DNA of 64,000 bases from Flavitalea plasmicola (GTDB lineage: Bacteria > Bacteroidota > Bacteroidia > Chitinophagales > Chitinophagaceae): assembly GCF_030546645.1 (NCBI RefSeq), contig NZ_JAUOTO010000002.1, forward strand, positions 124,001-188,000, in the 5' to 3' direction. A model generated the notes under the pieces. That model did no database searches. It was not told where the DNA came from and worked only from the letters and a program-made list of their open reading frames with translations. Numbering within the stretch: the stretch's first letter is position 1; every line of letters starts with the position of its first letter. Positions 1 through 64,000 of the stretch are shown piece by piece. Position numbers and translations under genes: made by a program.

Positions 1-365
1 GCAATGGAGAACCCCCATTCGCCATAGGTCGTCATATCCGGATCGAAGGTTTTATCCAATGGCTTATCCGGCAGAATGATCCGATACCCGCCATATCCGG
101 GCAACTGATAGATGGCCAGCAATTTTGCATAAATTCCGCTGACAGGATCGCCGACATGAATGGTCGCTGCATCCGGTGCGCCGGAAGGCCATTGGGTGAT
201 GTCGTCGGGAAGGGGGAACTCGAAAAGGACCGCCGCGGGCGAGCTGCCGATGCGGATGCCCCATTTACTCCCGCTGGTAATGGTCTCCACGGACGGGAGG
301 TTTTTGCTTTTTATGCATGAGAATAGTAATAGCGCTGGAAAGGCCAGTAAGAAGATACGCTTCAA
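1..365 (-). CDS. Putative lipoprotein, N-terminal part (gene runs off the window)
   Basis: Reading the minus strand from a TTG at 363-365 gives an open frame of about 121 codons to the window edge. The start is basic (MKRIF), followed by a hydrophobic stretch and a lipobox ending FSC at about residue 17, so the protein is probably exported and lipidated. No ATG lies upstream in frame before a TAG at 390-392, which is why the TTG is chosen. The mature part is unrecognised; it contains SGSKWGIRIG and a GEWGF segment. It lies downstream of rlmB on the same strand with a 24-nt gap, so the two may be co-transcribed. Confidence 0.55.
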   Translation of the reverse strand, partial: MKRIFLLAFPALLLFSCIKSKNLPSVETITSGSKWGIRIGSSPAAVLFEFPLPDDITQWPSGAPDAATIHVGDPVSGIYAKLLAIYQLPGYGGYRIILPDKPLDKTFDPDMTTYGEWGFSI

Positions 366-389
366 ATAATGTTCCGTTAAGAGTCTTTC

Positions 390-1127
390 CTAACCCAACC
401 GGTGCTTCAGCGCTTCATATAAGATGATCCCCGCGGCAACGGATACGTTGAGTGAATCGAAATCACCTGCCATCGGGATGGAGAAATGTTCATCAGCCGC
501 CTTGCGTATATAGGATTGTACGCCCTTGTCCTCACTGCCCATCACGATGCAACAGGGTTCGGTGAATGACAATTCGAACACCTTTTTCTTTGCATTCATT
601 TCACTGGTGAATACTTTGATCCCATTGAGGTGCAGGCTATCCACGGCTTTGAGCAGGCTGTTGACACGACAGATGTTGATACGTTCCAGGGCGCCCGCAG
701 AGGATTTCATCGCCTCTTCGTTGAGGGCGCCGACGCCTTTGTCGGGGATGATCAGCGCCTGGGCGCCGCAGCAGAGGGCGGAGCGGGCGATGGCGCCGAT
801 GTTACGGACATCCGTAACGCCGTCCAGCATGACGAATAAAGGGGTCTGCCCCATGGACACCACATGATCGATCACTTCCTGCAGATCGAGGTATTGGACC
901 AACCCGGCAAAGGCCAGGACTCCCTGGTGATTGGCCCGGGTGAGGGAATTCAGCTTTTCGGGCGGCACCATCTGGATGGGAATAGCGTGCGCTTTCGCCA
1001 GCTGGCGGATCTCGCCGATGGACTCGCCACTGGTGTTGCGGCCAAAAAGGATCTTATCGACGGCCCTCCCTGCGCGGATGGCCTCAATGAGAGGCTGCCG
1101 GCCGATGATGAGGGATGATTGCTTCAT
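390..1127 (-). CDS. rlmB: 23S rRNA (guanosine-2'-O)-methyltransferase, TrmH/SpoU family
   Basis: A 245-aa SpoU-class enzyme that 2'-O-methylates a guanosine of 23S rRNA (Gm2251 in E. coli) using SAM. The N-terminal substrate-binding domain starts IIGRQPLIEAI. The knotted SPOUT domain shows the three family motifs: LDGVTDVRNIGAIARSA (about residues 101-117), IVMGSEDKGV, and IPMAGDFDSLNVSVAAG near the C-terminus. Length is normal. The start lies 44 nt inside the end of the upstream NUDIX gene on the same strand, so the two are probably translated from one message. Other TrmH-family substrates cannot be excluded from sequence, but the arrangement fits RlmB best. Confidence 0.88.
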   Translation of the reverse strand: MKQSSLIIGRQPLIEAIRAGRAVDKILFGRNTSGESIGEIRQLAKAHAIPIQMVPPEKLNSLTRANHQGVLAFAGLVQYLDLQEVIDHVVSMGQTPLFVMLDGVTDVRNIGAIARSALCCGAQALIIPDKGVGALNEEAMKSSAGALERINICRVNSLLKAVDSLHLNGIKVFTSEMNAKKKVFELSFTEPCCIVMGSEDKGVQSYIRKAADEHFSIPMAGDFDSLNVSVAAGIILYEALKHRLG

Positions 1128-1668
1128 GCAGCATTATTTTTACTTTCAGGATGGCCGCCACGGACATGGAGTCCGTGATGATGCCTTGTTCCACCATGCG
1201 ATAGGCTTCCGCAAAAGGCAATTTACGGACGACCAATTGTTCCGTCTCTTCAGGCTCCGGCTCGCGTTGCTCCAATTGCCGGGCAAGGTACAGAATCGCT
1301 TTTTCGTCGCTGACGGAATTGGAGAGATGCATTTCCATGATGGGCGTCCATTCTTTGGCCACCAGCCCCGTCTCTTCCAGCAGCTCCCTCTGGGCGGATG
1401 CCACCGGAGGGACCGCGGGGTCGCCTCCCCCTTCGGGAATCTCCCAGCTGTATTGGTCCAGGGGGAAGCGGTACTGGCCTACCAGCCAGGTGTTGAGGTC
1501 TTCGTCCAGGGGCAGGACACCGATGGCGATGTTCTTAAAATGGACCTTACCGTAGATGCCTTTTCCCCCTCCCGGGTTGATGACATCGTATTCCGTCAGT
1601 CCGATCCATTGATTGTCGTAGACGGGACGTTCGGAAAGAATGGTCCATGGATTGTGCGATTCGTTCAT
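1084..1668 (-). CDS. NUDIX hydrolase, ADP-ribose pyrophosphatase-like
   Basis: A 194-aa NUDIX protein, likely hydrolysing ADP-ribose or a related nucleoside diphosphate sugar to AMP plus a phosphate ester. The catalytic core RELLEETGL is intact at about residues 93-101, preceded by WEIPEGGGDP. The conserved Glu expected eight residues before the Arg of this core is Val here. The REUxEExGU magnesium-binding core is kept, so activity is still likely. It follows metK on the same strand after a terminator and overlaps the start of rlmB by 44 nt. Confidence 0.8.
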   Translation of the reverse strand: MNESHNPWTILSERPVYDNQWIGLTEYDVINPGGGKGIYGKVHFKNIAIGVLPLDEDLNTWLVGQYRFPLDQYSWEIPEGGGDPAVPPVASAQRELLEETGLVAKEWTPIMEMHLSNSVSDEKAILYLARQLEQREPEPEETEQLVVRKLPFAEAYRMVEQGIITDSMSVAAILKVKIMLHEAIIPHHRPAASH

Positions 1669-1681
1669 ATTTAAATGAAAA

Positions 1682-1705
1682 ACCTCCCTTACGGGAGGTC
1701 TTTTT
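1682..1705 (-). terminator. Rho-independent terminator after metK
   Basis: A perfect 7-bp stem (ACCTCCC at 1682-1688, GGGAGGT at 1693-1699) with a 4-nt loop. On the minus strand the stem is followed by TTTTC; on the plus strand by CTTTTT. It sits between the metK stop codon (1704) and the NUDIX start (1668), so it most likely ends the metK message. Confidence 0.75.
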
Positions 1706-2957
1706 ATTTAAGACCGAAAGCTTTTTTTACTTTCGGAACATAGTCCAGTTTTTCCCAGGTGAACAGCTCCACCTTTTTCTTCAGCTCCTTGCCGTCGGGA
1801 GAGGTGAAGGTCTTTTCCACCGTCTCGGATTTACGGCCCATATGACCATAAGCCGCAGTTTCGCTGTAGATGGGGTTGCGCAGCTTCAGGCGGGTTTCGA
1901 TGAAGTAAGGCCGCATATCGAACAGCTCCATTACTTTCCTGGCGATCTGGCCGTCTGTCAGCTGGACCTTGGCAGTGCCGTAGGTATTTACGTTGATGCT
2001 GGTAGGCTGTGCTACGCCGATGGCATAGGACACCTGTACCAGGATCTCGTCGGCTACGCCGGCGGCTACCAGGTTCTTGGCAATGTGACGGGTGGCATAT
2101 GCAGCTGAACGGTCGACCTTGGAAGGATCTTTTCCGCTGAAAGCACCGCCGCCATGTGCGCCCTTGCCACCGTAGGTATCCACGATGATCTTACGGCCAG
2201 TGAGACCGGTGTCCCCGTGGGGACCGCCGATGACGAATTTGCCGGTGGGGTTGATATGATATTTGATCTGGTCGTTGAAAAGCTTTGCGTATTTCTTATA
2301 TTTTGCCTTTACGCGGGGGATCAGGATCTCGATGATGTCCTTTTTGATCTTCGCCTGCATTTTGGATTCCGTGTCGAAATCATCGTGCTGTGTGGAAACC
2401 ACGATGGCGTCGATGCGTACGGGCTTGTTGTTGTCGTCATATTCCAGGGTCACCTGGCTTTTCGCGTCCGGGCGAAGATATTTGATAGCCTTGTTCTCCC
2501 TTCTCAGGACAGCCAGCTCCAGGAGGATCTTATGAGCCAGGTCCAGCGCCAGGGGCATATAGTCCTCTGTCTCGTTGCTGGCATAGCCAAACATCATTCC
2601 CTGGTCGCCTGCTCCCTGCTCTTCCTTCTTCTTCCTGTCAACACCCTGGTTGATATCGGAAGATTGCTCGTGAATAGCGGAGAAGATGCCGCAGGAGTTG
2701 GCTTCGAACATGTATTCGCTCTTGGTGTAGCCGATCTTACGGATCACACCGCGGGCAATTTCCTGTACATCCAGGTAGGCCTTAGACTTTACTTCACCGG
2801 CAAGTACCACCTGGCCTGTGGTTACCAGGGTCTCGCAGGCTACTTTTGACTGGGGGTCAAAAGCCAGGAAATTATCAATCAGCGCATCGGATATCTGGTC
2901 GGCCACTTTATCGGGATGGCCTTCAGAAACGCTCTCGGAAGTAAATAAATAAGGCAT
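1704..2957 (-). CDS. metK: S-adenosylmethionine synthase
   Basis: A 417-aa methionine adenosyltransferase that makes SAM from methionine and ATP in the cytoplasm; the gene next in the direction of transcription but one (rlmB) encodes a SAM user. Landmarks: [18 protein letters not shown] at the N-terminus (ATP and metal binding), the [12 protein letters not shown] motif (about residues 116-127), and [20 protein letters not shown] followed by [20 protein letters not shown], the P-loop and lysine motif. Length is normal to slightly long. It is probably transcribed alone, from a -7 box about 50 nt upstream to the hairpin terminator directly after its stop codon. Confidence 0.97.
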
Positions 2958-3007
2958 GGTGCGTTTAAAAGATTTAAAATAGTATTAATGGGTTTCTCTT
3001 ACGAGCG

Positions 3008-3015
3008 CAAAGATA
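3008..3015 (-). promoter_or_regulatory. Candidate -7 promoter box for metK
   Basis: TATCTTTG on the minus strand matches the Bacteroidota TAnnTTTG consensus exactly and lies 50 nt upstream of the metK ATG. The -33 region is weak (TTC rather than TTG). The leader is too short for a riboswitch, and I see no SAM aptamer. Confidence 0.55.
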
Positions 3016-3074
3016 ATAATTGCGTTCTAAGCAGAATCGTTAATTTCTGCCTATTTATTATATGGCCGGCTAAG

Positions 3075-3887
3075 TTATTTGCTTAGGTCCGTATAGAGCT
3101 GCAAATAATCGCTCAGATCGGATTCGGCGTTGAAGGACAGGACCTTCTTACCCCTGATCTTACCAAACTCCTCGACGAGCTTCTTATCAACCTTCTCAGC
3201 TCCGAAGGTTATAGCGTCGGCATAGGTGGCGCCTCCCCGGAAAAGACCGGTGTTGTTGCCTTCCTTATAAGGCTCCAGGTCCTTTTCCTTGATGTTGGCG
3301 TGTATATTGGCGATTTTGAGGAAATCATTGCCCAATTTCTCCTTGAAAGTGTTCTGCCCGATGGTGAAAACGCATTTGCTATGGGCAAAAACGGGCTCTT
3401 TCTTATAAACTGTCTTAAGATACAAAGGGATCAGGCCCGTCATCCAGCCGCTGCAATGAATGACGTCAGGGGGCCATCCGAACTTTTTCACGGTCTCCAG
3501 GGCGCCTTTGCAATAGAAGACGGTGCGCAGACCGTTGTCGTCGAACCACTTCTCCTCCTCGTCGTGAAAGATGAACTTCCGCTTGAAAAGGTCCTCATTA
3601 TCCAGGAAATACACCTGCAACCGGGCATTGGGCAGGCTGGCCACCTTGATCTGTAAAGGAAAATCGTCATTATCCACCGCTACATTGATCCCGGACAAGC
3701 GTACTACCTCATGAAGACGGTGCCTGCGCTCGTTGACCACCCCAAAGCGCGGCATAATGCAACGCACTTCAAACCCACTTTCATTTGATTTAATTGCCAG
3801 CTTGTTCACGATCTCTGCAAATTCTGTCAGCTCTAAATAAGGCGACATTTCGTTGGCAATAAATAAAATTCGCTTTTTTTGTAGCAT
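3075..3887 (-). CDS. Glycogen/starch synthase-like protein, N-terminal (GT5) domain only
   Basis: A 270-aa protein resembling the N-terminal Rossmann domain of GT5 glycogen synthases: a start of ILFIANEMSPY, then CIMPRFG, and DVIHCSGWMTGLIPLYLK matching the family's DVVHAHDWHTGL-type region. Full GT5 enzymes are about 480 aa with a second GT-B domain. Here that domain is absent, and the KxGGL ADP-glucose motif after the first strand is replaced by LELTEFAE. It is therefore unlikely to work alone as a glycogen synthase. It is divergent from panC, which is the arrangement I associate with this protein in Bacteroidota. Confidence 0.7.
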   Translation of the reverse strand: MLQKKRILFIANEMSPYLELTEFAEIVNKLAIKSNESGFEVRCIMPRFGVVNERRHRLHEVVRLSGINVAVDNDDFPLQIKVASLPNARLQVYFLDNEDLFKRKFIFHDEEEKWFDDNGLRTVFYCKGALETVKKFGWPPDVIHCSGWMTGLIPLYLKTVYKKEPVFAHSKCVFTIGQNTFKEKLGNDFLKIANIHANIKEKDLEPYKEGNNTGLFRGGATYADAITFGAEKVDKKLVEEFGKIRGKKVLSFNAESDLSDYLQLYTDLSK

Positions 3888-3952
3888 TATTTGAATTGAT
3901 TAATGAGACGAACCTTAACCAATTGATCACATAAGGCGACCAATTTGGTTTG

Positions 3953-3960
3953 CAAAATTA
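3953..3960 (-). promoter_or_regulatory. Candidate -7 box for the glycogen-synthase-like gene
   Basis: TAATTTTG on the minus strand fits TAnnTTTG, 65 nt upstream of the ATG at 3887. No clear TTG lies at the -33 position, so this is a weak call. Confidence 0.35.
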
Positions 3961-4019
3961 AGCATTTTTATTGTAAAATCGTTGCTGTGGCCCATCCCCG
4001 CGGCATTAAAAGCTGACAA

Positions 4020-4892
4020 ATGATCTTATTAAAGAAAGTGGAGGATCTCTCCCGATGGCTTGGAAAACAACGGCTGGCGGGTGAATCCATTGGTTTCGTA
4101 CCTACGATGGGCGCCTTGCATGAAGGACATATATCACTTATTGATATATCTAAAAAAACCGCCGGGTTCACGGTTTGCAGCATTTTTGTAAATCCAACCC
4201 AGTTCAATGATCCTAAGGACTTTCAAAAATATCCTATCACGATTGAGAAGGATATTCAGATGCTGGAAAAAGCGGGTACGGATGTCCTTTTCCTCCCTGA
4301 AGTGAATGAGATCTATCCCCAGGGGATAAGCGGATTGGAAAAATATGACCTCGGAAGGCTGGAATCACTACTGGAGGGCGCTTTTCGTCCGGGGCATTTC
4401 CAGGGGGTTTGCCAGGTGATGCGGCGGCTCCTGGAAGCCGTAAGGGCGGACCACCTGTTCATGGGGCAGAAAGATTACCAGCAATGTATGGTGGTTCGGA
4501 GGCTGCTGGAGATCATCGGGCTCCCTACCCTGTTACATCCCTGCCCCATTGTACGGGAGGCGGATGGTCTGGCTATGAGCAGTCGTAATTTGCGATTGTC
4601 TGACGAGCAGCGGAAAAAGTCCGTTGCGATCTACCAGGCGCTGGCCCGGATGAAGGAAGGCTGGGGAGAAGGGATCTGGGACGAAGGCGTGGCGGACATC
4701 AGCGGGAAAATCGAGGAGCTTACCTGGGAAGCGTTGTCTTTTCTGGAGGCCCATGATCTCAGGGTGGACTATGTGGCCATTGCCGATCCTGTCACGCTGG
4801 AGCCATTGGCCCCCGGCCAACGCGACGCCATCGCGCTGGTGGCAGCATTCATGGGTGAGGTCCGGCTGATCGACAATATGTCTTTGTCGTAA
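4020..4892 (+). CDS. panC: Pantoate--beta-alanine ligase (pantothenate synthetase)
   Basis: A 290-aa enzyme joining pantoate and beta-alanine with ATP to give pantothenate, the coenzyme A precursor. It shows the HIGH-type motif in PTMGALHEGHISLI (about residues 28-41), FVNPTQF, the GQKDYQQ lysine motif and AMSSRN (KMSKS-like). Length is typical. panD, which makes the beta-alanine substrate, follows 130 nt downstream on the same strand, so the two serve one pathway. It is divergent from the glycogen-synthase-like gene. Confidence 0.95.
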   Translation: MILLKKVEDLSRWLGKQRLAGESIGFVPTMGALHEGHISLIDISKKTAGFTVCSIFVNPTQFNDPKDFQKYPITIEKDIQMLEKAGTDVLFLPEVNEIYPQGISGLEKYDLGRLESLLEGAFRPGHFQGVCQVMRRLLEAVRADHLFMGQKDYQQCMVVRRLLEIIGLPTLLHPCPIVREADGLAMSSRNLRLSDEQRKKSVAIYQALARMKEGWGEGIWDEGVADISGKIEELTWEALSFLEAHDLRVDYVAIADPVTLEPLAPGQRDAIALVAAFMGEVRLIDNMSLS

Positions 4893-5022
4893 TGTCCGGA
4901 ATACGGATTTTTCAAAAATTTAATCCGTCGGCCGGAAAAATCTAATATCTGACCTTCGGACAACGAACCTCCGGCTCGTTTTGTGAACTTTACATACGGC
5001 GGAAGTGTTATCTTGCCAAATT

Positions 5023-5367
5023 ATGAACATAGAAATCCTCAAATCAAAAGTACACCGGGCCGTCATTACGGAGGCGAACCTGAACTACGTCGGCAGTCTT
5101 ACACTGGATGAAGACCTGATGGACGCCGCCAACATGATCGAGAACGAGAAAGTGCAGATCGTCAATGTCAACAACGGCAGTCGCATCGAAACCTATCTCA
5201 TCAAGGGCAAAAGAGGCTCGGGCACCTGCTGTCTCAATGGACCGGCTGCAAGGCAGGGTGCGGTGGGCGACATTGTCATCGTCATCTCTTATGCACATAT
5301 GGACTTCGAAGAAGCCAAGCGTTTCACTCCGCGGATAGTATTTCCAAAAGAAGGAAATAAGCTGTAA
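5023..5367 (+). CDS. panD: Aspartate 1-decarboxylase
   Basis: A 114-aa pyruvoyl enzyme precursor that decarboxylates aspartate to beta-alanine for panC. The self-cleavage site is Gly24-Ser25 (in [13 protein letters not shown]), where Ser25 becomes the pyruvoyl group; this fixes the ATG at 5023 rather than the upstream GTG at 5005. Also visible are the NGSRIETY and [14 protein letters not shown] motifs. It ends 11 nt before the next gene, so it is likely co-transcribed with the membrane protein and nucleotidyltransferase downstream. Confidence 0.95.
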
Positions 5368-5378
5368 TTTGGCATTGT

Positions 5379-6416
5379 ATGAAGAAGAAACTCCTGGCGA
5401 TACTTCAATATCTTTTCTTCGCTGCGTTGGCAGCGTTTTTTGTGTGGCTGAGCCTGAAGGATATGAATGCTGAGAATTGGGCAAAATTGAAGGATGCGCT
5501 CCATCGGGCAAACTACTGGTTGCTGGTGCCTGTTCTTCTTCTCCTGCTGGCGAGCCATTACCTGCGGGCCCTTCGCTGGCGGCAGCTGATGGAGCCATTG
5601 GGCTATAAGCCATCCAGGATCAATGTTTTTTTGGGGGTCATGATCGGCTATTTTGTCAACCTGGGCGCCCCGCGCGTGGGAGAAGTGGTGAAATGCACTG
5701 TCCTGGCCCGTTATGAAAAGATACCGGCCGACAAGCTGGTGGGAACGATCGTAGCGGAGCGTGCTTTCGATGTCATCTGTCTGCTGGCGGTGTTCAGCCT
5801 GACACTTGTCTTCCAGTTCGACGTCATCCATTCCCTCACCGCCGATAAGTTCAACGTCCTTTTCCACAATGCAAGCGGACAGGTGTCCTATATCAAGATC
5901 CTGGCCCTGGTGGCCGGCCTGCTGATCCTGTTTTTTATCACGCGCTTTTTCCTGCGCCGGTTTGCCCATGTCAACCTCGTGCAGAAGGTCAAGGCAATTG
6001 CGGTCAATATCTGGCATGGCCTCACCAGCGTAAAGGACCTGAAGAATAAGCCATTGTTCTTCGTATATACGGTGGGGATCTGGACCCTCTACCTGCTCAG
6101 CACCTGGTTTGGATTTTTCGCCATCAGCGAGACCAGGCATCTGACCCTCGTGGACGCCCTGAGCGTGCTGGCCATGGGCAGTGTGGGGATGATCGTATCT
6201 CCGGGCGGTATCGGAGCCTATGCATTATTGGTGGAAAAGACCGTCGCCTTCTATGGTGTGGCGGGCAATCCATACGGGGAAGCACTGGGCTGGCTCCTTT
6301 GGTTCGGGCAATTGCTGAGCTTTATCCTGTTCGGCGTAGCCAGCTTTATCCTCCTGCCCAGAGTAAACAGAAGAAAAAATGAAGCAACCACAAATTATTC
6401 AACAGAAAATATTTGA
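5379..6416 (+). CDS. Flippase-like membrane protein (UPF0104 / lysylphosphatidylglycerol synthase TM region family)
   Basis: A 345-aa integral membrane protein with about eight hydrophobic segments. It carries the family features LRALRWRQLMEPLG after the second helix, YFVNLGAPRVGEVVKC, and a late SPGGIGAYALLVE motif. Members (YbhN/AglD-like) are thought to move or handle lipid-linked intermediates; no substrate can be read from the sequence. Its last 38 nt overlap the start of the nucleotidyltransferase gene, which suggests translational coupling and hints at a role in envelope glycan or lipid assembly. That link is inference. Confidence 0.75.
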   Translation: MKKKLLAILQYLFFAALAAFFVWLSLKDMNAENWAKLKDALHRANYWLLVPVLLLLLASHYLRALRWRQLMEPLGYKPSRINVFLGVMIGYFVNLGAPRVGEVVKCTVLARYEKIPADKLVGTIVAERAFDVICLLAVFSLTLVFQFDVIHSLTADKFNVLFHNASGQVSYIKILALVAGLLILFFITRFFLRRFAHVNLVQKVKAIAVNIWHGLTSVKDLKNKPLFFVYTVGIWTLYLLSTWFGFFAISETRHLTLVDALSVLAMGSVGMIVSPGGIGAYALLVEKTVAFYGVAGNPYGEALGWLLWFGQLLSFILFGVASFILLPRVNRRKNEATTNYSTENI

Positions 6417-6870
6417 CCTGCCGGGGCTGCTCCACCAGTTGCGACGCTGGAGGCTTCTTGGCAAGACCATCTCTTTCACCAACGGATGCTTTGACATCCT
6501 CCACAAGGGACATATCGCGTCTTTGTCCGATGCGGCCAGGGAAGCCGACTTCCTCGTAGTAGGCGTCAATTCGGATGCCTCGACCCGGCGGCTGAAGGGC
6601 GATGGCCGTCCTGTGAATGACCAGGATGCCAGGGCGACCCTGCTGGCTTCGTTGCTGATGGTGGATGCCGTGATCATTTTTGACGAGGACACGCCATTTG
6701 AGCTCATCAGCGCTGTGCAGCCGGATGTGCTGGTGAAGGGGGGTGATTACACGGTTGACCAGATAGTAGGTGCGAAGGAAGTGATCGCTGCCGGCGGGCG
6801 TGTAGTGATCAATCCGATCGTAGAAGGTTTTTCTACGACGGGGATTATTGGGAAGATTTGCAAATTATAG
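6379..6870 (+). CDS. rfaE2: Nucleotidyltransferase, RfaE2/HldE C-terminal type (heptose-1-phosphate adenylyltransferase-like)
   Basis: A 163-aa cytidylyltransferase-fold enzyme with the HxGH motif in TNGCFDILHKGHIASL, the GVNSDASTRRLKG loop, RPVNDQDARATLLASL and the late VKGGDYTVDQIVGA motif. These match D-glycero-beta-D-manno-heptose-1-phosphate adenylyltransferase, the stand-alone version of the HldE C-terminal half. The kinase and other heptose genes are not in the window, so the exact sugar is inferred from family. It overlaps the membrane protein gene by 38 nt. Confidence 0.8.
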   Translation: MKQPQIIQQKIFDLPGLLHQLRRWRLLGKTISFTNGCFDILHKGHIASLSDAAREADFLVVGVNSDASTRRLKGDGRPVNDQDARATLLASLLMVDAVIIFDEDTPFELISAVQPDVLVKGGDYTVDQIVGAKEVIAAGGRVVINPIVEGFSTTGIIGKICKL

Positions 6871-6933
6871 ATATTGTTTCTTTATGTGCTTGATGACTGC
6901 AGCTAGGCGCCTTTAGTTGCAGGGTTACTATAA

Positions 6934-6974
6934 TGCATTTCCCGACAGCTATGTGCCTTCCGTCGCTGTACATT
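6934..6974 (+). repeat. Partial third copy of the head of the 275-bp repeat
   Basis: About 41 nt matching the first 41 nt of the core repeat at 6986 with two visible differences, 52 nt upstream of it. Its middle, CGACAGC ... GTCGCTG, contains short inverted arms (ACAGC/GCTGT). Only the head is present here. Confidence 0.75.
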
Positions 6975-6985
6975 GGGTACTTCAA

Positions 6986-7260
6986 TGCAATTCCCGACAG
7001 CTATGTGCCTTCCGTCGCTGTAAATTCGGCACCACTGGACTTTTATTCATCCATCAACAGGAAGTGCTATTGGGCTGTGGTGCCTGAATGCCCTAACCCG
7101 AATTTAAGGCTCCTACAGGCCATAGCTGGTCGGATGCCCGTGGATGGGGCGAGGGGGGATTTGATAAATGAGGCGAGTTTGAAGGGATTAAGGCTGGGGC
7201 TTGCAATTCAGGGGTGTGAGGTCGACCCTGCCGTGGAGTCCGCCTTACCTTTCCTACGGT
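6986..7260 (+). repeat. 275-bp core repeat, copy 1 of a 419-bp tandem duplication
   Basis: This core starts TGCAATTCCCGACAGC and ends CTTTCCTACGGT. It recurs exactly 419 bp downstream with a single difference seen by eye (T at 7165, C at 7584). A frame is open through it on the plus strand, but the product (IPDSYVPSVAVN ...) matches no family I know, and the frame ends differ between copies. The 140-bp flank that follows is also related to the flank of copy 2 at the same 419-bp offset, but much more diverged. I treat the 6871-7856 gap as non-coding. Confidence 0.9.
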
Positions 7261-7404
7261 TGAGATTTGTGAAAATGTTTGATAAAAGTTATCGTTGAAA
7301 AAAAAACTTCCATTGATCGGAGATGGAAAGTACAGCGGCGGAACGGTTAGGGCCGCCGAAAGTGCGGAGGAGAAACAAACCTCAGGCGCTGTAAGTTTTC
7401 ATTT

Positions 7405-7679
7405 TGCAATTCCCGACAGCTATGTGCCTTCCGTCGCTGTAAATTCGGCACCACTGGACTTTTATTCATCCATCAACAGGAAGTGCTATTGGGCTGTGGT
7501 GCCTGAATGCCCTAACCCGAATTTAAGGCTCCTACAGGCCATAGCTGGTCGGATGCCCGTGGATGGGGCGAGGGGGGATTTGACAAATGAGGCGAGTTTG
7601 AAGGGATTAAGGCTGGGGCTTGCAATTCAGGGGTGTGAGGTCGACCCTGCCGTGGAGTCCGCCTTACCTTTCCTACGGT
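7405..7679 (+). repeat. 275-bp core repeat, copy 2
   Basis: Second copy of the core, one mismatch from copy 1. Its flank (7680-7823) holds recognisable pieces of the copy 1 flank at the same spacing: ATCGTTGA at 7710 against 7291, and ATCGGAGAT at 7735 against 7316, then a shared 24-nt run starting GAAAGTACAGCGG. After it come further short repeats of GGTCGCCG followed by an AAAG/GCGGA motif up to about 7830. I see no terminal inverted repeats or transposase. Confidence 0.9.
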
Positions 7680-7856
7680 AGGGATATATGTTGGAGCCCG
7701 GCTATAGCCATCGTTGATTGTAGTAATGTTTTTTATCGGAGATTGAAAGTACAGCGGCGGAACGGTTAGGGTCGCCGGCAAAGCGGAAGAGAGGTCGCCG
7801 AAAGTGCGGAGAAGGGGTCGCCGACCAAACGGGAAAGAAACGAATATAGTGGCGGT

Positions 7857-8498
7857 CTAGCCGTGATACATGCGTTCCACTTCCATGACGATGTTTTCGA
7901 TGGTCTGGTCATCGCCTTTCGGGTCATAGGGCTGCTTGAGGTTGCTGCCGAAGAAGAAGGCCACTGTCTGGTAGAACCTGGCCGTAAACCCACCCTTATA
8001 TTCCTTGATAAGATTGTAGCAGTTGTTGCCGGTCTGCCGGTTGATCAGCTTCATCAGCACCTTTCCCTGGTATACAGAGAGTTTTTCCAGGGGATCTGAA
8101 AATTCCTTTTTCAATTCCTTCTCCCGGGATTCCAGGTAGGCTTTCCTGTCCCCGGGCTTGTCCAGCAGCGCCAGCCTGGCGTTCATCTCGTTGATGATCA
8201 TTCCTGCCCGGCGTGCATAGGGATAGGTGACATAGACGGCATTGCGCAACCGCGTCCATTCTTCCCATTTTTTCCGGGAAGCCGCCGTCATCCTGGCCGT
8301 CACCCATGTCATTTCCTGGGTACGGGCGGCGATGAGCTCCCCATTATATATTTTGGCAGGCACCATGATAGTGTCGTAAGGGCCCAGCTCCGGGCGGGGA
8401 ATATTGCTTGTATCCGCTTGTGCAGACGCGCCTAGCGCCGCCATCAGGAGTACGAGGACAGTCAGAGATGGCAGATATTTCCGGTTGCGATGGGCCAT
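7857..8498 (-). CDS. DUF4294-type secreted protein
   Basis: A 213-aa protein with a signal peptide (basic start MAHRNRKY, hydrophobic core, ASAQA cleavage region near residue 28). The mature part, rich in Arg, Lys and Tyr (YPYARRAGMIINEMNARL, then NRQTGNNCYNLIKEYKGGF and a C-terminal IENIVMEVERMYHG), looks like the DUF4294 family of Bacteroidota. Function unknown; probably periplasmic. It stands between the duplicated repeat region and the ccm genes, about 80 nt after the ccmF-like stop, so it could share their transcript. Confidence 0.65.
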   Translation of the reverse strand: MAHRNRKYLPSLTVLVLLMAALGASAQADTSNIPRPELGPYDTIMVPAKIYNGELIAARTQEMTWVTARMTAASRKKWEEWTRLRNAVYVTYPYARRAGMIINEMNARLALLDKPGDRKAYLESREKELKKEFSDPLEKLSVYQGKVLMKLINRQTGNNCYNLIKEYKGGFTARFYQTVAFFFGSNLKQPYDPKGDDQTIENIVMEVERMYHG

Positions 8499-8576
8499 GA
8501 GCGTCTTAAAATTAGTAAAAAGAGGTCATAGTTGATACCCTTTAAGAGCCTATTGTAACCCTGTGGAAATGTTAAA

Positions 8577-11018
8577 TTATTGCGCGCGCAGGGCACGGGC
8601 CTGGCGCCTTCTCCATACCATGCTCATAATGAAGCCAATGATCATAATAATGGTCCCGATCCACAGAATATTGATCTGCGGGAATTCATAAACTTTTAAT
8701 GCTACGAAGGGGACCATGGCGGCGGATTCCTTTATTCCCAGGTCTATTTTCCGGCCTGCGGACAGCCCGTTGAAGCGGAGGGCCAGGTTCTGGGCAAAGA
8801 CCGTGTCATGGATATATTGCGCCTGGTTGTCTTTGACGTAATAAACAGGTGTGGCCGTATAGTGCATACTATCCTTACTGATGATAGTGAGCTTGGCCAT
8901 CAGGGCCGTATCGCCTTTGCCAAAATGATATTTTTCAGGGTTTACCACGATGGAGTCGAGGATGATGATGCCCTTGGAATAAAATACGGTGTCGTGCAGG
9001 GCGACCGGATTGCTCTTGAACCGGACGGTGTCGTCGCGGCGTTGTTCCGGATTGTCGGCAGCGGTGATATAGCTGAAGATGTCCCTGTCAAAGTAGTGAT
9101 ACTTGTCCGGGTTGGCCGAGATCTGCTGCTGTCCCTTGTTGGACTTTAGCCAATGCGGATAGAGATCGAAATTCTTGGTGCCGTCCTTTTTCTCAAAGCG
9201 GATGTGGAAGTATTGCGCCTTGCTGCGGGGCTCTATCGAGTCGCCGTCGATGAAGGTAGTCCAGTATTTCCCCATGTCGGTGCGCACGCCTTTCAGCAAG
9301 GTGATGTTCTCCGTTGGGTCCTGCTTGGCCTCGGGATCGAAGGTAAGCATGATGCCCGTCGTATTATGAGAGAGCACCTCCTTCTTCGCCGAGGAGAACA
9401 GGATACCCACCAGCATAAGCCCGAAGCCGACATGCGCAATGGAAGCGCCGGCGGCCTTCAGCTTGCCGCGCATGCCACTGTAGATATACGCTGCGTTGGC
9501 CACGACGGAATAGATGGCGGCAAACATGGCCAGGTGAATGGCTACCATGAAGCCGGCGCCATACTTATCGTAGTTGATGCCTCCAAAAACGCTGACGAGG
9601 ATGGATATGGTAAGCGCTACAATGGTAGGGACTGCTATCTTTTTGATGAGATGGTCCTTTGCGGTCACTTTGTATTTCAGGTACTGTGTCACCGCCGTAA
9701 AAAGGCCCAGCAGGACGGCGATGAAGATCTCCACGCGGTTGTACGCGAAAGTGGGATCGTCGCCGGTGGTCAGCTTTTCTTTTCTGAAAAGGTTCATCAC
9801 AGGCAGGGAGGTGGACACGATAATAAAGAGAGCCGACAGGAAGAGCACGAGTGAGCCGATGAACATCCAGAATTCCCGGGAGCTCGTCTGCTCCTCTTTT
9901 GCGATGAAAGGAATTTTTTTATAACGGGCGATGAAGAGCCCATAGGCCGGAATGAAGAATACGGCTACAAAAAGGCCCAGCTGCACGTTCATGCCCGAGT
10001 CCACAAAAGCGTGCACAGAGGTGTCTCCCAGCACGCCGCTGCGGGTGAGGAAGGTGGAATAAAGGATAAAGATAAACTGGGTGATCAGGAAAAAGTAGGT
10101 GGCGCGGAGGGAGTGCCCCGTAGCATTGTATACTACCTGCGTATGCAGGCCTGCCACCATCACGAGCCAGGGCACCAGGGAGGCGTTCTCCACAGGATCC
10201 CATGCCCAATAGCCGGCGAAGCTGAGGGATTCATAGGCCCAGGCGGCGCCCATCATGATGCCGGTGCCCAGCACGGCCGCGGAGAACAGGGTCCAGGGCA
10301 GTGCGGTCTTTGTCCAGTCGCCGTATTGTTTTTTCCAAAGCCCGGCAATGGCATAGGCGAAGGGGACTATCGTCGAGGCAAAGCCGAGAAATAAGATGGG
10401 CGGATGGATCACCATCCAATAATTCTGCAGCAGGGCGGCCAGTCCCTGGCCATCTTTCATCTGCGGGAAGCTGAGATAATCCGCACGGCTGAAGATGGGT
10501 GCGCCGGTCATCTTTTCCCTCAAAAGGATGAAAGGGTTGATACCGATGTTATGGCCAAATACATAGATCCCCAGGATCATGGTGGCCACGCAAAAGAGGG
10601 CAAAGGACATTACTGTCATCACCGGGGCTTCCCACTTGCCGGCTTTTTTTATCAGGATGGCGCCCAGCACACAAAGCCAGATGGTCCACAAGAGGAAACT
10701 ACCCTCTTGTGCTTCCCATATACAGGCCAGCAGGTAATTGAGAGGGAGGCTTCTGCTGGAGTGCTCCCAGGCGAAGTTGTATTCAAAAAGACGGTTGGAT
10801 ACGATGTAGATGATGGTGAACAGTACGGCGAACACGGCCAGGACGTCTATTCCGAAAGCGATCCTTCCCATTTTCCGCCAGCTTTGCGCTTCATCGGGCG
10901 TCTTTGCGTTGGTGGCTTTGAAATAGGAGATCAGTGCGATAAGACTGGCGGCCAGTGAAAGAACAGCGAAGAAGTGCCCGATCTTCCCGGGCAAAAGATG
11001 TTCACCAATATATTCCAT
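8577..11018 (-). CDS. ccmF: Cytochrome c maturation protein CcmF/CcsA family (haem lyase subunit)
   Basis: An 813-aa polytopic membrane protein of the CcmF/NrfE/CcsA haem-handling superfamily, which attaches haem to apocytochrome c at the periplasmic face. The tryptophan-rich WWD-type motif reads AGYWAWDPVENASLVPW (about residues 270-286), with HPPILFLGF shortly before it. About 15 hydrophobic segments are visible, with a large soluble loop near residues 560-760 before the last helix. It starts 9 nt after the ccmE stop codon on the same strand, so the two act as an operon and as partners. Confidence 0.88.
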   Translation of the reverse strand: MEYIGEHLLPGKIGHFFAVLSLAASLIALISYFKATNAKTPDEAQSWRKMGRIAFGIDVLAVFAVLFTIIYIVSNRLFEYNFAWEHSSRSLPLNYLLACIWEAQEGSFLLWTIWLCVLGAILIKKAGKWEAPVMTVMSFALFCVATMILGIYVFGHNIGINPFILLREKMTGAPIFSRADYLSFPQMKDGQGLAALLQNYWMVIHPPILFLGFASTIVPFAYAIAGLWKKQYGDWTKTALPWTLFSAAVLGTGIMMGAAWAYESLSFAGYWAWDPVENASLVPWLVMVAGLHTQVVYNATGHSLRATYFFLITQFIFILYSTFLTRSGVLGDTSVHAFVDSGMNVQLGLFVAVFFIPAYGLFIARYKKIPFIAKEEQTSSREFWMFIGSLVLFLSALFIIVSTSLPVMNLFRKEKLTTGDDPTFAYNRVEIFIAVLLGLFTAVTQYLKYKVTAKDHLIKKIAVPTIVALTISILVSVFGGINYDKYGAGFMVAIHLAMFAAIYSVVANAAYIYSGMRGKLKAAGASIAHVGFGLMLVGILFSSAKKEVLSHNTTGIMLTFDPEAKQDPTENITLLKGVRTDMGKYWTTFIDGDSIEPRSKAQYFHIRFEKKDGTKNFDLYPHWLKSNKGQQQISANPDKYHYFDRDIFSYITAADNPEQRRDDTVRFKSNPVALHDTVFYSKGIIILDSIVVNPEKYHFGKGDTALMAKLTIISKDSMHYTATPVYYVKDNQAQYIHDTVFAQNLALRFNGLSAGRKIDLGIKESAAMVPFVALKVYEFPQINILWIGTIIMIIGFIMSMVWRRRQARALRAQ

Positions 11019-11027
11019 GATCGGACA

Positions 11028-11441
11028 TTAATTTTGAGTCAGTTCTTTCTTAGCCGCATTCGGATCATCCTTGTATTTGGAGGGACATTTCAGGAGGATG
11101 CCGTCCTTGCGGGAAATTTCAAATACGTCCCCGTTCATCCTCCCTTTCAGGGTGATCCTTTCAGCCTTTTCCAGGTCATAGGGCTTCTCGAAGTGATAGA
11201 CCACTTTTGCCGTATTGCCCAAAGTATCGCTGATGTGAAAACTGACGAAGTTGGGGTTCTTCACCGGATCGTACTCTATTGGCAGCTTGTTGTCCAGGTG
11301 AGCGATGATCGTGACGGTCTTGCCGGGCTTTTGCCGGGCGGAAGCGATGGTCTCATACGTGGACAGGTTGCCCATAAAGCTGATGAGGATGGCTACGGCT
11401 GCGGCGATCGCTACCAGTATAACGATTTGTACTTTCTTCAT
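11028..11441 (-). CDS. ccmE: Cytochrome c maturation haem chaperone CcmE, Cys-type
   Basis: A 137-aa protein with one N-terminal transmembrane anchor (residues 4-22) and a small beta-barrel domain containing FHISDTLGNTAKVVY and RITLKGRMNGDVFEI. In E. coli CcmE, haem is held by His in HxxxY. Here the equivalent site reads CPSKY, with Cys119 and Tyr123, so this belongs to the CxxxY class known from some other bacteria and archaea. It lies directly upstream of the ccmF-like gene in one operon and would deliver haem to it. Confidence 0.85.
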   Translation of the reverse strand: MKKVQIVILVAIAAAVAILISFMGNLSTYETIASARQKPGKTVTIIAHLDNKLPIEYDPVKNPNFVSFHISDTLGNTAKVVYHFEKPYDLEKAERITLKGRMNGDVFEISRKDGILLKCPSKYKDDPNAAKKELTQN

Positions 11442-11504
11442 ATCTGGTTGTAAAATTACGTCAGGAATCGATAATAATATAAAGAGATTGGGATGAACTG
11501 CAGG

Positions 11505-12764
11505 TCATATCTTTTTAAATACGACGATGCCATTGTGTCCCCCGAACCCAAAAGTATTGCTCATGGCTACTTTTACGGGATGATCGATGGCTTCTCCCAA
11601 TAAAATGTTAAGACTGCGCGGAATGGCCGGATCCACCTCTTTTGTATTGATGGTAGGAGGAATTACGCCGTCCCTTATGCTGAGGATACTGGCAATGGCC
11701 TCGATGGCGCCCGCGGCGCCCAGCAGGTGGCCTGTCATGGATTTGGTGGCGCTGATGATCAGTCCTTTTGGCGCCTGTCCGAACAGGCGCGTGATGGCGT
11801 TGATCTCGCTGAGATCGCCCACGGGAGTGGAAGTCGCATGTGCGTTGAGATAGTCCACCTGTTCTTTGTTCACTTCCGCATCTTTCAGGGCGTCTTCCAT
11901 GGCCCGCCGGGCCCCTGCCCCTTCCGGGTGGGTGGAAGTCATGTGATAGGCGTCGGCGGTCATGGCCGCGCCGCCCAGTTCGGCGTAAATGTGCGCTCCC
12001 CTTGCCCGGGCATGCTCATATTCTTCCAGGACCAGGGCCCCTGCCCCTTCGCCCATAACAAAGCCGTCGCGGCTAGCATCAAAAGGACGGGAGGCGCCGG
12101 TGGGATCATCATTGCGGGTGGAGAGGGCTTTCATGGCATTGAAGCCACCGATGGAAGCCTCTGTCACAGGCGCTTCGGAGCCGCCCGAGATAATGACCTT
12201 AGCTTTGCCCAGCCGGATATAGTTGAGTGCGTCCATAAAGGCCGTATTGGAAGTGCTGCAGGCAGACACGGTGGTATAGTTGATGCCCATCAGTCCGTAT
12301 TTGATGGAGATCATGCCGGAAGCCATATTGGCAATGAGCTTGGGTACGAAAAAGGGGCTGAAACGGGGTTGGAGCTCGCCTGTGGGAGTAGTCGGGCCCG
12401 TGGCGTATTCCCTCACCTGTTCTTCGAAGGTCGCCATACCGCCCTGACCGCTGCCCCAGATGACGCCGGTGTCGAAGGGGTCCATTTTACTGAAGTCCAG
12501 GCCGGAATCTTTGATGGCCTGGCTGGCTGAAGCCAGCGCATATTGGGTGAACAAGTCTGTACGTTTGATCTCGTTACGGTCCAGCGCGCCCGTGGGGTCG
12601 AAGTTCTTCACCTCGCAGGCAAAATGGGTCCTGAAAGCAGCTGAATTGAAATGGGTGATCGGACCCGCGCCGCTGGCGCCTGCCTTCAATTGCTCCCAGA
12701 AAGAGGCAGGATCGTTCCCCAGCGGGGTGATAGCGCCCATACCTGTAACAACTACTCGTTTCAT
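11505..12764 (-). CDS. fabF: Beta-ketoacyl-ACP synthase II
   Basis: A 419-aa condensing enzyme that extends acyl-ACP with malonyl-ACP. It shows the Cys-His-His triad: Cys in TVSACSTSNTAF (about residue 168), His in NAHATSTPVGD and His in SMTGHLLGAAGAIE, plus a FGFGGHNG C-terminal motif. Length is standard. Only 3 nt separate it from the upstream TetR gene on the same strand, so it belongs to a regulated two-gene operon and is probably an accessory FabF rather than the housekeeping copy. That role is inference from context. Confidence 0.93.
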   Translation of the reverse strand: MKRVVVTGMGAITPLGNDPASFWEQLKAGASGAGPITHFNSAAFRTHFACEVKNFDPTGALDRNEIKRTDLFTQYALASASQAIKDSGLDFSKMDPFDTGVIWGSGQGGMATFEEQVREYATGPTTPTGELQPRFSPFFVPKLIANMASGMISIKYGLMGINYTTVSACSTSNTAFMDALNYIRLGKAKVIISGGSEAPVTEASIGGFNAMKALSTRNDDPTGASRPFDASRDGFVMGEGAGALVLEEYEHARARGAHIYAELGGAAMTADAYHMTSTHPEGAGARRAMEDALKDAEVNKEQVDYLNAHATSTPVGDLSEINAITRLFGQAPKGLIISATKSMTGHLLGAAGAIEAIASILSIRDGVIPPTINTKEVDPAIPRSLNILLGEAIDHPVKVAMSNTFGFGGHNGIVVFKKI

Positions 12765-12767
12765 GAT

Positions 12768-13334
12768 CTATTGATTTAAAGATTTTAATTCGATGTCCTT
12801 CAATAGCTGGCCGACCGTCCTGTCAAATATTTCCCTCCCTAATACGCGTGACAGCAACAATGATGACAGCAAGGCTGACATTACCAGGAGCGCCCTGTCG
12901 GCGGCCGCGCCTTCGAACCGCATGCAACCTTCCTTTCGACCTTTTTCCAGGCATTCCGTCATCCACTCGAGTATGGTCCGGCACATGGTCTCCACCTTCT
13001 TTTGCAGGGGCTCAGGTAGGGTGAGATAATCGGGGGTCAGGGAGCCGTTCAGGCAGATCCATCCTTTCCGGCCGGATGCATAAAAGAACTCTACCACATT
13101 TCTCAGCTGCTGGTCGGCCGGCAAGGTAAAGCATTCTGCCCGGCTATGGGCAATCTTTTCCAATTCCCTGTCTACCACGCTGATGCCAAGGTCTGTCTTG
13201 GAGGGAAAATGGTAGTGGATGGCTGCATTGCGAATGTGCAGGACAGCGGAGATATCCCCATAGCTGAAGGCGTTGTAGCCCCTGGTGCGGATGAGGTCTT
13301 CCGCCAGGCCGATGATATTTTCGCGGGTGCTCAT
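12768..13334 (-). CDS. TetR/AcrR family regulator controlling fabF
   Basis: A 188-aa regulator starting at ATG 13334 (a TTG four codons upstream, at 13346, lies inside the promoter and is disfavoured). The helix-turn-helix covers about residues 5-50, including YGDISAVLHIRNAAIHYHFPSK. The C-terminal ligand domain has IL/LL-rich helices suited to an acyl or hydrophobic ligand, which is plausible given fabF 3 nt downstream. A perfect 16-bp palindrome lies 17 nt before the start and is its likely operator, implying autoregulation of the pair. Confidence 0.88.
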   Translation of the reverse strand: MSTRENIIGLAEDLIRTRGYNAFSYGDISAVLHIRNAAIHYHFPSKTDLGISVVDRELEKIAHSRAECFTLPADQQLRNVVEFFYASGRKGWICLNGSLTPDYLTLPEPLQKKVETMCRTILEWMTECLEKGRKEGCMRFEGAAADRALLVMSALLSSLLLSRVLGREIFDRTVGQLLKDIELKSLNQ

Positions 13335-13342
13335 TTGCGGGT

Positions 13343-13373
13343 GCAAGATACTTACTAATTAGTAAGGAAGCAA
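13343..13373 (-). promoter_or_regulatory. Promoter and palindromic operator of the tetR-fabF operon
   Basis: On the minus strand a TTG (13371-13373) is followed by a 20-nt spacer and TATCTTGC (13343-13350), one base from TAnnTTTG. The spacer holds the perfect palindrome CTTACTAATTAGTAAG (13351-13366). A repressor bound there would block both promoter boxes. This is a classic TetR autoregulatory layout. Confidence 0.75.
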
Positions 13374-13579
13374 GGGGTTTTGTAAAGAAGATAAGTTTTA
13401 GTGGTTGCTCCGCTTACGGACGCTGAAGCGTCCTGGACGGGGCCTATGATGGAGACCTTCGCTTTTGCTCGGTTACGGCCGGCCATTCGGCGTTTAAACA
13501 TTCTTTTTCTGCACATATTTTGAGTATATCTAATACTGTACTAACTTGCGCTGCGTTTCTGTAAACAGACTCTACGACC

Positions 13580-14623
13580 ATGACAGATCTATCGCATTTT
13601 GATGCAAACGGAGCCAGCAATCCCAAGAACAACATTTTTGGGCTCCCCACTTCTGAAGAGGATGCCCGATTAGTGATCTTACCCGTTCCCTGGGAGGTGA
13701 CCGTCAGCTATGGCGCGGGCACGGCCAGGGCGGCGGAGCATGTTTTCCAGGCCAGCATGCAGGTGGACCTTTTGGATATTGAGACAGGGGATGCCTGGAA
13801 GAAAGGGTTCTTCATGCGGCAGCCGGACAGGAAAGTATTGATGAAGAGCGATTATTTGCGTAAGGAAGCCGAGCTTTATATCGACTACACTTCAAAAGGG
13901 GAGATCCTGGAGAAGAACAGCTTTATGTGCAAATCCCTGAAAGAGATCAACGAGGGCAGCGCCAATATGGTCAAGTGGGTGTATGAGCAGACCCGCACCT
14001 TGCTGGAGAATGGCAAGCTGGTGGCTTTACTGGGAGGCGATCACAGCACGCCCCTGGGATATTTCAAGGCGATTGCAGAAAAATACGGCGATTTCGGTAT
14101 CCTGCAGGTGGATGCGCACTGCGACCTTCGCAAGTCGTATGAGAATTTCGTGTACAGCCACGCCAGCATCATGTATAACGCATTGCAGGAGATCCCGCAA
14201 CTGAAGCGGCTGGTGCAGGTGGGCGTAAGGGACTTTTGCCAGGAGGAGTGGGATTATATCCGCAACAGCGATTACCAGGTCATCACCTATTTCGACAAGG
14301 ACATCAAGGAGCGTACGTTCGAGGGGCAAAGCTGGAAACAGATCGCCGACGAGATCGTATCGCATCTTCCCGATAAAGTATATATCAGCTTCGACATCGA
14401 CGGACTGGACCCTAAATTATGTCCGCACACCGGCACGCCAGTGCAGGGAGGATTTGAAACGGAGCAGATCTTCTATCTTATCAAAAAGATCGTCCAGAGC
14501 GGTCGCAAATTCATCGGCTTCGACCTGGATGAGATCGGCGTCGGCGAAACGGATTGGGATGCCAATGTGGGCGCACGCATTTTATGGAAACTTTGTAACT
14601 TGCTGGTAGCAAGCAATCCCTAA
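13580..14623 (+). CDS. speB: Agmatinase/arginase family ureohydrolase
   Basis: A 347-aa binuclear manganese ureohydrolase, cleaving agmatine (or another guanidino compound) to putrescine and urea. Metal ligands are visible in LLGGDHSTPLG (His), QVDAHCDLR (Asp-His-Asp), and YISFDIDGLDP (Asp-x-Asp). The His usually following the second Asp motif in substrate binding lies in YSHASIMY. An N-terminal extension of about 120 residues is common in Bacteroidota members. The stop is one base from the ATG of the next gene, so it heads an operon with the two membrane proteins and probably the radical SAM gene. Confidence 0.85.
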   Translation: MTDLSHFDANGASNPKNNIFGLPTSEEDARLVILPVPWEVTVSYGAGTARAAEHVFQASMQVDLLDIETGDAWKKGFFMRQPDRKVLMKSDYLRKEAELYIDYTSKGEILEKNSFMCKSLKEINEGSANMVKWVYEQTRTLLENGKLVALLGGDHSTPLGYFKAIAEKYGDFGILQVDAHCDLRKSYENFVYSHASIMYNALQEIPQLKRLVQVGVRDFCQEEWDYIRNSDYQVITYFDKDIKERTFEGQSWKQIADEIVSHLPDKVYISFDIDGLDPKLCPHTGTPVQGGFETEQIFYLIKKIVQSGRKFIGFDLDEIGVGETDWDANVGARILWKLCNLLVASNP

Positions 14624-14624
14624 C

Positions 14625-15212
14625 ATGCATTACCAGTATGTGGTCATTTTAAAACGAGAAAGCGAGCGTACCACCGACGTGCTGAGCTTTTTGCTTTGTC
14701 TTTTATCCTCCATTTTATTCCTGTATTCCGCGGCTGTCCCCGTATTGAATTCCGGCAATGCCGGCGGGCAGAGCTATTTCCTGGGAGGGATCGCCGTGGT
14801 CCTGCTGGCCGGCGTGATCTTCAACCTGGCGAACAGAAAGGCGGGGCGTGCGCGCATCCGTTATCGTTACCTGCTGCTGCTGGCGACGCTGGGGTGGCTG
14901 GCCATGCCCGTGCTGCCCTGGCTGGCGGGATTGTTCGTGGTGCTGGCTTTTTTGGAATATCAGACCAAACGGCCCCTGGAGATCGGGTTTGATAGCGACC
15001 GGGTAGTGATCAATTCATTGATACGCCGGCAGTATGACTGGTCGGATTTCACTAATATCGTTCTACGGGACGGCTTGCTTACCATGGACTTTTCAAACAA
15101 CCGGCTCCTGCAAAAAGAGGTGGTGGATGAGGAGGGGGACGATGACGACGTGGAGGAAAAAGAATTTAACGACTACTGTCAGGCCCGACTGCAGGATGCG
15201 GCGCGGCTATAA
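14625..15212 (+). CDS. Membrane protein with C-terminal PH-like domain, unknown function
   Basis: A 195-aa protein with four hydrophobic segments in residues 18-110 and then a soluble domain of short strands (LEIGFDSDRVVIN, YDWSDFTNIVLRDGLLTMDF) ending in an acidic run and FNDYCQARLQ. This looks like the small PH-like domain attached to membrane helices in several bacterial families, but I cannot name it. It starts 1 nt after the agmatinase stop. The next gene has the same design, so the two may form a pair. Confidence 0.6.
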   Translation: MHYQYVVILKRESERTTDVLSFLLCLLSSILFLYSAAVPVLNSGNAGGQSYFLGGIAVVLLAGVIFNLANRKAGRARIRYRYLLLLATLGWLAMPVLPWLAGLFVVLAFLEYQTKRPLEIGFDSDRVVINSLIRRQYDWSDFTNIVLRDGLLTMDFSNNRLLQKEVVDEEGDDDDVEEKEFNDYCQARLQDAARL

Positions 15213-15272
15213 GTTCTCCGGATTTCCTTATGGAAAGTCCCGCTTGCCGCATCCTATGATAAATACTGCCGC

Positions 15273-15872
15273 ATGGATTCGATATCACTCCCTGTCGTCC
15301 ATCCAACGCATGAGAAATTAAGACATTCCGGGAGGTGGCTGCATGCCGCCGCCGGCCTACTTATCCTGACCCACGCCCTTAGTCATTTCCACCGCCAGGA
15401 GTCTCCTCCGCTCTATTTCTGGTGCCAACTGCTGATCTCCCTGGACATTTTCATACTCGTGATGGCCGGCCAGGACCTGCTGCTCCAGCCGAGGGTGAAT
15501 CTTTTTTTCCGGCTGGTGGAGATCATTTTCTTCCTGGGCATCGGCCTGATCATGCTGCTGGCAGGCAACTGGCTGACAGCCATCGTCCATCTTTCGTTGA
15601 GCGTTGCCTATAGCTACCTGTTCTACTGTGAAAGGGGCCTGCGCAGACAGGCGCTGCTGTCCCTGCACCATATCGGCATCACCGTCCCCGGAATGCCGGA
15701 AAGCCGCTTCTTCCTGTGGACGCATATCAATGATATAGAAGCCTGTTACGACTCGATCCGCATCAGCACTGCCGACCGCCAGGAACTGGACTTTCCCCTG
15801 CAGAAAAATCTAACATTCGCTGAACTGGAACAAATTCACGAATTTTGCAGGCATTACTTAGGAAAATGCTGA
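15273..15872 (+). CDS. Membrane protein with C-terminal PH-like domain, unknown function
   Basis: A 199-aa protein with about four membrane segments (residues 23-125, including LVEIIFFLGIGLIMLLAGNW) followed by a soluble beta-rich part (IGITVPGMPESRFFLWTHI, DIEACYDSIRISTADRQEL) ending EFCRHYLGKC. The design matches the preceding 195-aa protein, down to a final helix with Cys and a basic residue (DYCQARL against EFCRHYL). It overlaps the radical SAM gene start by 7 nt, indicating coupling. Function not recognised. Confidence 0.6.
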   Translation: MDSISLPVVHPTHEKLRHSGRWLHAAAGLLILTHALSHFHRQESPPLYFWCQLLISLDIFILVMAGQDLLLQPRVNLFFRLVEIIFFLGIGLIMLLAGNWLTAIVHLSLSVAYSYLFYCERGLRRQALLSLHHIGITVPGMPESRFFLWTHINDIEACYDSIRISTADRQELDFPLQKNLTFAELEQIHEFCRHYLGKC

Positions 15873-17161
15873 AAAAATCGCCTTACATTCTTTATTCCGA
15901 CGGGAAGGGGAACATATTTGAAGACACGAGCTTATACGCCACGGGCCGCAGTGGATGGGATGCCCTGCCCGTCCCGGAGGAGGATTGGATAGAATTGCCG
16001 GAGGGCGGCTCGCTTTATGAGCTGCCCGGCAGGAAAGGCATCGGCATCGATGTGGAGACGGGAGCGATGCGTCTTTGCGAAAAGGGATGGGCGGTGGCCG
16101 CCTTTATTCCTCCGGCGCATACGGGACTCTATCTGGCAGCTTATGAGACGGAAAAGGACGCTCCTACCCTGCCCTTGTTCTGCTATACGGCGGCTGCCTG
16201 GCAGGATGGCGTATTTTACGTCCCCGCTGTCCGGATCGAGCAGGACATCCGGCAGGACTGTGCGGGTTATGACTGGGATGTGATCAACAGCGGCGTGGAG
16301 CATATCCTCAAAGCCTATCCACAGAACAGGCTTATCAACCACCTGGCCAATAACTGTGCGCTGACCTATCATTGCCCGGCTGCCCGGAACTATTTCATGG
16401 GACGGTGGGAATGCCCCGTGCCCAGCTCACCTGCCTGCAATGCCAACTGTATCGGCTGTATCTCCTTCCAGCCCCAGGAAGAATCCATCGTATCCACGCA
16501 GGACAGGCTGACCTTTAAGCCTACGGCGGAGGAGATCGTGGAATTCACGGTCCCTCACCTCCAGACGGCCCCCTATCCCATTGTCAGCTTTGGGCAGGGT
16601 TGCGAAGGCGAACCGCTGCTGATGTGGGAGACCATCCGGGCTTCCATCCTTGAAATGCGGAAGCATACTGACCGGGGCAGCATCAATATCAATACGAATG
16701 GCAGCAAGCCGGCCGCAGTGCGCGCCTTGTGTGAGGCGGGGCTGGACTCCATCCGCGTAAGCACGAATTCCGCCCGGGCTTCCATTTATGAGGCCTACTA
16801 TCGTCCCAATAACTATCGTTTTGAAGACATCGTGGAAAGCCTGAAGGTGGTCCGCAGCTTTGGCGGCTGGGCTTCCATCAACTATTTCGCTTTCCCGGGC
16901 ATGACGGACAGTGTGGAGGAGTACGAGGCGCTCCGCAAGCTCATCCGTGAAACGGACCTCACCATGATCCAATGGCGGAATTTCAACATCGATCCCGACT
17001 GGTATATGGGCCGTATCGGCGTCTCGGAGACCGGTGAGTTCCTGGGGATCAAACAGCTGATGGAACTGATCAGGGAAGAATTCCCCCAGGTGAAATTCGG
17101 ATATTTCAATCCTCCCATGGAGCGGATCAAGGGTCGATTTGAGGCTGATTTCGCCCATTAA
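15866..17161 (+). CDS. Radical SAM protein, unknown substrate
   Basis: A 431-aa radical SAM enzyme with the CxxxCxxC cluster motif CNANCIGC (Cys191, Cys195, Cys198) following a roughly 190-residue N-terminal region. SFGQGCEGEPLL supplies the GGE-like SAM contact, and SININTNGSKP and SIRVSTNSA fit later barrel strands. The ATG at 15866 is chosen over a TTG at 15845; it overlaps the upstream membrane protein gene by 7 nt. The long N-terminal region resembles no domain I know. The substrate cannot be predicted; association with two membrane/PH-like proteins and an agmatinase is all the context gives. Confidence 0.82.
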   Translation: MLKKSPYILYSDGKGNIFEDTSLYATGRSGWDALPVPEEDWIELPEGGSLYELPGRKGIGIDVETGAMRLCEKGWAVAAFIPPAHTGLYLAAYETEKDAPTLPLFCYTAAAWQDGVFYVPAVRIEQDIRQDCAGYDWDVINSGVEHILKAYPQNRLINHLANNCALTYHCPAARNYFMGRWECPVPSSPACNANCIGCISFQPQEESIVSTQDRLTFKPTAEEIVEFTVPHLQTAPYPIVSFGQGCEGEPLLMWETIRASILEMRKHTDRGSININTNGSKPAAVRALCEAGLDSIRVSTNSARASIYEAYYRPNNYRFEDIVESLKVVRSFGGWASINYFAFPGMTDSVEEYEALRKLIRETDLTMIQWRNFNIDPDWYMGRIGVSETGEFLGIKQLMELIREEFPQVKFGYFNPPMERIKGRFEADFAH

Positions 17162-17219
17162 ACAGCGCGGAGATATATTACACCACCGGGATCAGCCAGA
17201 ATCCCTATATTGTCCCGGT

Positions 17220-17876
17220 ATGCAAAAGATCATCATCATCGGCGCCACTTCCGGTATCGGAAGGGAACTCGCGCGGATCTATGCGGGCGAAGGAAACCTG
17301 GTAGGTGTCTCGGGCCGCCGGCAGGACCTGTTGTATTCCCTGCAGCTGGAGTTTCCCAATCATATCGTGACGGAATGTTTTGACGTTACGACCCCGCAGA
17401 GCATCACGCATGTGCAATCCCTGATCCGGAAGCTGGGCGGACTGGACCTACTGATCTACAATGCCGGCTATGGCGATGTCAGCGATGCGCTGGATTGGGA
17501 GATCGACAGGCAGACCGTCGAGATCAATGTCAACGGCTTTATCAGCATCGTCCATTATACCTTTCAATATTTCGTGGCCCATGGGGGGGGACAGCTGGCT
17601 ACCACTTCTTCCATTGCCAGTATCCGGGGTAATAGCCAGGCGCCGGCGTATAGTGCCAGCAAGGCCTTCCAGAGCGTTTATTTCGAGGGGCTCTATATGA
17701 AGGCGAAAAAAGCGGGCTGGCCCATTTATGTTTCCGACATACAGCCAGGGTTCGTGGATACGAAAATGGCCAAGGGGGAAGGGAAGTTCTGGGTGGCCTC
17801 GCCGGAGAAAGCCGCCCACCAGATCGCGGAGGCGCTGCGCAAGAAAAAGTGGAGGGCCTACATTACGCGTCGCTAG
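17220..17876 (+). CDS. Short-chain dehydrogenase/reductase (SDR)
   Basis: A 218-aa classical SDR. The NAD(P)-binding GATSGIGRELA motif is at residues 8-18, NAGYGD stands for NNAG, and the catalytic YSASK follows a conserved Ser in TTSSIASIRG. The ATG at 17220 places the Rossmann strand right at the N-terminus; an upstream in-frame start at 17139 would overlap the radical SAM gene and is disfavoured. Substrate unknown. Confidence 0.85.
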   Translation: MQKIIIIGATSGIGRELARIYAGEGNLVGVSGRRQDLLYSLQLEFPNHIVTECFDVTTPQSITHVQSLIRKLGGLDLLIYNAGYGDVSDALDWEIDRQTVEINVNGFISIVHYTFQYFVAHGGGQLATTSSIASIRGNSQAPAYSASKAFQSVYFEGLYMKAKKAGWPIYVSDIQPGFVDTKMAKGEGKFWVASPEKAAHQIAEALRKKKWRAYITRR

Positions 17877-17984
17877 TGGTTGGTGGCCAAGCTGGCTAAA
17901 TGGATGCCGGATTTTGTATATCATAGGATTGGATGAGTTTTTTGGCATTTTGATTGTAATAGTGGTACCATAAAAGCGCACTAT

Positions 17985-18161
17985 ATGAATAAAAAGCAAC
18001 TTATCGCCTTAGCAACTGTCACGACCCTTGTAGCCGGCGCAGCCACCATCTATCTCCTGACCAAAAGAAAGCGTGCAAAAAGGCTGGCCGTCATATCGAA
18101 TGCCGGATACGAAATGGCTTATGATGTGCATTATCCCATCAGATATAAGAAAAGATCATAG
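17985..18161 (+). CDS. Small single-pass membrane protein (58 aa)
   Basis: ATG at 17985 to TAG at 18159-18161 encodes 58 residues: MNKKQLIALATVTTLVAGA, a hydrophobic helix to about residue 25, then a strongly basic segment (TKRKRAKR) and a Tyr/Arg-rich tail ending YKKRS. The positive-rich region after the helix predicts a short N-out, C-in protein. Codon use is like its neighbours. No family recognised; its short length makes it easy to miss. Confidence 0.6.
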   Translation: MNKKQLIALATVTTLVAGAATIYLLTKRKRAKRLAVISNAGYEMAYDVHYPIRYKKRS

Positions 18162-18209
18162 GTGAGCCGGCGAGGGGAGCACCATCAATGACAATTCCCC
18201 CGGCATTAG

Positions 18210-18665
18210 TTATTTTTTCTGATATAACCCCATCAGGTCTGCCCGTGCCAGTATATGCCCTTGCATGGCATCCAGCATATCTTTTTTGGAGGAGCCCGGG
18301 GGAAGGTTTAGTTCGTCATCGAGCGCATAGACATGAAAAAAATACCGATGCTTGCCCTTGGGGGGGCAAGGACCTCCATAGCCATTATTTCCAAAACTGT
18401 TGCGACCGTAAACGCCGGGAACATCATTCTCTTGAATGGCTTCATCCGGCCGTATATTCCACACCAGCCAATGATCGAATACGCCATGGCCCGTGTCAGG
18501 ATCTTCCATGATGATCGCCAGGGACCCGGTTTGCCGGGGGAACCCTTTTATTTCAAAAGAAGGATTCACATTTTCCCCATCGCAGGTGTATTTCGATGGA
18601 ATGTCCTCTCCATTCCTGAATGCGGGACTCAGGATCCGCAAGTCTGTGTCGGTGATGGTAGCCAT
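18210..18665 (-). CDS. YbhB/YbcL family (PEBP/Raf-kinase-inhibitor-like) protein
   Basis: A 151-aa phosphatidylethanolamine-binding-protein fold member. Family motifs are SPAFRNGEDIPSKYTCDGEN near the N-terminus, IIMEDPDTGHGVFDHWLVWNI in the middle (the DPD and HW ligand-pocket residues) and GPCPPKGKHRYFFHVYALD. Length is typical of the bacterial YbhB group. The role of this group is unsettled. It is convergent with the 58-aa gene and stands alone. Confidence 0.9.
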   Translation of the reverse strand: MATITDTDLRILSPAFRNGEDIPSKYTCDGENVNPSFEIKGFPRQTGSLAIIMEDPDTGHGVFDHWLVWNIRPDEAIQENDVPGVYGRNSFGNNGYGGPCPPKGKHRYFFHVYALDDELNLPPGSSKKDMLDAMQGHILARADLMGLYQKK

Positions 18666-18877
18666 AAGAATGCATTTTATCCCATAGCCTAAAAAAATAT
18701 GCCCGGTGGCCTATGACCCTGCCGGAATAGCCGCCGGGGAAACTTCAGGACAATGGGGAGCTTTTGTCCCATCCCGCCCAGGAAGGTCAGAATATTAACA
18801 TTTTATGTAAGATTGCTGCGGCAATTAGCCTGTAATTTGATACGTTATTAAGTTATTAGGGAATAGTGTATTTTCGT

Positions 18878-19771
18878 ATGCAGAACCACAGCAATATGGC
18901 CGATAATTTCGAATCACAGAAGAATATCAAAGCTTCGGGATATACCCTGGGGATCTGCATCCTACTGGTGATCCTTTTTTTTGCCATCAGCTGGACCCTG
19001 CCGGTGCAAGTTCCTCCTACCGTTGAGGAAGGGATCGAGGTTAACCTGGGCAACAGCGATCAGGGACTGGGAACGGATCAGCCCTATCTTCCGGGCAAGC
19101 CGTCCGCGGACGACCATGAAAAATATACGCCACCCAAACAGGCGGTGGTAGAAAAGGAACCAGCCAAGGATGTGGAGACGAATGATAACGATAAAGAAGA
19201 GGCCCCTGTGGTCAAAAAGGCGGTGGTGACCAAACCCAATGCAACAAAGATCCCCGATAAGGAAGTGGTAAAGACGCCGGCCAGGCCTGTTAAGCAGCCG
19301 GAGACTATGCCTACGCCACCGAAGCCAAAGCCTAAAGCGCAGATGCATGGCATCAATGGCACGGGTACGGGTGGCAACGACGCCGACGATTATAAGCCGG
19401 GCAGTAACCAGGGTATTGCGGGCGGTCACGGCGACCAGGGCGCTCCGGGCGGCAATCCCAATTCCAATAATTACACGGGCGGGGGAAGGGGCAATTCAGG
19501 CGTTGCGATTTCGAGGGGGCTTAATGGACGCCATATCACCGGATTGCCATCCTTTACCGATGACTTTAATGAAAATGCAAAAGTGGCTGTCGATATTCAT
19601 GTAGACGGGAACGGTAATGTAACGGACGCTTCCTATCAGCCCCGTGGCTCCACGACCTCAGATGCTTCCATGAAGGCCATCGCCATCCGTAAAGCCAGGC
19701 AGGTGAAATTTAATGGCGGCGCGGATGAATCCGTGGGTACGCTTGTCTTCAACTTTAAGGTGCATAATTAA
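18878..19771 (+). CDS. TonB-like energy transducer
   Basis: A 297-aa protein with a single membrane helix (about residues 23-40), a long Pro/Lys/Gly-rich periplasmic linker (including PKPKPKAQMHG and a Gly/Asn-rich stretch) and a C-terminal TonB-like domain (VAVDIHVDGNGNVTDASYQP). It would couple the proton-motive force, through ExbB/ExbD, to outer-membrane receptors. ATGs at 18878 and 18896 are both possible. folC follows 25 nt downstream. In Bacteroidota I expect exbB-exbD-tonB-folC; here no exbB or exbD precedes it within the window. Confidence 0.78.
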   Translation: MQNHSNMADNFESQKNIKASGYTLGICILLVILFFAISWTLPVQVPPTVEEGIEVNLGNSDQGLGTDQPYLPGKPSADDHEKYTPPKQAVVEKEPAKDVETNDNDKEEAPVVKKAVVTKPNATKIPDKEVVKTPARPVKQPETMPTPPKPKPKAQMHGINGTGTGGNDADDYKPGSNQGIAGGHGDQGAPGGNPNSNNYTGGGRGNSGVAISRGLNGRHITGLPSFTDDFNENAKVAVDIHVDGNGNVTDASYQPRGSTTSDASMKAIAIRKARQVKFNGGADESVGTLVFNFKVHN

Positions 19772-19796
19772 GCTCCCCGTATCTTTGCGTCCTATT

Positions 19797-21083
19797 ATGG
19801 ACTACCAGCAAACATTAGCCTATCTTTTTACCCGGCTACCGCTGTTCAGCCGGGTCGGCGCGGCGGCCTACCGGAGCGATCTTACCAATACCATCGCACT
19901 GAGCGAGTTCCTTGGCAGGCCGGAGCGGCGCTTCCCTTCCATACATGTGGCAGGCACCAACGGGAAAGGGTCCACCAGTCATATGCTGGCCGCGATCTTC
20001 CAATCGGCGGGCTATAAGACGGGCCTCTATACTTCACCTCATCTGAAAGATTTCAGGGAAAGGATAAAAGTGAACGGACAGATGATCCGAGAAGCGTTTG
20101 TCGTAGACTTTGTACAGCGTATCCGTCCGCTGTCCGAGACCATGGATCCTTCTTTCTTTGAAATGACGGTGGCCATGGCCTTTGAATATTTTGCCGTGGA
20201 GCAAGTGGATATCGCCATCGTGGAAGTAGGGCTGGGCGGCAGGCTGGACAGCACCAATATCATTATTCCGGAACTGTCCGTCATCACGAATATCGGGTAT
20301 GATCATATGAACATGCTGGGAGAGACCTTGCCGCTGATAGCCTTTGAGAAGGCTGGCATTATCAAGCAGGGCATTCCTGTTGTCGTGGGCGAGCATCACC
20401 CCGAGACGGCTCCCGTGTTCGAAAAAAAGGCTGCCGAAGCACAGGCGGCGCTTACGTTTGCGGATCAGCAACGATCCGTCTATGACTGGAATTATCAACG
20501 GCATCACCTGGTGGCGGAGGTTGCCGCCAGCCCCCTTGCGGATGACAAGGAATTTTACCAGCTGGACCTGCCCGGCATCTACCAGACAAAGAACCTGCTG
20601 ACAGTGCTGGAAGCCGTGCACGTATTACGCCTGCGGGGCTGGAAACTGGAGCAGGCGGCCGTCCTTCAGGGATTGCAGCATGTGAAGAAGCTAACGGGAC
20701 TCCATGGACGCTGGGAGCTGATACACGAACATCCTGACGTCGTACTGGATGTTGCGCACAATGAGGATGGCATGCGGCAGCTGGTGCAGCAGATAGAGGT
20801 CACCGATCATGAAGCGCTGTACATCGTCCTGGGCATGGTGGGCGACAAGGACATCCAGCGGGCGCTGGCCCTGCTTCCCCGTGCCGCACGTTATTATTTC
20901 ACCCGCGCGGATATCCCAAGGGCCCTGCCGGAAGAGAAGCTGGCGGAACAGGCCCGGCGATATGGACTGGAAGGCAATACTTACCCTACTGTCGCCGAGG
21001 CCCTGAAAGCAGCCCGGTCCCAAGCAAAGGCCCGGGACCTGGTCGTCGTCTGTGGCAGTGTCTTTGTCGTGGGAGAGGTGTGA
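19797..21083 (+). CDS. folC: Bifunctional dihydrofolate synthase/folylpolyglutamate synthase
   Basis: A 428-aa Mur-ligase-like enzyme adding glutamate to dihydropteroate and folates. The P-loop is in HVAGTNGKGSTSHMLA (about residues 45-60); TSPHLKDFRERI, EVGLGGRLDSTN, ITNIGYDHMNMLG and the C-terminal DVAHNEDGM are all family motifs. The ATG at 19797 is chosen because the homologous start MDYQQTLAYLF lies there; the upstream extension belongs to the TonB gene region. Probably co-transcribed with the TonB-like gene. Confidence 0.94.
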   Translation: MDYQQTLAYLFTRLPLFSRVGAAAYRSDLTNTIALSEFLGRPERRFPSIHVAGTNGKGSTSHMLAAIFQSAGYKTGLYTSPHLKDFRERIKVNGQMIREAFVVDFVQRIRPLSETMDPSFFEMTVAMAFEYFAVEQVDIAIVEVGLGGRLDSTNIIIPELSVITNIGYDHMNMLGETLPLIAFEKAGIIKQGIPVVVGEHHPETAPVFEKKAAEAQAALTFADQQRSVYDWNYQRHHLVAEVAASPLADDKEFYQLDLPGIYQTKNLLTVLEAVHVLRLRGWKLEQAAVLQGLQHVKKLTGLHGRWELIHEHPDVVLDVAHNEDGMRQLVQQIEVTDHEALYIVLGMVGDKDIQRALALLPRAARYYFTRADIPRALPEEKLAEQARRYGLEGNTYPTVAEALKAARSQAKARDLVVVCGSVFVVGEV

Positions 21084-21102
21084 GCTCCCTTTTTGAAGCC
21101 GG

Positions 21103-23499
21103 CTATTCTGTCCTCAAATTTTTTACGGGATTGGCCCTTGCCGCCCTGAAGGCCTGCACGCCAATGGTCAGCGCAGCTATACCCAGCGCCGCCACGGCCG
21201 TGGCGCCAAATACCCACCATCCTATATCGATGCGATAGGCGAACTGCTGCAGCCATTTGTTCATGAAATACCAGGCCAGGAGCGATGCTATTACGGAAGC
21301 CAGCAACACCAGCCGGAGAAAGCCACCCGTCAGCAGCTGTACGATCTCCAGGATGGAAGCGCCCAGCACTTTCCGGATACCGATCTCCTTTATCCTGTTG
21401 ACGGCCGTCAGCGCGGCCAGTCCAAACAGGCCCAGGCAAGCCAGGAAGATAGAAATACCCCCTGCCCAGCCGATGATGTCCCGCCAACGCGCCTCCGCCT
21501 TGTACCAGCGGTCCAGGTCTTCGTCCAGGAAGCTATAGCGGAACGGCAGATCGGGTACGGCGGACTTCCAGGCGGCCGCCATGGCGGCGATGGCAGCCGT
21601 AGGGTCACCGGCCTGTATGCGAACGAAGATCCTTTCCGGCCGGAGGTCGGCCGGCATAAAGAAGAGCTGCGCACGTACATGGCGATCCAGTTTCTCGAAG
21701 TTGAAATCCTTCACTACCCCGATGATCGTCTTATATTGATTGCCTTTGAAGGTCCTGAACTGCTTGCCTACGGCTTCGGCGGGCGTGAGCCCTAATTCAT
21801 TTCCTGCAAGGGTTTCGTTCACGATGACGGCCCCGGCAGTGTCCATTCCCCTGCTGGCGCTGAAATTACGCCCGGCGAGCATGCGTATGCCCAAGACCTT
21901 TATGAACGCCGTATCCACGGGATATTCGATGGCGCCCCCACTCTTCCCATTGAAGTCATATCCTCCCCCCATCTGTCCCTGCCCCTCGCCCAGCCCTATC
22001 TGCGAAGCGCCGATGCCCAGGATCTCTTTATTTTTTTGGAGGGCCTGGGTAAAAAGCGGGTAGATCTTTTTTCCATCGGCATCGGCCGAGTTGACGACAA
22101 TGGTATTCTCTTTTATGAGCCCGAGGTCCTTGCCGCGCATATAATTCACCTGCCGCAGGATGATGAAGGTGGCGATGATCAGCCCTATGGACAACACGAA
22201 CTGAAAGGTCACCAGGCTTCGAGTGAAAAAATTCTCACCGCCCAGCCTGATCTTATTTTTTAAGACCTCCACCGCGTTGAACCCTGACAACACCAGCGCC
22301 GGATAGCTTCCAGCCATCAGTCCTACCAGTAATATCAGCCCGGCCAGCATCCATCCCAGCTGCGGCCATCGCCCGAAGGAGAGCGACAGCTCCTTCCCCG
22401 AGAGATGGTTGAAAAATGGCAACAGCGCATAGGCCAGCAACAGCCCCAGTAAGGCCGACACGATCGTGAGCAATACCGACTCGGTGAGAAACTGGAGGAT
22501 CAGCTGACCCTTTCCGCCACCGATGACCTTCCTTACGCCCACTTCCCGGGCCCTTCCTGCCGACCTTGCGATCGCCAGGGTAGTGAAATTGATGGAGGCG
22601 ATCAGTACGATGCCACCGGCAATGGCCAGCAGTATCCAGATATTCTTCGGGTCAGTGGTCGTGCCCGGGGGACCGGCATCGATGCGGGAATTGGTATGTA
22701 ATTCTTTTATGGATTGCAGGCCGAAGCTGGTTTTTGCATCCTTTTCGTCCGGATAGTATTTATGACGGAATTTCAATAGTCTTTGCGGGTCGGCGGGCAA
22801 TTTGCTGCCTTCTCTCAATAACACATAGGTCTCGTCGCCGAAGGTGGCATGCCAGTCATTGGCGGCATTCTTTCTCTCGCCTGTCATCAGGAGCTCATAG
22901 CTGCCCAGGGCATCGAAATGCAGGGAAGAGTTGGCGGGAATGTTCTCCATGATGCCTGTGACGGTATAAGGTATGTATGTGCTGTCCTTTTTTATCTCCA
23001 GTGTTCGTCCTGTAATATCGAGGCTGCCGAAAAGCTGGAGGGCACGATCCTTCGTCAGGACGAGGGAATGCGGTTCTTTCAGGACGGTGGCGGGATTGCC
23101 TTTTACCAGCGGGAATGAGAAAAGGTCGAAGAGTTGCGGGTCGGCGTATCCCACCGGTATGCGGGTGAGCTGTCCGTCGACACGGATCACCTGATCGTCC
23201 GGCATACTGATGCGTACGAAGTTCTCCACGTCGGGGAATTCTTTTTTTATAGCGGGTCCCAGGGGGACGTAGAGGCCTGCCATGCCTTGCTCGATGTCGT
23301 CGCGCATGAACACCTCGTTGACCCTGTACAGCCTGTCGGCATGGGCGTGCCAGCTGTCATAACTGAGTTCGCTGACCGCGTACAGTATGAAGAGTGTGCA
23401 GCAGGCAAGCCCCAGGGAGAGACCGACGATATTGATCGACGTGAGGAGCTTTTGTTTGGAGAGGTGGCGGATGGCCAGCCGGATGTAATGTTTGAGCAT
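21103..23499 (-). CDS. FtsX/MacB-type ABC transporter permease
   Basis: A 798-aa permease with an N-terminal helix (TSINIVGLSLGLACCTLFIL), a large MacB-like periplasmic domain, three helices (about 280-420), a second periplasmic domain and a final three-helix FtsX core ending ARANPVKNLRTE. Each FtsX core carries the signature GVRKVIGGGKGQL or GIRKVLGASILEI. This double-unit design is a large paralogous family in Bacteroidota; members act with a separate ATPase, which is not adjacent here. A paralogue lies at 51840-54224 (same length and ending). Substrate unknown. Confidence 0.88.
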   Translation of the reverse strand: MLKHYIRLAIRHLSKQKLLTSINIVGLSLGLACCTLFILYAVSELSYDSWHAHADRLYRVNEVFMRDDIEQGMAGLYVPLGPAIKKEFPDVENFVRISMPDDQVIRVDGQLTRIPVGYADPQLFDLFSFPLVKGNPATVLKEPHSLVLTKDRALQLFGSLDITGRTLEIKKDSTYIPYTVTGIMENIPANSSLHFDALGSYELLMTGERKNAANDWHATFGDETYVLLREGSKLPADPQRLLKFRHKYYPDEKDAKTSFGLQSIKELHTNSRIDAGPPGTTTDPKNIWILLAIAGGIVLIASINFTTLAIARSAGRAREVGVRKVIGGGKGQLILQFLTESVLLTIVSALLGLLLAYALLPFFNHLSGKELSLSFGRWPQLGWMLAGLILLVGLMAGSYPALVLSGFNAVEVLKNKIRLGGENFFTRSLVTFQFVLSIGLIIATFIILRQVNYMRGKDLGLIKENTIVVNSADADGKKIYPLFTQALQKNKEILGIGASQIGLGEGQGQMGGGYDFNGKSGGAIEYPVDTAFIKVLGIRMLAGRNFSASRGMDTAGAVIVNETLAGNELGLTPAEAVGKQFRTFKGNQYKTIIGVVKDFNFEKLDRHVRAQLFFMPADLRPERIFVRIQAGDPTAAIAAMAAAWKSAVPDLPFRYSFLDEDLDRWYKAEARWRDIIGWAGGISIFLACLGLFGLAALTAVNRIKEIGIRKVLGASILEIVQLLTGGFLRLVLLASVIASLLAWYFMNKWLQQFAYRIDIGWWVFGATAVAALGIAALTIGVQAFRAARANPVKNLRTE

Positions 23500-23668
23500 G
23501 CATGGTAGGTTTTGTTTTTTTAAGAGCTAAATGAATGCCGGATTTGTATGGGTTTGACGGTCAGGCATTAATGTACGAACACTATCGTAGAAGTGTGCGG
23601 TTGTGATACATTTTGTGTACGGTTAAACTAAATAAAGAAAATTGAGAAAGTGAATCTGAAAGAATAGA

Positions 23669-24226
23669 TCAATACTTCAACTCCCCCAGTCTCGCCAGTC
23701 CGTAAAAGATGGCTGTGACGTGCATGCTCTGGATGATCTTATTCTCACGCAGCAGCTGTTTGAGCTCATCGATGGTGAAAAGATAGATCTCGATCTCTTC
23801 ATTTTGATCCAGGTGCTGCGCCTGCACCTTTCGTCCTCCGGTGGCCAGGTAGATATGCATCCAGTTGTTGTTGGTGGAGGGATTGGAAGAGGTCTTTCCC
23901 AGGTATTCGTATTTTTCGAAGCTATAGCCTGTCTCTTCCAAAAGCTCGCGCCGGATGGCGGCTTCCAGGTCCGGGTCGGTGTCGTCTACGCAGCCGCCGG
24001 GGATCTCGTAATTGGTTTCGGCCAGGGCATGGCGGTATTGTCTTTCCATAACGACCTTCCCATCTTCCGTCAGGGCCAGGGCGGTGACCCAGGTAGGGAA
24101 TTCGTATACGTAATAAGGAGTGACGATCTGTCCGTCCTGCCGCTGGGCAGTTTCTTTTCGGATGGTGAACCAGGTGTCTTTGTACAGGTATTCGGAGGAA
24201 AGTGTTTTCCAGCTAAGGTCTTGCAT
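23669..24226 (-). CDS. NUDIX hydrolase
   Basis: A 185-aa NUDIX protein with a full-length box: PGGCVDDTDPDLEAAIRREL followed by LEETGY (about residues 84-110). Upstream residues YYVYEFPTWVTALALTEDG resemble the ADP-sugar pyrophosphatase group, but the substrate is not determined. The ATG at 24226 lies 5 nt after the stop of the DinB gene; an upstream GTG at 24238 would overlap it. It is the last gene of a probable ABC ATPase-DinB-NUDIX operon. Confidence 0.85.
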   Translation of the reverse strand: MQDLSWKTLSSEYLYKDTWFTIRKETAQRQDGQIVTPYYVYEFPTWVTALALTEDGKVVMERQYRHALAETNYEIPGGCVDDTDPDLEAAIRRELLEETGYSFEKYEYLGKTSSNPSTNNNWMHIYLATGGRKVQAQHLDQNEEIEIYLFTIDELKQLLRENKIIQSMHVTAIFYGLARLGELKY

Positions 24227-24231
24227 AATTT

Positions 24232-24768
24232 TTACCACTCGTTTCGTTCGCGTAAGGAGGTGATATGGGCCACGTGATGTTTGCCATGCCAGGCATAGTT
24301 GCCTAAAAGGTACCAGAGGGTCATCTCCTTATTGTGCTCAGGATGCATTACTTTCCGTTGCCAATCCTGGAGGGTGAGATCGCTGATTGCGGAATGCCAA
24401 CGGGTATGCAGGGCATATAGCAAGGTGATGGAAATATTCACGGGTATGTTCTCCACGTCGGCCATATCGGCCCAAAGTTTTTCTTCGTATGGCTTGATGG
24501 TGGGATTGTCTTCAGTGAGGCCCAGCTTGTGCCGGATATAGCCATTCATATGGCTGTCGGCCACGTGGTGCACTACCTGCTGTATGGTCCATCCACCTTC
24601 TCGGTAGGGGGTCTGCAGCTGCGACTCATCCAGGTTGAGGATCGCATTCTCCAGCAATTGCGGCAGGAATTTGATATCATTCAGCCAATCTTCCTTCAAT
24701 TTTTCCGAGAATGGCTGCGGCTCATACTTGCCGATGGGGTAACGAAGGTCGGTGGTTAACTGGCTCAT
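24232..24768 (-). CDS. DinB/YfiT family protein, putative bacillithiol S-transferase
   Basis: A 178-aa DinB-fold protein close to the YfiT group. The metal-binding His triad is visible: His in QQVVHHVADSHMNGYIR (about residues 66-67) and the pair in GKHHVAHI near the C-terminus. The YfiT start YPIGKYEPQPFSEKLKEDW is well kept. Members transfer bacillithiol to electrophiles, and Bacteroidota are known bacillithiol makers. It follows the ABC ATPase by 24 nt and precedes the NUDIX gene by 5 nt. Confidence 0.82.
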   Translation of the reverse strand: MSQLTTDLRYPIGKYEPQPFSEKLKEDWLNDIKFLPQLLENAILNLDESQLQTPYREGGWTIQQVVHHVADSHMNGYIRHKLGLTEDNPTIKPYEEKLWADMADVENIPVNISITLLYALHTRWHSAISDLTLQDWQRKVMHPEHNKEMTLWYLLGNYAWHGKHHVAHITSLRERNEW

Positions 24769-24792
24769 GGTGGATGGTTTAATTGTGGTTTG

Positions 24793-25557
24793 CTAATTTT
24801 GTTCCCGGAGCGCATGTCCCGTGAGGTTGATGAAAACATCTTCCAGGTTGGCTTTTTTGACTTCTTTCGGTCGCTCGAACCCGGTGGCGACCAGCTTGTC
24901 GATCAATTTGTCCGGGGAGTCCAGGGCGATGATCTTTCCTGCATCCACGATGGCTACCCTGTCGCACAGGACCTCTGCTTCTTCCATGTAGTGGGTGGTG
25001 ATGATGATGGTGGCGCCTTTGTCCCTGATGTTCCTGATCAACTCCCACAGATTGCGTCTGGCCTGTGGGTCGAGGCCTGTGGTGGGTTCGTCCAGGAAGA
25101 TGATCCTGGGTTGGTTGATCAGCGTGGTAGCGATGGAGAACCGTTGTTTCTGGCCGCCGCTGAGGTCTTTGTACTTTGCTTTGGCTTTGTCACGGAGATT
25201 GACGGCGTCCAGCAGGTCAGCCGGACGGACCCTGCGATTGTAGAGGCCGCCGAACAGCTCCAGCAGCTCCGACAGGTTGAGCCCCGGATAATAGCCGGAG
25301 GTCTGCAGCTGTACGCCGATGATCTTTTTTATTTCTCCCGGATCCTTGTCCAGGTGGAATCCGTCGACGATGACGGTGCCGGAGGTCTTATCCCGGAGGG
25401 TTTCGATGATCTCCAGCGTAGTGGATTTTCCGGCGCCATTAGGTCCCAGCAGGCCAAAGACCTCTCCTTCCCGCACGTCGAAGCTGATGCCTTTTACGGC
25501 TTCGAAATCACCATATTTTTTCCAGAGGTCTTTGACGGAAATGATCGTTCCCTTCAT
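24793..25557 (-). CDS. ABC transporter ATP-binding protein
   Basis: A 254-aa ABC ATPase with Walker A GPNAGAGKST (GLLGPNGAGKSTT, about residues 38-50), Q-loop GVQLQTSGYY, signature LSGGQKQR, Walker B RIIFLDEPTTGLDPQ and the H-loop ITTHYMEEAE. The order and the TTGLDP box fit ATPases of ABC-2 type exporters (drug or lipid). No permease gene adjoins it: downstream are DinB and NUDIX genes, upstream a CAP-domain gene 42 nt away. It may serve a permease elsewhere. Confidence 0.9.
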   Translation of the reverse strand: MKGTIISVKDLWKKYGDFEAVKGISFDVREGEVFGLLGPNGAGKSTTLEIIETLRDKTSGTVIVDGFHLDKDPGEIKKIIGVQLQTSGYYPGLNLSELLELFGGLYNRRVRPADLLDAVNLRDKAKAKYKDLSGGQKQRFSIATTLINQPRIIFLDEPTTGLDPQARRNLWELIRNIRDKGATIIITTHYMEEAEVLCDRVAIVDAGKIIALDSPDKLIDKLVATGFERPKEVKKANLEDVFINLTGHALREQN

Positions 25558-25599
25558 GATGTGAAAATACGAAAAATATGTATGCGCTGCCTGAGATCA

Positions 25600-26136
25600 T
25601 CAACGCACGAATATCTGCGTAAAATAGATCACCCCGTCGCGCCGCGTCGCCAGCCCGATGCCGGTGAGCTTGAAGTCACCTTCGATATTCTTGCGATGCC
25701 CGGGGCTATGCAGCCATCCATTTACCACTTCGCGGGCGCTCATAGGGCCTGAGGCGACGTTCTCCGCGCCGATGCGGACAGGTCCCAGGCGATTGCCGAT
25801 GCGTTCGATACGCTGCCGCAATCCGTCATGTCCGAAGCGGGTCTTCCCCGAGAGCATGTTGCGGCTATGTTCAAGCGCAACGGAGGAGATGAAGGAGTTG
25901 GCCTGAAGGGATTTGAGTCCGATGGAGCGGCGGTGGTCGTTGACGTAGCGCAGGATGTCGGAAGACATGGAGGCGGCAGATGTCTGGATATGCGATGGAT
26001 GGTGTGATGACAGGGCGGTGTTGGCAGGTGGGGAGTAGGCAGGCGCGGTGTTGGCAAACGCAGGGTTGGCAAGGGAAAGCAGGGGCAGCATCAGGGTCAT
26101 GCCGCAAAAACGGCAAAGCAGGACGGATAGCTTCAT
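25600..26136 (-). CDS. Secreted CAP-domain (SCP/PR-1) protein
   Basis: A 178-aa protein with a signal peptide (cleavage near SLANPAFA), a Pro/Ala/His/Ser-rich low-complexity linker (about residues 28-55) and a CAP domain: ILRYVNDHRRSIGLKSL, HSRNMLSGKTRFGHDGL, GAENVASGPMSAREVVNGW, and HSPGHRKNI with late FTQIFVR. Bacterial CAP proteins are extracellular or periplasmic with poorly known roles. A good TAnnTTTG box lies upstream. It may be the first gene of a transcript continuing into the ABC ATPase. Confidence 0.85.
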   Translation of the reverse strand: MKLSVLLCRFCGMTLMLPLLSLANPAFANTAPAYSPPANTALSSHHPSHIQTSAASMSSDILRYVNDHRRSIGLKSLQANSFISSVALEHSRNMLSGKTRFGHDGLRQRIERIGNRLGPVRIGAENVASGPMSAREVVNGWLHSPGHRKNIEGDFKLTGIGLATRRDGVIYFTQIFVR

Positions 26137-26167
26137 TTTTTTAGGAATTATGGTGCCTTAGAGTAGT

Positions 26168-26175
26168 CAAATATA
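26168..26175 (-). promoter_or_regulatory. Candidate -7 box for the CAP-domain gene
   Basis: TATATTTG on the minus strand matches TAnnTTTG exactly, 32 nt upstream of the ATG at 26136. No TTG is at the expected -33 spacing. Confidence 0.5.
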
Positions 26176-26261
26176 GCGCCAATGTTGGTTAAATGGAAGG
26201 TAATAAATGACAACCAAATCGGTGGCACGGCTGTTGTTGAGGCATAATAAACTTGAATTTT

Positions 26262-27140
26262 ATGGCAAAGGTTTGGTTTATAACGGGCAGTTCCAGGGGA
26301 CTGGGGCGGAGTCTTACGGAAGCGGTGCTGGCAGCAGGGGATAAAGTGGCGGCGACGGCCCGGAAGCCGCAGCAGCTGGACGATCTGGCGGCGAAGTACA
26401 AGGATCAGCTGTTGGCGGTGGAGCTGGATGTGACGGACCGCGCAGCGGTGTATAAGTCAGTGGCGGACACCGTGAAACATTTTGGCCGGATCGACGTGCT
26501 GGTGAACAATGCCGGCTTTGGCGTTATCGGGGCGGCGGAAGCCTATACGGATGAGCAGTTCCGCAGTCAGCTGGACACCAATTTATATGCACCCATCGAA
26601 GTGACGCGGGCCGTGCTGCCCTATATGCGCCGGCAGCGTTCGGGGTTCATCATGCAGATCAGCTCTGTCGGCGGCCGGGTCGGTAATGCGGGACTGACGA
26701 TGTACCAGGCGGCCAAGTTTGGCCTTGGCGGATTCAGCGAAGCGCTGGCGAAAGAGGTGGCGCCATTGGGCATACGGGTGACCTGCGTTGAGCCAGGAGG
26801 ATTCAGGACCGATTGGGCCGGGGCGTCCATGAGCTATGCGCCGGCAGTGGAAGGCTATGAGGAGACGGTGGGGAAGAGAATCGCTCTTTTCCAGGGCGGC
26901 ACCTATATTCCGGTGGGAGATCCGGACAAGGCGGCAAAGGTGATGGTAGCGTTGGCGGACGAAGCGCAGCCCCCTGTGCACCTGGTGCTGGGGAGCGAGG
27001 CCATCGCCATTTTGGAAAAGGCCAATGCCATACGGGATGAGGAGCTGGCAAAGTGGACGCCGGTGAGCTTGTCCACGGATGCGGACGATGCCGATGCGGA
27101 AAAATTCCTGTCGACGGGCTTTGGGAAAAGCTATAGATAA
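26262..27140 (+). CDS. SDR family oxidoreductase
   Basis: A 292-aa short-chain dehydrogenase with the cofactor motif WFITGSSRGLGRSLTEA, VDVLVNNAGFGVIG, the catalytic Ser region MQISSVGGRVG and YQAAKFG (the YxxxK pair). The C-terminal extension beyond residue 240 is of the type seen in DltE-like and retinol-dehydrogenase-like SDRs. ATG 26262 is preferred to an upstream TTG at 26253. Convergent with fbp. Substrate unknown. Confidence 0.88.
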   Translation: MAKVWFITGSSRGLGRSLTEAVLAAGDKVAATARKPQQLDDLAAKYKDQLLAVELDVTDRAAVYKSVADTVKHFGRIDVLVNNAGFGVIGAAEAYTDEQFRSQLDTNLYAPIEVTRAVLPYMRRQRSGFIMQISSVGGRVGNAGLTMYQAAKFGLGGFSEALAKEVAPLGIRVTCVEPGGFRTDWAGASMSYAPAVEGYEETVGKRIALFQGGTYIPVGDPDKAAKVMVALADEAQPPVHLVLGSEAIAILEKANAIRDEELAKWTPVSLSTDADDADAEKFLSTGFGKSYR

Positions 27141-27171
27141 ATGCCGGGCGGGGGTGGGCGTCGGGCGCGGG

Positions 27172-28182
27172 CTATTGGTTGAGATAGGTATCCAGCTCGT
27201 CCATCATGTTCTTACTGCCGATGAAGAGAGAGGACCGCTGATGCAGCTCGGTGGGCTGTATATCCAGTATCCGCTGCTTCCCGTTGGTGGCGCGCCCGCC
27301 GGCCACTTCCACGATGAAGGCGAAGGGATTGCATTCGTACAACAGCCGCAGCTTGCCTTTGGGCTTGTCGATGGTAGTGGGGTACATGAAGATGCCGCCC
27401 TTGATCAGGTTGCGATGCACATCGGCCACCATGCTGCCGATGTAACGCTGTGTATAAGGTCCGCCATTGTCCCTGTTCTTTTTCTGACAGGCGTCGATGT
27501 AAGCTTTCACCCTATCCTCGTATTGGAAGAAATTACCGTGGTTGACGGAGTAGACCTTACCGGATTCAGGACATTTGATATCCGGATGGCTGAGGGTGAA
27601 CTCCCCGATGGAAGGGTCCAGCGTAAATCCATTGACGCCCCGGCGGGTGGCATAGACCATCATGGTGGAGGAGCCGTAGACGATGTAGCCGGCGGCCACC
27701 TGCTTGCGGCCGGGCTGGAGGAAGTCTTCTTTCGTGCAGGGCTTGCCTCTTTCACTGACCCGGCGGTAAACGGAGAAGATCGTGCCGATGGAAACATTGA
27801 CGTCGATGTTACCGCTGCCGTCGAGCGGGTCGAAAAGGCAGACGTATTTGGAATTATTACTGATCTCATCGTCGAATACGACAAATTCATCCATCTCCTC
27901 GCTGCCAATGCCTGCGCAGCTGATGCCATGCCTCAATACACCCATGAATTGATTGTTGGCGAAGATGTCCAGCTTTTTTACGTCCTCTCCCTGGACATTG
28001 ATCGTGCCGGCGTCACCCAGGATGTCCACCAACCCCGCCTTATTGACCTCTACATTGACCCTTTTGGCGGCGAGCCCCATGTCACGGAGGAGGTTGCTCA
28101 GTTCGCCCGTGGCGTTGGGGAACATACGTAGCTGCTGGATGGTGAATTCGTCGAGCGTGAGTACTTTCCTGTTCACATTCAT
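27172..28182 (-). CDS. fbp: Class I fructose-1,6-bisphosphatase
   Basis: A 336-aa gluconeogenic phosphatase converting fructose 1,6-bisphosphate to fructose 6-phosphate. Visible are GSEEMDEFVVFDDE (metal-binding acidic region), FDPLDGSGNIDVNVSIGTIF (the DPLDGSS-type motif, here DPLDGSG), GYIVYGSSTMMVYAT, YIGSMVADVHRNLIKGGIFMYP and ECNPFAFIVEVAGG. Length is typical. A heptamer array lies just upstream, in or next to its leader. Confidence 0.95.
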   Translation of the reverse strand: MNVNRKVLTLDEFTIQQLRMFPNATGELSNLLRDMGLAAKRVNVEVNKAGLVDILGDAGTINVQGEDVKKLDIFANNQFMGVLRHGISCAGIGSEEMDEFVVFDDEISNNSKYVCLFDPLDGSGNIDVNVSIGTIFSVYRRVSERGKPCTKEDFLQPGRKQVAAGYIVYGSSTMMVYATRRGVNGFTLDPSIGEFTLSHPDIKCPESGKVYSVNHGNFFQYEDRVKAYIDACQKKNRDNGGPYTQRYIGSMVADVHRNLIKGGIFMYPTTIDKPKGKLRLLYECNPFAFIVEVAGGRATNGKQRILDIQPTELHQRSSLFIGSKNMMDELDTYLNQ

Positions 28183-28196
28183 AGCGCGTTTTTTTT

Positions 28197-28407
28197 AGCT
28201 ACAAGCTGCAAGCTGCAAGCTTTGAGCGGCGAGCTGTGAGCTTTGAGCTGCGAGCTGTGAGCTTTGGGCTTTGAGTTGCAAGCCGGGCGAAGATATATAA
28301 AAAAAATCAGAGCTAAGCTTTGAGCGTTGAACTGCGAGCCGGGCTATTATGTATTACAGACACATAAAAAAAGCCTGGCTTGCGGCTTGCGGCTTGCAGC
28401 TTGCCGC
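28197..28407. repeat. Heptamer array 1 (between fbp and lysC)
   Basis: Plus-strand units of the type YRAGCTG (28197-28286, then 28308-28344) are followed by a short A/T-rich core (TATTATGTATTACAGACACA) and an inverted right arm of GGCTTGC units (28374-28407). The left part lies in the fbp leader and the right arm in the lysC promoter region. A possible fbp -7 box (TATCTTCG, minus strand, 28288-28295) separates the two left segments. Confidence 0.85.
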
Positions 28408-28415
28408 TATCTTTG
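28387..28415 (+). promoter_or_regulatory. Promoter of aspartate kinase, overlapping a heptamer array
   Basis: TATCTTTG (28408-28415) is an exact -7 box. A TTG (28387-28389) lies 18 nt upstream and is itself part of the right-arm GGCTTGC repeats, which put a TTG every seven bases. Transcription would begin near 28420, which makes the ATG at 28442 the sensible start of translation. Confidence 0.65.
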
Positions 28416-28441
28416 CACCCATGATGAATTACGAAGTAATC

Positions 28442-29737
28442 ATGAACACCACTAAAAAGACAAATAATTCCGTGAATAAAGTTTTCAAATTCGGTGGCGC
28501 CAGCGCAGCCAGCATCGAAAGGATCCAAAAGTTGCCCGGTATCCTGCGTTCCTACAGCGAGGACAATATACTGGTGGTCATATCTGCGATGGGAAAGACC
28601 ACCAATGCGCTGGAAAAAGTAGTGGAAGCCTTTTATGGCGGACATCGTGAAGAAGCGTTACAACTCTTTCAGCAGGTGAAGGACAGTCATCTTACGACGG
28701 CCAAATACCTGCTGGTGAGCAACTACCTGGCCGCCGAGGCGCAGCTGAAGGATTTTTTTACGGAGGTGGAGTGGCTGCTGCATGACAAGCCGGTGCGGGA
28801 TTACGACTATTATTATGACCAGGTGGTCTGTGTGGGCGAACTGCTGTCCACCTCCATCATCAGCGCCTACCTGGCGGAATCTGGCATCGACAACCAATGG
28901 GTCGATGTACGGGATATCTTTCGCACCGACGATAATTTCCGGGATGCGGCCATCGACTGGGCTTTTACGCAATCAAGGGTGCAGACGGAAGTGCTGCCCC
29001 TGTTCAATGAGACCCGGCTGGTGATCACGCAGGGATTCATCGGGTCGACGTCGGAGAACGAGAGCACTACCCTGGGAAGGGAAGGCAGCGACTATACGGC
29101 GGCCGTCTTTGCCAATATGCTGGATGCCGAAAGCCAGACCATCTGGAAGGATGTGGAGGGGGTAATGAACGCGGACCCCAAGGAATTCCCCGATGCGCAG
29201 CTCATCGGCGAGCTGGGATATGACGAGGTGATCGAGATGGCTTATTACGGCGCCCAGGTGATCCACCCAAAGACCATCAAGCCTTTGCAGAATAAAGGCA
29301 TCCCGCTGTATGTAAAATGTTTTCTCAACCCCGCGCTGCCGGGCACCGTCATCAATAGCCATACGGCGAAAGGCCTCCCCCCCATCATTGTCCTCAAACA
29401 GGGGCAGGTGCTGGTACACCTGCATTCGAAGGATTTTTCATTCGTGGGAGAGAAAGGGACGGCGGCGCTTTACCAATTGTTCGAGGAGCTGCGTATCAAG
29501 CCCAACCTGATGCAAAGCGGCGCGGTCAGCCTGCAGGTCTGCCTGGACGACCGTGCCGACAAGATCGAGAAGCTGGCGTTGACGGCGGCAGATCTCTTCG
29601 ATGTACAACTGGAGAAAGGGCTGACGCTGCTGACGATCCGGCATTACAATGCGGAGGTGCTGGAGAGACTGACAGCGGGAAAAACGGCGGTGTTGCGGCA
29701 ACAGACGCCGGAAACGGTGCAGGTGCTGATGCGCTGA
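28442..29737 (+). CDS. lysC: Aspartate kinase
   Basis: A 431-aa aspartokinase phosphorylating aspartate, the first step to lysine, threonine and methionine. Motifs: VFKFGGASAASIERIQ at the N-terminus, VVISAMGKTTNALEK, FIGSTSENESTTLGREGSDY (the substrate and catalytic loop), then ACT regulatory domains after about residue 300 beginning with VLVHLHSKDFSF. There is no homoserine dehydrogenase part. In-frame ATGs at 28421 and 28424 would be almost leaderless given the promoter at 28408; a longer frame from 28349 would translate the repeat array and is rejected. Confidence 0.93.
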   Translation: MNTTKKTNNSVNKVFKFGGASAASIERIQKLPGILRSYSEDNILVVISAMGKTTNALEKVVEAFYGGHREEALQLFQQVKDSHLTTAKYLLVSNYLAAEAQLKDFFTEVEWLLHDKPVRDYDYYYDQVVCVGELLSTSIISAYLAESGIDNQWVDVRDIFRTDDNFRDAAIDWAFTQSRVQTEVLPLFNETRLVITQGFIGSTSENESTTLGREGSDYTAAVFANMLDAESQTIWKDVEGVMNADPKEFPDAQLIGELGYDEVIEMAYYGAQVIHPKTIKPLQNKGIPLYVKCFLNPALPGTVINSHTAKGLPPIIVLKQGQVLVHLHSKDFSFVGEKGTAALYQLFEELRIKPNLMQSGAVSLQVCLDDRADKIEKLALTAADLFDVQLEKGLTLLTIRHYNAEVLERLTAGKTAVLRQQTPETVQVLMR

Positions 29738-29769
29738 TGCAGCTTAATCGCGGGAGACCGGCGGCGGGG

Positions 29770-30999
29770 CTAATCCGCCCCGATCATGATGGTTTGTTTG
29801 AGGCGGATCGCCACATTCTTCCCCGAGCGGCTGGCCGGGGACCATTGCGGCATGGCGAGGAAGGCATCCTCTATCTTTTCATTTATATTTTCGTTGCCAC
29901 CACGGATCACTTTTGCGTAGACGGGCTTGCCTTCGGAATCGATGACATATTCCACCATGACGAATGTCTTTGTCTGGCCTTCATCGAGGTCTTTGAGACC
30001 ATCCTTGCTCAGCCTGTTGAGAAAATCCTGGAAAGCGCCGTTGCCTCCGGGATACAAGGGCAGCTTGTCCACCACCTTGGCCAGATCGTCCTCTTTAACG
30101 GGGCTGATCCTTTGCGGACGGGGGGCGCGCGTTGACTGCGCCTTTTTCTGGGATTCCACGGGCCTCGCGTTCGCGATCTTTACTTCCGCCTCGGGCGCTA
30201 CTTCTTCCGTCACATATTCGCCCTTGCCGTTGACCATGACAAACGGCACTTCCCGGTATTTTTCAAAATAGTAGAAAGCGCTGCGCATGCTTTTGGCGAA
30301 GGGGGTATATTCCGCAAAGGTCTGCAGGTATTTATTGAGATAGTCGACGCTGCGGGCATTGTTGAAATTCACGGGGAAGATATGCACAGGAATAAAGTCC
30401 TCTCCCATGTCCTTCGCATGAGCCGCCAGGATGTAGAGCTCCTCTATCTGGGCGTCAGTGATCGGGATGCAGCCCGTGGTGACACAGCTGCCGTGGATGT
30501 AGATGTCCCCGCCCGGCTGACTGGAATCGCTGAGGATCCTGTCGGAAGCGTTGGGGTAATTGAGGCCCAGGGACAAGTGATATTCGCTACGCGGCTTGAA
30601 CTCGTTGATATAGTAAAAACCTTCCGGCACCTGGTAGTCGCCTGCCATCCGCTTGGGACCGAGGGTTCCCGCCAGCGCGCATACTTTGTAAGATTTGAAC
30701 AGCTTGTATTTTTCATCCCGGGTATTCTTTACCCAAACTTCCAGCTGGCTGTCATATTTGAATGACCGGATGTATACGTACCTGGCCGGCCAGGAAAGGT
30801 TCTTTTCCCTGAATTGCTTCATCAACGTGTCTTCCTTGCGATTGAGCAGCTCGCTGATCTTGGGGATGGAACGTTGATAATCGATGAAATGGATGGTAGA
30901 TACCGAGGTCTGGGCGGATACGCGGTCCTGGACAGAAAAAAGAAATATTCCCATCAACGACGCGATGCAATGGCTGACTATTCTGGTCTTTTTCAACAT
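29770..30999 (-). CDS. L,D-transpeptidase (YafK-like) fused to a TonB C-terminal domain
   Basis: A 409-aa protein: signal peptide (to about residue 29, VSAQ), YkuD catalytic domain with the HG...GC motif GDIYIHGSCVTTGCIPI (His169, Cys177), a charged Pro/Arg linker, then a C-terminal domain that begins YPGGNGAFQDFLNRLSK and ends FLAMPQWSPASRSGK, typical of Bacteroidota TonB_C modules. The first half would cross-link peptidoglycan or attach protein to it; the TonB_C part may bind an outer-membrane partner. Start 30999 is used, because the earlier frame at 31056 begins inside the hppD terminator. Confidence 0.83.
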   Translation of the reverse strand: MLKKTRIVSHCIASLMGIFLFSVQDRVSAQTSVSTIHFIDYQRSIPKISELLNRKEDTLMKQFREKNLSWPARYVYIRSFKYDSQLEVWVKNTRDEKYKLFKSYKVCALAGTLGPKRMAGDYQVPEGFYYINEFKPRSEYHLSLGLNYPNASDRILSDSSQPGGDIYIHGSCVTTGCIPITDAQIEELYILAAHAKDMGEDFIPVHIFPVNFNNARSVDYLNKYLQTFAEYTPFAKSMRSAFYYFEKYREVPFVMVNGKGEYVTEEVAPEAEVKIANARPVESQKKAQSTRAPRPQRISPVKEDDLAKVVDKLPLYPGGNGAFQDFLNRLSKDGLKDLDEGQTKTFVMVEYVIDSEGKPVYAKVIRGGNENINEKIEDAFLAMPQWSPASRSGKNVAIRLKQTIMIGAD

Positions 31000-31020
31000 G
31001 ATAGAAATAGGGTACCATAA

Positions 31021-31060
31021 ATAAACAAAAAACCTGCCATATATACTAATATGCACAGGT
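31021..31060 (-). terminator. Rho-independent terminator of hppD
   Basis: On the minus strand ACCTG (31056-31060) pairs with CAGGT (31032-31036); CATAT/ATATG can extend the stem inside. A T-rich tract (TTTTTTGTTTATT) follows directly. It lies 39 nt after the hppD stop codon. Confidence 0.65.
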
Positions 31061-31098
31061 CTTTATAACTAAAAATTGGCTTTTATATAGAGGTTTCC

Positions 31099-32232
31099 CT
31101 AAAGGTTGCCCCTGGCGGACTGCTCGCGCTCTATCGCCTCGAAAAGGGCCTTAAAATTACCTTTCCCAAAGCTTTGAGCCCCTTTTCGTTGAATGATCTC
31201 GAAAAAGAGTGTGGGGCGGTCCTCCACAGGCTTGGTAAAAATCTGTAATAAGTAGCCTTCGTCGTCCCTGTCCACGAGGATGCCCAATTCTTTCAGGGGC
31301 TGGACGTCTTCGTCGATGGTCCCTACCCGGCTAAGCAGGTCGTCATAATAAGAGGATGGCACCTGGAGGAATTCCACTCCCCTATCCCTCAGTTGGGTGA
31401 CGGTGTCCACGATGTTCGGGGTGGCAAGGGCCACATGCTGCACGCCTTCCCCTCTGTAGAAATCCAGGTATTCTTCTATCTGTGATTTTTTCTTGCCTTC
31501 GGCCGGCTCGTTGATGGGGAATTTCACATAGCCATTGCCGTTGCTCATTACTTTACTCATCAGGGCCGAATATTCCGTGGAAATATCGTTGTCGTCGAAA
31601 GACAGGATGTTGCGGAAGCCCATCACCTCCTCGTAAAATTTTACCCAGCGGTCCATCTGGTGCCAGCCCACATTGCCTACGCAATGATCTACATATTGCA
31701 GGCCTGTGGAAGGGGGATTATAAGCTGTCTTCCACTCTGAAAAGCCGGGCATGAAAGGCCCACTGTAATTATTCCTTTCCACGAAAAGATGAATGGTATC
31801 CCCATAGGTATGGATACCGCTGAGGACGACTTCCCCCCATTTATCGGTCAGAATAGTAGGTTCCATGGCGCTTTTGCCCCCCCGGGCCGTGGTCTCGTTC
31901 CATGCGCTGGCGGCATTGTCCACGCGAAGGGCCAATATATTGACGCCGTCGCCATGGACCTGCACATGCTGTGCGATGGGATGATTGGGATGAAGGGCCG
32001 TGGTGAAGACGAAGGTCAGCTTGTTTTGCCGGACGACGTAGCTCACTTTGTCCTTACTGCCTGTTTCGGGGCCGGAATAGGCCAGGGATTGGAAACCGAA
32101 GGCTGACTTATAAAAATGGGCCGCCTGTTTGGCGTTGCCCACATAAAATTCCACATAATCCGTGCCCTGCAGCGGCAGGAAATCGGCGCCGGAGTCCGGC
32201 TTGCGCGTGGTGGCTGCTGGTGAAGTTGACAT
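31099..32232 (-). CDS. hppD: 4-hydroxyphenylpyruvate dioxygenase
   Basis: A 377-aa non-haem iron enzyme converting 4-hydroxyphenylpyruvate to homogentisate in tyrosine breakdown. It has two vicinal-oxygen-chelate modules. The iron ligands are the His in YVDHCVGNV, the His in GVQHVALAT and the Glu in RPTLFFEIIQRKG; GKGNFKALFEAIEREQ is the usual C-terminal lid. The ATG at 32232 is preferred over an earlier in-frame start at 32277 that falls in the repeat array. No other tyrosine-degradation gene is in the window. Confidence 0.94.
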   Translation of the reverse strand: MSTSPAATTRKPDSGADFLPLQGTDYVEFYVGNAKQAAHFYKSAFGFQSLAYSGPETGSKDKVSYVVRQNKLTFVFTTALHPNHPIAQHVQVHGDGVNILALRVDNAASAWNETTARGGKSAMEPTILTDKWGEVVLSGIHTYGDTIHLFVERNNYSGPFMPGFSEWKTAYNPPSTGLQYVDHCVGNVGWHQMDRWVKFYEEVMGFRNILSFDDNDISTEYSALMSKVMSNGNGYVKFPINEPAEGKKKSQIEEYLDFYRGEGVQHVALATPNIVDTVTQLRDRGVEFLQVPSSYYDDLLSRVGTIDEDVQPLKELGILVDRDDEGYLLQIFTKPVEDRPTLFFEIIQRKGAQSFGKGNFKALFEAIEREQSARGNL

Positions 32233-32261
32233 ACACTTAATTTTTTGAAAGGCAATTAATA

Positions 32262-32406
32262 AAGCTGCAAGCGACAAGCCTCAAGCTGCGAGCTTAGATT
32301 TTTTAGGGGTTGGGGGGATTTTGAGCTGCAAGCGACAAGCTGCAAGCTTCAAGTGAGGCTTAAATAAGTCAGGCTTGTAGCTAATAGCTTGAAGCTTGGG
32401 GCTGCT
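32262..32406. repeat. Heptamer array 2 (between hppD and purK)
   Basis: Units such as CAAGCTG and CGAGCTT occur at 32262-32296 and 32322-32354, interrupted by a T/G-rich stretch. The core GTGAGGCTTAAATAAGTCAG matches the cores of arrays 3 and 5, and the inverted right arm (CTTGTAGC, TAGCTTGAAGCTTG) runs to about 32400. The following 150 nt to purK hold no gene I can see. Confidence 0.85.
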
Positions 32407-32559
32407 TCAGGCGTCCATGGCCAGCGCTTCCATCAGGAGGAAGTAATGCAAACGCTTGTCGTCGAAAATTTTATGGATATAGTCGGGCCGCATATGATTT
32501 AAGTTGCTAAGATAGTTTTTATTTTGGTAAAAGCTATATCTTCGGCTCAAATAACCAGC

Positions 32560-33684
32560 ATGTTACGAGTAGGAATTTTAGGAGGCGGTCAGCTAGGAAG
32601 GATGCTATTGCAGGCAGCGGCGAATTATCCGGTGGAAACCTATGTCTTGGAAAATGACGAAGCATGTCCTGCGGCACTGCTGTGCCGTCATTTTGTAAAA
32701 GGTGATATCCGGAATTTCGATGACGTATATAATTTCGGAAAAGGGCTGGATGCATTGACCATTGAAATAGAATCCGTCAATGAAGATGCCCTGGAGAAGC
32801 TGGAAGCGGAAGGCGTGAAAGTCTATCCCAGGACGGCGGCATTGCGTACGATCAAGAATAAGATCACCCAAAAACAATTCTATTCCGGCAACGGCATTCC
32901 CACTGCCGAATACCTGGTGACGGAGAACCTGAATGACCTGCGGAGCAAAGACCATTTCCTTCCGGCCGTGCATAAGATCGGCCAGGGGGGCTATGACGGT
33001 CGTGGCGTGCAGCTGATGCACAAAAAAGAAGACCTTGAAAAAGGGTTTGATGCCCCGGGCGTATTGGAAAAGATGGTGAATGTGGACAAGGAGATCGCCA
33101 TGCTGGTGGCCATCGGCGGAAAAGGCGAGACGGTGGTCTACCCTCCCGTGGATATGGTATTCGACAACCGGCTGAACCTGCTGGATTACCAGATCAGCCC
33201 GGCTGACCTGCAGCAACAGACATTATGGAAGATAGAGGCCATCGCCATGCGGGTGGTGAAAGAATTGAAAAGCCCCGGCATTTTCGCCGTAGAGCTCTTC
33301 GTCAACAGGGGCGGGGATGTCTTTGTCAACGAGACGGCGCCCCGGGTGCATAACAGCGGGCATCATACCATTGAAGGCAACTACAGCTCCCAGTTCGATA
33401 TGTTGTGGCGCATCATCCTGGGCTATCCCCTGGGCAATACGGATGCCATCCTGCCTGCGGCTATTGTCAATTTATTAGGCGAAGAAGGGCATAGCGGCGA
33501 AGCGCACTATGAAGGACTGGACGAAGTGCTGCAAATGGATAATGCGTTCGTGCATATCTACGGCAAGCGGGAGACCAGGCCTGGCAGGAAGATGGGGCAT
33601 GTCACCATTCTCAGTAAGGAAAAGCACGACCTGGTGTACAAGGCGCATAAGATCAAGAACACATTGAAAGTCGTTTCTAAATAG
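32560..33684 (+). CDS. purK: N5-carboxyaminoimidazole ribonucleotide synthase
   Basis: A 374-aa ATP-grasp enzyme that carboxylates AIR in purine synthesis. It shows the PurK start [54 protein letters not shown], and the metal and ATP residues in [20 protein letters not shown] with [11 protein letters not shown]. The ATG at 32560 sits at the conserved N-terminus; the longer frame adds an unconserved leader. purE follows after 5 nt, completing the two-step PurK-PurE route. Confidence 0.96.
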
Positions 33685-33689
33685 TCAGC

Positions 33690-34205
33690 ATGTATAAGAT
33701 AATGGTTGGTATCATCATGGGCAGTGACAGTGATCTTCCCGTCATGCAGGCGGCGGCCGACGTGCTGAAGGAATTCGACATCCCTTTCGAGCTCACGGTG
33801 GTGTCCGCGCACCGCACTCCCCAGCGGATGGTGGATTATGCCAGTAAGGCCGAGGGGCGGGGATTGAAGGTCATCATTGCGGGTGCGGGCGGCGCCGCTC
33901 ATTTGCCGGGCATGGTGGCGTCCATTACTTCCCTGCCTGTGATCGGCGTACCTATCAAGTCATCCAACTCTATCGACGGATGGGATTCCGTGCTGTCCAT
34001 CTTACAGATGCCGGGTGGTATTCCGGTGGCGACGGTAGCGCTGAACGGCGCAAAGAATGCAGGGATCCTGGCGGCTTCTATCCTGGGCGCCTTCGATCCG
34101 CTGATAGGCGTTAAGGTGGCGGCTTTTAAAAGCAAGATGGAGAAGGACGTTCTCAGGAAAGTCGATCTGCTGAAAAGGGCTGGTTGGGCGAATGGGTTCG
34201 ACTAA
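33690..34205 (+). CDS. purE: N5-carboxyaminoimidazole ribonucleotide mutase
   Basis: A 171-aa class I PurE, moving the carboxyl group of N5-CAIR to give CAIR. Signature motifs: [41 protein letters not shown] and [19 protein letters not shown]. It forms a tight pair with purK. Its 3' end overlaps the convergent lytic transglycosylase gene by 4 nt. Confidence 0.97.
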
Positions 34206-34861
34206 AGCATCGCCACGCTGCTGATCCCTTCAAAGTAATAATGCGAAGCGATAAACCGCTTTACGTGCCCCCTGCTCTCGGCAGGGAGATATTTTTCCAG
34301 GGTCCAGAAATCACGGCTGCCGGATCTGTGGATGGCGCGATAAACAGGAGCGGGTCCTCCGTTGTAAGCGGCCAGGACGAGGTACCAGTCGCCGAACTCA
34401 CTGTACAGGTCTTTTAAATATTTTGCCGCGGCAACTGTGCTTTTATAATAATGCGTGCGTTCATCGTGCAGGGAATCTATCTTTAATCCCAGCTGCATAG
34501 CGGTGGCAGGCATGAACTGCCAGGGGCCTTTTGCACCGACGCGGGAGACTGCCGTAGTTTTCAGATCGGATTCTATCACTGCCAGGTATTTCATTTCCTT
34601 TGGCAGGCCATAGCGGCTGAATACCGAATCGATCAGCCTGAAGGGGCGGGCGCTCCTTTGTTTTACGGCGGCAAGGGCCTCCCAATTCTCCTGGATATAA
34701 TGATTGACGAACTGACGAACGTGGATGTTCAGGACGATGCCTGTCTTTTCCGCGTCGTTGTCCTTATTAGCAATGACGGGCTTATTATCGATGGTGCTGC
34801 CGGAAAGAACGGCGATCGATAAAAAGAGCATACACCTGTAGAATTTTGCGCGTGTCAACAT
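34202..34861 (-). CDS. Lytic transglycosylase (SLT domain)
   Basis: A 219-aa secreted enzyme that cleaves peptidoglycan glycan strands. After an N-terminal signal or anchor segment ([15 protein letters not shown]), the SLT domain shows the catalytic Glu in [20 protein letters not shown], then [14 protein letters not shown] and [15 protein letters not shown]. It lacks LysM domains, unlike full MltD. Convergent with purE. Confidence 0.88.
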
Positions 34862-34943
34862 GTTAATAGTTTTCAGGTACGATGTAATCCGCCGGGTAAT
34901 TCCAATCGGGGTGCCAGATTATAAATACATGAAAACTATAAGC

Positions 34944-35276
34944 TTACAGGGTATGGGAAGGTTCGATCCTTTCCCAATTATGGACAAAATGCTCCCTGGT
35001 GGAGAGATTCTCCACCACCAGGGTACAGGATGAAAAGGGCAGCTGTCTGACCACCGCCTCTATATCGGCGACGATATCGTCAGGATCATCCGTATCGAGT
35101 ATGATGGAAAAGCTCATGTTAGGATTTTCTTCCGTTGGCCCGTCCTGCACCATCCTGGATGGGTTGAAACATTGCCATAAATAATCGCTCCTTCTTTTCG
35201 ACATTATTTCGATCGCAGCATCGACCTTCTCACGCAAAAAGCTGATATAGCCAAAAAATACCCTGTTGTTGCTCAT
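34944..35276 (-). CDS. Hypothetical protein (110 aa)
   Basis: A soluble 110-aa protein with no signal peptide or membrane helix. It starts MSNNRVFFGYISFLREKVD and carries an acidic patch LDTDDPDDIVADIEAVV. I do not recognise a family. It could be a small alpha/beta protein of ferredoxin-like layout, but this is a guess from strand-helix alternation. It is on the same strand as the lytic transglycosylase, 82 nt upstream of that gene. Confidence 0.6.
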   Translation of the reverse strand: MSNNRVFFGYISFLREKVDAAIEIMSKRRSDYLWQCFNPSRMVQDGPTEENPNMSFSIILDTDDPDDIVADIEAVVRQLPFSSCTLVVENLSTREHFVHNWERIEPSHTL

Positions 35277-35484
35277 TTTTTAATGTGGATACTGATTATC
35301 AATTTCTAAGTATCTTCCCCGGCGAGATGCATTCCGGTAAGACCCATAGCTGCATGGTTTATGGAAGGTAAGATCGGGAAAGTTTTTTGTGTGCCAGAGG
35401 GCCACAAGCTATCATAATAAATGAATAACGCCAAAAAATAGTCTTTGCAAATTTTGTTTTAAATTGTATCCTCAATAAATCACC

Positions 35485-36291
35485 ATGAGAATGATCCAAA
35501 TTGCTTGTCCTTCTGCAACAAGAGTATTGATACTTTCCGCTATGGGTTTTTTTGCCGGTGTTACGGCTGTACGTGCCCAGGCCGATTCGCTGGACGATCA
35601 TAAGCTGACAGAAATATACAGCCCGGTACCGCCCGTGGTGACGCCCGGCGCACAGGCGGGGGACGCGCCTTCCGATGCGGTCGTCCTTTTTGATGGTAAG
35701 AACCTGGACAAATGGGTGATGGTGAGCGATGGCAGCGCCGCGAAGTGGATCGTCGACAACGGCGTGATGACCGTGAATAAAAAAGTGGGCAATATCCAGA
35801 CTAAAGAATCTTTTTCCAACTACCAGCTGCACATTGAATACAGGATCCCGGCCAACATCACCGGATCTGACCAGGCCAGGGGCAACAGCGGTATTTTCCT
35901 CGCCAGCACGGGCAAGGGCGATGACGGCTATGAGCTGCAGGTATTGGACAATTACAACAACAAGACCTATGTCAACGGGCAGGTAGGCAGCATTTACAAG
36001 CAAGCCGTTCCGCTGGCCAATGCCTGCCGCAAGCCGGGCGAATGGCAGACCTATGACATCATCTGGACGGCGCCTGTATTCCATACGGACGGCTCGTTGG
36101 CGTCTCCCGCGAAGGTAACGGTGCTGCACAATGGCGTGCTGGTGGAAAATGATTTTGAGCTGAAAGGTCAGACGCGCTATCGCGGCAAACCATATTACAA
36201 GGCGCATGGCCCCTCTCCTATCAAATTGCAGGCGCATGGCGATCCCAGCGAGCCCATCAGCTACCGCAATATCTGGATCAGGCCATTGTAA
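35485..36291 (+). CDS. Secreted DUF1080 protein (3-keto-disaccharide hydrolase-like)
   Basis: A 268-aa protein with a signal peptide ending near VRAQA and a DUF1080 jelly-roll domain: VVLFDGKNLDKWVMVSDG, YQLHIEYRIPANITG, RGNSGIFLASTG, DGYELQVLDNYNNKTYVNGQ, and SYRNIWIRPL at the C-terminus. DUF1080 proteins are concanavalin-like and some hydrolyse 3-keto-glycosides. It probably acts in the periplasm. It is convergent with the GH9 gene next to it, which suits a role in polysaccharide use. Confidence 0.88.
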   Translation: MRMIQIACPSATRVLILSAMGFFAGVTAVRAQADSLDDHKLTEIYSPVPPVVTPGAQAGDAPSDAVVLFDGKNLDKWVMVSDGSAAKWIVDNGVMTVNKKVGNIQTKESFSNYQLHIEYRIPANITGSDQARGNSGIFLASTGKGDDGYELQVLDNYNNKTYVNGQVGSIYKQAVPLANACRKPGEWQTYDIIWTAPVFHTDGSLASPAKVTVLHNGVLVENDFELKGQTRYRGKPYYKAHGPSPIKLQAHGDPSEPISYRNIWIRPL

Positions 36292-36312
36292 TACTTCATT
36301 TACAGAATGGGT

Positions 36313-38151
36313 TCAATGTAATGCCTCTATGGCTCCCGCCAGGTAGACCAGGGGCGCATTCCAGTTGATGGCTATTTCATTGGAAGCATATGCCTTGTCA
36401 TCATCCAGGTAAGCCAATTCAGCCTCGGAGGAAGGATACGTCTGTCTGTCCTGCCGTCCGGGGTTGGGGCCGCCTGCCAACAAGCCGGGTATGGGGGGTG
36501 TGATGCCGTCCGCAACGGAGGGGCGGTGGTGCGGATGAAGGGGTGAACGGCTGCCCATCCCTGTTATAAAGCAATAGCCGGTGGCGTTGCGGCCCAGCAG
36601 GTAGTCCAGGTTGGCCGTGGCGTAATCGACGTACTTCCTTTCCTTTGTCAGGAGCCATGCATTGATGAGCAGGATGCCCTGGTTGGCGGCTACCGCGCTG
36701 CTGCCCCAGACAAAGTCACGGGTGGAGGTACCCATCACCGTGTGGAATGCATTGTTTTGGGCAAGGGCGACGTAATGGTCCGCCATCCGGAGAACACGTT
36801 GTCTCAGGCGGGCGATGGTATCCTGCGGAAGGGAGGCCGCATGGCGGAGAAGGCTATATTCACCCAGCATATGGACGTTGCTCCAGGTGGGCAGGGTGGC
36901 CGGGTCGTTGATCCTTTCGTACAAGACTTTCCTGTATCTCTCCTCCCCTGTCGTGACCGTCAGTTCGGCGGCTGCCCAGCACCATTCATCTCTCATGTCC
37001 TTGTCGCCATACGCGCCCGTGGTGACGGCCGGAGCATATAATTTATTCATCGCGGGCTGGTCGTAGATCCGGGAAGGATTGGCCAGCGCCCATTGCCAGG
37101 CTTTTTCCGCGGCATGAAGACAGCTGTCTGCCAGACCGGGCAGCTGGCGGTCATATTTCCGGAAGACGCGGGCTGCCTGTGCCGTGACGGCGGCGAGGTC
37201 CAGCGTGGCGGCCGTCCCTTTTTGCACCACATAGCGGGGCGTCTTTGTAACACCCGGCATGACCATGCTGTCGAATGCCGCGTTGGTACATTTATGATAT
37301 ACGCCTCCGTCATTGGGGTCCTGCATGGTCAGCATCCACCGGAGGTTGTACAGGCATTCGTTGAGCAGGTCGGGCACCCCATGCACCGGTGGTATATTGG
37401 TATGGAGCGTATCGAAGAGTGCGGAAAAATCCTCGTAGGCGGACAAGAGCGTGCCCATGGTGATGCCGGAATTGACGATGTATTTATTATAGTCGCCCGC
37501 ATCATACCAGCCTCCGGGTGACGAGATAACGGTACCCGCAGGCCGAAGATCCGAAGCCGCGGAAGGATGTATGAGCACCAGGGTATCCGGGTGGCCGGGA
37601 GGGCGGCTCCATACGCCGGCGTATGCCTTGTCCAGTGGCATGGCGGAGCGTTGGTAGTAAAAGCCTTTCAATGCTGCGCGGACAACCGGGGCTGCCATGT
37701 GGCGGCCGATGCGGAAAGTATATGAGCTTCCCAGGCCCGGGACAAGGATCCTGAAGGCGCCTTCTTTTGTGAAGGAGGAAAAATCAGCTGTCCGGCACCG
37801 TAAGGACGAATTGGCGCTGGCAGTTTCGGGCCCAAGGGGACCTGAATAGACGGTGTCGCCGGGGTGGAAGTCGGCGTTGTCGGGGTGGAAGTTGGCGTTG
37901 TGGCCCGGGTGTACGGCGTTGTCGCCGGAGTGGAAGTTGACGGTGTCGTCAGGCCGGGCCGCGACGATGTAGAATACGGCTGCCTGCGGCTGCCCGGTGA
38001 TGATGGCCAGTTTTGGAGCGTGGGGATAAAAACCCAGCTGGTTTAACAAAATGGGGGTCCCATCGGGAGTGCGGGTGAGCTGTTCTTCCGCATTCGTGCA
38101 GATGGCACACAAGCACAAGGCGATGATCAGGGAAGTCCATTTCGCAGGCAT
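36313..38151 (-). CDS. Glycoside hydrolase family 9 (endoglucanase/cellulase-like)
   Basis: A 612-aa secreted glycosidase: signal peptide, N-terminal cellulase Ig-like domain (ILLNQLGFYPHAPKLAII), then a GH9 (alpha/alpha)6 barrel. The catalytic base region reads GGWYDAGDYNKYIVNSG, and the C-terminal acid lies in ASNEIAINWNAPLVYL. RSPLHPHHRPS is also typical. A His/Asp/Asn-rich imperfect repeat (NFHPGD-like units) is inserted in the Ig-like domain at about 37855-37955. The ATG at 38151 is preferred to a TTG at 38175. Likely acts on beta-1,4-glucans; exact substrate unknown. Confidence 0.9.
   Translation of the reverse strand: MPAKWTSLIIALCLCAICTNAEEQLTRTPDGTPILLNQLGFYPHAPKLAIITGQPQAAVFYIVAARPDDTVNFHSGDNAVHPGHNANFHPDNADFHPGDTVYSGPLGPETASANSSLRCRTADFSSFTKEGAFRILVPGLGSSYTFRIGRHMAAPVVRAALKGFYYQRSAMPLDKAYAGVWSRPPGHPDTLVLIHPSAASDLRPAGTVISSPGGWYDAGDYNKYIVNSGITMGTLLSAYEDFSALFDTLHTNIPPVHGVPDLLNECLYNLRWMLTMQDPNDGGVYHKCTNAAFDSMVMPGVTKTPRYVVQKGTAATLDLAAVTAQAARVFRKYDRQLPGLADSCLHAAEKAWQWALANPSRIYDQPAMNKLYAPAVTTGAYGDKDMRDEWCWAAAELTVTTGEERYRKVLYERINDPATLPTWSNVHMLGEYSLLRHAASLPQDTIARLRQRVLRMADHYVALAQNNAFHTVMGTSTRDFVWGSSAVAANQGILLINAWLLTKERKYVDYATANLDYLLGRNATGYCFITGMGSRSPLHPHHRPSVADGITPPIPGLLAGGPNPGRQDRQTYPSSEAELAYLDDDKAYASNEIAINWNAPLVYLAGAIEALH
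37855..37955 (-). repeat. Coding repeat in the GH9 Ig-like domain
   Basis: Imperfect direct repeats built around GGGGTGGAAGT/GGCGTTGTC on the plus strand encode NFHSGDNAV, HPGHNA, NFHPDNA and DFHPGDTV on the minus strand. The stretch interrupts the expected beta-sandwich between AARPDD and YSGPLG and looks like a recent loop expansion. Confidence 0.7.
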
Positions 38152-38285
38152 AGTAAATTGTTTTACAGGCTGCAAGCTACATATAAAAATTTTTGCCCCC
38201 CTGGCTGCCGACGATTAATGAAAAAAAATCCGTATATTGTAATATCCACTAATTTAAAACGATTGTTCATCCCAAAACTTGATGT

Positions 38286-38720
38286 ATGAAAAAGGTAGCT
38301 GATATTCTTTCGCACAAAGGCAGCAGGATCACTTCTGTCAGTCCCGAGACCACTGTCCTGGATGCATTGCGGATCATGGCCGATCAGAATATTGGCTCGG
38401 TGTTAGTCCTGGAGGGCCGGCAGTACAAGGGGATCATGACGGAGCGTGACTATTCCAGGAAAGTGATCCTCAAAGGCAAGTCCTCCACGGACACCAGGGT
38501 GTCGGAGATCATGACCAACGATCTTCCGCATGTAAAGCCGCAAGATACGATTGAGTTCTGCATGCAGCTGTTGTCGGACAAAAATATCCGGTACCTGCCG
38601 GTGTTCGACAATGACGAACTTTGTGGCATCATCTCGATCAATGATGTGGTAAAAGAGACGATCCTCACGCAGGAGGAGACCATTTCCCATCTCAAGGATT
38701 ATCTGCATTCCGGGATATAG
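38286..38720 (+). CDS. CBS-domain pair protein
   Basis: A 144-aa stand-alone protein with two CBS motifs: VSPETTVLDALRIMADQNIG then VVLE-like GIMTERDYSRKVIL, and VKPQDTIEFCMQLLSDKNIR then GIISINDVVKETI. Such proteins bind adenine nucleotides and regulate partners. No partner is evident here. Confidence 0.9.
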   Translation: MKKVADILSHKGSRITSVSPETTVLDALRIMADQNIGSVLVLEGRQYKGIMTERDYSRKVILKGKSSTDTRVSEIMTNDLPHVKPQDTIEFCMQLLSDKNIRYLPVFDNDELCGIISINDVVKETILTQEETISHLKDYLHSGI

Positions 38721-38750
38721 ATCACGGGCTGTACAAGCGCAATGCTGCGC

Positions 38751-39179
38751 TTATAGTCTTTCCGGAAAGTAATTTTTCAGCACTTCCATTAACCGGTCGA
38801 TCCTGAGCGGTTTGTGCTCGAAGCCGTCTATTTCCGGGATTGTCCCGGCGCGCAGCTGATCGTCGGGGTTGAGGGAGGTCGTCAGCATGATCATGACGAT
38901 GCTGGCTTTTTGTGCTGGCGGCAGCTGGCGATACTTTTCCAGGAACTCCCAACCATCCATGGCCGGCATATTGATATCCAGGAAAATCAGTTCGGGGTGC
39001 GGGCAATGGGGGGCCTGTTCGTATTTGCCCTGGTGCATAAGGAAGTCCAGGGCTTCCTGTCCGCTCTGGACGGTCTGTACGGTGTGCGCGCAGTCTGCCT
39101 GCTCCAGGGTGATGCGGTTCAGGAAATTGGTAGGTTCGTCATCGTCGATGAGGAGGATACAGTTCAGCTTGTGTTGCAT
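38751..39179 (-). CDS. Response regulator, receiver domain only
   Basis: A 142-aa CheY-like protein without an output domain. The acidic pocket is ILLIDDDEPTNFLNR, the phosphate acceptor Asp is in LIFLDINMPAMDGWEFL, and the conserved Thr and Lys are in IVMIMLTTSLN and FEHKPLRIDRL. It resembles the Rcp1-type regulators that partner with histidine kinases, but no kinase gene adjoins. ATG 39179 is preferred over 39191. Confidence 0.88.
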   Translation of the reverse strand: MQHKLNCILLIDDDEPTNFLNRITLEQADCAHTVQTVQSGQEALDFLMHQGKYEQAPHCPHPELIFLDINMPAMDGWEFLEKYRQLPPAQKASIVMIMLTTSLNPDDQLRAGTIPEIDGFEHKPLRIDRLMEVLKNYFPERL

Positions 39180-39272
39180 GATGGCAGGCAATTAGTTATT
39201 TAAAGTTAGGGCAAAGCTTGCTGACCGACAAGATTCACGAACCATTAACCAAAGAATGGGCCGGAAAATGCG

Positions 39273-39280
39273 TAAATTTG
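39273..39280 (+). promoter_or_regulatory. Candidate -7 box for the TetR gene at 39302
   Basis: TAAATTTG matches TAnnTTTG 21 nt before the ATG. The -33 region has no TTG. Confidence 0.4.
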
Positions 39281-39301
39281 TGCTGTTAAAGTCGTCAACG
39301 C

Positions 39302-39904
39302 ATGGCCGAAATGCTTCAAAAGGATGAGATCGTAGTCAGGGATATCATTGACACTGCCAGAACCCTTTTCAAAAAGACCGGGTTTAAGAAGACGACCATG
39401 GGCGATATCGCCCGGAGTCTGGGCAAGGCCAAGAGTTCCCTGTATTACTATTATCCCAGCAAGGAAGACATTTTCGAAGCCGTCCTCCATGCAGAAATGG
39501 ACGAATTACTGGATCAGATCCATGAATCCATCGGGCAGGCTGCCACGTCGAAGGAAAAGCTGATCAACTATTGCCGGTGCCGCCTCCATAAGCTAAGCCA
39601 GCTATGCAATCTCAGCGATGCGCTGAAGAGCGAGATCGCGGACCTTCATTGTGTCATGACGGACCTGAAGAGCAGGTTTGACACGACGCATGTGGCATTG
39701 GTGAAAGGCATTCTGGAGGAAGGGGTCCGCAACGGGGAATTCAAGAAGCTCAATAACGACAACATCGAATTAGTGGCTTACCTGATGGTGAGCAGTTTCC
39801 GGGGACTGGCCATGCCGCTGATGCTTACAGGCGCGCAATGTCCCCGCATGGACCTGCAGATCGACTCCATCGTGGATATCATGGTCGAGGGGATAGGACG
39901 ATAG
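39302..39904 (+). CDS. TetR/AcrR family regulator
   Basis: A 200-aa regulator with an N-terminal helix-turn-helix (TTMGDIARSLGKAKSSLYYYY then PSKEDIFEAVL, about residues 31-62). The ligand domain is unassigned. It is convergent with the inositol-lipid operon and its last 26 nt overlap the 3' end of the PAP2 gene, so a link in regulation is possible but not shown. Confidence 0.88.
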   Translation: MAEMLQKDEIVVRDIIDTARTLFKKTGFKKTTMGDIARSLGKAKSSLYYYYPSKEDIFEAVLHAEMDELLDQIHESIGQAATSKEKLINYCRCRLHKLSQLCNLSDALKSEIADLHCVMTDLKSRFDTTHVALVKGILEEGVRNGEFKKLNNDNIELVAYLMVSSFRGLAMPLMLTGAQCPRMDLQIDSIVDIMVEGIGR

Positions 39905-40820
39905 CGCAACGGTCCACCCAACGGCGGAATCCGCCCATCTTCCCATAAAGATAATTGAACAGTACGATGCCGGTGCATCCGCAGGTGATGCCGGCCAATA
40001 CGTCCAGCACATAGTGGTGGCTGGAATAGACGGCGGCAAACCAGATCCCTGCCATGATGGAGCCGAAAAGGAGGTTGATCCATCCCTGTTTTGTACGAAT
40101 ACCGTAATACAGCACGATCAGGGGATAGCTGGCGTGCAGGGAAGGCATCGCAGCAAATACATTGGAGCTTTTGGCGTACAGGCCGGCAAAGACCGAAACA
40201 TGCAGGAGGCTGTCGAAGCGGCCCAGTCCCGCCGTATTGCCCGGAGTATGCGGATTGAACTGGAATCCGTATTGCTGCACATACCATGGCGGCGCGGCGG
40301 GATAAGCGTAATAAATGACGAAGCCCAGCAGGTTTACCAATAAGAAAGTGAGGGAGAATTTTAAAAAGGCTGTTTTGTCCTTATAGAAAAGATAGCCTGC
40401 AAAGGCCAGTGGGACAGGAATCCAGCAGAGATAGAAAATGCCGGTGAGCAGATCGAGCAAACTGTTGGTATGGGCGGCCCAATATTCGTTGGGCGTCTGC
40501 CCGTGGATGCCAAAGAGATTTTTTTCCGCAAGGTACAGGCTTTCAATATGCACGACATTGTACCTGTAGTTGGGGAAGGCCTTCATGGAGTCAAAGATGA
40601 TCCAGAACACGATGAAGACAGAAAAGCCCAGGATAAAACGGCGGGTGGGGCCAGAAAGATAAAATAAGGTATTGAACAGCAGCACGAGGAAGACCTGATC
40701 GGACTTATAGCCAATCAGCCAGGCTGCCAGCAGCAGGTAAGCGACCGAGATGGCGGTGACTTTCAGGACCATTTTATAAGTGAGAGGCGTCCTCGCAGGG
40801 GCGACGCTGGTTGAATCCAT
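39879..40820 (-). CDS. PAP2-family membrane protein, Aur1-like (putative inositol phosphorylceramide synthase)
   Basis: A 313-aa protein with about eight membrane segments. The PAP2 motifs are of the Aur1/PAP2_3 type: AAMPSLHASYPLIVLYYG (phosphate His) and YSSHHYVLDVLAGITCG (His and Asp). Aur1 moves phosphoinositol from phosphatidylinositol to ceramide. As the last gene of an operon that starts with inositol phosphate synthase and contains a phosphatidyltransferase, the same reaction is the best guess here; a plain lipid phosphatase is the alternative. A GTG at 40826 overlaps the upstream stop codon and could also be the start. Confidence 0.75.
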   Translation of the reverse strand: MDSTSVAPARTPLTYKMVLKVTAISVAYLLLAAWLIGYKSDQVFLVLLFNTLFYLSGPTRRFILGFSVFIVFWIIFDSMKAFPNYRYNVVHIESLYLAEKNLFGIHGQTPNEYWAAHTNSLLDLLTGIFYLCWIPVPLAFAGYLFYKDKTAFLKFSLTFLLVNLLGFVIYYAYPAAPPWYVQQYGFQFNPHTPGNTAGLGRFDSLLHVSVFAGLYAKSSNVFAAMPSLHASYPLIVLYYGIRTKQGWINLLFGSIMAGIWFAAVYSSHHYVLDVLAGITCGCTGIVLFNYLYGKMGGFRRWVDRCAIVLSPRP

Positions 40821-40825
40821 TTCCA

Positions 40826-42142
40826 CTAGATTTTTATACGTTGCATCATCTCTTTACCATTGTCCGGATCGATGCCTCTGAATTCGAGGTACTCGACATT
40901 CGGCGACCAGAAGCTGCCGCCCGGGTTGATCTTGATAAAGACCCTGTTCAGCAAGATTTGTTTGTTATCGATGGTGACATAGACGTGATGGAGGTTGTCC
41001 AGGGGTGACCTCCGCAGGTACATGGGTATCTTTTTATAGGATACGAAACGCAGCTCGTAATTGCCGTTGCCCAATGGCTGGGCTTTGATACCATAGGCAA
41101 AATGGCGCTGTATAAAGTTCAGCTCCTGCCGTTGTTTCTGCTCTGTGTAGCGGATCCAGAGCACATGGACGGGTTCGTCGGGATCGGGAACCCCATTCTT
41201 TTCGTTGAGCTCGCAGATGATGGTATTGATATTCGGCGTACGCTGCAGGTAGAATAGTGAATTGTTCCGATGAGGGGGGATGGGAAAGCTGTCCGGCGCG
41301 GCGTTGACGGGCGTAACGGTGACGCCGACCTTTTGTTTCTGTGCCAGGGCGGATGTAGCCAGGGTGGATGCCAGGATGAGCCAGAGGAAGATGCTGGCCT
41401 TTTTCACGGGGCTGGAGGGGGAACTGGCGGTACCGGTCTTTTGTTTTTCCTGTTCTTCCAGGGCTTTTTTGGCGTCGCGCAGGCGGCCGATGGCCGTTGC
41501 GTTGGCCAGGATAGCCATTACCGTTAGCGGGAGCGTGAAGATGGAAATGGTCTCGAACATGGGGAAGGAGGAATTGGGCCAATGGACCTTATAGTTCCCG
41601 CCCATCCACCTGGAGGCGATGCCGCAGGCCAGTGCGGAGACGCCGATGAGGATGACCCTTTCCGGGCGCTGCATCAATCCATCTTTGCATTCGATGCCTA
41701 ATCCTTCGGCGCGCGCCCTGGTGTAGCTGACCATGAGGCTGCCGATCATACCGATGAAGGCCACCAGGCTGCTGAGAAAATAGTGATGGGCCACCAGGTA
41801 GTAGCATATACCCAGGAACAGGATCAATTCGCTATAGCGGTCCAGTACGGAGTCATACAGGGCCCCGAAGCGGGAACTCATATTACCCAGGCGGGCCACC
41901 TGTCCGTCCAGCATATCGAACAGGCCTGCGAACAGGATGAGCGCTCCGGCCCAGCCCACGTAGGAAAGGTCGCCGCGATTGCCTTTCTCTGCTCCTTCTA
42001 TAAAGATGATGGAAACCCCGATGTTCAGCACCAGTCCGATGGTCGTCACCATGTTGGGGGTAAGACCCGCCCGGATCAGCAACCGGACGAATGGATTGAT
42101 GACCTTGTATATTCCTTGTTGTAGTTGATTGCGAATGCTCAT
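40826..42142 (-). CDS. CDP-alcohol phosphatidyltransferase fused to a DUF4833 domain
   Basis: A 438-aa fusion. Residues 1-230 form a membrane phosphatidyltransferase with the complete DG..AR........G...D...D motif in MLDGQVARLGNMSSRFG and ALYDSVLDRYSE. A charged linker follows (LEEQEKQKTG), then a second membrane or signal-like segment (about 248-267) and a C-terminal region (NNSLFYLQRTPNINTIICEL ... PMYLRRSPLDNLHHVYV) that I assign to DUF4833. In this operon the enzyme probably makes phosphatidylinositol phosphate from CDP-diacylglycerol and inositol phosphate. The DUF4833 part would face the periplasm. Confidence 0.82.
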   Translation of the reverse strand: MSIRNQLQQGIYKVINPFVRLLIRAGLTPNMVTTIGLVLNIGVSIIFIEGAEKGNRGDLSYVGWAGALILFAGLFDMLDGQVARLGNMSSRFGALYDSVLDRYSELILFLGICYYLVAHHYFLSSLVAFIGMIGSLMVSYTRARAEGLGIECKDGLMQRPERVILIGVSALACGIASRWMGGNYKVHWPNSSFPMFETISIFTLPLTVMAILANATAIGRLRDAKKALEEQEKQKTGTASSPSSPVKKASIFLWLILASTLATSALAQKQKVGVTVTPVNAAPDSFPIPPHRNNSLFYLQRTPNINTIICELNEKNGVPDPDEPVHVLWIRYTEQKQRQELNFIQRHFAYGIKAQPLGNGNYELRFVSYKKIPMYLRRSPLDNLHHVYVTIDNKQILLNRVFIKINPGGSFWSPNVEYLEFRGIDPDNGKEMMQRIKI

Positions 42143-42151
42143 GTCCTCAGA

Positions 42152-44692
42152 TCAAAAGTCAAATTTAGCCCTGGCCCGGATGCCCCAGGTAGGGATCTCC
42201 GGATGTTCCAGGTAGGTGAAACGTTTGATAAAATCTATTCTCACCAGCTTGAAAATATTAGCGATGGCAAAACCAGCCTCCAAATAAGGCCGGTGGTCGA
42301 GGGTAAAGGTCTCTCCTATCCCATTTGTCAGGGGGAACTGCACGAGCTCCGGGTGTTTTGTCGGATCGTTCTCATTCCTCATCCCTCCATATACCAGCTT
42401 GGCCTCGATGACCTCTCTCCATTTCAGCTTTTTCAACAGGGGGATCTTATTGAAGAAAAACCCATTGAAATAGTGGTCGATATATACGGCGGCAGAGTGA
42501 TCTGTGATAAACTCCATGAAGTTCATCAGGTTGAAGCTCTGCAGCTGATAGGCAAAGGTTTGGTTGGCGTGCTGGATATTCAGCAGCGGCCAGGGAATCT
42601 TACCCAGCGTATAATTTCCATCGATGGTAATATCCGTGTATCCCAGATAGGAGAGATAAAACCGCTTGAAAAACTCCGCTCCGAAATTATGATAGTTGTA
42701 CTCTCCGCCAAACAATCCCTTCACCCCTGTCGAATACCTGAGTGTAAATATCGGATATTTATTAAAAATAGGCACTCTGTACAGCTTGCCTATATAAAAC
42801 TGTTCGTGGGGCGCCCAGCGGAATTCGGTGGATAATTCGCTGGTGGTGATCGTCTGCAGGGTATCCGCTCCCCCGCTTTTTACATAGGAGATGGTGCCTG
42901 CGGGCGTTTGCTTCCACCATTTTAGTCCAAATGCATAGGAGAAATGATCTCCGAACTCATGCTTGTAGTCCAGCCGGAAGATATTGTTATAAAGCCATTT
43001 GTCGTTGTTACCCCGTTTGAATGACAGCAGGAAGTTGTCTTCCTGTACGAACTGGAGCTCCTGTCCGGGGATCTTCGTATCCTTCTGGTAGCTGGCCCGG
43101 ATATAATTCTGGGGGAAGCCGTAGATACTTTTATTGTTGAGGGAATAGGTGCCGCTGATGAAATACTTCCACTTCTGGTCCTTGAAACCATAGGCGGCAT
43201 AGGCTTCGGAGTAATATCGTGTGCTGAGCTTGGTGGTGGTCCTGCCTCCGAAGCGGAGACGGAAGCCTTCCACGGGGTTGAAGCTGTAGAAAGTGCTGGC
43301 GGGGCCTATTTCGAAGATCCCGGCCTGTTTGTAGCCGGCGAGCAGCAGGGTGCCCCAGTCCATCAGGCGGCGGAAGGATTTCATGTGCTGGAGGCTATCG
43401 ATGTTGGCGTAAACCTTTGATTCCGCCTTTGTCAGGGTGTCATGGCGGTAGGCGACCCAAAAGCTGTCCCGCTGGGTTTCCGCGCTGTCAAGGACCACTT
43501 CTGCAGGGCCCCGGAAAACGCTGTCGTCCACGGGGACATTGGTCTTAAAGTCCTTGAACGAGACCGTTCGTTCCCCGAATAGCCCTGTCCCCGACTTATT
43601 GATACCGAAGTCGCCCAGGACATCGCTTTTCTGGAGCAGATATCGACCGTCGGGCATCCGCTGGAAGTCCTGGTCGATCTTCATCTCCCGGACGAAGTTG
43701 AAGTTGATGCTTTTGCTCACCAGGAGGCGCAGCTTCTGGATCGCATAATTCCCGTCGAGCGTGATCCACATGGTACCCCTGAAAAGCAGGTCGTTGGGGT
43801 TCCTGGGGCGGAAGGACAGCCGCACCAGCTTCTGGGTATCCACCGTCACTGTATCGTCGATGAAATACATGTAGAAAGTGGGCCCCATATCCGCGATGGG
43901 GCTGAGAAAGAGGTTGGTAAAGACGGAAATATTATTATCGTATACGTTGAAATCCTGGTATAAGCGATTGAGGTACATGCTGATGCCCTGCATGTCCACA
44001 AATTCGCCGAAGTCTACCTTTCTTTTGCCTTTTACGACCGTCTTGGTCTTCTCGGGATTCTTCCGGTAATAAACATCCGACAGCGCTTCCTCCAGGTATA
44101 CGGGAGAAAGGACGCGGCCTTCCAGCTTGGTGGTATCCCCGTTCTCCACCAGGAAGTGGTAGGGTTTCAGCAATTTGTTCTTGCCCAGCTTCGTCTCGTT
44201 GGCCTTGTTGACGGAGACCTGCAGCTTCTCGTATTTCTCATAGGTGGCATAGTTGTAAGATTCCATCCTGTTGGCATTCTTATGGTCGATGACCTGGCGG
44301 ATCAGCTCGACAGCGGGATTGCCTTTGTTGCGGTATTTCTGCTTCTTGTTCCTCACCGTGGCCTTGCCCAGCTCCTTGAACTGCCGGGTGAGCGTCAGCT
44401 GGATATCCAGGGTGGGCAATGAGTCCAGGTGGATGGTGTAGGGGTCGTAGCCTACAATGGTGACGACGATGTCGATGGGGAATTTTTCCGCGGGGAGGCG
44501 GAACCTGCCGTCGGCATTGGTCCGGGCGCCGCCATGCTGGCCTCTGATCGATACGCTGGCATTGGATAATGGGGTGCTGGTAGCGGCGTCCCTGACATAT
44601 CCTGTCACGGTCTGCGCCATGCTGTTGAGAGTGAATGCTAATGCCAATATCGTTGCGATACCGGCGGTCATAATGCTTGTCTTAAGGTTCAT
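42152..44692 (-). CDS. DUF5686 outer-membrane protein with carboxypeptidase-like regulatory domain
   Basis: An 846-aa protein: signal peptide (to about residue 27), a CarboxypepD_reg beta-sandwich (VTGYVRDAATSTPLSNASV, GRFRLP), then the DUF5686 region (NPAVELIRQVIDHKNANRM, YNYATYEKYEKLQVSVNK) and a predicted C-terminal beta-barrel ending IRARAKFDF with a terminal Phe. It is expected in the outer membrane. It lies 9 nt before the phosphatidyltransferase start within the inositol-lipid operon, which suggests a role in placing or moving the lipid, or just shared expression. Confidence 0.85.
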   Translation of the reverse strand: MNLKTSIMTAGIATILALAFTLNSMAQTVTGYVRDAATSTPLSNASVSIRGQHGGARTNADGRFRLPAEKFPIDIVVTIVGYDPYTIHLDSLPTLDIQLTLTRQFKELGKATVRNKKQKYRNKGNPAVELIRQVIDHKNANRMESYNYATYEKYEKLQVSVNKANETKLGKNKLLKPYHFLVENGDTTKLEGRVLSPVYLEEALSDVYYRKNPEKTKTVVKGKRKVDFGEFVDMQGISMYLNRLYQDFNVYDNNISVFTNLFLSPIADMGPTFYMYFIDDTVTVDTQKLVRLSFRPRNPNDLLFRGTMWITLDGNYAIQKLRLLVSKSINFNFVREMKIDQDFQRMPDGRYLLQKSDVLGDFGINKSGTGLFGERTVSFKDFKTNVPVDDSVFRGPAEVVLDSAETQRDSFWVAYRHDTLTKAESKVYANIDSLQHMKSFRRLMDWGTLLLAGYKQAGIFEIGPASTFYSFNPVEGFRLRFGGRTTTKLSTRYYSEAYAAYGFKDQKWKYFISGTYSLNNKSIYGFPQNYIRASYQKDTKIPGQELQFVQEDNFLLSFKRGNNDKWLYNNIFRLDYKHEFGDHFSYAFGLKWWKQTPAGTISYVKSGGADTLQTITTSELSTEFRWAPHEQFYIGKLYRVPIFNKYPIFTLRYSTGVKGLFGGEYNYHNFGAEFFKRFYLSYLGYTDITIDGNYTLGKIPWPLLNIQHANQTFAYQLQSFNLMNFMEFITDHSAAVYIDHYFNGFFFNKIPLLKKLKWREVIEAKLVYGGMRNENDPTKHPELVQFPLTNGIGETFTLDHRPYLEAGFAIANIFKLVRIDFIKRFTYLEHPEIPTWGIRARAKFDF

Positions 44693-44707
44693 CCTGTCTT
44701 ATTAGTC

Positions 44708-45088
44708 TTATTTAAATACATATCTTTTCTGCAATACGTAATTGTAAAATACAGCCACTGCTATTGAAACTATGATCTTGGCAAGCAAATAATTCATCGT
44801 TGTGAAATGGGTCAGCAGGTAAAAACCGGATACGTTGAGGACCAGGTTGCCTATCCAGACCAGCATATAACGGGTGAGCTGGGCGGTCCATTTGCTCTCC
44901 TGCGCGCTGAAGACCCAGTTCCGGCTGATCGAAAAATGTGTCACTCCTCCGCAAATGCTTCCCGTGGCGCTGCCTGCGACTTTGGGGACCCCAAGGCCCT
45001 GCACCAGGGCATAGGTAACCAGGAAATCGACCCCTGTAGCCAGCAGCGAAACCAACTGCGCCTTTGAGAAAGTTATCATCCTCTTCAT
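44708..45088 (-). CDS. GtrA family membrane protein
   Basis: A 126-aa protein with four membrane helices and GtrA features: FLVTYALVQGLGVPKVAGSA, GGVTHFSISRNWVFSA, and a terminal YVLQKRYVFK. GtrA-like proteins are linked to moving polyprenyl- or lipid-linked sugars across the membrane. Its ATG overlaps the PgpA stop codon (ATGA). In this operon it may help translocate a lipid headgroup precursor; inference only. Confidence 0.87.
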   Translation of the reverse strand: MKRMITFSKAQLVSLLATGVDFLVTYALVQGLGVPKVAGSATGSICGGVTHFSISRNWVFSAQESKWTAQLTRYMLVWIGNLVLNVSGFYLLTHFTTMNYLLAKIIVSIAVAVFYNYVLQKRYVFK

Positions 45089-45540
45089 ATCTTCGTCAGC
45101 ACAATTAGTTGTAATACAATATTGGAGTAAATTCCCGCCAGCACGTCGTCCATCATAACACCCCAGCCGCCATTTAGTTTTTCCATTCTTCGGATATATA
45201 ATGGCTTAGCAATGTCAAAAAACCGGAAAAGCGCCAGGCCCACCAGCACATAGTGCCATCTAACAGGGATCAGCAGCAGGGTGATACACATACCTGCCAC
45301 TTCATCTATGACAACTTTGGAGCTGTCCTTCCCCCATTCTTCCTCCACTTTATTTGCGCTCCAGATACCCAGGGTAAGGATGGCCAATGTCACGGTGACT
45401 TCTATAAAAACAGACTCATTTCCACCCGCCCCGGCAACATACCAGACTATACAGCAGGCGACGGCAGCCACTGTGCCGCCTCCTTTTGGTGTATAACCTA
45501 TTCCAAGACAAGTAGAAATGAGTCGATGGAATCGTCCCAT
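45085..45540 (-). CDS. pgpA: PgpA-type phosphatase (phosphatidylglycerophosphatase A / PIP phosphatase)
   Basis: A 151-aa membrane phosphatase. PgpA motifs are TCLGIGYTPKGGGTVAAV at the N-terminus, SKVVIDEVAGMCITLL and LALFRFFDIAKPLYI followed by GGWGVMMDDVLAGI. Family members dephosphorylate phosphatidylglycerol phosphate. Between MIPS and a phosphatidyltransferase gene the more likely substrate is phosphatidylinositol phosphate. Start and stop codons overlap those of both neighbours. Confidence 0.88.
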   Translation of the reverse strand: MGRFHRLISTCLGIGYTPKGGGTVAAVACCIVWYVAGAGGNESVFIEVTVTLAILTLGIWSANKVEEEWGKDSSKVVIDEVAGMCITLLLIPVRWHYVLVGLALFRFFDIAKPLYIRRMEKLNGGWGVMMDDVLAGIYSNIVLQLIVLTKI

Positions 45541-46856
45541 CAGGCCGTTATTTCTTCCTCCGCATAGGTCAGGCCCTCACCATTGACCAGCTCTTCGCCC
45601 ATAAGTTTACGCAGGGCGTTCTGAAGATTATGCAGCTGCTTGAAAATATCGTGTTCTGTCCGGAAGCCGGGGATGGTCTGGGGGGACTTGAAATAGAAAG
45701 ACAACCATTCCTGTATCCCACTGAGACCGGATCTTTTGGCCAGATCGCCAAATAAGGCCAGGTCCAGCACCAGCGGGGCAGCCAGGATACTGTCGCGGCA
45801 TAAGAAGTTGATCTTGATCTGCATCGAGTAACCCAGCCAGCCGAAAATATCAATATTGTCCCAGCTCTCCTTGTTATCGCCATGAGGGGGATAGTAATTG
45901 ATCCGGATCTTATGGTACAGCTCGCTATACAATTCCGGGCTCAGATCCGGGCGGAGGATGTCCTCCAGGACGCTGAGCTTGGAAACCTCCTTGGTACGGA
46001 AATTATCCGGTTCGTCCAGCACATAGCCGTCGCGGTTACCTAAAATATTGGTAGAGAACCAACCTTTTACGCCAAGGGCGCGGGCCTGCAGGCCGGGGGC
46101 GAGGATGGTCTTCATTAACGTCTGTCCTGTCTTGAAATCCTTGCCGGCGATGGGGGTCTCTGTCTGCTTGGCCAGCTCCGTGAGCGCGGGGATATCACAG
46201 GTGAGGTTGGGCGCGCCATTGAGGAAGGGGACGCCCAGCTTGATAGCGGCATAGGCATAGATCATGCTGGGGGCGATGCGGGGATCATTTTCGCGGAGCC
46301 CTTTTTCGAAAGCTTCCAGGGTTTCATGCACATCGGATACTTCCGTATATTTCTCGGTACTGCCGCACCATACCATCACCAGGCGATCGCAGTCGCGGGA
46401 ATCCTGGAACTGGGCGATGTCGTCCATCAGGGCTTCGGCCAGCTTCATTTTATTGGCGCCCGTCTTGATGTGGGTACCATCGAGGTTCTTGATATAAGCT
46501 TTGTCAAACACCGCCTTCATGGGCTTCAGGGCTTCCAGTTCGGGGCGGAGCGCCTGTAAGAGTCCGGGTTCCAGCACTTTGGCCCTGCTGGCGGCTTCGT
46601 ATACATTGTCCTCGTATACGTCCCAGCCGCCGAAAACCAGGTCCTGGAGGTTGGCCAATGGAACGAAATCTTTTATTTTAGGATAATTGTTCCCGGATTT
46701 CCGGTTGAGGTGAATATTTCCCATCTGTGTGATAGATCCAATTGGTTGCGCTAATCCTTTCTTTATTGCTTCAACGCCTGCAATCAAAGTAGTTGCTACG
46801 GCGCCTAAACCGGGGATCAACACTCCCAGCCTGCCAGTCGGTTCTTTTACTTCCAT
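45540..46856 (-). CDS. ino1: Inositol-3-phosphate synthase
   Basis: A 438-aa NAD-dependent enzyme converting glucose 6-phosphate to myo-inositol 3-phosphate. The Rossmann motif is GVLIPGLGAVATTLIAG; other family blocks are VFGGWDVYEDN, VMVWCGSTEKY, PFLNGAPNLTCDIPAL, AGKDFKTGQTLMKTILAPGL, STNILGNRDG and the catalytic Lys in YSMQIKINFLCRDSILAAPL. It starts the six-gene operon; the stop codon TGATG overlaps the pgpA ATG by one base. Confidence 0.95.
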   Translation of the reverse strand: MEVKEPTGRLGVLIPGLGAVATTLIAGVEAIKKGLAQPIGSITQMGNIHLNRKSGNNYPKIKDFVPLANLQDLVFGGWDVYEDNVYEAASRAKVLEPGLLQALRPELEALKPMKAVFDKAYIKNLDGTHIKTGANKMKLAEALMDDIAQFQDSRDCDRLVMVWCGSTEKYTEVSDVHETLEAFEKGLRENDPRIAPSMIYAYAAIKLGVPFLNGAPNLTCDIPALTELAKQTETPIAGKDFKTGQTLMKTILAPGLQARALGVKGWFSTNILGNRDGYVLDEPDNFRTKEVSKLSVLEDILRPDLSPELYSELYHKIRINYYPPHGDNKESWDNIDIFGWLGYSMQIKINFLCRDSILAAPLVLDLALFGDLAKRSGLSGIQEWLSFYFKSPQTIPGFRTEHDIFKQLHNLQNALRKLMGEELVNGEGLTYAEEEITA

Positions 46857-46891
46857 GGTTGTATGGTTTTGTAGTGATTAAAATGCAATCG

Positions 46892-46923
46892 CAAAATTAT
46901 CGAAATAATAATTTTTCGAACAA
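46892..46923 (-). promoter_or_regulatory. Promoter of the inositol-lipid operon with possible operator
   Basis: On the minus strand TTG (46921-46923) is followed by 21 nt and TAATTTTG (46892-46899), an exact TAnnTTTG box, 36 nt before the ATG. The spacer contains the inverted repeat TCGAAA/TTTCGA (46900-46919), well placed for a repressor. The rest of the 46857-47120 gap shows nothing else I can name. Confidence 0.6.
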
Positions 46924-47120
46924 AATAGTTTTCTGGTCGAAAAAAACGCATATGGGTGACACTGAGCCTCTTATAACCTATGCTAAAATTGTCTGATCTG
47001 ATAAAAATAACTCCTTATACGTTAAAAGAAGGTGAATCTCGGCGAACAGGGGGTTTTGGGTGGTCAAATACGGTATTCGTCGGTCGGGAAGGCCGGTGAG
47101 GCAGGATCGGCCGGGCAAAA

Positions 47121-48242
47121 TTACACGCTGATCTTTTTATCCCTGGCGGTGTTCCTCCATTCTCCCGTGAGCCGGCCCTCCTCGATGGTATAAACACGCT
47201 CATACAGATTGACGGTGGGGCAGATATGCATGGGCAATCCATACACTATGTCTCCGGGATGGTGTCCGTGCTCTTCGCTGGCGGATACCACCAGGTGCTC
47301 TTCGCTTTGTCCTGTGGCAATCCAGTCGGGAGCGTTGAGAAAGCTTACCCGGCGGGGCAGCTCATTTTCGGCGGCAATGGATTTATGTCCCAGGTCCAGG
47401 CAAAGTCTGCCGGGGGCCGGCAGAGAGATGACGCGGCTCACCACGAGTGCGGCGGGCAGGAATCCCTGTTCCGGGCATGTGTCACTGTAACCCTTATCCC
47501 AATAGACAAAAGTGCCGGGACTGCATTCCACGTCCGGTCTTTTGCAGTGAACGGAAAAGGTAGGGCTGCCTCCTGCGATGACGATGGGATCGGCGAAACC
47601 TGCCTGTATCAGGGCTTGCTTCAGGGCCGCGACCGCGGCAAAAGCGTCATCGCATTTCTGCTTCCGCGCGTCGAATTCCACGTCGCGGATATGACCGTCA
47701 TAGGCGTGCAGGCCGATGGGAGTGACGCCGGCGGTCGATGCGGCTGTCCGGTAGAGTTGGAAGGCGGCCGCGCCCGGTGGGATGCCTGTACGGTTCATCC
47801 CAATGTTCAAATCGAGGTAGACGGAGATATTCAGGCCGGCGGATGCAAAAGCGGCGCCCATCGCTGTCAATGCTTCTTCGTTGTCCGACAGGCAGGAGCA
47901 TTTCGCTGCCGGGTATTTGCGGACAAGTGAAATGAAGCGCTGCAGTTTGGGACCTATCGGCTGATAGGCCAGGAGGATGTCCGTAGCGCCGGCGATGGCC
48001 AGCATCTCGGCTTCGGCGATGGTGGCGCATTTGAATTTATGGATACCGGCGTCCAGCAACAGCCGGGTGACATCGGGAGATTTATGCGTCTTGACATGCG
48101 GGCGCAGGCGGGCGGGGTGGCCGGCCATTTCGACGGCCAAAGCTATATTGGCTTTTACGCGATGGGGATAGACCACCAGTGCAGGTGAATCTATTTGGTC
48201 CACCGTCTCTATGCGGTACCATTCAGGCGCGATGGGTATCAT
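47121..48242 (-). CDS. D-threonine aldolase-like PLP enzyme (alanine racemase N-terminal fold)
   Basis: A 373-aa fold-type III PLP protein. The PLP Lys lies in RLRPHVKTHKSPDV, and VYLDLNIGMNRTGI and LHAYDGHIRDVEF are barrel motifs. The C-terminal beta domain has LGHKSIAAE, SEEHG and MHICPTVNL, the metal-binding region of D-threonine aldolases. It may cleave or dehydrate D-3-hydroxyamino acids. It lies 10 nt after the RidA gene, which suits a reactive enamine product being cleared by RidA. ATG 48242 is preferred to a TTG at 48266. Confidence 0.83.
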   Translation of the reverse strand: MIPIAPEWYRIETVDQIDSPALVVYPHRVKANIALAVEMAGHPARLRPHVKTHKSPDVTRLLLDAGIHKFKCATIAEAEMLAIAGATDILLAYQPIGPKLQRFISLVRKYPAAKCSCLSDNEEALTAMGAAFASAGLNISVYLDLNIGMNRTGIPPGAAAFQLYRTAASTAGVTPIGLHAYDGHIRDVEFDARKQKCDDAFAAVAALKQALIQAGFADPIVIAGGSPTFSVHCKRPDVECSPGTFVYWDKGYSDTCPEQGFLPAALVVSRVISLPAPGRLCLDLGHKSIAAENELPRRVSFLNAPDWIATGQSEEHLVVSASEEHGHHPGDIVYGLPMHICPTVNLYERVYTIEEGRLTGEWRNTARDKKISV

Positions 48243-48252
48243 CTGAGCATAT

Positions 48253-48723
48253 TTAATATAATTCAAATAAGGCTTCTATCTCCACGGGGATATTGTCGGG
48301 CAGCGAGCCCATGCCTACTGCGCTGCGGACACCTACGCCATTCTCTTCTCCCCAGACGGAGGCAAACAATTCGCTGCAGCCATTGATCACATAGGGATGC
48401 CGGTCGAATTCCGGCGTGCAGCCCACCATGCCCAATACTTTTATCACTCTTTTCACTTTGTCGAGGCTACCCAGATTGGACTGTATAGTGGCAAGGATCG
48501 CCAGTCCCGTCTGCCGGGCGGCCAGTCTGGCCTCTTCTATGTCCAGGTCGGCGCCTACGCGACCGATGATGAGGGTCCTGTCCTCTTTCAGAGGACCATG
48601 ACCGGATACATAAAGATATTTTCCATCTATCAGGCAAGGTTTGTACACGCCCAGGGGCGTCGGGGCGGGCGGCAATTGCAATCCCAGTGCGGCGAAATTC
48701 ATTTCAGGAGTTTGATCGGGCAT
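48253..48723 (-). CDS. RidA family protein
   Basis: A 156-aa YjgF/YER057c/UK114-type protein that would deaminate reactive enamines or imines. Visible are LIDGKYLYVSGHGPL, ARQTGLAILATIQSNLGSLD, RVIKVLGMVGCTPEF and GVGVRSAVGMGSLPDNIPVEI. The last block is like the RidA end, where an Arg (here in VRSAVG) binds the substrate carboxylate. It forms a pair with the PLP enzyme downstream. Confidence 0.88.
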   Translation of the reverse strand: MPDQTPEMNFAALGLQLPPAPTPLGVYKPCLIDGKYLYVSGHGPLKEDRTLIIGRVGADLDIEEARLAARQTGLAILATIQSNLGSLDKVKRVIKVLGMVGCTPEFDRHPYVINGCSELFASVWGEENGVGVRSAVGMGSLPDNIPVEIEALFELY

Positions 48724-48744
48724 ATTTGTATTTAACAGGATAAA

Positions 48745-49077
48745 TCAGGGGGCCGAAGTTACGGGATTTTTTTGTCCATCTTCCCGGCGCAATGCCTTAA
48801 AGCAGGCGATAAAGCCGCCGTCCATGAAAGTATTGGCGACGCTGCTGCACACCAGGAAATACCGGGGGATCCCTTCCGGATGTTGGGAAGACAGCTGTGG
48901 GATATAATGAAGGACGAATATACTGCTGTAAAACAACATGCCGGAAGCCAGCCAAAAATCGGGCCGGGCGGAAAGGGACTTGTCCGAATTATTCAGCAGG
49001 ACATCGGCGAGGGCGGCCACCCATTCAAACCCCATGCCGTACAGGAGGTAGGTCACGAACATTATTTTCTCCAGCAT
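48745..49077 (-). CDS. Internally deleted paralogue of the two upstream membrane proteins
   Basis: A 110-aa protein aligning to both ends of its 235- and 237-aa neighbours: its first 23 residues match their N-termini (YLLYGMGFEWVAA), and from ALADVLLNNSDKSLSARPDF it matches their last third. About 118 residues are missing in frame, joined at a shared Ala-Ala. It keeps GMLFYSSIFVL and NTFMDGGFIACF. It may be a functional short form or decaying; the reading frame is intact. It overlaps the upstream paralogue by 53 nt. Confidence 0.65.
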   Translation of the reverse strand: MLEKIMFVTYLLYGMGFEWVAALADVLLNNSDKSLSARPDFWLASGMLFYSSIFVLHYIPQLSSQHPEGIPRYFLVCSSVANTFMDGGFIACFKALRREDGQKNPVTSAP

Positions 49078-49732
49078 GAGTTTGTCGTTTTAAGGTAACA
49101 AAGCAAGCGATGAAGCCGCCGTACATGAACGCGTTGGCGACGGTGCTGCATGCCATAAAATACCAGCCTACCAGGGCGGCCGATCTGAAGAAGATCTCGG
49201 CGATATAGATAAGCGTGAATATGCTGCAATAGAAGAGCATGCCGGCGCTCAGCCAGAAAGCGGGTTGCGCGGACAAGGGAGTATCGGATGTGTTTACCAG
49301 GATATCGATGAGGGCCGCGCAGGTGGTGATCAGCTGTATGAACATGGTGAACAGCTGGAATGAAGGATTCAAATCGTTCAATGGCGGTCCCCAGATATAA
49401 TTTGCGGCCGAGCCCAGGGTCAGTACGATCAGCATTGCCGTGAGCAGGCGTTTTGCCCATCTCCGCGACAACAGGCGGAGCTGAATGTAGACGATGCCTC
49501 CCGTCTCGCAGTAAGCCCAGATATTATATAAAGAATGGGCTTTGATGTGCAGCGGGATGGCGAACTGGTCGGACGTCTCCACTACCACCGTCGCCCAGCA
49601 TAAGACGACCAGCCATTTATAGGCGTCCTGCCAGGCAGCCCGTCGGTTGCGCTGGCCGATGATGGCGGCGGCCCATTCAATTCCCAGAAGGTACACTGTG
49701 TAGGTCAGGTACACTACCAGCCGTAGGACCAT
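49025..49732 (-). CDS. Tandem membrane protein paralogue 2, unknown function
   Basis: A 235-aa protein with six to seven hydrophobic segments. Conserved with paralogue 1: YTVYLLGIEWAAAIIGQR, RAAWQDAYKWLV, AANYIWGPPLNDLNPSFQLF, FWLSAGMLFYCSIFTL and FMYGGFIACF. No known family comes to mind. The two full copies look roughly two-thirds identical by eye. Its last residues are encoded by the first bases of the next copy in another frame. Confidence 0.72.
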   Translation of the reverse strand: MVLRLVVYLTYTVYLLGIEWAAAIIGQRNRRAAWQDAYKWLVVLCWATVVVETSDQFAIPLHIKAHSLYNIWAYCETGGIVYIQLRLLSRRWAKRLLTAMLIVLTLGSAANYIWGPPLNDLNPSFQLFTMFIQLITTCAALIDILVNTSDTPLSAQPAFWLSAGMLFYCSIFTLIYIAEIFFRSAALVGWYFMACSTVANAFMYGGFIACFVTLKRQTHAGENNVRDLPPVRHGV

Positions 49733-50390
49733 AAGGTTGTTTTTTTAAGGTGAGGAAGCAGGCGATAAAGCCGCCGTACATAAAAGTATTGGCGATGAGG
49801 CTGCATACTAGAAAAAACCAGCCTATCGGACCAGGCGATCTGAAGAACAGCAGGAAGATATAGTTAAGGACGAATACGCTGCAATAAAAGAGCATACCGG
49901 CGTTCATCCAGAAAGCGGGCTGTGCGGACAAAGGGACAGCGGTCGTTTTGTCGCCCAGTATATCGATGAGAGCCGCGCAGGTGCCTATCAGCTGGATGAA
50001 CAGGGTGAACAGCTGGAAGGGGGGATTTAAATCGTTCAATGGCGGACCCCAGACATAATTTGCGGCCGTGCCGATGGTCAGCAGGATAAGCATTGCCGTG
50101 AGCAGGTGTTTTGTCCATTGCTGCTTCAGCAGGCGGCGCTGAATGAAGATAATGCCGCCCGTCTCGAAATAGCCCCATATATTATAGAAAATATGGTGTT
50201 GGACGCGCAGCAGGATGAAGCAGTGGTCGGTCATCTCCACTACCACCGTCACCCAGCATAAGATGACCAGCCACTTGTAGGCATCCTGCCAGGCAGCCCT
50301 TTTGCAACGCTGGCCGACGATGGCTGCAGCCCATTCAAAGCCGAGGCAGTACACTGTGTAGACAAGGTATAATATCACCCGCAGGAGCAT
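49677..50390 (-). CDS. Tandem membrane protein paralogue 1, unknown function
   Basis: A 237-aa membrane protein, first of three tandem copies (YTVYCLGFEWAAAIVGQR at the start, AANYVWGPPLNDLNPPFQLF in the middle, FMYGGFIACF near the end). The Asn-Asp-Leu-Asn-Pro block and Trp-rich segment are fixed in both full copies and probably matter for function. It ends 56 nt inside the next copy. The NPP gene begins further upstream on the same strand, its stop codon 27 nt away. Confidence 0.72.
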   Translation of the reverse strand: MLLRVILYLVYTVYCLGFEWAAAIVGQRCKRAAWQDAYKWLVILCWVTVVVEMTDHCFILLRVQHHIFYNIWGYFETGGIIFIQRRLLKQQWTKHLLTAMLILLTIGTAANYVWGPPLNDLNPPFQLFTLFIQLIGTCAALIDILGDKTTAVPLSAQPAFWMNAGMLFYCSVFVLNYIFLLFFRSPGPIGWFFLVCSLIANTFMYGGFIACFLTLKKQPYGPTAGSVPDLHSVPSGN

Positions 50391-50417
50391 AAGGTTGTTT
50401 TTTTATTGACAATGGCA

Positions 50418-51683
50418 TCAGCGCAGTCCTTCTTTCAATACTTTCAGATCGCCGTCGATATCCGGCGGCGGGGTGAGCCCCAGGATATGCGCTATCAACG
50501 GATATACGTTCACATTTTCGAAAGCCGGTATCGTGAGGCCCTGTTTGAACGCGGGGCCCCAGGCGTAGAAGGTGGCGCCCATCTGGGAGATGGCGTTGTC
50601 GAAACCGTGTTCGCCTGGAATGAGCCTGTTATTCTTTAAAAAGAACATCCGGGGATATTTGGTCACCAGCAGGATGTCCCCCATCCGGCGGTAGCGGTCA
50701 TCCTTAGACGTATAATGCCACCGGGACGGCGTTTCATCGGGGAGGTAGACGTCGAAATCCTTTGCTTCTTTTTTCAGGGCTTCGTAAGCGGCAGGGATAT
50801 CTTTCCTGTCGCGCGCATACAGGTGCCGCAGGGTCTCGCTGCCCGCGACGATGAATTTTGTCGTGTCGATGGAAGCAGGAACGGCGACGCCGTGCAGGGT
50901 GTCGATGGGCGCCATGCCATGGTCCGAAACGAAAATGTAATTCACCGGCAGGTGCAGTGAATCCACCATGCGCGTCATTTTTCCGACGACATCATCCACC
51001 AGGTGAACGGCTTCATCCGCCTCTTTCGAATCGGGTCCGTAGATATGCTCCGCGTGATCCACCTGGGACATGTAGAAAAGGATCAGGTGCGGGCGTTGCG
51101 GCTCCGGCAGGCTGAGCCAGCTCTTTACGGCCCGCAGGCGGGTGTCCATGGATATTTTATCATTGAAATAATAGTAGTGGGTGGGGCGGACACCGGCGAC
51201 GGCCGCCTCGGAGCCTACCCAGAAAAGACTGGCCGTCACCATCTGCTGCTGTTCGGCCAGCGCCCAGATAGGAATGCCCCCGTACCAGGAGCTGTCACGG
51301 ACGGCGGTGCGATCGCTGATCCTGTACCCTCTACCCTTTTGGGGATCGTAAAAAGTGTTGTCCACGATGCCATGGTGGGAGGGATAAAGACCGGTGGCCA
51401 GGCTGTAATGGTTCGGGAAAGTGACGGAAGGATAGGAAGGGATCATCTTTTCTGCGGCCACTCCGCCCGCACGCAGCGCCAGCAGGTGGGAGGCATGGTA
51501 TTTTTCAGCAAGGTCCCAGCGAAACCCGTCGGCGGAGATCATGATCACGTATGGCTTTTGCAGCTGTACGGGACTGTTGGACCGTCCGGGCATGACTATC
51601 TCGGCGGTGTCCGGGGCCGTTTGAGCAGAGCCATTTGAAGTAAACAGGGATGCGACAATCAGGAAAAGGACAGGTCTTCTCAT
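50418..51683 (-). CDS. Nucleotide pyrophosphatase/phosphodiesterase (NPP, alkaline phosphatase superfamily)
   Basis: A 421-aa secreted enzyme with a signal peptide ending near SNGSAQ. The metal and nucleophile sites are VIMISADGFRWD (Asp), PSYPSVTFPNHYSLATG (Thr nucleophile), YMSQVDHAEHIYGPDS (Asp, His) and FVSDHGMAPID (Asp, His), with a later GEHGFDN. This is the ectonucleotide pyrophosphatase/phosphodiesterase pattern. It would hydrolyse phosphodiesters such as nucleotides or lipid headgroups in the periplasm. Confidence 0.88.
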   Translation of the reverse strand: MRRPVLFLIVASLFTSNGSAQTAPDTAEIVMPGRSNSPVQLQKPYVIMISADGFRWDLAEKYHASHLLALRAGGVAAEKMIPSYPSVTFPNHYSLATGLYPSHHGIVDNTFYDPQKGRGYRISDRTAVRDSSWYGGIPIWALAEQQQMVTASLFWVGSEAAVAGVRPTHYYYFNDKISMDTRLRAVKSWLSLPEPQRPHLILFYMSQVDHAEHIYGPDSKEADEAVHLVDDVVGKMTRMVDSLHLPVNYIFVSDHGMAPIDTLHGVAVPASIDTTKFIVAGSETLRHLYARDRKDIPAAYEALKKEAKDFDVYLPDETPSRWHYTSKDDRYRRMGDILLVTKYPRMFFLKNNRLIPGEHGFDNAISQMGATFYAWGPAFKQGLTIPAFENVNVYPLIAHILGLTPPPDIDGDLKVLKEGLR

Positions 51684-51839
51684 ATTGGTTGGTATTCGGT
51701 GGTGAAATTAAAGTATTTAGGTTGATCATCCGCGAACAACGACTGTATCGAATACGAACAACGTCGCGGGCTATCCGTGTATTATCAATTGATTTATAAG
51801 AAGATGCAATAGTGGCATTTTTTTGGTTGCGGGAGACAC

Positions 51840-54224
51840 ATGATAAGAAACTATTTCAAGGTTGCCATACGGAATCTCCTGCGCAACAAGTACTTTTCTT
51901 TCATCAATATCATGGGGCTGGCAGTGGGGATGACGGCCTGTTTCCTGATCTTCCGGTATGTAAGGTTTGAACTGAGCTATGATGATTTTCATGCCAAGGC
52001 GGACCGGATCTATCGTGTGGCGGGCGATGTCGTCACGCCCACCAAAACCGTTCACGCAGGGGTCAGCGTCGGGCCCGTGGCCATCCTGCTTAAAAAAGAA
52101 TTCCCGGAAGTAGAAGACGCCGTCCGCCTATACAGGGACGGTTTTCTTGTGACCAAAGGGAACATAAAATTCCAGGAAAAGACCTCGGTAATGGCCGACA
52201 GCTCGCTCTTCCGCATCTTTGACTTTCCCTTGATCGCAGGCGACGCGCGTACGGCGCTGAGAGACCCAATGAGTGTTGTATTGTCAAAGAGCGCCGCCAA
52301 AAAATATTTCGGAGACGCCAACCCGCTGGGGCAGCATGTACTGCTCACCGGGGGCGCCATCGATGCCACCGTCACCGGCATCATGAAGGACATCCCGGAG
52401 AATTCACAGATCCGGACCGACATGTTTGTTTCCCTATCGTCCTGGGAACAGATCTATGGCTTCCCCAAGCAGGACAGCCAGTGGACTGCGCACAATTACT
52501 ACACCTATATCCTGATGCGGCCTCACACGGATGCCGCCTCTCTGGAGAAAAAGCTCCCGGCATTTATGGAGTTCCACCACGGCGCCGACGCCCGGAAGTC
52601 GCAGATGTCCGAAACCCTGTTGCTGGAGCCGCTGATGGATGTTTATTTAAGGTCCCCGCGGGATGGATTCGTAACAGGGAATATTCAAAATGTCCGCATC
52701 TTCTCCATCATCGGCGTCTTTATCCTCATCATTGCCTGCATCAATTTTATCAATCTGACAACAGCCCGCAGCACGGTGCGGGCAAAAGAGGTGGGCGTAC
52801 GGAAAGTGATTGGCGCAGCCCGGGGCCAGGTAGCGGCACAGTTCATGGGAGAATCAGTGATCATTTGCTGGGTGGCGTTTGCGCTGACCCTTTTGGCAGG
52901 CTCGCTGATGATGCCCTGGCTCAACCATCTTGCCGGGAAAGACATCGGTTCCTATTTCTTAAGCGGGCCAGCGGATCTTGCGATGTTGTTCTTATTGTCC
53001 ACTGCGATCGGCCTCGTTGCCGGCATCTATCCTTCCCTGGTGCTGTCCTCCTTTAAGGCCGTCAGTGTGCTGAAAGGCCGGTGGGCGACGGGAACCCAGG
53101 GGCTGCTGCTACGGAAAGGCCTGGTGGTTTTCCAGTTCACTATCTCCATTGTATTTGTCCTGGGGACCATCGTCGTCTTCAAACAGCTGCGTTACATGCG
53201 CAGCCAGGAGCTCGGCTTCAGCAGGGAACAGGAAATGATCATCGAAACGAATTTCGATAAGAACCGGGACGTTTTTAAACAATCCTTAGCTTCCATACCC
53301 GGCGTACTGTCAACCGCCTATTCTTCAGGGGTGCCAGGTCAGGCTATTCTGCAGGTGTATACGGTCCTGGAGAACAGGGAAGGTGAAATGCAAAAAACAA
53401 TTGTGGGCAGGGACTGCGTCGACCCCGACTTTATCACTCAATATGACCTGAAGGTCGTAGCCGGGAGGGCCTTTTTGAAAGGTTTATCCACCGACAGCAC
53501 CCAGGCTATGATGATCAATGAAAGTGCGGTCGAATTGCTGGGCTATCATTCGCCGCAGGAGGCGCTTGGCCGGAAATGGGAGCAACGGGGCGCCCGGGGG
53601 ACGATCATCGGTGTATTAAAAAACTTCCATTACCGATCGCTGCAGGAGAGCATTCAACCGCTGGTCCTGCGTATAAACCCCAACGAGTTCGGGACCATTT
53701 CGATCAAGCTGTCGGCAGCCGGCCCGGGTGCGACGATCAGGGCCATTGAAGACCACTGGAGGCAGGCAATACCCAATCGACCCTTCGAGTTTACTTTTTT
53801 GGATGAGCTGTTCGATAGCCAGTACCGGGCGGAGGACAAATTCGGGGACCTGTTCCTGCATTTCGCCGTGCTGGCCATCTTTATCTCCTGCCTGGGGTTG
53901 CTGGGACTGGCATCCTACAGCAATTTCCTTCGTACAAAGGAGATAGGTGTACGGAAAGTATTAGGCGCCAGCGTTTCCCATATCGTGCACCTGCTGTCCG
54001 TGGATTTTGTCAAACTGGTGTTGATCGCTTTTCTTATCGCATCGCCCGTCGGATGGTATGCCATGCACCAATGGCTGGGCGGATTTGCTTACAGCACGAC
54101 TATTTCCTGGCAGGTGTTTGCCCTGTCGGGGGGAGCGGCTATCCTGATGGTGATACTAACGATCAGCTACCAGGCTGTCAGGGCGGCGGTGGCCAATCCG
54201 GTGAAGAGTTTGAGGACGGAATAG
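51840..54224 (+). CDS. FtsX/MacB-type ABC transporter permease
   Basis: A 794-aa permease, paralogous to the one at 21103-23499. It starts MIRNYFKVAIRNLLRNKYF, has the first helix NIMGLAVGMTACFLIFRYV, two FtsX cores with GVRKVIGAARGQV and GVRKVLGASVSHI, and ends AVANPVKSLRTE. As with its paralogue no ATPase adjoins. A pair of CGAACAACG direct repeats lies about 85 nt upstream, just as CGAAC-containing sequence precedes the paralogue. Confidence 0.88.
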   Translation: MIRNYFKVAIRNLLRNKYFSFINIMGLAVGMTACFLIFRYVRFELSYDDFHAKADRIYRVAGDVVTPTKTVHAGVSVGPVAILLKKEFPEVEDAVRLYRDGFLVTKGNIKFQEKTSVMADSSLFRIFDFPLIAGDARTALRDPMSVVLSKSAAKKYFGDANPLGQHVLLTGGAIDATVTGIMKDIPENSQIRTDMFVSLSSWEQIYGFPKQDSQWTAHNYYTYILMRPHTDAASLEKKLPAFMEFHHGADARKSQMSETLLLEPLMDVYLRSPRDGFVTGNIQNVRIFSIIGVFILIIACINFINLTTARSTVRAKEVGVRKVIGAARGQVAAQFMGESVIICWVAFALTLLAGSLMMPWLNHLAGKDIGSYFLSGPADLAMLFLLSTAIGLVAGIYPSLVLSSFKAVSVLKGRWATGTQGLLLRKGLVVFQFTISIVFVLGTIVVFKQLRYMRSQELGFSREQEMIIETNFDKNRDVFKQSLASIPGVLSTAYSSGVPGQAILQVYTVLENREGEMQKTIVGRDCVDPDFITQYDLKVVAGRAFLKGLSTDSTQAMMINESAVELLGYHSPQEALGRKWEQRGARGTIIGVLKNFHYRSLQESIQPLVLRINPNEFGTISIKLSAAGPGATIRAIEDHWRQAIPNRPFEFTFLDELFDSQYRAEDKFGDLFLHFAVLAIFISCLGLLGLASYSNFLRTKEIGVRKVLGASVSHIVHLLSVDFVKLVLIAFLIASPVGWYAMHQWLGGFAYSTTISWQVFALSGGAAILMVILTISYQAVRAAVANPVKSLRTE

Positions 54225-54225
54225 C

Positions 54226-54345
54226 TGTGAGCGGCGAGCTGTGAGCTGTGAGCGGCGAGCTGCGAGCTACAAGCTGCAAGCTGCAAGCTTCAAGCCAGGG
54301 TTTAGATAAGCGCACTTGTAGCTTGTAGCTTGAAGCTGATGGCTA
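54226..54345. repeat. Heptamer array 3 (between the permease and mutS2)
   Basis: About 10 plus-strand units (TGAGCGG, CGAGCTG, CAAGCTG) lead into the core CCAGGGTTTAGATAAGCGCA and an inverted arm CTTGTAGCTTGTAGCTTGAA. It lies between convergent genes and could fold into a long hairpin. The mutS2 stop codon sits at its right edge. Confidence 0.88.
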
Positions 54346-56454
54346 AGAAGGTTCTTCCTGTGGTTTGTCGCGGACGCCGATGAGATCGGCGGTATCCACC
54401 GTGATGGGTATCAGCCCCACCTGCACCACGGCTTTTTTGCCGCGCAGCTCCCTGACCGTACCCACCTGGTGATTCTTCTTCATCATCACTTTCTGTCCCA
54501 GCTGAATGTCGCCGCCGACCTCTTCGTAGCGGGCGTCGAACTTCTTTCGCACTTTCTCGTTGACCTGCTTTTCTTTTTGTTTGAACAACAGGGCCTGCAT
54601 TTGTTTGATCACCTCGTTCTTGTCCTCCGCCTTGCGCCAGTCGAAGATGATCTGCCGGAGCTTGCGTTCCATTTCTTTCAGATAGGTTATCCGTTCTTCG
54701 GTGATCTTGTTCTGATGTTTCAGCAGCTCCACCTGCTGGGTATGTTTTTCCTTATGGATGAAGGCTTCCATTTCCTTCTTCAGCTTTTCGTTCTCCTTCA
54801 TCAGCTTGTGGAGCTCTTTTTCTTTTTGCTCCAGCTGCCTTAGGTCCTGTTCGGTCCGGTTCAGCAGCTTATCCAGGCGGAAATGGTCTTCGTCCACCAA
54901 GCTGCGGGCCCGCTGGATGAGTCGCGGCTCCAGGCCAATGCGTTCGGCGATGGAGAAGGTATAGGAGCTGCCGGGCTTGCCGATGATCAGCTTGTACATG
55001 GGCATCAGGTTCGTCTCGTCGAAGGCCATGGCCCCGTTGATGATGCCGGATGTCTTGTTGGCCATCACTTTCAGGTTCAGATAGTGCGTGGTGACGATGC
55101 CGAAAGAATGTCGCTTCACCAGCTCTTCCAGGATCACCTCCGCGAAGGCCCCGCCCAGGTTGGGGTCGCTGCCGCTGCCCAGCTCGTCAATGAAGAAGAG
55201 GGTCCTGCCGTTGGCATTCTCCATGAAGTAACGCATGTTCTTCAGGTGGGAGCTATAGGTGCTCAGCTCGAACTCCAGGCTTTGTGTGTCGCCGATGTGG
55301 ATCATCAGCTGCTTGAAGATCCCCATTTCGGAATCGGGATGCACGGGGACCAGCAGGCCGCTTTGCAACATCAGCTGCAGCAGACCTACCGTTTTCAGGG
55401 TCACTGTCTTTCCGCCCGCGTTGGGACCTGAGATGACGAGGATCCTGTCTTTTTCATTCAGCGAGATATTCGTAGGGATGGTGGGCTTTTGGTTCTTCCG
55501 GTTGTACAGGTACAGCAGGGGATGATAGGCCTGGCGGAGATGAACATGCGCTTTATCCATCAGCTGCGGATAGTTGGCGTTCATTTCCCCTGCCAGCCGG
55601 GCCTTGGCCCGGATGAAATCGAATTCGCCCAGTACGTCATGCCATATGGTCAATAAGGGTGCGTGGCCGGATAGCCGTTGGGTCAGCTCCCGGAGGATGC
55701 GATTGACCTCCCTGCTTTCCGCATGTTCCAGGGAGAAGACCTCGTTATTCAGCTCGATGGTCTCTTCCGGCTCGACGAAGGAAGTACGGCGGGTGTCGCT
55801 TTCTCCGTGGAGGATGCCTTTCACCTGCCGTTTGTGTTCGGCATAGATAGCCACTACCCTTCTGCCATTGAGAAAAGATTCCTCGATGTCGGCGACATAG
55901 CCGGACTTGGCCAGCTTGGACAGGATCCTGTCGAATACGCGCCTCAGCTCATTGCGTTTACGGTAAAGGCTCAACCGGATATTGGCCAGTTCTTCGGAGG
56001 CATTGTCCCGTACGACGCCGGATTCATCCAGCACTTCGTCTATGGCGGCGATGATGCTTTTCTCGTATTGCGTATGAGCGATGACCCTGGACAGCGCCGG
56101 ATAAGCAATTTTTCTTTCCGCATCGAACCAGCGGAAGATGCTTTGCATGCCTTCCGCCAGCCGGCGGATCTGCATGAACTGCTCGCCCGTGAGGGTGGCG
56201 CCGGGAATGCCCAGGAGCTTCAGCTCCCTGGAAAGATTTAATGTATGGTCATTGGGGAAATACTGGCCGGCGCTGGTCAAGAATTTGAATTCATGGGTTT
56301 GCCGCAGCTCCAGCTCGATGAATTCCTTGCGGGTATGAATGCGGAGATCGCCGGCCTTCGCCCGGGCGTATTCTGTGTTGCACTGTTCTGTTAAAAGGGC
56401 CTTTATCTTGTCAAATTCCAACTGGACCAAGGCTGACTCCGGAAAAATTTTCAT
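54343..56454 (-). CDS. mutS2: MutS2 family ATPase lacking the Smr nuclease domain
   Basis: A 703-aa MutS-like protein. The ATPase shows Walker A in VISGPNAGGKTVTLKT, Walker B in RTLFFIDELGSGSDPN, and GIVTTHYLNLKVMA. Core and lever domains precede it, a long coiled coil (about residues 520-640) follows, and a small KOW-like end (GQKVMMKKNHQVGTVRELRG) closes it. Standard MutS2 is about 780 aa with a C-terminal Smr domain; that domain is missing. It may act in ribosome rescue or in limiting recombination. Heptamer arrays flank it on both sides. Confidence 0.9.
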   Translation of the reverse strand: MKIFPESALVQLEFDKIKALLTEQCNTEYARAKAGDLRIHTRKEFIELELRQTHEFKFLTSAGQYFPNDHTLNLSRELKLLGIPGATLTGEQFMQIRRLAEGMQSIFRWFDAERKIAYPALSRVIAHTQYEKSIIAAIDEVLDESGVVRDNASEELANIRLSLYRKRNELRRVFDRILSKLAKSGYVADIEESFLNGRRVVAIYAEHKRQVKGILHGESDTRRTSFVEPEETIELNNEVFSLEHAESREVNRILRELTQRLSGHAPLLTIWHDVLGEFDFIRAKARLAGEMNANYPQLMDKAHVHLRQAYHPLLYLYNRKNQKPTIPTNISLNEKDRILVISGPNAGGKTVTLKTVGLLQLMLQSGLLVPVHPDSEMGIFKQLMIHIGDTQSLEFELSTYSSHLKNMRYFMENANGRTLFFIDELGSGSDPNLGGAFAEVILEELVKRHSFGIVTTHYLNLKVMANKTSGIINGAMAFDETNLMPMYKLIIGKPGSSYTFSIAERIGLEPRLIQRARSLVDEDHFRLDKLLNRTEQDLRQLEQKEKELHKLMKENEKLKKEMEAFIHKEKHTQQVELLKHQNKITEERITYLKEMERKLRQIIFDWRKAEDKNEVIKQMQALLFKQKEKQVNEKVRKKFDARYEEVGGDIQLGQKVMMKKNHQVGTVRELRGKKAVVQVGLIPITVDTADLIGVRDKPQEEPS

Positions 56455-56520
56455 ACCACCCTCCGCCTGCGGGCGGATCCTTTGATTTTTTGAGCAGCGA
56501 AGGTACGGCTTTTTGAGGTG

Positions 56521-56867
56521 CGAGCTTCAAGCTGCAAGCTGCAAGCTGCAAGCTGCAAGCGGAGAGCGGTGAGCGGTGAGCTACGAGCTGGGAGCTGCAA
56601 GCTACAAGCTGCAAGCTACAAGCTGCAAGCGGTGAGCGGTGAGCTGCGAGCGGTGAGCTGCGAGCGGTGAGTTGTGAGCTGTGAGCTGTGAGCTGCAAGC
56701 TACAAGCTGCAAGCGGTGAGCTGCGAGCTGCGAGCGGTGAGCGGTGAGCTGCGAGCTGGGAGCTGGGAGCGGCGAGCTGCAAGCTGCAAGCGGTGAGCCT
56801 TGAGCGGCAAGCTAAGGTTCTTATAAGTGTCTGGCTAGTAGCTAGTAGCTTGTGGCTTGTGGCTAGG
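56521..56867. repeat. Heptamer array 4, 42 unbroken units plus inverted arm
   Basis: Bases 56521-56814 divide into exactly 42 consecutive 7-mers, nearly all of the form [C/T/G][A/G]AGC[T/G][G/A], with no insertion or deletion. The core AAGGTTCTTATAAGTGTCTG follows, then an inverted arm of TAGCTAG/TGGCTTG units to about 56867. The last codons and stop of the MFS gene (56835) lie inside the right arm. The rest of the 56455-56834 gap holds nothing else. Confidence 0.93.
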
Positions 56868-58160
56868 AATAACAGGCATGGCGGGCAATTCCTCGTCGGC
56901 AGGAAGGCTGCCATCCTCGATATGGACGGAGTCGCTGCGGGTTTGTTGTGCCTGGGGCTCTTTTTCGCGCAAGTATTTCCAGAAGATGCCGACGATGGCC
57001 AGGGCTGCCAGGCCTTCCGCCAACAGGGTGGCGGGAGCGCCGATGTATTGCGATACGGCCCCGATGAGCAGGCTGCCCAGCGGCTGCAGACCGAAGTAGG
57101 CCATGGCAAAATAGCTGATGACCCGTCCCCGCATCGCAGGCGCCACCGTTGTCTGGATGATGGTATTGGAGATGGTGGTCTGTGCCATCATACCGAAGCC
57201 CGAAAGCATGGCGAAGATCATGGCCAGGGGGAACCAGGTGGTGTGGGAGAAGAGCATCAGCCCTACGCCAAATAAGACCGTATTGGTCCAGAGGATCTTT
57301 TTCCTGTCCACGGAGGCGGGTAAAGAGGCCAGGAACAGCGCACCTGTCACGGCCCCCAGCCCAATGAAGCTGTCGATGTATCCAAAAGTAGTGGCGTCCC
57401 CTTTAAAGATCTCTTTGGCATACACGGGCATCATGGTGGCGTAAGGGATCACCAGCAGGCTCATGGCGGCCAGCATAAGGATCACTTTTGCGATGGAAGG
57501 GGTCTGTTTGAGATAAGTGAAGCCTTCCCGCATCTCTGTGAATACTTTTTTGTCATTGGCTTTAGGCTGGTACGCGGGGAGCCGCATTCTCAGCAGGGAG
57601 ATAATGACGGCTATAAAGCTGGCGGCATTCAGGATGAAGCAGGCGCCCGCCCCCAGCTTTTCGAGGACCACGCCGGCGAAAGCGGGGCCGATGAGCCGGG
57701 CCAGGTTGACCATCGAAGAGTTCAGCGCCAGGGCATTGGGAATATCCCTTTTGTCTTCCACCATGTCATAGACGAGGGATTGCCGGGCGGGGACGTCAAA
57801 GGCGTTGATACAACCCAGGATTACGCTGAGGGCGAGCAGCTCCCAGACCTTATAGTGACCCGTGATAATGATGACGGCAAGCGCGGAGGCTTGCAGCAGG
57901 GAAGCAAATTGCGTAGCCAGCAGCACCCGGAACCTGTCGTAGCGATCGGATACCACGCCGCCAAACAAAGACAGCATGAAAGAGGGGAACTGGCCTGCGA
58001 AGAAAGTAAGTCCCAGGAGAAAAGCGGAGTGCGTCATCGTGTAGATCACCCAGCTGACAGCCGTGCGCTGCATCCAGGTGCCTATGAGGGATACGAATTG
58101 TCCGTAGAAATACAACCGGTAGTTACGGCTGTGTAATGCGTTGAATGTGGTTAACTTCAT
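56835..58160 (-). CDS. MFS transporter (enterobactin exporter-like group)
   Basis: A 441-aa major facilitator with about twelve helices. GGVVSDRYDRFRVLLATQF is the loop 2-3 signature and FDVPARQSLVYDMVEDKRDI is typical of the MFS_3/EntS group; the substrate is probably a drug or siderophore-like compound. The C-terminal tail (SHKPQATSY) is encoded by the inverted arm of heptamer array 4, so the natural end was probably changed by the repeat. A marR gene is directly upstream on the same strand and likely controls it. Confidence 0.9.
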   Translation of the reverse strand: MKLTTFNALHSRNYRLYFYGQFVSLIGTWMQRTAVSWVIYTMTHSAFLLGLTFFAGQFPSFMLSLFGGVVSDRYDRFRVLLATQFASLLQASALAVIIITGHYKVWELLALSVILGCINAFDVPARQSLVYDMVEDKRDIPNALALNSSMVNLARLIGPAFAGVVLEKLGAGACFILNAASFIAVIISLLRMRLPAYQPKANDKKVFTEMREGFTYLKQTPSIAKVILMLAAMSLLVIPYATMMPVYAKEIFKGDATTFGYIDSFIGLGAVTGALFLASLPASVDRKKILWTNTVLFGVGLMLFSHTTWFPLAMIFAMLSGFGMMAQTTISNTIIQTTVAPAMRGRVISYFAMAYFGLQPLGSLLIGAVSQYIGAPATLLAEGLAALAIVGIFWKYLREKEPQAQQTRSDSVHIEDGSLPADEELPAMPVIPSHKPQATSY

Positions 58161-58206
58161 GATTTTGGGTCCTTTTAATCGTCTGTTGGTTCATATGGTT
58201 GGTTGT

Positions 58207-58263
58207 GTCAGGTGTTGCTGGTTTGGTTAGGTGTTGTTGGTCCAGTCAGGTGTTCGTAGTCCG
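58207..58263 (+). repeat. Three tandem 19-nt repeats between marR and the MFS gene
   Basis: Three units of 19 nt start at 58207, 58226 and 58245, built on GTCAGGTGTTGNTGGTCC. They fill most of the 104-nt gap between the marR stop and the MFS start. Possibly a binding site or just slippage. Confidence 0.65.
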
Positions 58264-58264
58264 G

Positions 58265-58702
58265 TCAATCGTCGATCAACCTGGCCAGTATGGTCATTGC
58301 TTCGGAAAGCACTTCCTTTTCCTGGGGGGTGACCTTCTCGTGCAGGGCGCGGGCCAGCCATTCCTGCTTTTCCTGGCGGAGGCGTTCGATGTATGTTTTG
58401 CCTGCGGCCGTGAGAGAGAGGTACATTTTTCGTTTGTCGTTCTCGGAGGGCGTCTTGTGAATAAAGGCAATTTCAAAAAGATGGGCGATCACCTGGGACA
58501 TGGATTGGGTGGTGACCTTTTCCATCTGGGCGAGCTCCGTCGGCAGGAGCCGGCCGTGCTTTGAGAGCAGGCCCAGGGTGGAGCGTTCCGTAAGCGAGAG
58601 CATCTCTTCATTATGCGTTTGCCTGCGGAGAACCTTTACCAGGCGATGGATCACTTCGCGCAGGTTGCCCGCGATCTCTATGTCCTTTTGGGATGCGTTC
58701 AT
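58265..58702 (-). CDS. MarR family regulator
   Basis: A 145-aa winged-helix protein: MLSLTERSTLGLLSKHG, LPTELAQMEKVTTQSMSQVI (recognition helix) and KRKMYLSLTAAGKTYIERL (wing and following helix) are MarR hallmarks. It lies upstream of an MFS transporter on the same strand. A promoter with an inverted-repeat operator sits directly before its start, so it probably represses itself and the transporter. Confidence 0.9.
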   Translation of the reverse strand: MNASQKDIEIAGNLREVIHRLVKVLRRQTHNEEMLSLTERSTLGLLSKHGRLLPTELAQMEKVTTQSMSQVIAHLFEIAFIHKTPSENDKRKMYLSLTAAGKTYIERLRQEKQEWLARALHEKVTPQEKEVLSEAMTILARLIDD

Positions 58703-58706
58703 AATG

Positions 58707-58763
58707 CAAAGGTAAACTACTAAGTTTACTTTATCAAGTGGATTTATAAGTTTAACTACTTAT
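58707..58763 (-). promoter_or_regulatory. Promoter and operators of marR-MFS
   Basis: On the minus strand TTG (58735-58737), a 20-nt spacer and TACCTTTG (58707-58714, exact TAnnTTTG) form a promoter. The perfect inverted repeat GTAAACT-ACTA-AGTTTAC (58712-58729) overlaps the -7 box. A second one, ATAAGT-N6-ACTTAT (58746-58763), lies just upstream. The start codon is so close to the -7 box that the message would be nearly leaderless. Confidence 0.72.
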
Positions 58764-58894
58764 TAATAGGTATTGGGCGTGTGGAGCGCTGTTAACGAAC
58801 TTTTAAAACCGATTATTTGTCATATAGCGTACATAATAGGGGGTATGGGTGAAAGTACCTTTGGGAAGCAGGAAAAAATTTAAATAACGCATCA

Positions 58895-59659
58895 ATGCAA
58901 AGAGCCATGACAGAACGGAACGAAGTTTCGTTGGCCGAAGGCCAGACATTAGATCTTTCCGGAAAACGGGTTACATTTTTCAGAAGACCCGTTTTCCGGA
59001 CATTTTTATCATTCTTGACTACATTAGCCATATTTTCGGCGGCCTGTGAGCCGTCCACTAAACAACCCGTCAATAAAAGCAATATTATGAGCGAGGACAA
59101 CGCTATCCCGGCAGGAAAAAAGACAGACACGGCCACATTTGGAACAGGATGCTTCTGGTGTACGGAAGCCGTCTTCCAGGAGCTGAAAGGTGTTTTGAAA
59201 GCGACGTCCGGCTATACGGGAGGCCATGTCGCCAACCCGTCCTATGAAGAAGTGTGCACGGGGACTACGGGCCATGCCGAAGCGCTTCAGATCATTTATG
59301 ATCCTGCGGTCATCACCTATGACGAGCTGCTGGAAGTATTCTGGGAAGCGCACGATCCCACCAGTCTGAACAAGCAAGGTAATGACGTGGGTACGCAATA
59401 CCGCAGCGCCATTTTCTACCACAATGCCGAACAGAAAGAAAAAGCCGAGCATTATAAGGCGGAGCTGAATAAGAGTGGCGCGTATGATAAGCCTATCGTT
59501 ACGGAGATAACGGGGTTTACCAAGTTCTATCCCGCGGAGGATTATCACCAGAATTACTACAATACGCATGGATCGCAGCCTTACTGTTACCTGGTGATCA
59601 GGCCGAAGGTGGAGAAGTTTGAAAAGGTGTTTAAGAATAAGCTGAAGAAGAATAATTAA
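58895..59659 (+). CDS. msrA: Peptide-methionine (S)-S-oxide reductase, probable lipoprotein
   Basis: A 254-aa protein whose MsrA domain starts near residue 80: the catalytic Cys is in TATFGTGCFWCTEAVFQEL, followed by TSGYTGGHVANPSYEEVCTG, VFWEAHDPTSLNKQGNDVGT and QYRSAIFYH. It reduces methionine-S-sulfoxide. A membrane segment ending IFSAAC (about residue 51) looks like a lipobox, so it is likely lipid-anchored in the periplasm. The first 35 residues are coded by DNA full of perfect inverted repeats, so the true start may be further in (for example a TTG before TTLAIFSAAC). Confidence 0.85.
   Translation: MQRAMTERNEVSLAEGQTLDLSGKRVTFFRRPVFRTFLSFLTTLAIFSAACEPSTKQPVNKSNIMSEDNAIPAGKKTDTATFGTGCFWCTEAVFQELKGVLKATSGYTGGHVANPSYEEVCTGTTGHAEALQIIYDPAVITYDELLEVFWEAHDPTSLNKQGNDVGTQYRSAIFYHNAEQKEKAEHYKAELNKSGAYDKPIVTEITGFTKFYPAEDYHQNYYNTHGSQPYCYLVIRPKVEKFEKVFKNKLKKNN
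58959..58999 (+). promoter_or_regulatory. Perfect 13-bp hairpin in the msrA 5' region
   Basis: CCGGAAAACGGGT (58959-58971) is exactly complementary to ACCCGTTTTCCGG (58987-58999), with a 15-nt loop. Shorter palindromes precede it: AACGAAGTTTCGTT (58919-58932) and GGCCGAAGGCC. Such structure is unusual inside coding sequence and may be regulatory. Confidence 0.55.
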
Positions 59660-59665
59660 TATCAC

Positions 59666-60253
59666 CTACCAAGGCTGCTGTCTGAAATTCATGATCCCCA
59701 CAGCCGTCTTATAACTTCCTTTGAACAAAGGGACGTCATTCTGCAGGATCACATAATCCGTAGTCGGCGCCGAGGTGTCGGCAACGGCTTTATTGAGCTT
59801 AGCTGTGTCGCCCGCGGCCTCTGCATCGACGATGCTATTGCCCAATTTGATCGTGGTCAACTGATTGTTGTCCGGTATGAGGAAAGTGGCTTCACGAATG
59901 CCTTTTTTCCCGTCAAACATAGCGGCTGGCGTGAGAACGGGCCCGTCTCCTTCTCCCGTGGCCGGGGGCACCCCGATCCAGGCGGCTAGTATGCGCACGG
60001 TATCTCCGCTGCCTTTTTCTTTGCCGATGAACTGGCTGTAATAAACATCGCCTTTCCTGCCATCTTTTCCCCCGGAAAAGCCGAGGATCTCTATTTCCGT
60101 ACCGGAGCTGAGCCTGGCAGGAACATACCTGTATTCTTTCAGCAGGATGGTGCTGTATCCATCGGATCCGGAACCTGATGATCTGCAGGAAGAGCATAAG
60201 AAAGGGACGAGCAAGGCGATTGGGGCAAGCAAATATTGGTTCTTCATTCCCAT
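59666..60253 (-). CDS. Putative lipoprotein, unknown function
   Basis: A 195-aa protein with a lipoprotein signal peptide (LLVPFLCSSC, Cys near residue 23) followed by a Ser/Gly-rich spacer. The mature part (EYRYVPARLSSGTEIEIL, GDVYYSQFIGKEKG, DNNQLTTIKLGNSI) is not recognised. It is convergent with msrA, 6 nt away, and downstream of the solute-binding lipoprotein gene with a 34-nt gap. Confidence 0.65.
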   Translation of the reverse strand: MGMKNQYLLAPIALLVPFLCSSCRSSGSGSDGYSTILLKEYRYVPARLSSGTEIEILGFSGGKDGRKGDVYYSQFIGKEKGSGDTVRILAAWIGVPPATGEGDGPVLTPAAMFDGKKGIREATFLIPDNNQLTTIKLGNSIVDAEAAGDTAKLNKAVADTSAPTTDYVILQNDVPLFKGSYKTAVGIMNFRQQPW

Positions 60254-60287
60254 AAGATACTGCCTGTTCAGCGCTGAACCAATATTA

Positions 60288-62042
60288 CTATTGGTTAATA
60301 TTTACTGTCCGCAATTCCAATAAATTAAGTGCGTTGGGTCGAAAACCTTTCACCCGGGGATCCACCATCCTTATCACTTCGTCATACCACAGGGGGACAA
60401 CCGGCGCGGCGTCGATGAGCCGCTGGTCCATTTTGCGATAGAGGGCATACCTTGCCGTATCATTATTTTCCAGGAGCGCCTGTTCGTACAACTGGTCGAA
60501 GATGGCATCGTGGTAACGGGTATAGTTAGGCGGAGCGGGGTTCCTGGAATAAAAGACGCTCAGGTAATTTTCGGCATCGGGGTAGTCGGCGATCCAGCTG
60601 CCCCGGAAGAACAGGGCTTTCGACTGGGCTGTCTGCTCCAGCAGCAGGCTTTTCTGCACGACCTCCACCTGGATCTTCAGGCCGACGTCCTCCAGCTCCC
60701 GGACGATGAAGCTGGCAAAATCCGCATAGTCGGAGATGGTGAGCAGATGGATGGAAGGTAGTCCCCTACCCTCCGGATAGCCCGCGTCCGCCAGCAGCTT
60801 GCGTGCTTTTGCCGGATCGTAATGGTACCCTTTCACCAGGGCGGAGTCAAATGACGGCAGTCCGGCCGGAACAAAACCGCTTTCGGCCGGCGTACCCAGG
60901 GAGTTGCGCAGGTAGAGCATCATCTTCCGTCGATCGAACCCGTAGTTGATGGCCTGTCGCACGGCGCGCAGCTTCAGCGGGGAATTTTGCACCAGTGGGT
61001 TGGCCGTGTCGATGAGTATGCCCAGGTATTCCGTATTAAGATAGGGATGGGTCGACAGGATGATCTTCCCCTTCCATTGTGGCTTCAGCTCCCCTCTCTT
61101 ACTCAGCACTTCGTCCTTGAAGGAAGGATCGATCTCGTTTATGAAGTCCAGCTTTCCCTGCCGGAACAGGAGGAACTCGGTGGCTTTCTCATCGAAGAAG
61201 CTGATCTTCACCGCATCCAGGTAAGGGAGGGAATGGCCGGCGCTGTCCTTTTCAAAATAGCGCTCATTCTTCAGGAAGATGAGCGCCTGGCCTTCTTCCC
61301 ATGATTTAAAGCGGAAAGGTCCCGTGCCGCAGGGGTGGCTCCGGAAATCCTTTCCATACAATTGCACCACCTCTTTCGGGACGACGGAGCAGTATTCCAT
61401 GCTGAGGATGCCCAATATGGGGTTGAAGGGATTAACCAGCTTCAGCTGGAAAGTACTGTCATCAATGGCTGTAAACGGCGCGGAGGGTGCGATGCGTTCG
61501 TTAAAGATCCAGGCCCCGCTGCTGGCGGTGCTTTTGTCGATGATCCGGCTAAAGCTGTAGACCACGTCGCCGGCGACCATGCGCCGGCCTTTACCGCCGG
61601 GAAAGGCCTCATTGTCATGAAAAAAAACGTCTGTCCGCAGGTGAAAGGTCCAGGTCCTCTTGTCCGGCGATACTTCCCAGCTGCGGGCCAGGGCGGGTAC
61701 GATGCGGAGGTCGTCATCCGCCTCTACCAGGGTGTTATACAGCTGGTGGATGGGCCACATGATGCTCCTGTTCTTTGCGAATGCCGGGTCCAGGCTGGCG
61801 ATGCCGTCCTTTTCATTGTACCGGAAGACAGTCCTTTTTTCAACCCCGGGGCTGGAGCAGGCGGCGAGCAGGAAGCTGCAAGCTGCAAGCTTCAAGCTAC
61901 AAGCGGTGAGCTGGGAGCGGTGGGCGGTGAGCCGGGAGCGGTGGGCTGCAAGCCACAAGCTGCAAGCTGCAAGCCAGGGACTTAAATAAGCGTACTTGTA
62001 GCTTGTGGCTTGCAGCTTATAGCTGTTTTTATGTATCTTCAT
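60288..62042 (-). CDS. Family 5 extracellular solute-binding lipoprotein (peptide/nickel ABC type)
   Basis: A DppA/OppA-like binding protein: IASLDPAFAKNRSIMWPIHQ and LYNTLVEADDDLRIVPALA, WEVSPDKRTWTFHLRTDVFF, GTGPFRFKSWEEGQAL, RAVRQAINYGFDRRKMM, and DAAPVVPLWYDEVIRMVDPR near the end. From the ATG at 62042 it has 584 aa, but the first 60 residues are translated heptamer array 5 (repeated LAACSL units). The lipobox LLAAC has its Cys at 61857-61859. A TTG at 61893-61895 gives a short signal peptide (MKLAACSFLLAAC) and may be the real start. No permease genes adjoin. Confidence 0.85.
   Translation of the reverse strand: MKIHKNSYKLQATSYKYAYLSPWLAACSLWLAAHRSRLTAHRSQLTACSLKLAACSFLLAACSSPGVEKRTVFRYNEKDGIASLDPAFAKNRSIMWPIHQLYNTLVEADDDLRIVPALARSWEVSPDKRTWTFHLRTDVFFHDNEAFPGGKGRRMVAGDVVYSFSRIIDKSTASSGAWIFNERIAPSAPFTAIDDSTFQLKLVNPFNPILGILSMEYCSVVPKEVVQLYGKDFRSHPCGTGPFRFKSWEEGQALIFLKNERYFEKDSAGHSLPYLDAVKISFFDEKATEFLLFRQGKLDFINEIDPSFKDEVLSKRGELKPQWKGKIILSTHPYLNTEYLGILIDTANPLVQNSPLKLRAVRQAINYGFDRRKMMLYLRNSLGTPAESGFVPAGLPSFDSALVKGYHYDPAKARKLLADAGYPEGRGLPSIHLLTISDYADFASFIVRELEDVGLKIQVEVVQKSLLLEQTAQSKALFFRGSWIADYPDAENYLSVFYSRNPAPPNYTRYHDAIFDQLYEQALLENNDTARYALYRKMDQRLIDAAPVVPLWYDEVIRMVDPRVKGFRPNALNLLELRTVNINQ
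61872..62025. repeat. Heptamer array 5 (5' end of the solute-binding protein gene)
   Basis: Plus-strand units (AAGCTGC, AAGCTAC, TGAGCTG, GGAGCGG types) from 61872, the core CCAGGGACTTAAATAAGCGTA, then an inverted arm CTTGTAGCTTGTGGCTTGCA to about 62025. On the minus strand it is read as part of the solute-binding protein. Confidence 0.9.
62010..62041 (+). promoter_or_regulatory. Candidate promoter of the M1 peptidase gene
   Basis: TTG (62010-62012, in the right arm of array 5) is followed after 21 nt by TATCTTCA (62034-62041), close to TAnnTTTG, 31 nt before the ATG at 62072. This placement favours array 5 being intergenic. Confidence 0.4.
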
Positions 62043-62071
62043 TTTTTCCAGCAAAAAATTAAAATTAAGCA

Positions 62072-63940
62072 ATGAGACGCGTAATCCTGCTTGCCCTCGG
62101 ATGTTACTTTTTTATCCTGCCCTATTGCCCTGCGCAGCTACCCCAGGGAGATAAAGAGAAGTTTACCCATGCAGACACGTTACGCGGCACCATCACTCCG
62201 GAAAGGGCCTGGTGGGATGTGCTGTATTATGACATCCACGTCACGCCGGATTATGAAAAACGATCCATCAAAGGAACTACGGGTATTCGCCTGGCCGCGC
62301 TCAAGCCGGGGCGACGGCTGCAGCTGGACCTGCAGCAACCGATGAAGGTCGTCTCCATCCTATGGGGGAAAACTTCCCTGAAATATAAAAGAGAGGGCAA
62401 TGCCTTTCATGTGAGCTTCCCCCGTGAGATAAAGAAAGGCAGTATCGAGACCCTTACCGTACAATTCGAAGGCATTCCCCGGCCTGCGGTCCGTCCACCC
62501 TGGGACGGTGGCTGGATCTGGACGAAGGACAAACAAGGGCGGCCCTGGATGAGCGTAGCCTGCCAGGGACTGGGGGCCAGCGTCTGGTACCCTTGCAAGG
62601 ACCACCAAAGCGATGAGCCGGACAGCGGCGCCGCCCTGCATATCACGGTGCCGGATACCCTCATGGCAGTGGGAAATGGCAGGATGCAGGAAGTGAAGCA
62701 AAATGGCAACGGCACCAATACCTATACCTGGCGGGTCGTCAATCCGATCAATAACTATGACATCATTCCCTATATCGGCAAATATGTCAACTTCCATGTG
62801 GACCTGCAGGGAGAAAAGGGCCTCCTGGACTGTAATTATTGGGTGCTGGACTATAACCTTGATATTGCCCGGCAACAATTCAAACAGGCTGACACCATGC
62901 TGCATTGTTTTGAATCCTGGATGGGTCCCTATCCTTTTTACGAGGACGGGTATAAGCTGGTGGAAGCCCCTCATTTAGGAATGGAGCACCAAAGCGCCGT
63001 AGCTTACGGCAATCATTTCGCCAATGGCTACCTGGGGCGGGACCTCTCCGGTACGGGCTGGGGCATGAAATGGGACTTTATCATCGTGCATGAGAGCGGG
63101 CATGAATGGTTCGGGAACAGCATCACCACCAACGACCTGGCCGATATGTGGGTCCATGAAGGCTTCACCAACTATACGGAGACCCTTTACACCACCTGCC
63201 AGGACGGAGTGGAAGCCGGCAATGACTATTGCATCGGCAGCCGCAGGAATATCCGTAATGACAAACCCATTATCGGAGCCTATGGCGTCAACAATGAGGG
63301 TTCGGGCGACATGTATTGTAAAGGAGGCAATATGCTGCACATGATCCGGCAGATGCTGGGGGACTCCAGCTTCCGGGGGCTGCTGCATGGGCTGACGAGC
63401 ACCTTCTACCATAAGACCGTCACCTCCCAGGAGATCGAGTCGTATATCAGCCAGTTTGCGAAAAAAGACCTGTCGAAAGTTTTTAACCAGTATTTACGGA
63501 CCACCCAGGTACCGGAGCTGGAATATAAGTTCAACAGCGGAACGATGCTGTCCTATCATTGGACGAAGTGCGTGTCCGGGTTCAATATGCCCGTGAAGGT
63601 TTCCGTGGCAGGGCAGGCGGAGCAGTGGATCGAGCCGTCGACGGAATGGAAGACATTGAATTTTGGCGGCTCGGGGGCGGCAGCCGATTCAACGAAGGCG
63701 GCTGGGGTGGACTCGGCGAGGGCCGGGAAGGTTGATTCCACCAGGGTGGCGGGTGTGGATTCGGCAAAAGTTGCGGGCGTGGATTCAGCCAGGGCTGTGG
63801 GTGTGGATTCGTCCAGGGCTGTGGGTGTGGATTCTGTCAGAGCGGCGGGTGTGGATTCGACCCGGACAGGAGGGGGAATAGCGCAGCAGGGCCTGGTGGT
63901 CAACAGGAATTTTTATGTGACGGTAAAACAACTGAATTAG
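62072..63940 (+). CDS. M1 family metallopeptidase (aminopeptidase N-like)
   Basis: A 622-aa secreted zinc aminopeptidase: signal peptide (ending near YCPAQ), beta-saddle domain with the YDIHVTPDYEKRSIKGTTG start, substrate Glu region LGMEHQSAVAYGN, zinc site VHESGHEWFGNS and third ligand in HEGFTNYTETLY. Shorter than full aminopeptidase N (no large C-terminal helical domain), as is common in this group. Near the C-terminus (about residues 536-605) seven octapeptide repeats (AGVDSARA type) interrupt the last beta domain before NFYVTVKQLN. Confidence 0.9.
   Translation: MRRVILLALGCYFFILPYCPAQLPQGDKEKFTHADTLRGTITPERAWWDVLYYDIHVTPDYEKRSIKGTTGIRLAALKPGRRLQLDLQQPMKVVSILWGKTSLKYKREGNAFHVSFPREIKKGSIETLTVQFEGIPRPAVRPPWDGGWIWTKDKQGRPWMSVACQGLGASVWYPCKDHQSDEPDSGAALHITVPDTLMAVGNGRMQEVKQNGNGTNTYTWRVVNPINNYDIIPYIGKYVNFHVDLQGEKGLLDCNYWVLDYNLDIARQQFKQADTMLHCFESWMGPYPFYEDGYKLVEAPHLGMEHQSAVAYGNHFANGYLGRDLSGTGWGMKWDFIIVHESGHEWFGNSITTNDLADMWVHEGFTNYTETLYTTCQDGVEAGNDYCIGSRRNIRNDKPIIGAYGVNNEGSGDMYCKGGNMLHMIRQMLGDSSFRGLLHGLTSTFYHKTVTSQEIESYISQFAKKDLSKVFNQYLRTTQVPELEYKFNSGTMLSYHWTKCVSGFNMPVKVSVAGQAEQWIEPSTEWKTLNFGGSGAAADSTKAAGVDSARAGKVDSTRVAGVDSAKVAGVDSARAVGVDSSRAVGVDSVRAAGVDSTRTGGGIAQQGLVVNRNFYVTVKQLN
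63679..63880 (+). repeat. 24-bp coding repeats in the M1 peptidase tail
   Basis: About seven 24-bp units code for AGVDSARA, GKVDSTRV, AGVDSAKV, VGVDSSRA and similar. The unit is in phase with the reading frame and inserted in a C-terminal loop. Confidence 0.85.
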
Positions 63941-63941
63941 A

Positions 63942-64000
63942 TCAAGAGCCCGAGCCGGACTGGGTGAAAGTCTGCGTCGGCGGCTGTACGGCTGGCTGGA
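63942..64000 (-). CDS. Possible C-terminal end of a convergent gene
   Basis: One minus-strand frame is open from the window edge to a TGA at 63942-63944 and ends PPTQTFTQSGSGS, a composition that looks like a natural flexible C-terminus. Only 19 codons are visible, so this is a weak call. Confidence 0.3.
   Translation of the reverse strand, partial: QPAVQPPTQTFTQSGSGS

Follow-up and report, generated by a model that had tools for sequence, protein, structure and literature searches.

The closest described system to the locus analysed here is the BT_1522-BT_1526 cluster of Bacteroides thetaiotaomicron (PMC9246714, PMC8791184), in which myo-inositol-3-phosphate synthase (MIPS), a PgpA-like phosphatase, GtrA, phosphatidylinositol-phosphate synthase (PIPS) and an Aur1-like synthase follow the same relative order. 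On deletion of BT1524 (GtrA), inositol phosphorylceramide (IPC) went down and phosphatidylinositol (PI) went up (PMC8791184), which fits a pathway held up after PI has formed and before IPC is made. Heaver et al. found the lipids of a BT_1524 deletion unchanged by TLC, and this counts against the idea that GtrA flips the lipid. An alternative, B. vulgatus-type cluster carries an NTP transferase, a CDP-alcohol transferase and a HAD protein, and a 'carboxypeptidase-regulatory-like' protein (BT_1527 homologue) lies near both cluster types (PMC9246714). According to work from 2024 on sphingolipid localisation in Caulobacter, flippases or lipid transporters for bacterial sphingolipids had not been identified by then (PMC11087976).

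We analysed a 64,000-nt stretch of the Flavitalea plasmicola genome (the window), for which an earlier note had proposed a six-gene inositol-lipid operon. The six open reading frames proved to be co-directional and tightly packed (Table 1). The set on one strand stood as proposed, while the overlaps of 1-3 nt and gaps of 5-15 nt given for it were nearly right: from MIPS to PAP2 we measured -1, -4, +15, +9 and -1 nt.

Table 1. Features of the inositol-lipid locus in the F. plasmicola window.
Feature	Length (aa)	Position	Strand	Evidence and remarks
myo-Inositol-3-phosphate synthase (MIPS)	438	45540..46856	-	Pfam PF07994/PF01658, 343 bits
PgpA-family phosphatase	151	45085..45540	-	PF04608, 142.9 bits; 1-nt overlap with MIPS
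GtrA-family small membrane protein	126	44708..45088	-	PF04138, 75 bits; 4-nt overlap with PgpA
DUF5686 protein	846	42152..44692	-	PF18939, 182.7 bits; N-terminal CarboxypepD_reg, PF13715/PF13620
PIPS-DUF4833 fusion, one ORF	438	40826..42142	-	CDP-OH_P_transf and DUF4833 (Pfam)
Signal-peptide-like/transmembrane segment, about residues 249-267 of the fusion		41342..41398	-	hydropathy peak
PAP2_3/Aur1-like phosphoinositol transferase (predicted)	315	39879..40826	-	PF14378, 84.2 bits
TetR-family regulator		39302..39904	+	PF00440, 58.9 bits; convergent, overlaps the PAP2 gene by 26 nt

The fusion protein scored 394.5 bits with the PIPS model NF052561 (cut-off 350) and contains the PIPS motif DX2DGX2AR...GX3DX3D in a stretch of 26 residues. 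The best PDB match of the MIPS was 7nwr (E 6e-161). The proposed route to PI through phosphatidylinositol phosphate (PIP) is thereby supported, and PI production in F. plasmicola is well supported. By position and family, the PgpA-family protein is a candidate PIP phosphatase resembling BT_1525, and the GtrA-family protein would correspond to BT_1524; a profile search of solved structures with the latter gave only weak CrcB matches. The locus therefore has the MIPS, GtrA and motif-bearing NF052561-type PIPS of a BT_1522-1526-type cluster, with PgpA matching at the family level. This correspondence was judged from the family assignments and the order of the genes. GtrA had been put forward as a new element of the pathway, but BT_1524 of the known cluster is itself a GtrA protein, so we rejected it as a novel addition. 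The F. plasmicola operon differs from BT_1522-BT_1526 in having DUF5686 between GtrA and PIPS and DUF4833 fused to PIPS, and in a genome in which serine palmitoyltransferase (SPT) was not found. By domain assignment, the parts beyond the known cluster are DUF5686 and DUF4833, and neither was named in the papers on the subject covered by our literature search.

We compared 96 loci, namely the window, 80 named relatives (best hits, hence biased) and an even class sample. The full order MIPS-PgpA-GtrA-DUF5686-PIPS-DUF4833-PAP2 was kept in 59/96 loci, window included, or in 63/96 if loci with an additional DUF5686 or PAP2 copy are admitted. The arrangement is thus not due to chance, and the gene order is conserved well beyond this genome; its absence elsewhere would have spoken against the operon as first proposed. 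DUF5686 lies ahead of PIPS in 78 of the 80 named relatives and in 11 of the 16 PIPS-bearing class-sample genomes, and DUF4833 lies alongside PIPS in 75/80 and 12/16. At more than 100 bits the counts are 78/80 named and 10/15 class loci for DUF5686, and 75/80 and 11/15 for DUF4833. DUF4833, to which the earlier note gave no special attention, is about as strongly conserved as DUF5686. Three loci, L117, L119 and L120 (the last two Bacteroides-like by gene content), carry the biosynthetic genes with neither DUF adjoining, so the two parts are not required for synthesis everywhere. The CarboxypepD_reg protein of L119 has no DUF5686 match. A literature lookup on an inositol-lipid operon in Pedobacter led nowhere.

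The DUF5686 protein has a hydrophobic N-terminal segment (residues 7-25), the CarboxypepD_reg domain, the DUF5686 region and a C-terminal Phe, and is a predicted outer-membrane barrel. Its matches to solved structures in a profile search were confined to the CarboxypepD_reg regulatory domain. On a quick tree with 51 rows, the operon copies of DUF5686 do not form one exclusive clade (7 label changes). In the fusion protein, DUF4833 (147.4 bits) spans residues 297-435, and the signal-like segment between it and PIPS is followed by ALA-Q. We observed a comparable hydrophobic stretch in 54/54 fused relatives that could be anchored (58 fused in all), with a strict A-x-A-Q in 19/54 and A-Q in 37/54. 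PIPS and DUF4833 form a single ORF in 57/80 named relatives (best hits) and in just 2/16 of the class sample, window included. For DUF4833, the profile search of solved structures returned no significant match (best E 0.22).

On this evidence, an inositol phospholipid operon with a built-in envelope arm made of DUF4833 and DUF5686 is the reading towards which we lean, with moderate confidence, and lipid export by the two parts is plausible from their conserved positions and predicted locations. They could instead serve envelope maintenance or quality control and be co-transcribed because inositol lipids alter outer-membrane properties, with no role in transport. DUF5686 is indeed a general Bacteroidota family, matching in 249/295 genomes at 1e-20 and widespread without this PIPS; the operon genes were not found adjoining twelve non-operon copies. 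DUF4833, too, is encoded outside the operon. Within the DNA stretch examined and with the queries used, a CDP-alcohol transferase was not seen near 15/31 of its hits. However, the position of DUF5686 between GtrA and PIPS is fixed, DUF4833 is fused to PIPS in most named relatives, and both parts are kept beside a different CDP-alcohol transferase route: in one genome (locus L188, genome G242) they flank an NTP-transferase/CDP-alcohol-transferase gene set of the B. vulgatus type, which differs from the F. plasmicola operon in its headgroup-attachment enzymes. Fixed position, fusion and this retention suggest that the two parts are directly connected with headgroup lipids, and we regard a pure maintenance role as rather unlikely. 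The predicted barrel and the predicted periplasmic protein, the latter fused to a synthase, are concrete candidates for envelope crossing that can be deleted.

The next step claimed for this operon was IPC synthesis, for which a search for SPT elsewhere in the genome had been suggested. This search was negative: the best match to NF047600 (cut-off 640) reached 362.3 bits and was the KBL. The genome has three strong alpha-oxoamine synthases, a KBL (689.6 bits, above cut-off), a BioF-like protein (below cut-off) and a cysteate acyltransferase-like protein, and a fourth match at 25 bits. Close orthologues of ceramide-synthesis proteins were not found in the genome, the GNAT match being 28% and the epimerase match 30% identical. 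Since SPT was not found, the IPC step is not supported for F. plasmicola.

When the SPT check was extended to the relatives, it was positive in many. Within the flanks (up to 10 kb around the 80 named loci, neighbour families taken from one representative each), SPT was present in 57/80 at more than 600 bits; at 100 bits the count is 58, from which we excluded L061 (507 bits, in a genome without SPT above cut-off). The same flanks contain a GNAT ceramide-synthase-like protein in 52, an epimerase/CerR-like protein in 55, a fatty acid 2-hydroxylase-like protein in 59 and a delta-4 desaturase-like protein in 3 of the loci. Because SPT and ceramide-type genes stand beside the operon, ceramide would be the acceptor in most named relatives, and the product in those with flanking SPT is probably IPC. 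A fatty acid hydroxylase in the operon went with SPT in the raw counts (26/39 with SPT vs 0/15 without, Fisher p 5e-6). With relatedness controlled there were four independent pairs, agreeing 0.7 on average and none opposing; four pairs cannot reach significance, which weakens this link. Both extra envelope parts are kept with or without SPT (DUF4833 in 33/39 and 14/15, DUF5686 in 35/39 and 14/15).

SPT absence from F. plasmicola could reflect an assembly gap, and the operon may be an ordinary BT-type one that makes PI and then IPC here too; the genome would then have an SPT block that the assembly lacks, or the cell would take up ceramide. The PAP2 gene is intact, its motifs are kept and its NF052609 score resembles that of SPT-bearing relatives, and the nearest relative, L032 (PAP2 79% identical), has SPT, GNAT and epimerase in one three-gene block. 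On the other hand, the assembly (19 contigs, 8.73 Mb) is rated 100% complete, the three strong synthases are assigned to other functions and the GNAT and epimerase matches are distant. Moreover, of 59 genomes searched, a set deliberately enriched for loci without nearby SPT, 16 other operon-bearing ones also lack SPT above cut-off, leaving three ambiguous genomes out of the count. We therefore hold the ordinary BT-type explanation to be unlikely, and an acceptor other than ceramide in F. plasmicola to be probable.

The PAP2 protein matched the AUR1 structure 9vj3 over residues 44-292 of 315 (E 4.5e-20, 75.6 bits). It contains AMPSLHAS and HHYVLD, whose PSLH and HHxxxD cores we take to be the catalytic His/Asp motifs of the PAP2/AUR1 superfamily, and with these and its PAP2_3 domain it belongs to that superfamily. 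AUR1 itself is an IPC synthase. With the phosphoinositol dihydroceramide synthase model NF052609 it scored 325.1 bits, below the cut-off of 480, compared with 571 for Bacteroides-like L120. Four SPT-bearing relatives also scored just 313.9-329.5 bits, so the low score follows lineage and was rejected as a mark of SPT loss. Among the ten proteins scored, the L119 entry was in a wrong reading frame and gave no match. A PAP2 residue separating SPT-bearing from SPT-less genomes was likewise rejected, the best column reaching a total-variation distance of only 0.64 (three rows, two ambiguous and L074, were left out).

In the SPT-less genomes, PAP2 might act only as a PI-specific phosphatase or phospholipase or be an inactive relic, since a ceramide supply above the SPT cut-off was not found there, which leaves the enzyme without a known acceptor. 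Nevertheless, 15/15 SPT-less PAP2 proteins keep PSLH and HHxxxD. SPT absence requires 9 or 10 changes on the PAP2 tree, and PAP2 retention without SPT therefore recurs; loss of the transferase function seems improbable to us. Aur1-like enzymes retained where SPT is not found suggest either that a new lipid serves as acceptor or that scavenging takes place.

In the envelope-arm reading, MIPS would supply inositol-3-phosphate, which PIPS would join to CDP-diacylglycerol at the cytoplasmic face, and the PgpA-like enzyme would remove the phosphate to give PI, judging by the B. thetaiotaomicron homologues, which have been tested. With the aid of GtrA, PI may pass to the periplasmic leaflet; the Aur1-like PAP2 would there hand phosphoinositol to a second lipid, probably ceramide in most named relatives and probably another lipid in F. 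plasmicola. DUF4833 would be placed in the periplasm by the signal-like segment and tethered to PIPS by the fusion; judging from conserved position and predicted location, it and the DUF5686 barrel could receive the lipid and place it in the outer membrane. A fuller version, in which GtrA, DUF4833 and DUF5686 form an inner-to-outer-membrane route for inositol (sphingo)lipids, its periplasmic part being joined to the synthase, and the Aur1-like enzyme of SPT-less genomes, F. plasmicola included, uses a non-sphingoid acceptor, giving an undescribed inositol-lipid class, is speculative and we give it little credence.

Outside the operon, the third strong synthase (C11:1180735) matched the SulA/cysteate C-fatty acyltransferase structures 28eh and 7u7h at 582 and 604 bits, and its Lys281 aligns with Ala273 of an SPT. 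Lysine in place of the SPT alanine is given as diagnostic of the cysteate C-fatty acyltransferase SulA (PMC9304779). By this residue and its matches the protein looks like a sulfonolipid-type cysteate acyltransferase, which hints at the amino-lipid backbone for which the genome is equipped.

The convergent TetR gene and the signal-like segment ahead of DUF4833 were both absent from the earlier note. The TetR gene is a possible regulator of the operon; relatives of it (more than 100 bits) are present in 37/80 named loci.

The six genes that the earlier note had read as a one-strand operon are all present in the window. They encode myo-inositol-3-phosphate synthase (MIPS), PgpA, GtrA, DUF5686, phosphatidylinositol-phosphate synthase (PIPS) fused to DUF4833, and the Aur1-like PAP2_3 protein, with spacings of -1, -4, +15, +9 and -1 nt between successive genes. 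The MIPS matches PDB 7nwr (E 6e-161). The PIPS half of the fusion scored 394.5 bits against a curated cut-off of 350 (BT_1523 model) and has a complete CDP-alcohol transferase motif. The PAP2_3 protein aligned with AUR1 structures across residues 44-292 (E 4.5e-20) and retains the PSLH and HHxxxD motifs. Judged from these sequences, synthesis of inositol phosphate, phosphatidylinositol-phosphate and phosphatidylinositol (PI) by the operon is supported. The operon is real and conserved, and its enzymes are already known; the interest lies in two conserved envelope proteins, DUF5686 and DUF4833, and in an Aur1-like enzyme set against undetected ceramide synthesis.

Coordinates of the operon and of the other features discussed
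Feature	Location	Strand
Six co-directional operon genes	window 39879-46856	-
TetR gene, converging on the PAP2 gene (overlap 26 nt)	window 39302-39904	
D-serine dehydratase-like and RidA-like genes upstream of MIPS	window 47121-48723	
Small membrane proteins in tandem, similar to one another (110, 235, 237 aa), apparently duplicated	window 48745-50390	
Second, unfused DUF4833 gene of the window's genome	G000:C12:82574-82987 (L172:8437-9003)	
CDP-inositol-type cluster flanked by operon-type DUF5686 and DUF4833	L188 (G242:C23) 8524-17163	
SDR - PhyH dioxygenase - CDP-alcohol transferase - GtrA - DUF4833 cluster	L177:4628-8537	
Same cluster type	L180:8685-12377	
Same cluster type	L184:5311-8972	
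Sphingolipid delta-4 desaturase-like gene; its neighbour in the operon is fatty acid 2-hydroxylase-like	L039:9911-10885	

PIPS homologues of the window type were found in 16/295 evenly drawn class genomes (15 over the cut-off and G276 just under it). We compared 96 loci, namely the window, 15 class loci and the 80 best named loci, which are biased to close kin, many of them Pedobacter. The full order MIPS-PgpA-GtrA-DUF5686-PIPS-DUF4833-PAP2 was kept in 59/96 loci including the window and so extends far beyond this one genome. DUF5686 lies immediately ahead of PIPS in 78/80 named loci, and 75 of those 78 passed a spacing test of -100 to 400 nt with ORFs taken stop to stop (L096, L097 and L108 fell outside). 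In the remaining two, the locus is cut by the contig end (L083) or there is no room for DUF5686 between GtrA and PIPS (L036). The class sample has DUF5686 before PIPS in 11/16 genomes including the window's (gap of 287 nt in L121); it is missing from that place in G110, G032, G107, G171 and G276.

Several loci, e.g. L038, L092, L095, L097, L104 and L118, have no MIPS in the examined stretch around the operon, so the gene may sit at another place in the genome or inositol uptake may stand in for it. A TetR gene is found directly upstream of MIPS in several relatives (e.g. L061, L065, L068, L091). Matches above 100 bits to the window's D-serine dehydratase-like and RidA-like genes occur in 6/80 and 3/80 of the named loci, every one of them from the closest group (L032-L038). 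This Bacteroidota operon also appears in records labelled Azovibrio restrictus and Williamsia (L044 and L078), which are probably binning errors since L044 and L039 have almost the same PAP2.

The passages on the Bacteroides thetaiotaomicron cluster in PMC9246714 and PMC8791184 assign BT_1526, BT_1525, BT_1524, BT_1523 and BT_1522 as MIPS, PgpA-like phosphatidylinositol-phosphate phosphatase, GtrA, PIPS and PI-dihydroceramide synthase. GtrA is therefore part of the known cluster and not the new element that the earlier note saw in it; what the window operon has in addition is DUF5686 and DUF4833. Deletion of GtrA in B. thetaiotaomicron is described as lowering inositol phosphorylceramide (IPC) and raising PI in one paper (PMC8791184) and as giving no change by TLC in the other (PMC9246714). 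The main texts of both papers leave DUF5686 and DUF4833 unnamed, a search by name in a collection of 5.39 million papers gave no occurrence of either, and no described function for either was found in the literature searched. A carboxypeptidase-regulatory-like protein, BT_1527, is mentioned near both cluster types (PMC9246714), and since DUF5686 proteins carry such a domain this is possibly a partial earlier sighting. The protein that carries the domain in L119, a Bacteroides-like locus, gave no DUF5686 match.

DUF4833 occurs together with PIPS in 75/80 named loci (57 fused, 18 separate) and in 12/16 of the class sample, where only 2/16 including the window are fused. All 54 fused relatives that could be anchored, out of 58, have a hydrophobic stretch ahead of DUF4833, with A-Q there in 37/54 and the strict A-x-A-Q in 19/54, similar to a signal peptidase I site. 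Separate forms that we looked at, such as L112, have a similar segment at the start. For CDP-alcohol transferases six transmembrane helices are assumed, with the C terminus in the cytoplasm, so one further segment would place the DUF4833 of the fusion in the periplasm. PI might be flipped with the help of GtrA, the PAP2 enzyme would act at the periplasmic face, and DUF4833 and DUF5686 may contribute to the product's placement in the outer membrane.

Among 31 class-sample DUF4833 matches, 16 adjoin a CDP-alcohol transferase (12 PIPS, 1 alternative, 3 with GtrA); around the other 15 our queries found none in the stretch examined. DUF4833 is preceded by a CDP-alcohol transferase and GtrA in L177, L180 and L184, and in L184 it is divided across two ORFs. 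The second DUF4833 gene of the window's genome has no recognised lipid genes beside it.

We searched the flanks of the 80 named relatives up to 10 kb and found serine palmitoyltransferase (SPT, >600 bits) in 57/80, GNAT in 52/80, epimerase in 55/80, fatty acid hydroxylase in 59/80 and delta-4 desaturase in 3/80. In the class sample SPT was nearby in 5/15 loci, two of these being cut by the stretch end. One representative per family was placed by Pfam (the L039 desaturase with Lipid_DES, PF08557), and the representative SPT (L112) passes NF047600 with 746 bits and matches SPT structure 3a2b. The GNAT and epimerase, named by family and position only, resemble bacterial ceramide synthase and CerR. 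In these relatives the operon plausibly belongs to a ceramide-to-IPC cluster. The desaturase-like and 2-hydroxylase-like pair of L039 suggests unsaturated, hydroxylated bacterial ceramides; relatives of the desaturase-like gene were seen in L044 and L084.

SPT was then sought in 59 operon-bearing genomes, of which 39 were over the cut-off, 3 ambiguous and 17, the window's included, without; this is not a prevalence, because all 22 named loci without nearby SPT were taken but only 21/58 counted as having one, besides all 16 of the class sample. Among the 17 without it, six genomes have a completeness rating of 99% or more (the window's own, G000, with G290, G135, G195, G171 and G276). Spirosoma fluviale, Hymenobacter caeli and Sediminibacterium goheungense are named isolates, and the remaining eight are MAGs (L033, L034, L035, L036, L038, L061, L065, L111). 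SPT absence requires 9-10 changes on the PAP2 tree, at least 5 of them on well-supported branches.

The IPC step claimed for the window's genome found no support in its SPT check. This genome has three strong alpha-oxoamine synthases, none of which reaches the SPT cut-off of 640, and a fourth match at 25 bits. The first passes the cut-off as a glycine C-acetyltransferase (689.6 bits), and the second comes nearest to BioF, with 348.6 bits against a cut-off of 426. The third scored 582-604 bits to cysteate C-fatty acyltransferase structures vs 238 for SPT and has Lys at position 281, a residue reported to tell SulA from SPT (PMC9304779). Sulfonolipids carry a sulfonate in place of the ceramide 1-hydroxyl (PMC9304779), so they do not suggest themselves as the acceptor there. 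The best GNAT and epimerase matches in this genome are only 28% and 30% identical. The negative result for this one genome comes with a caveat: L032, its closest relative, carries SPT in one block with GNAT and epimerase, so a single local gap in the window's draft assembly could hide all three.

Counted anywhere in the locus, SPT-less loci with a PAP2 gene have DUF4833 in 14/15 and DUF5686 in 14/15, and SPT-bearing loci have them in 33/39 and 35/39. What the two proteins track is the inositol headgroup, not SPT. The DUF5686 family is far broader than the operon, with matches to the window protein at 1e-20 in 249/295 genomes; twelve non-operon copies have no adjoining operon gene, and weak epimerase matches were seen in L246 and L248 only. 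The L188 cluster contains NTP transferase, CDP-alcohol transferase, LPG_synthase_TM, HAD and PfkB, a gene set like that of the published alternative cluster, and its DUF5686 groups with an operon copy from Dyadobacter (SH-aLRT 99).
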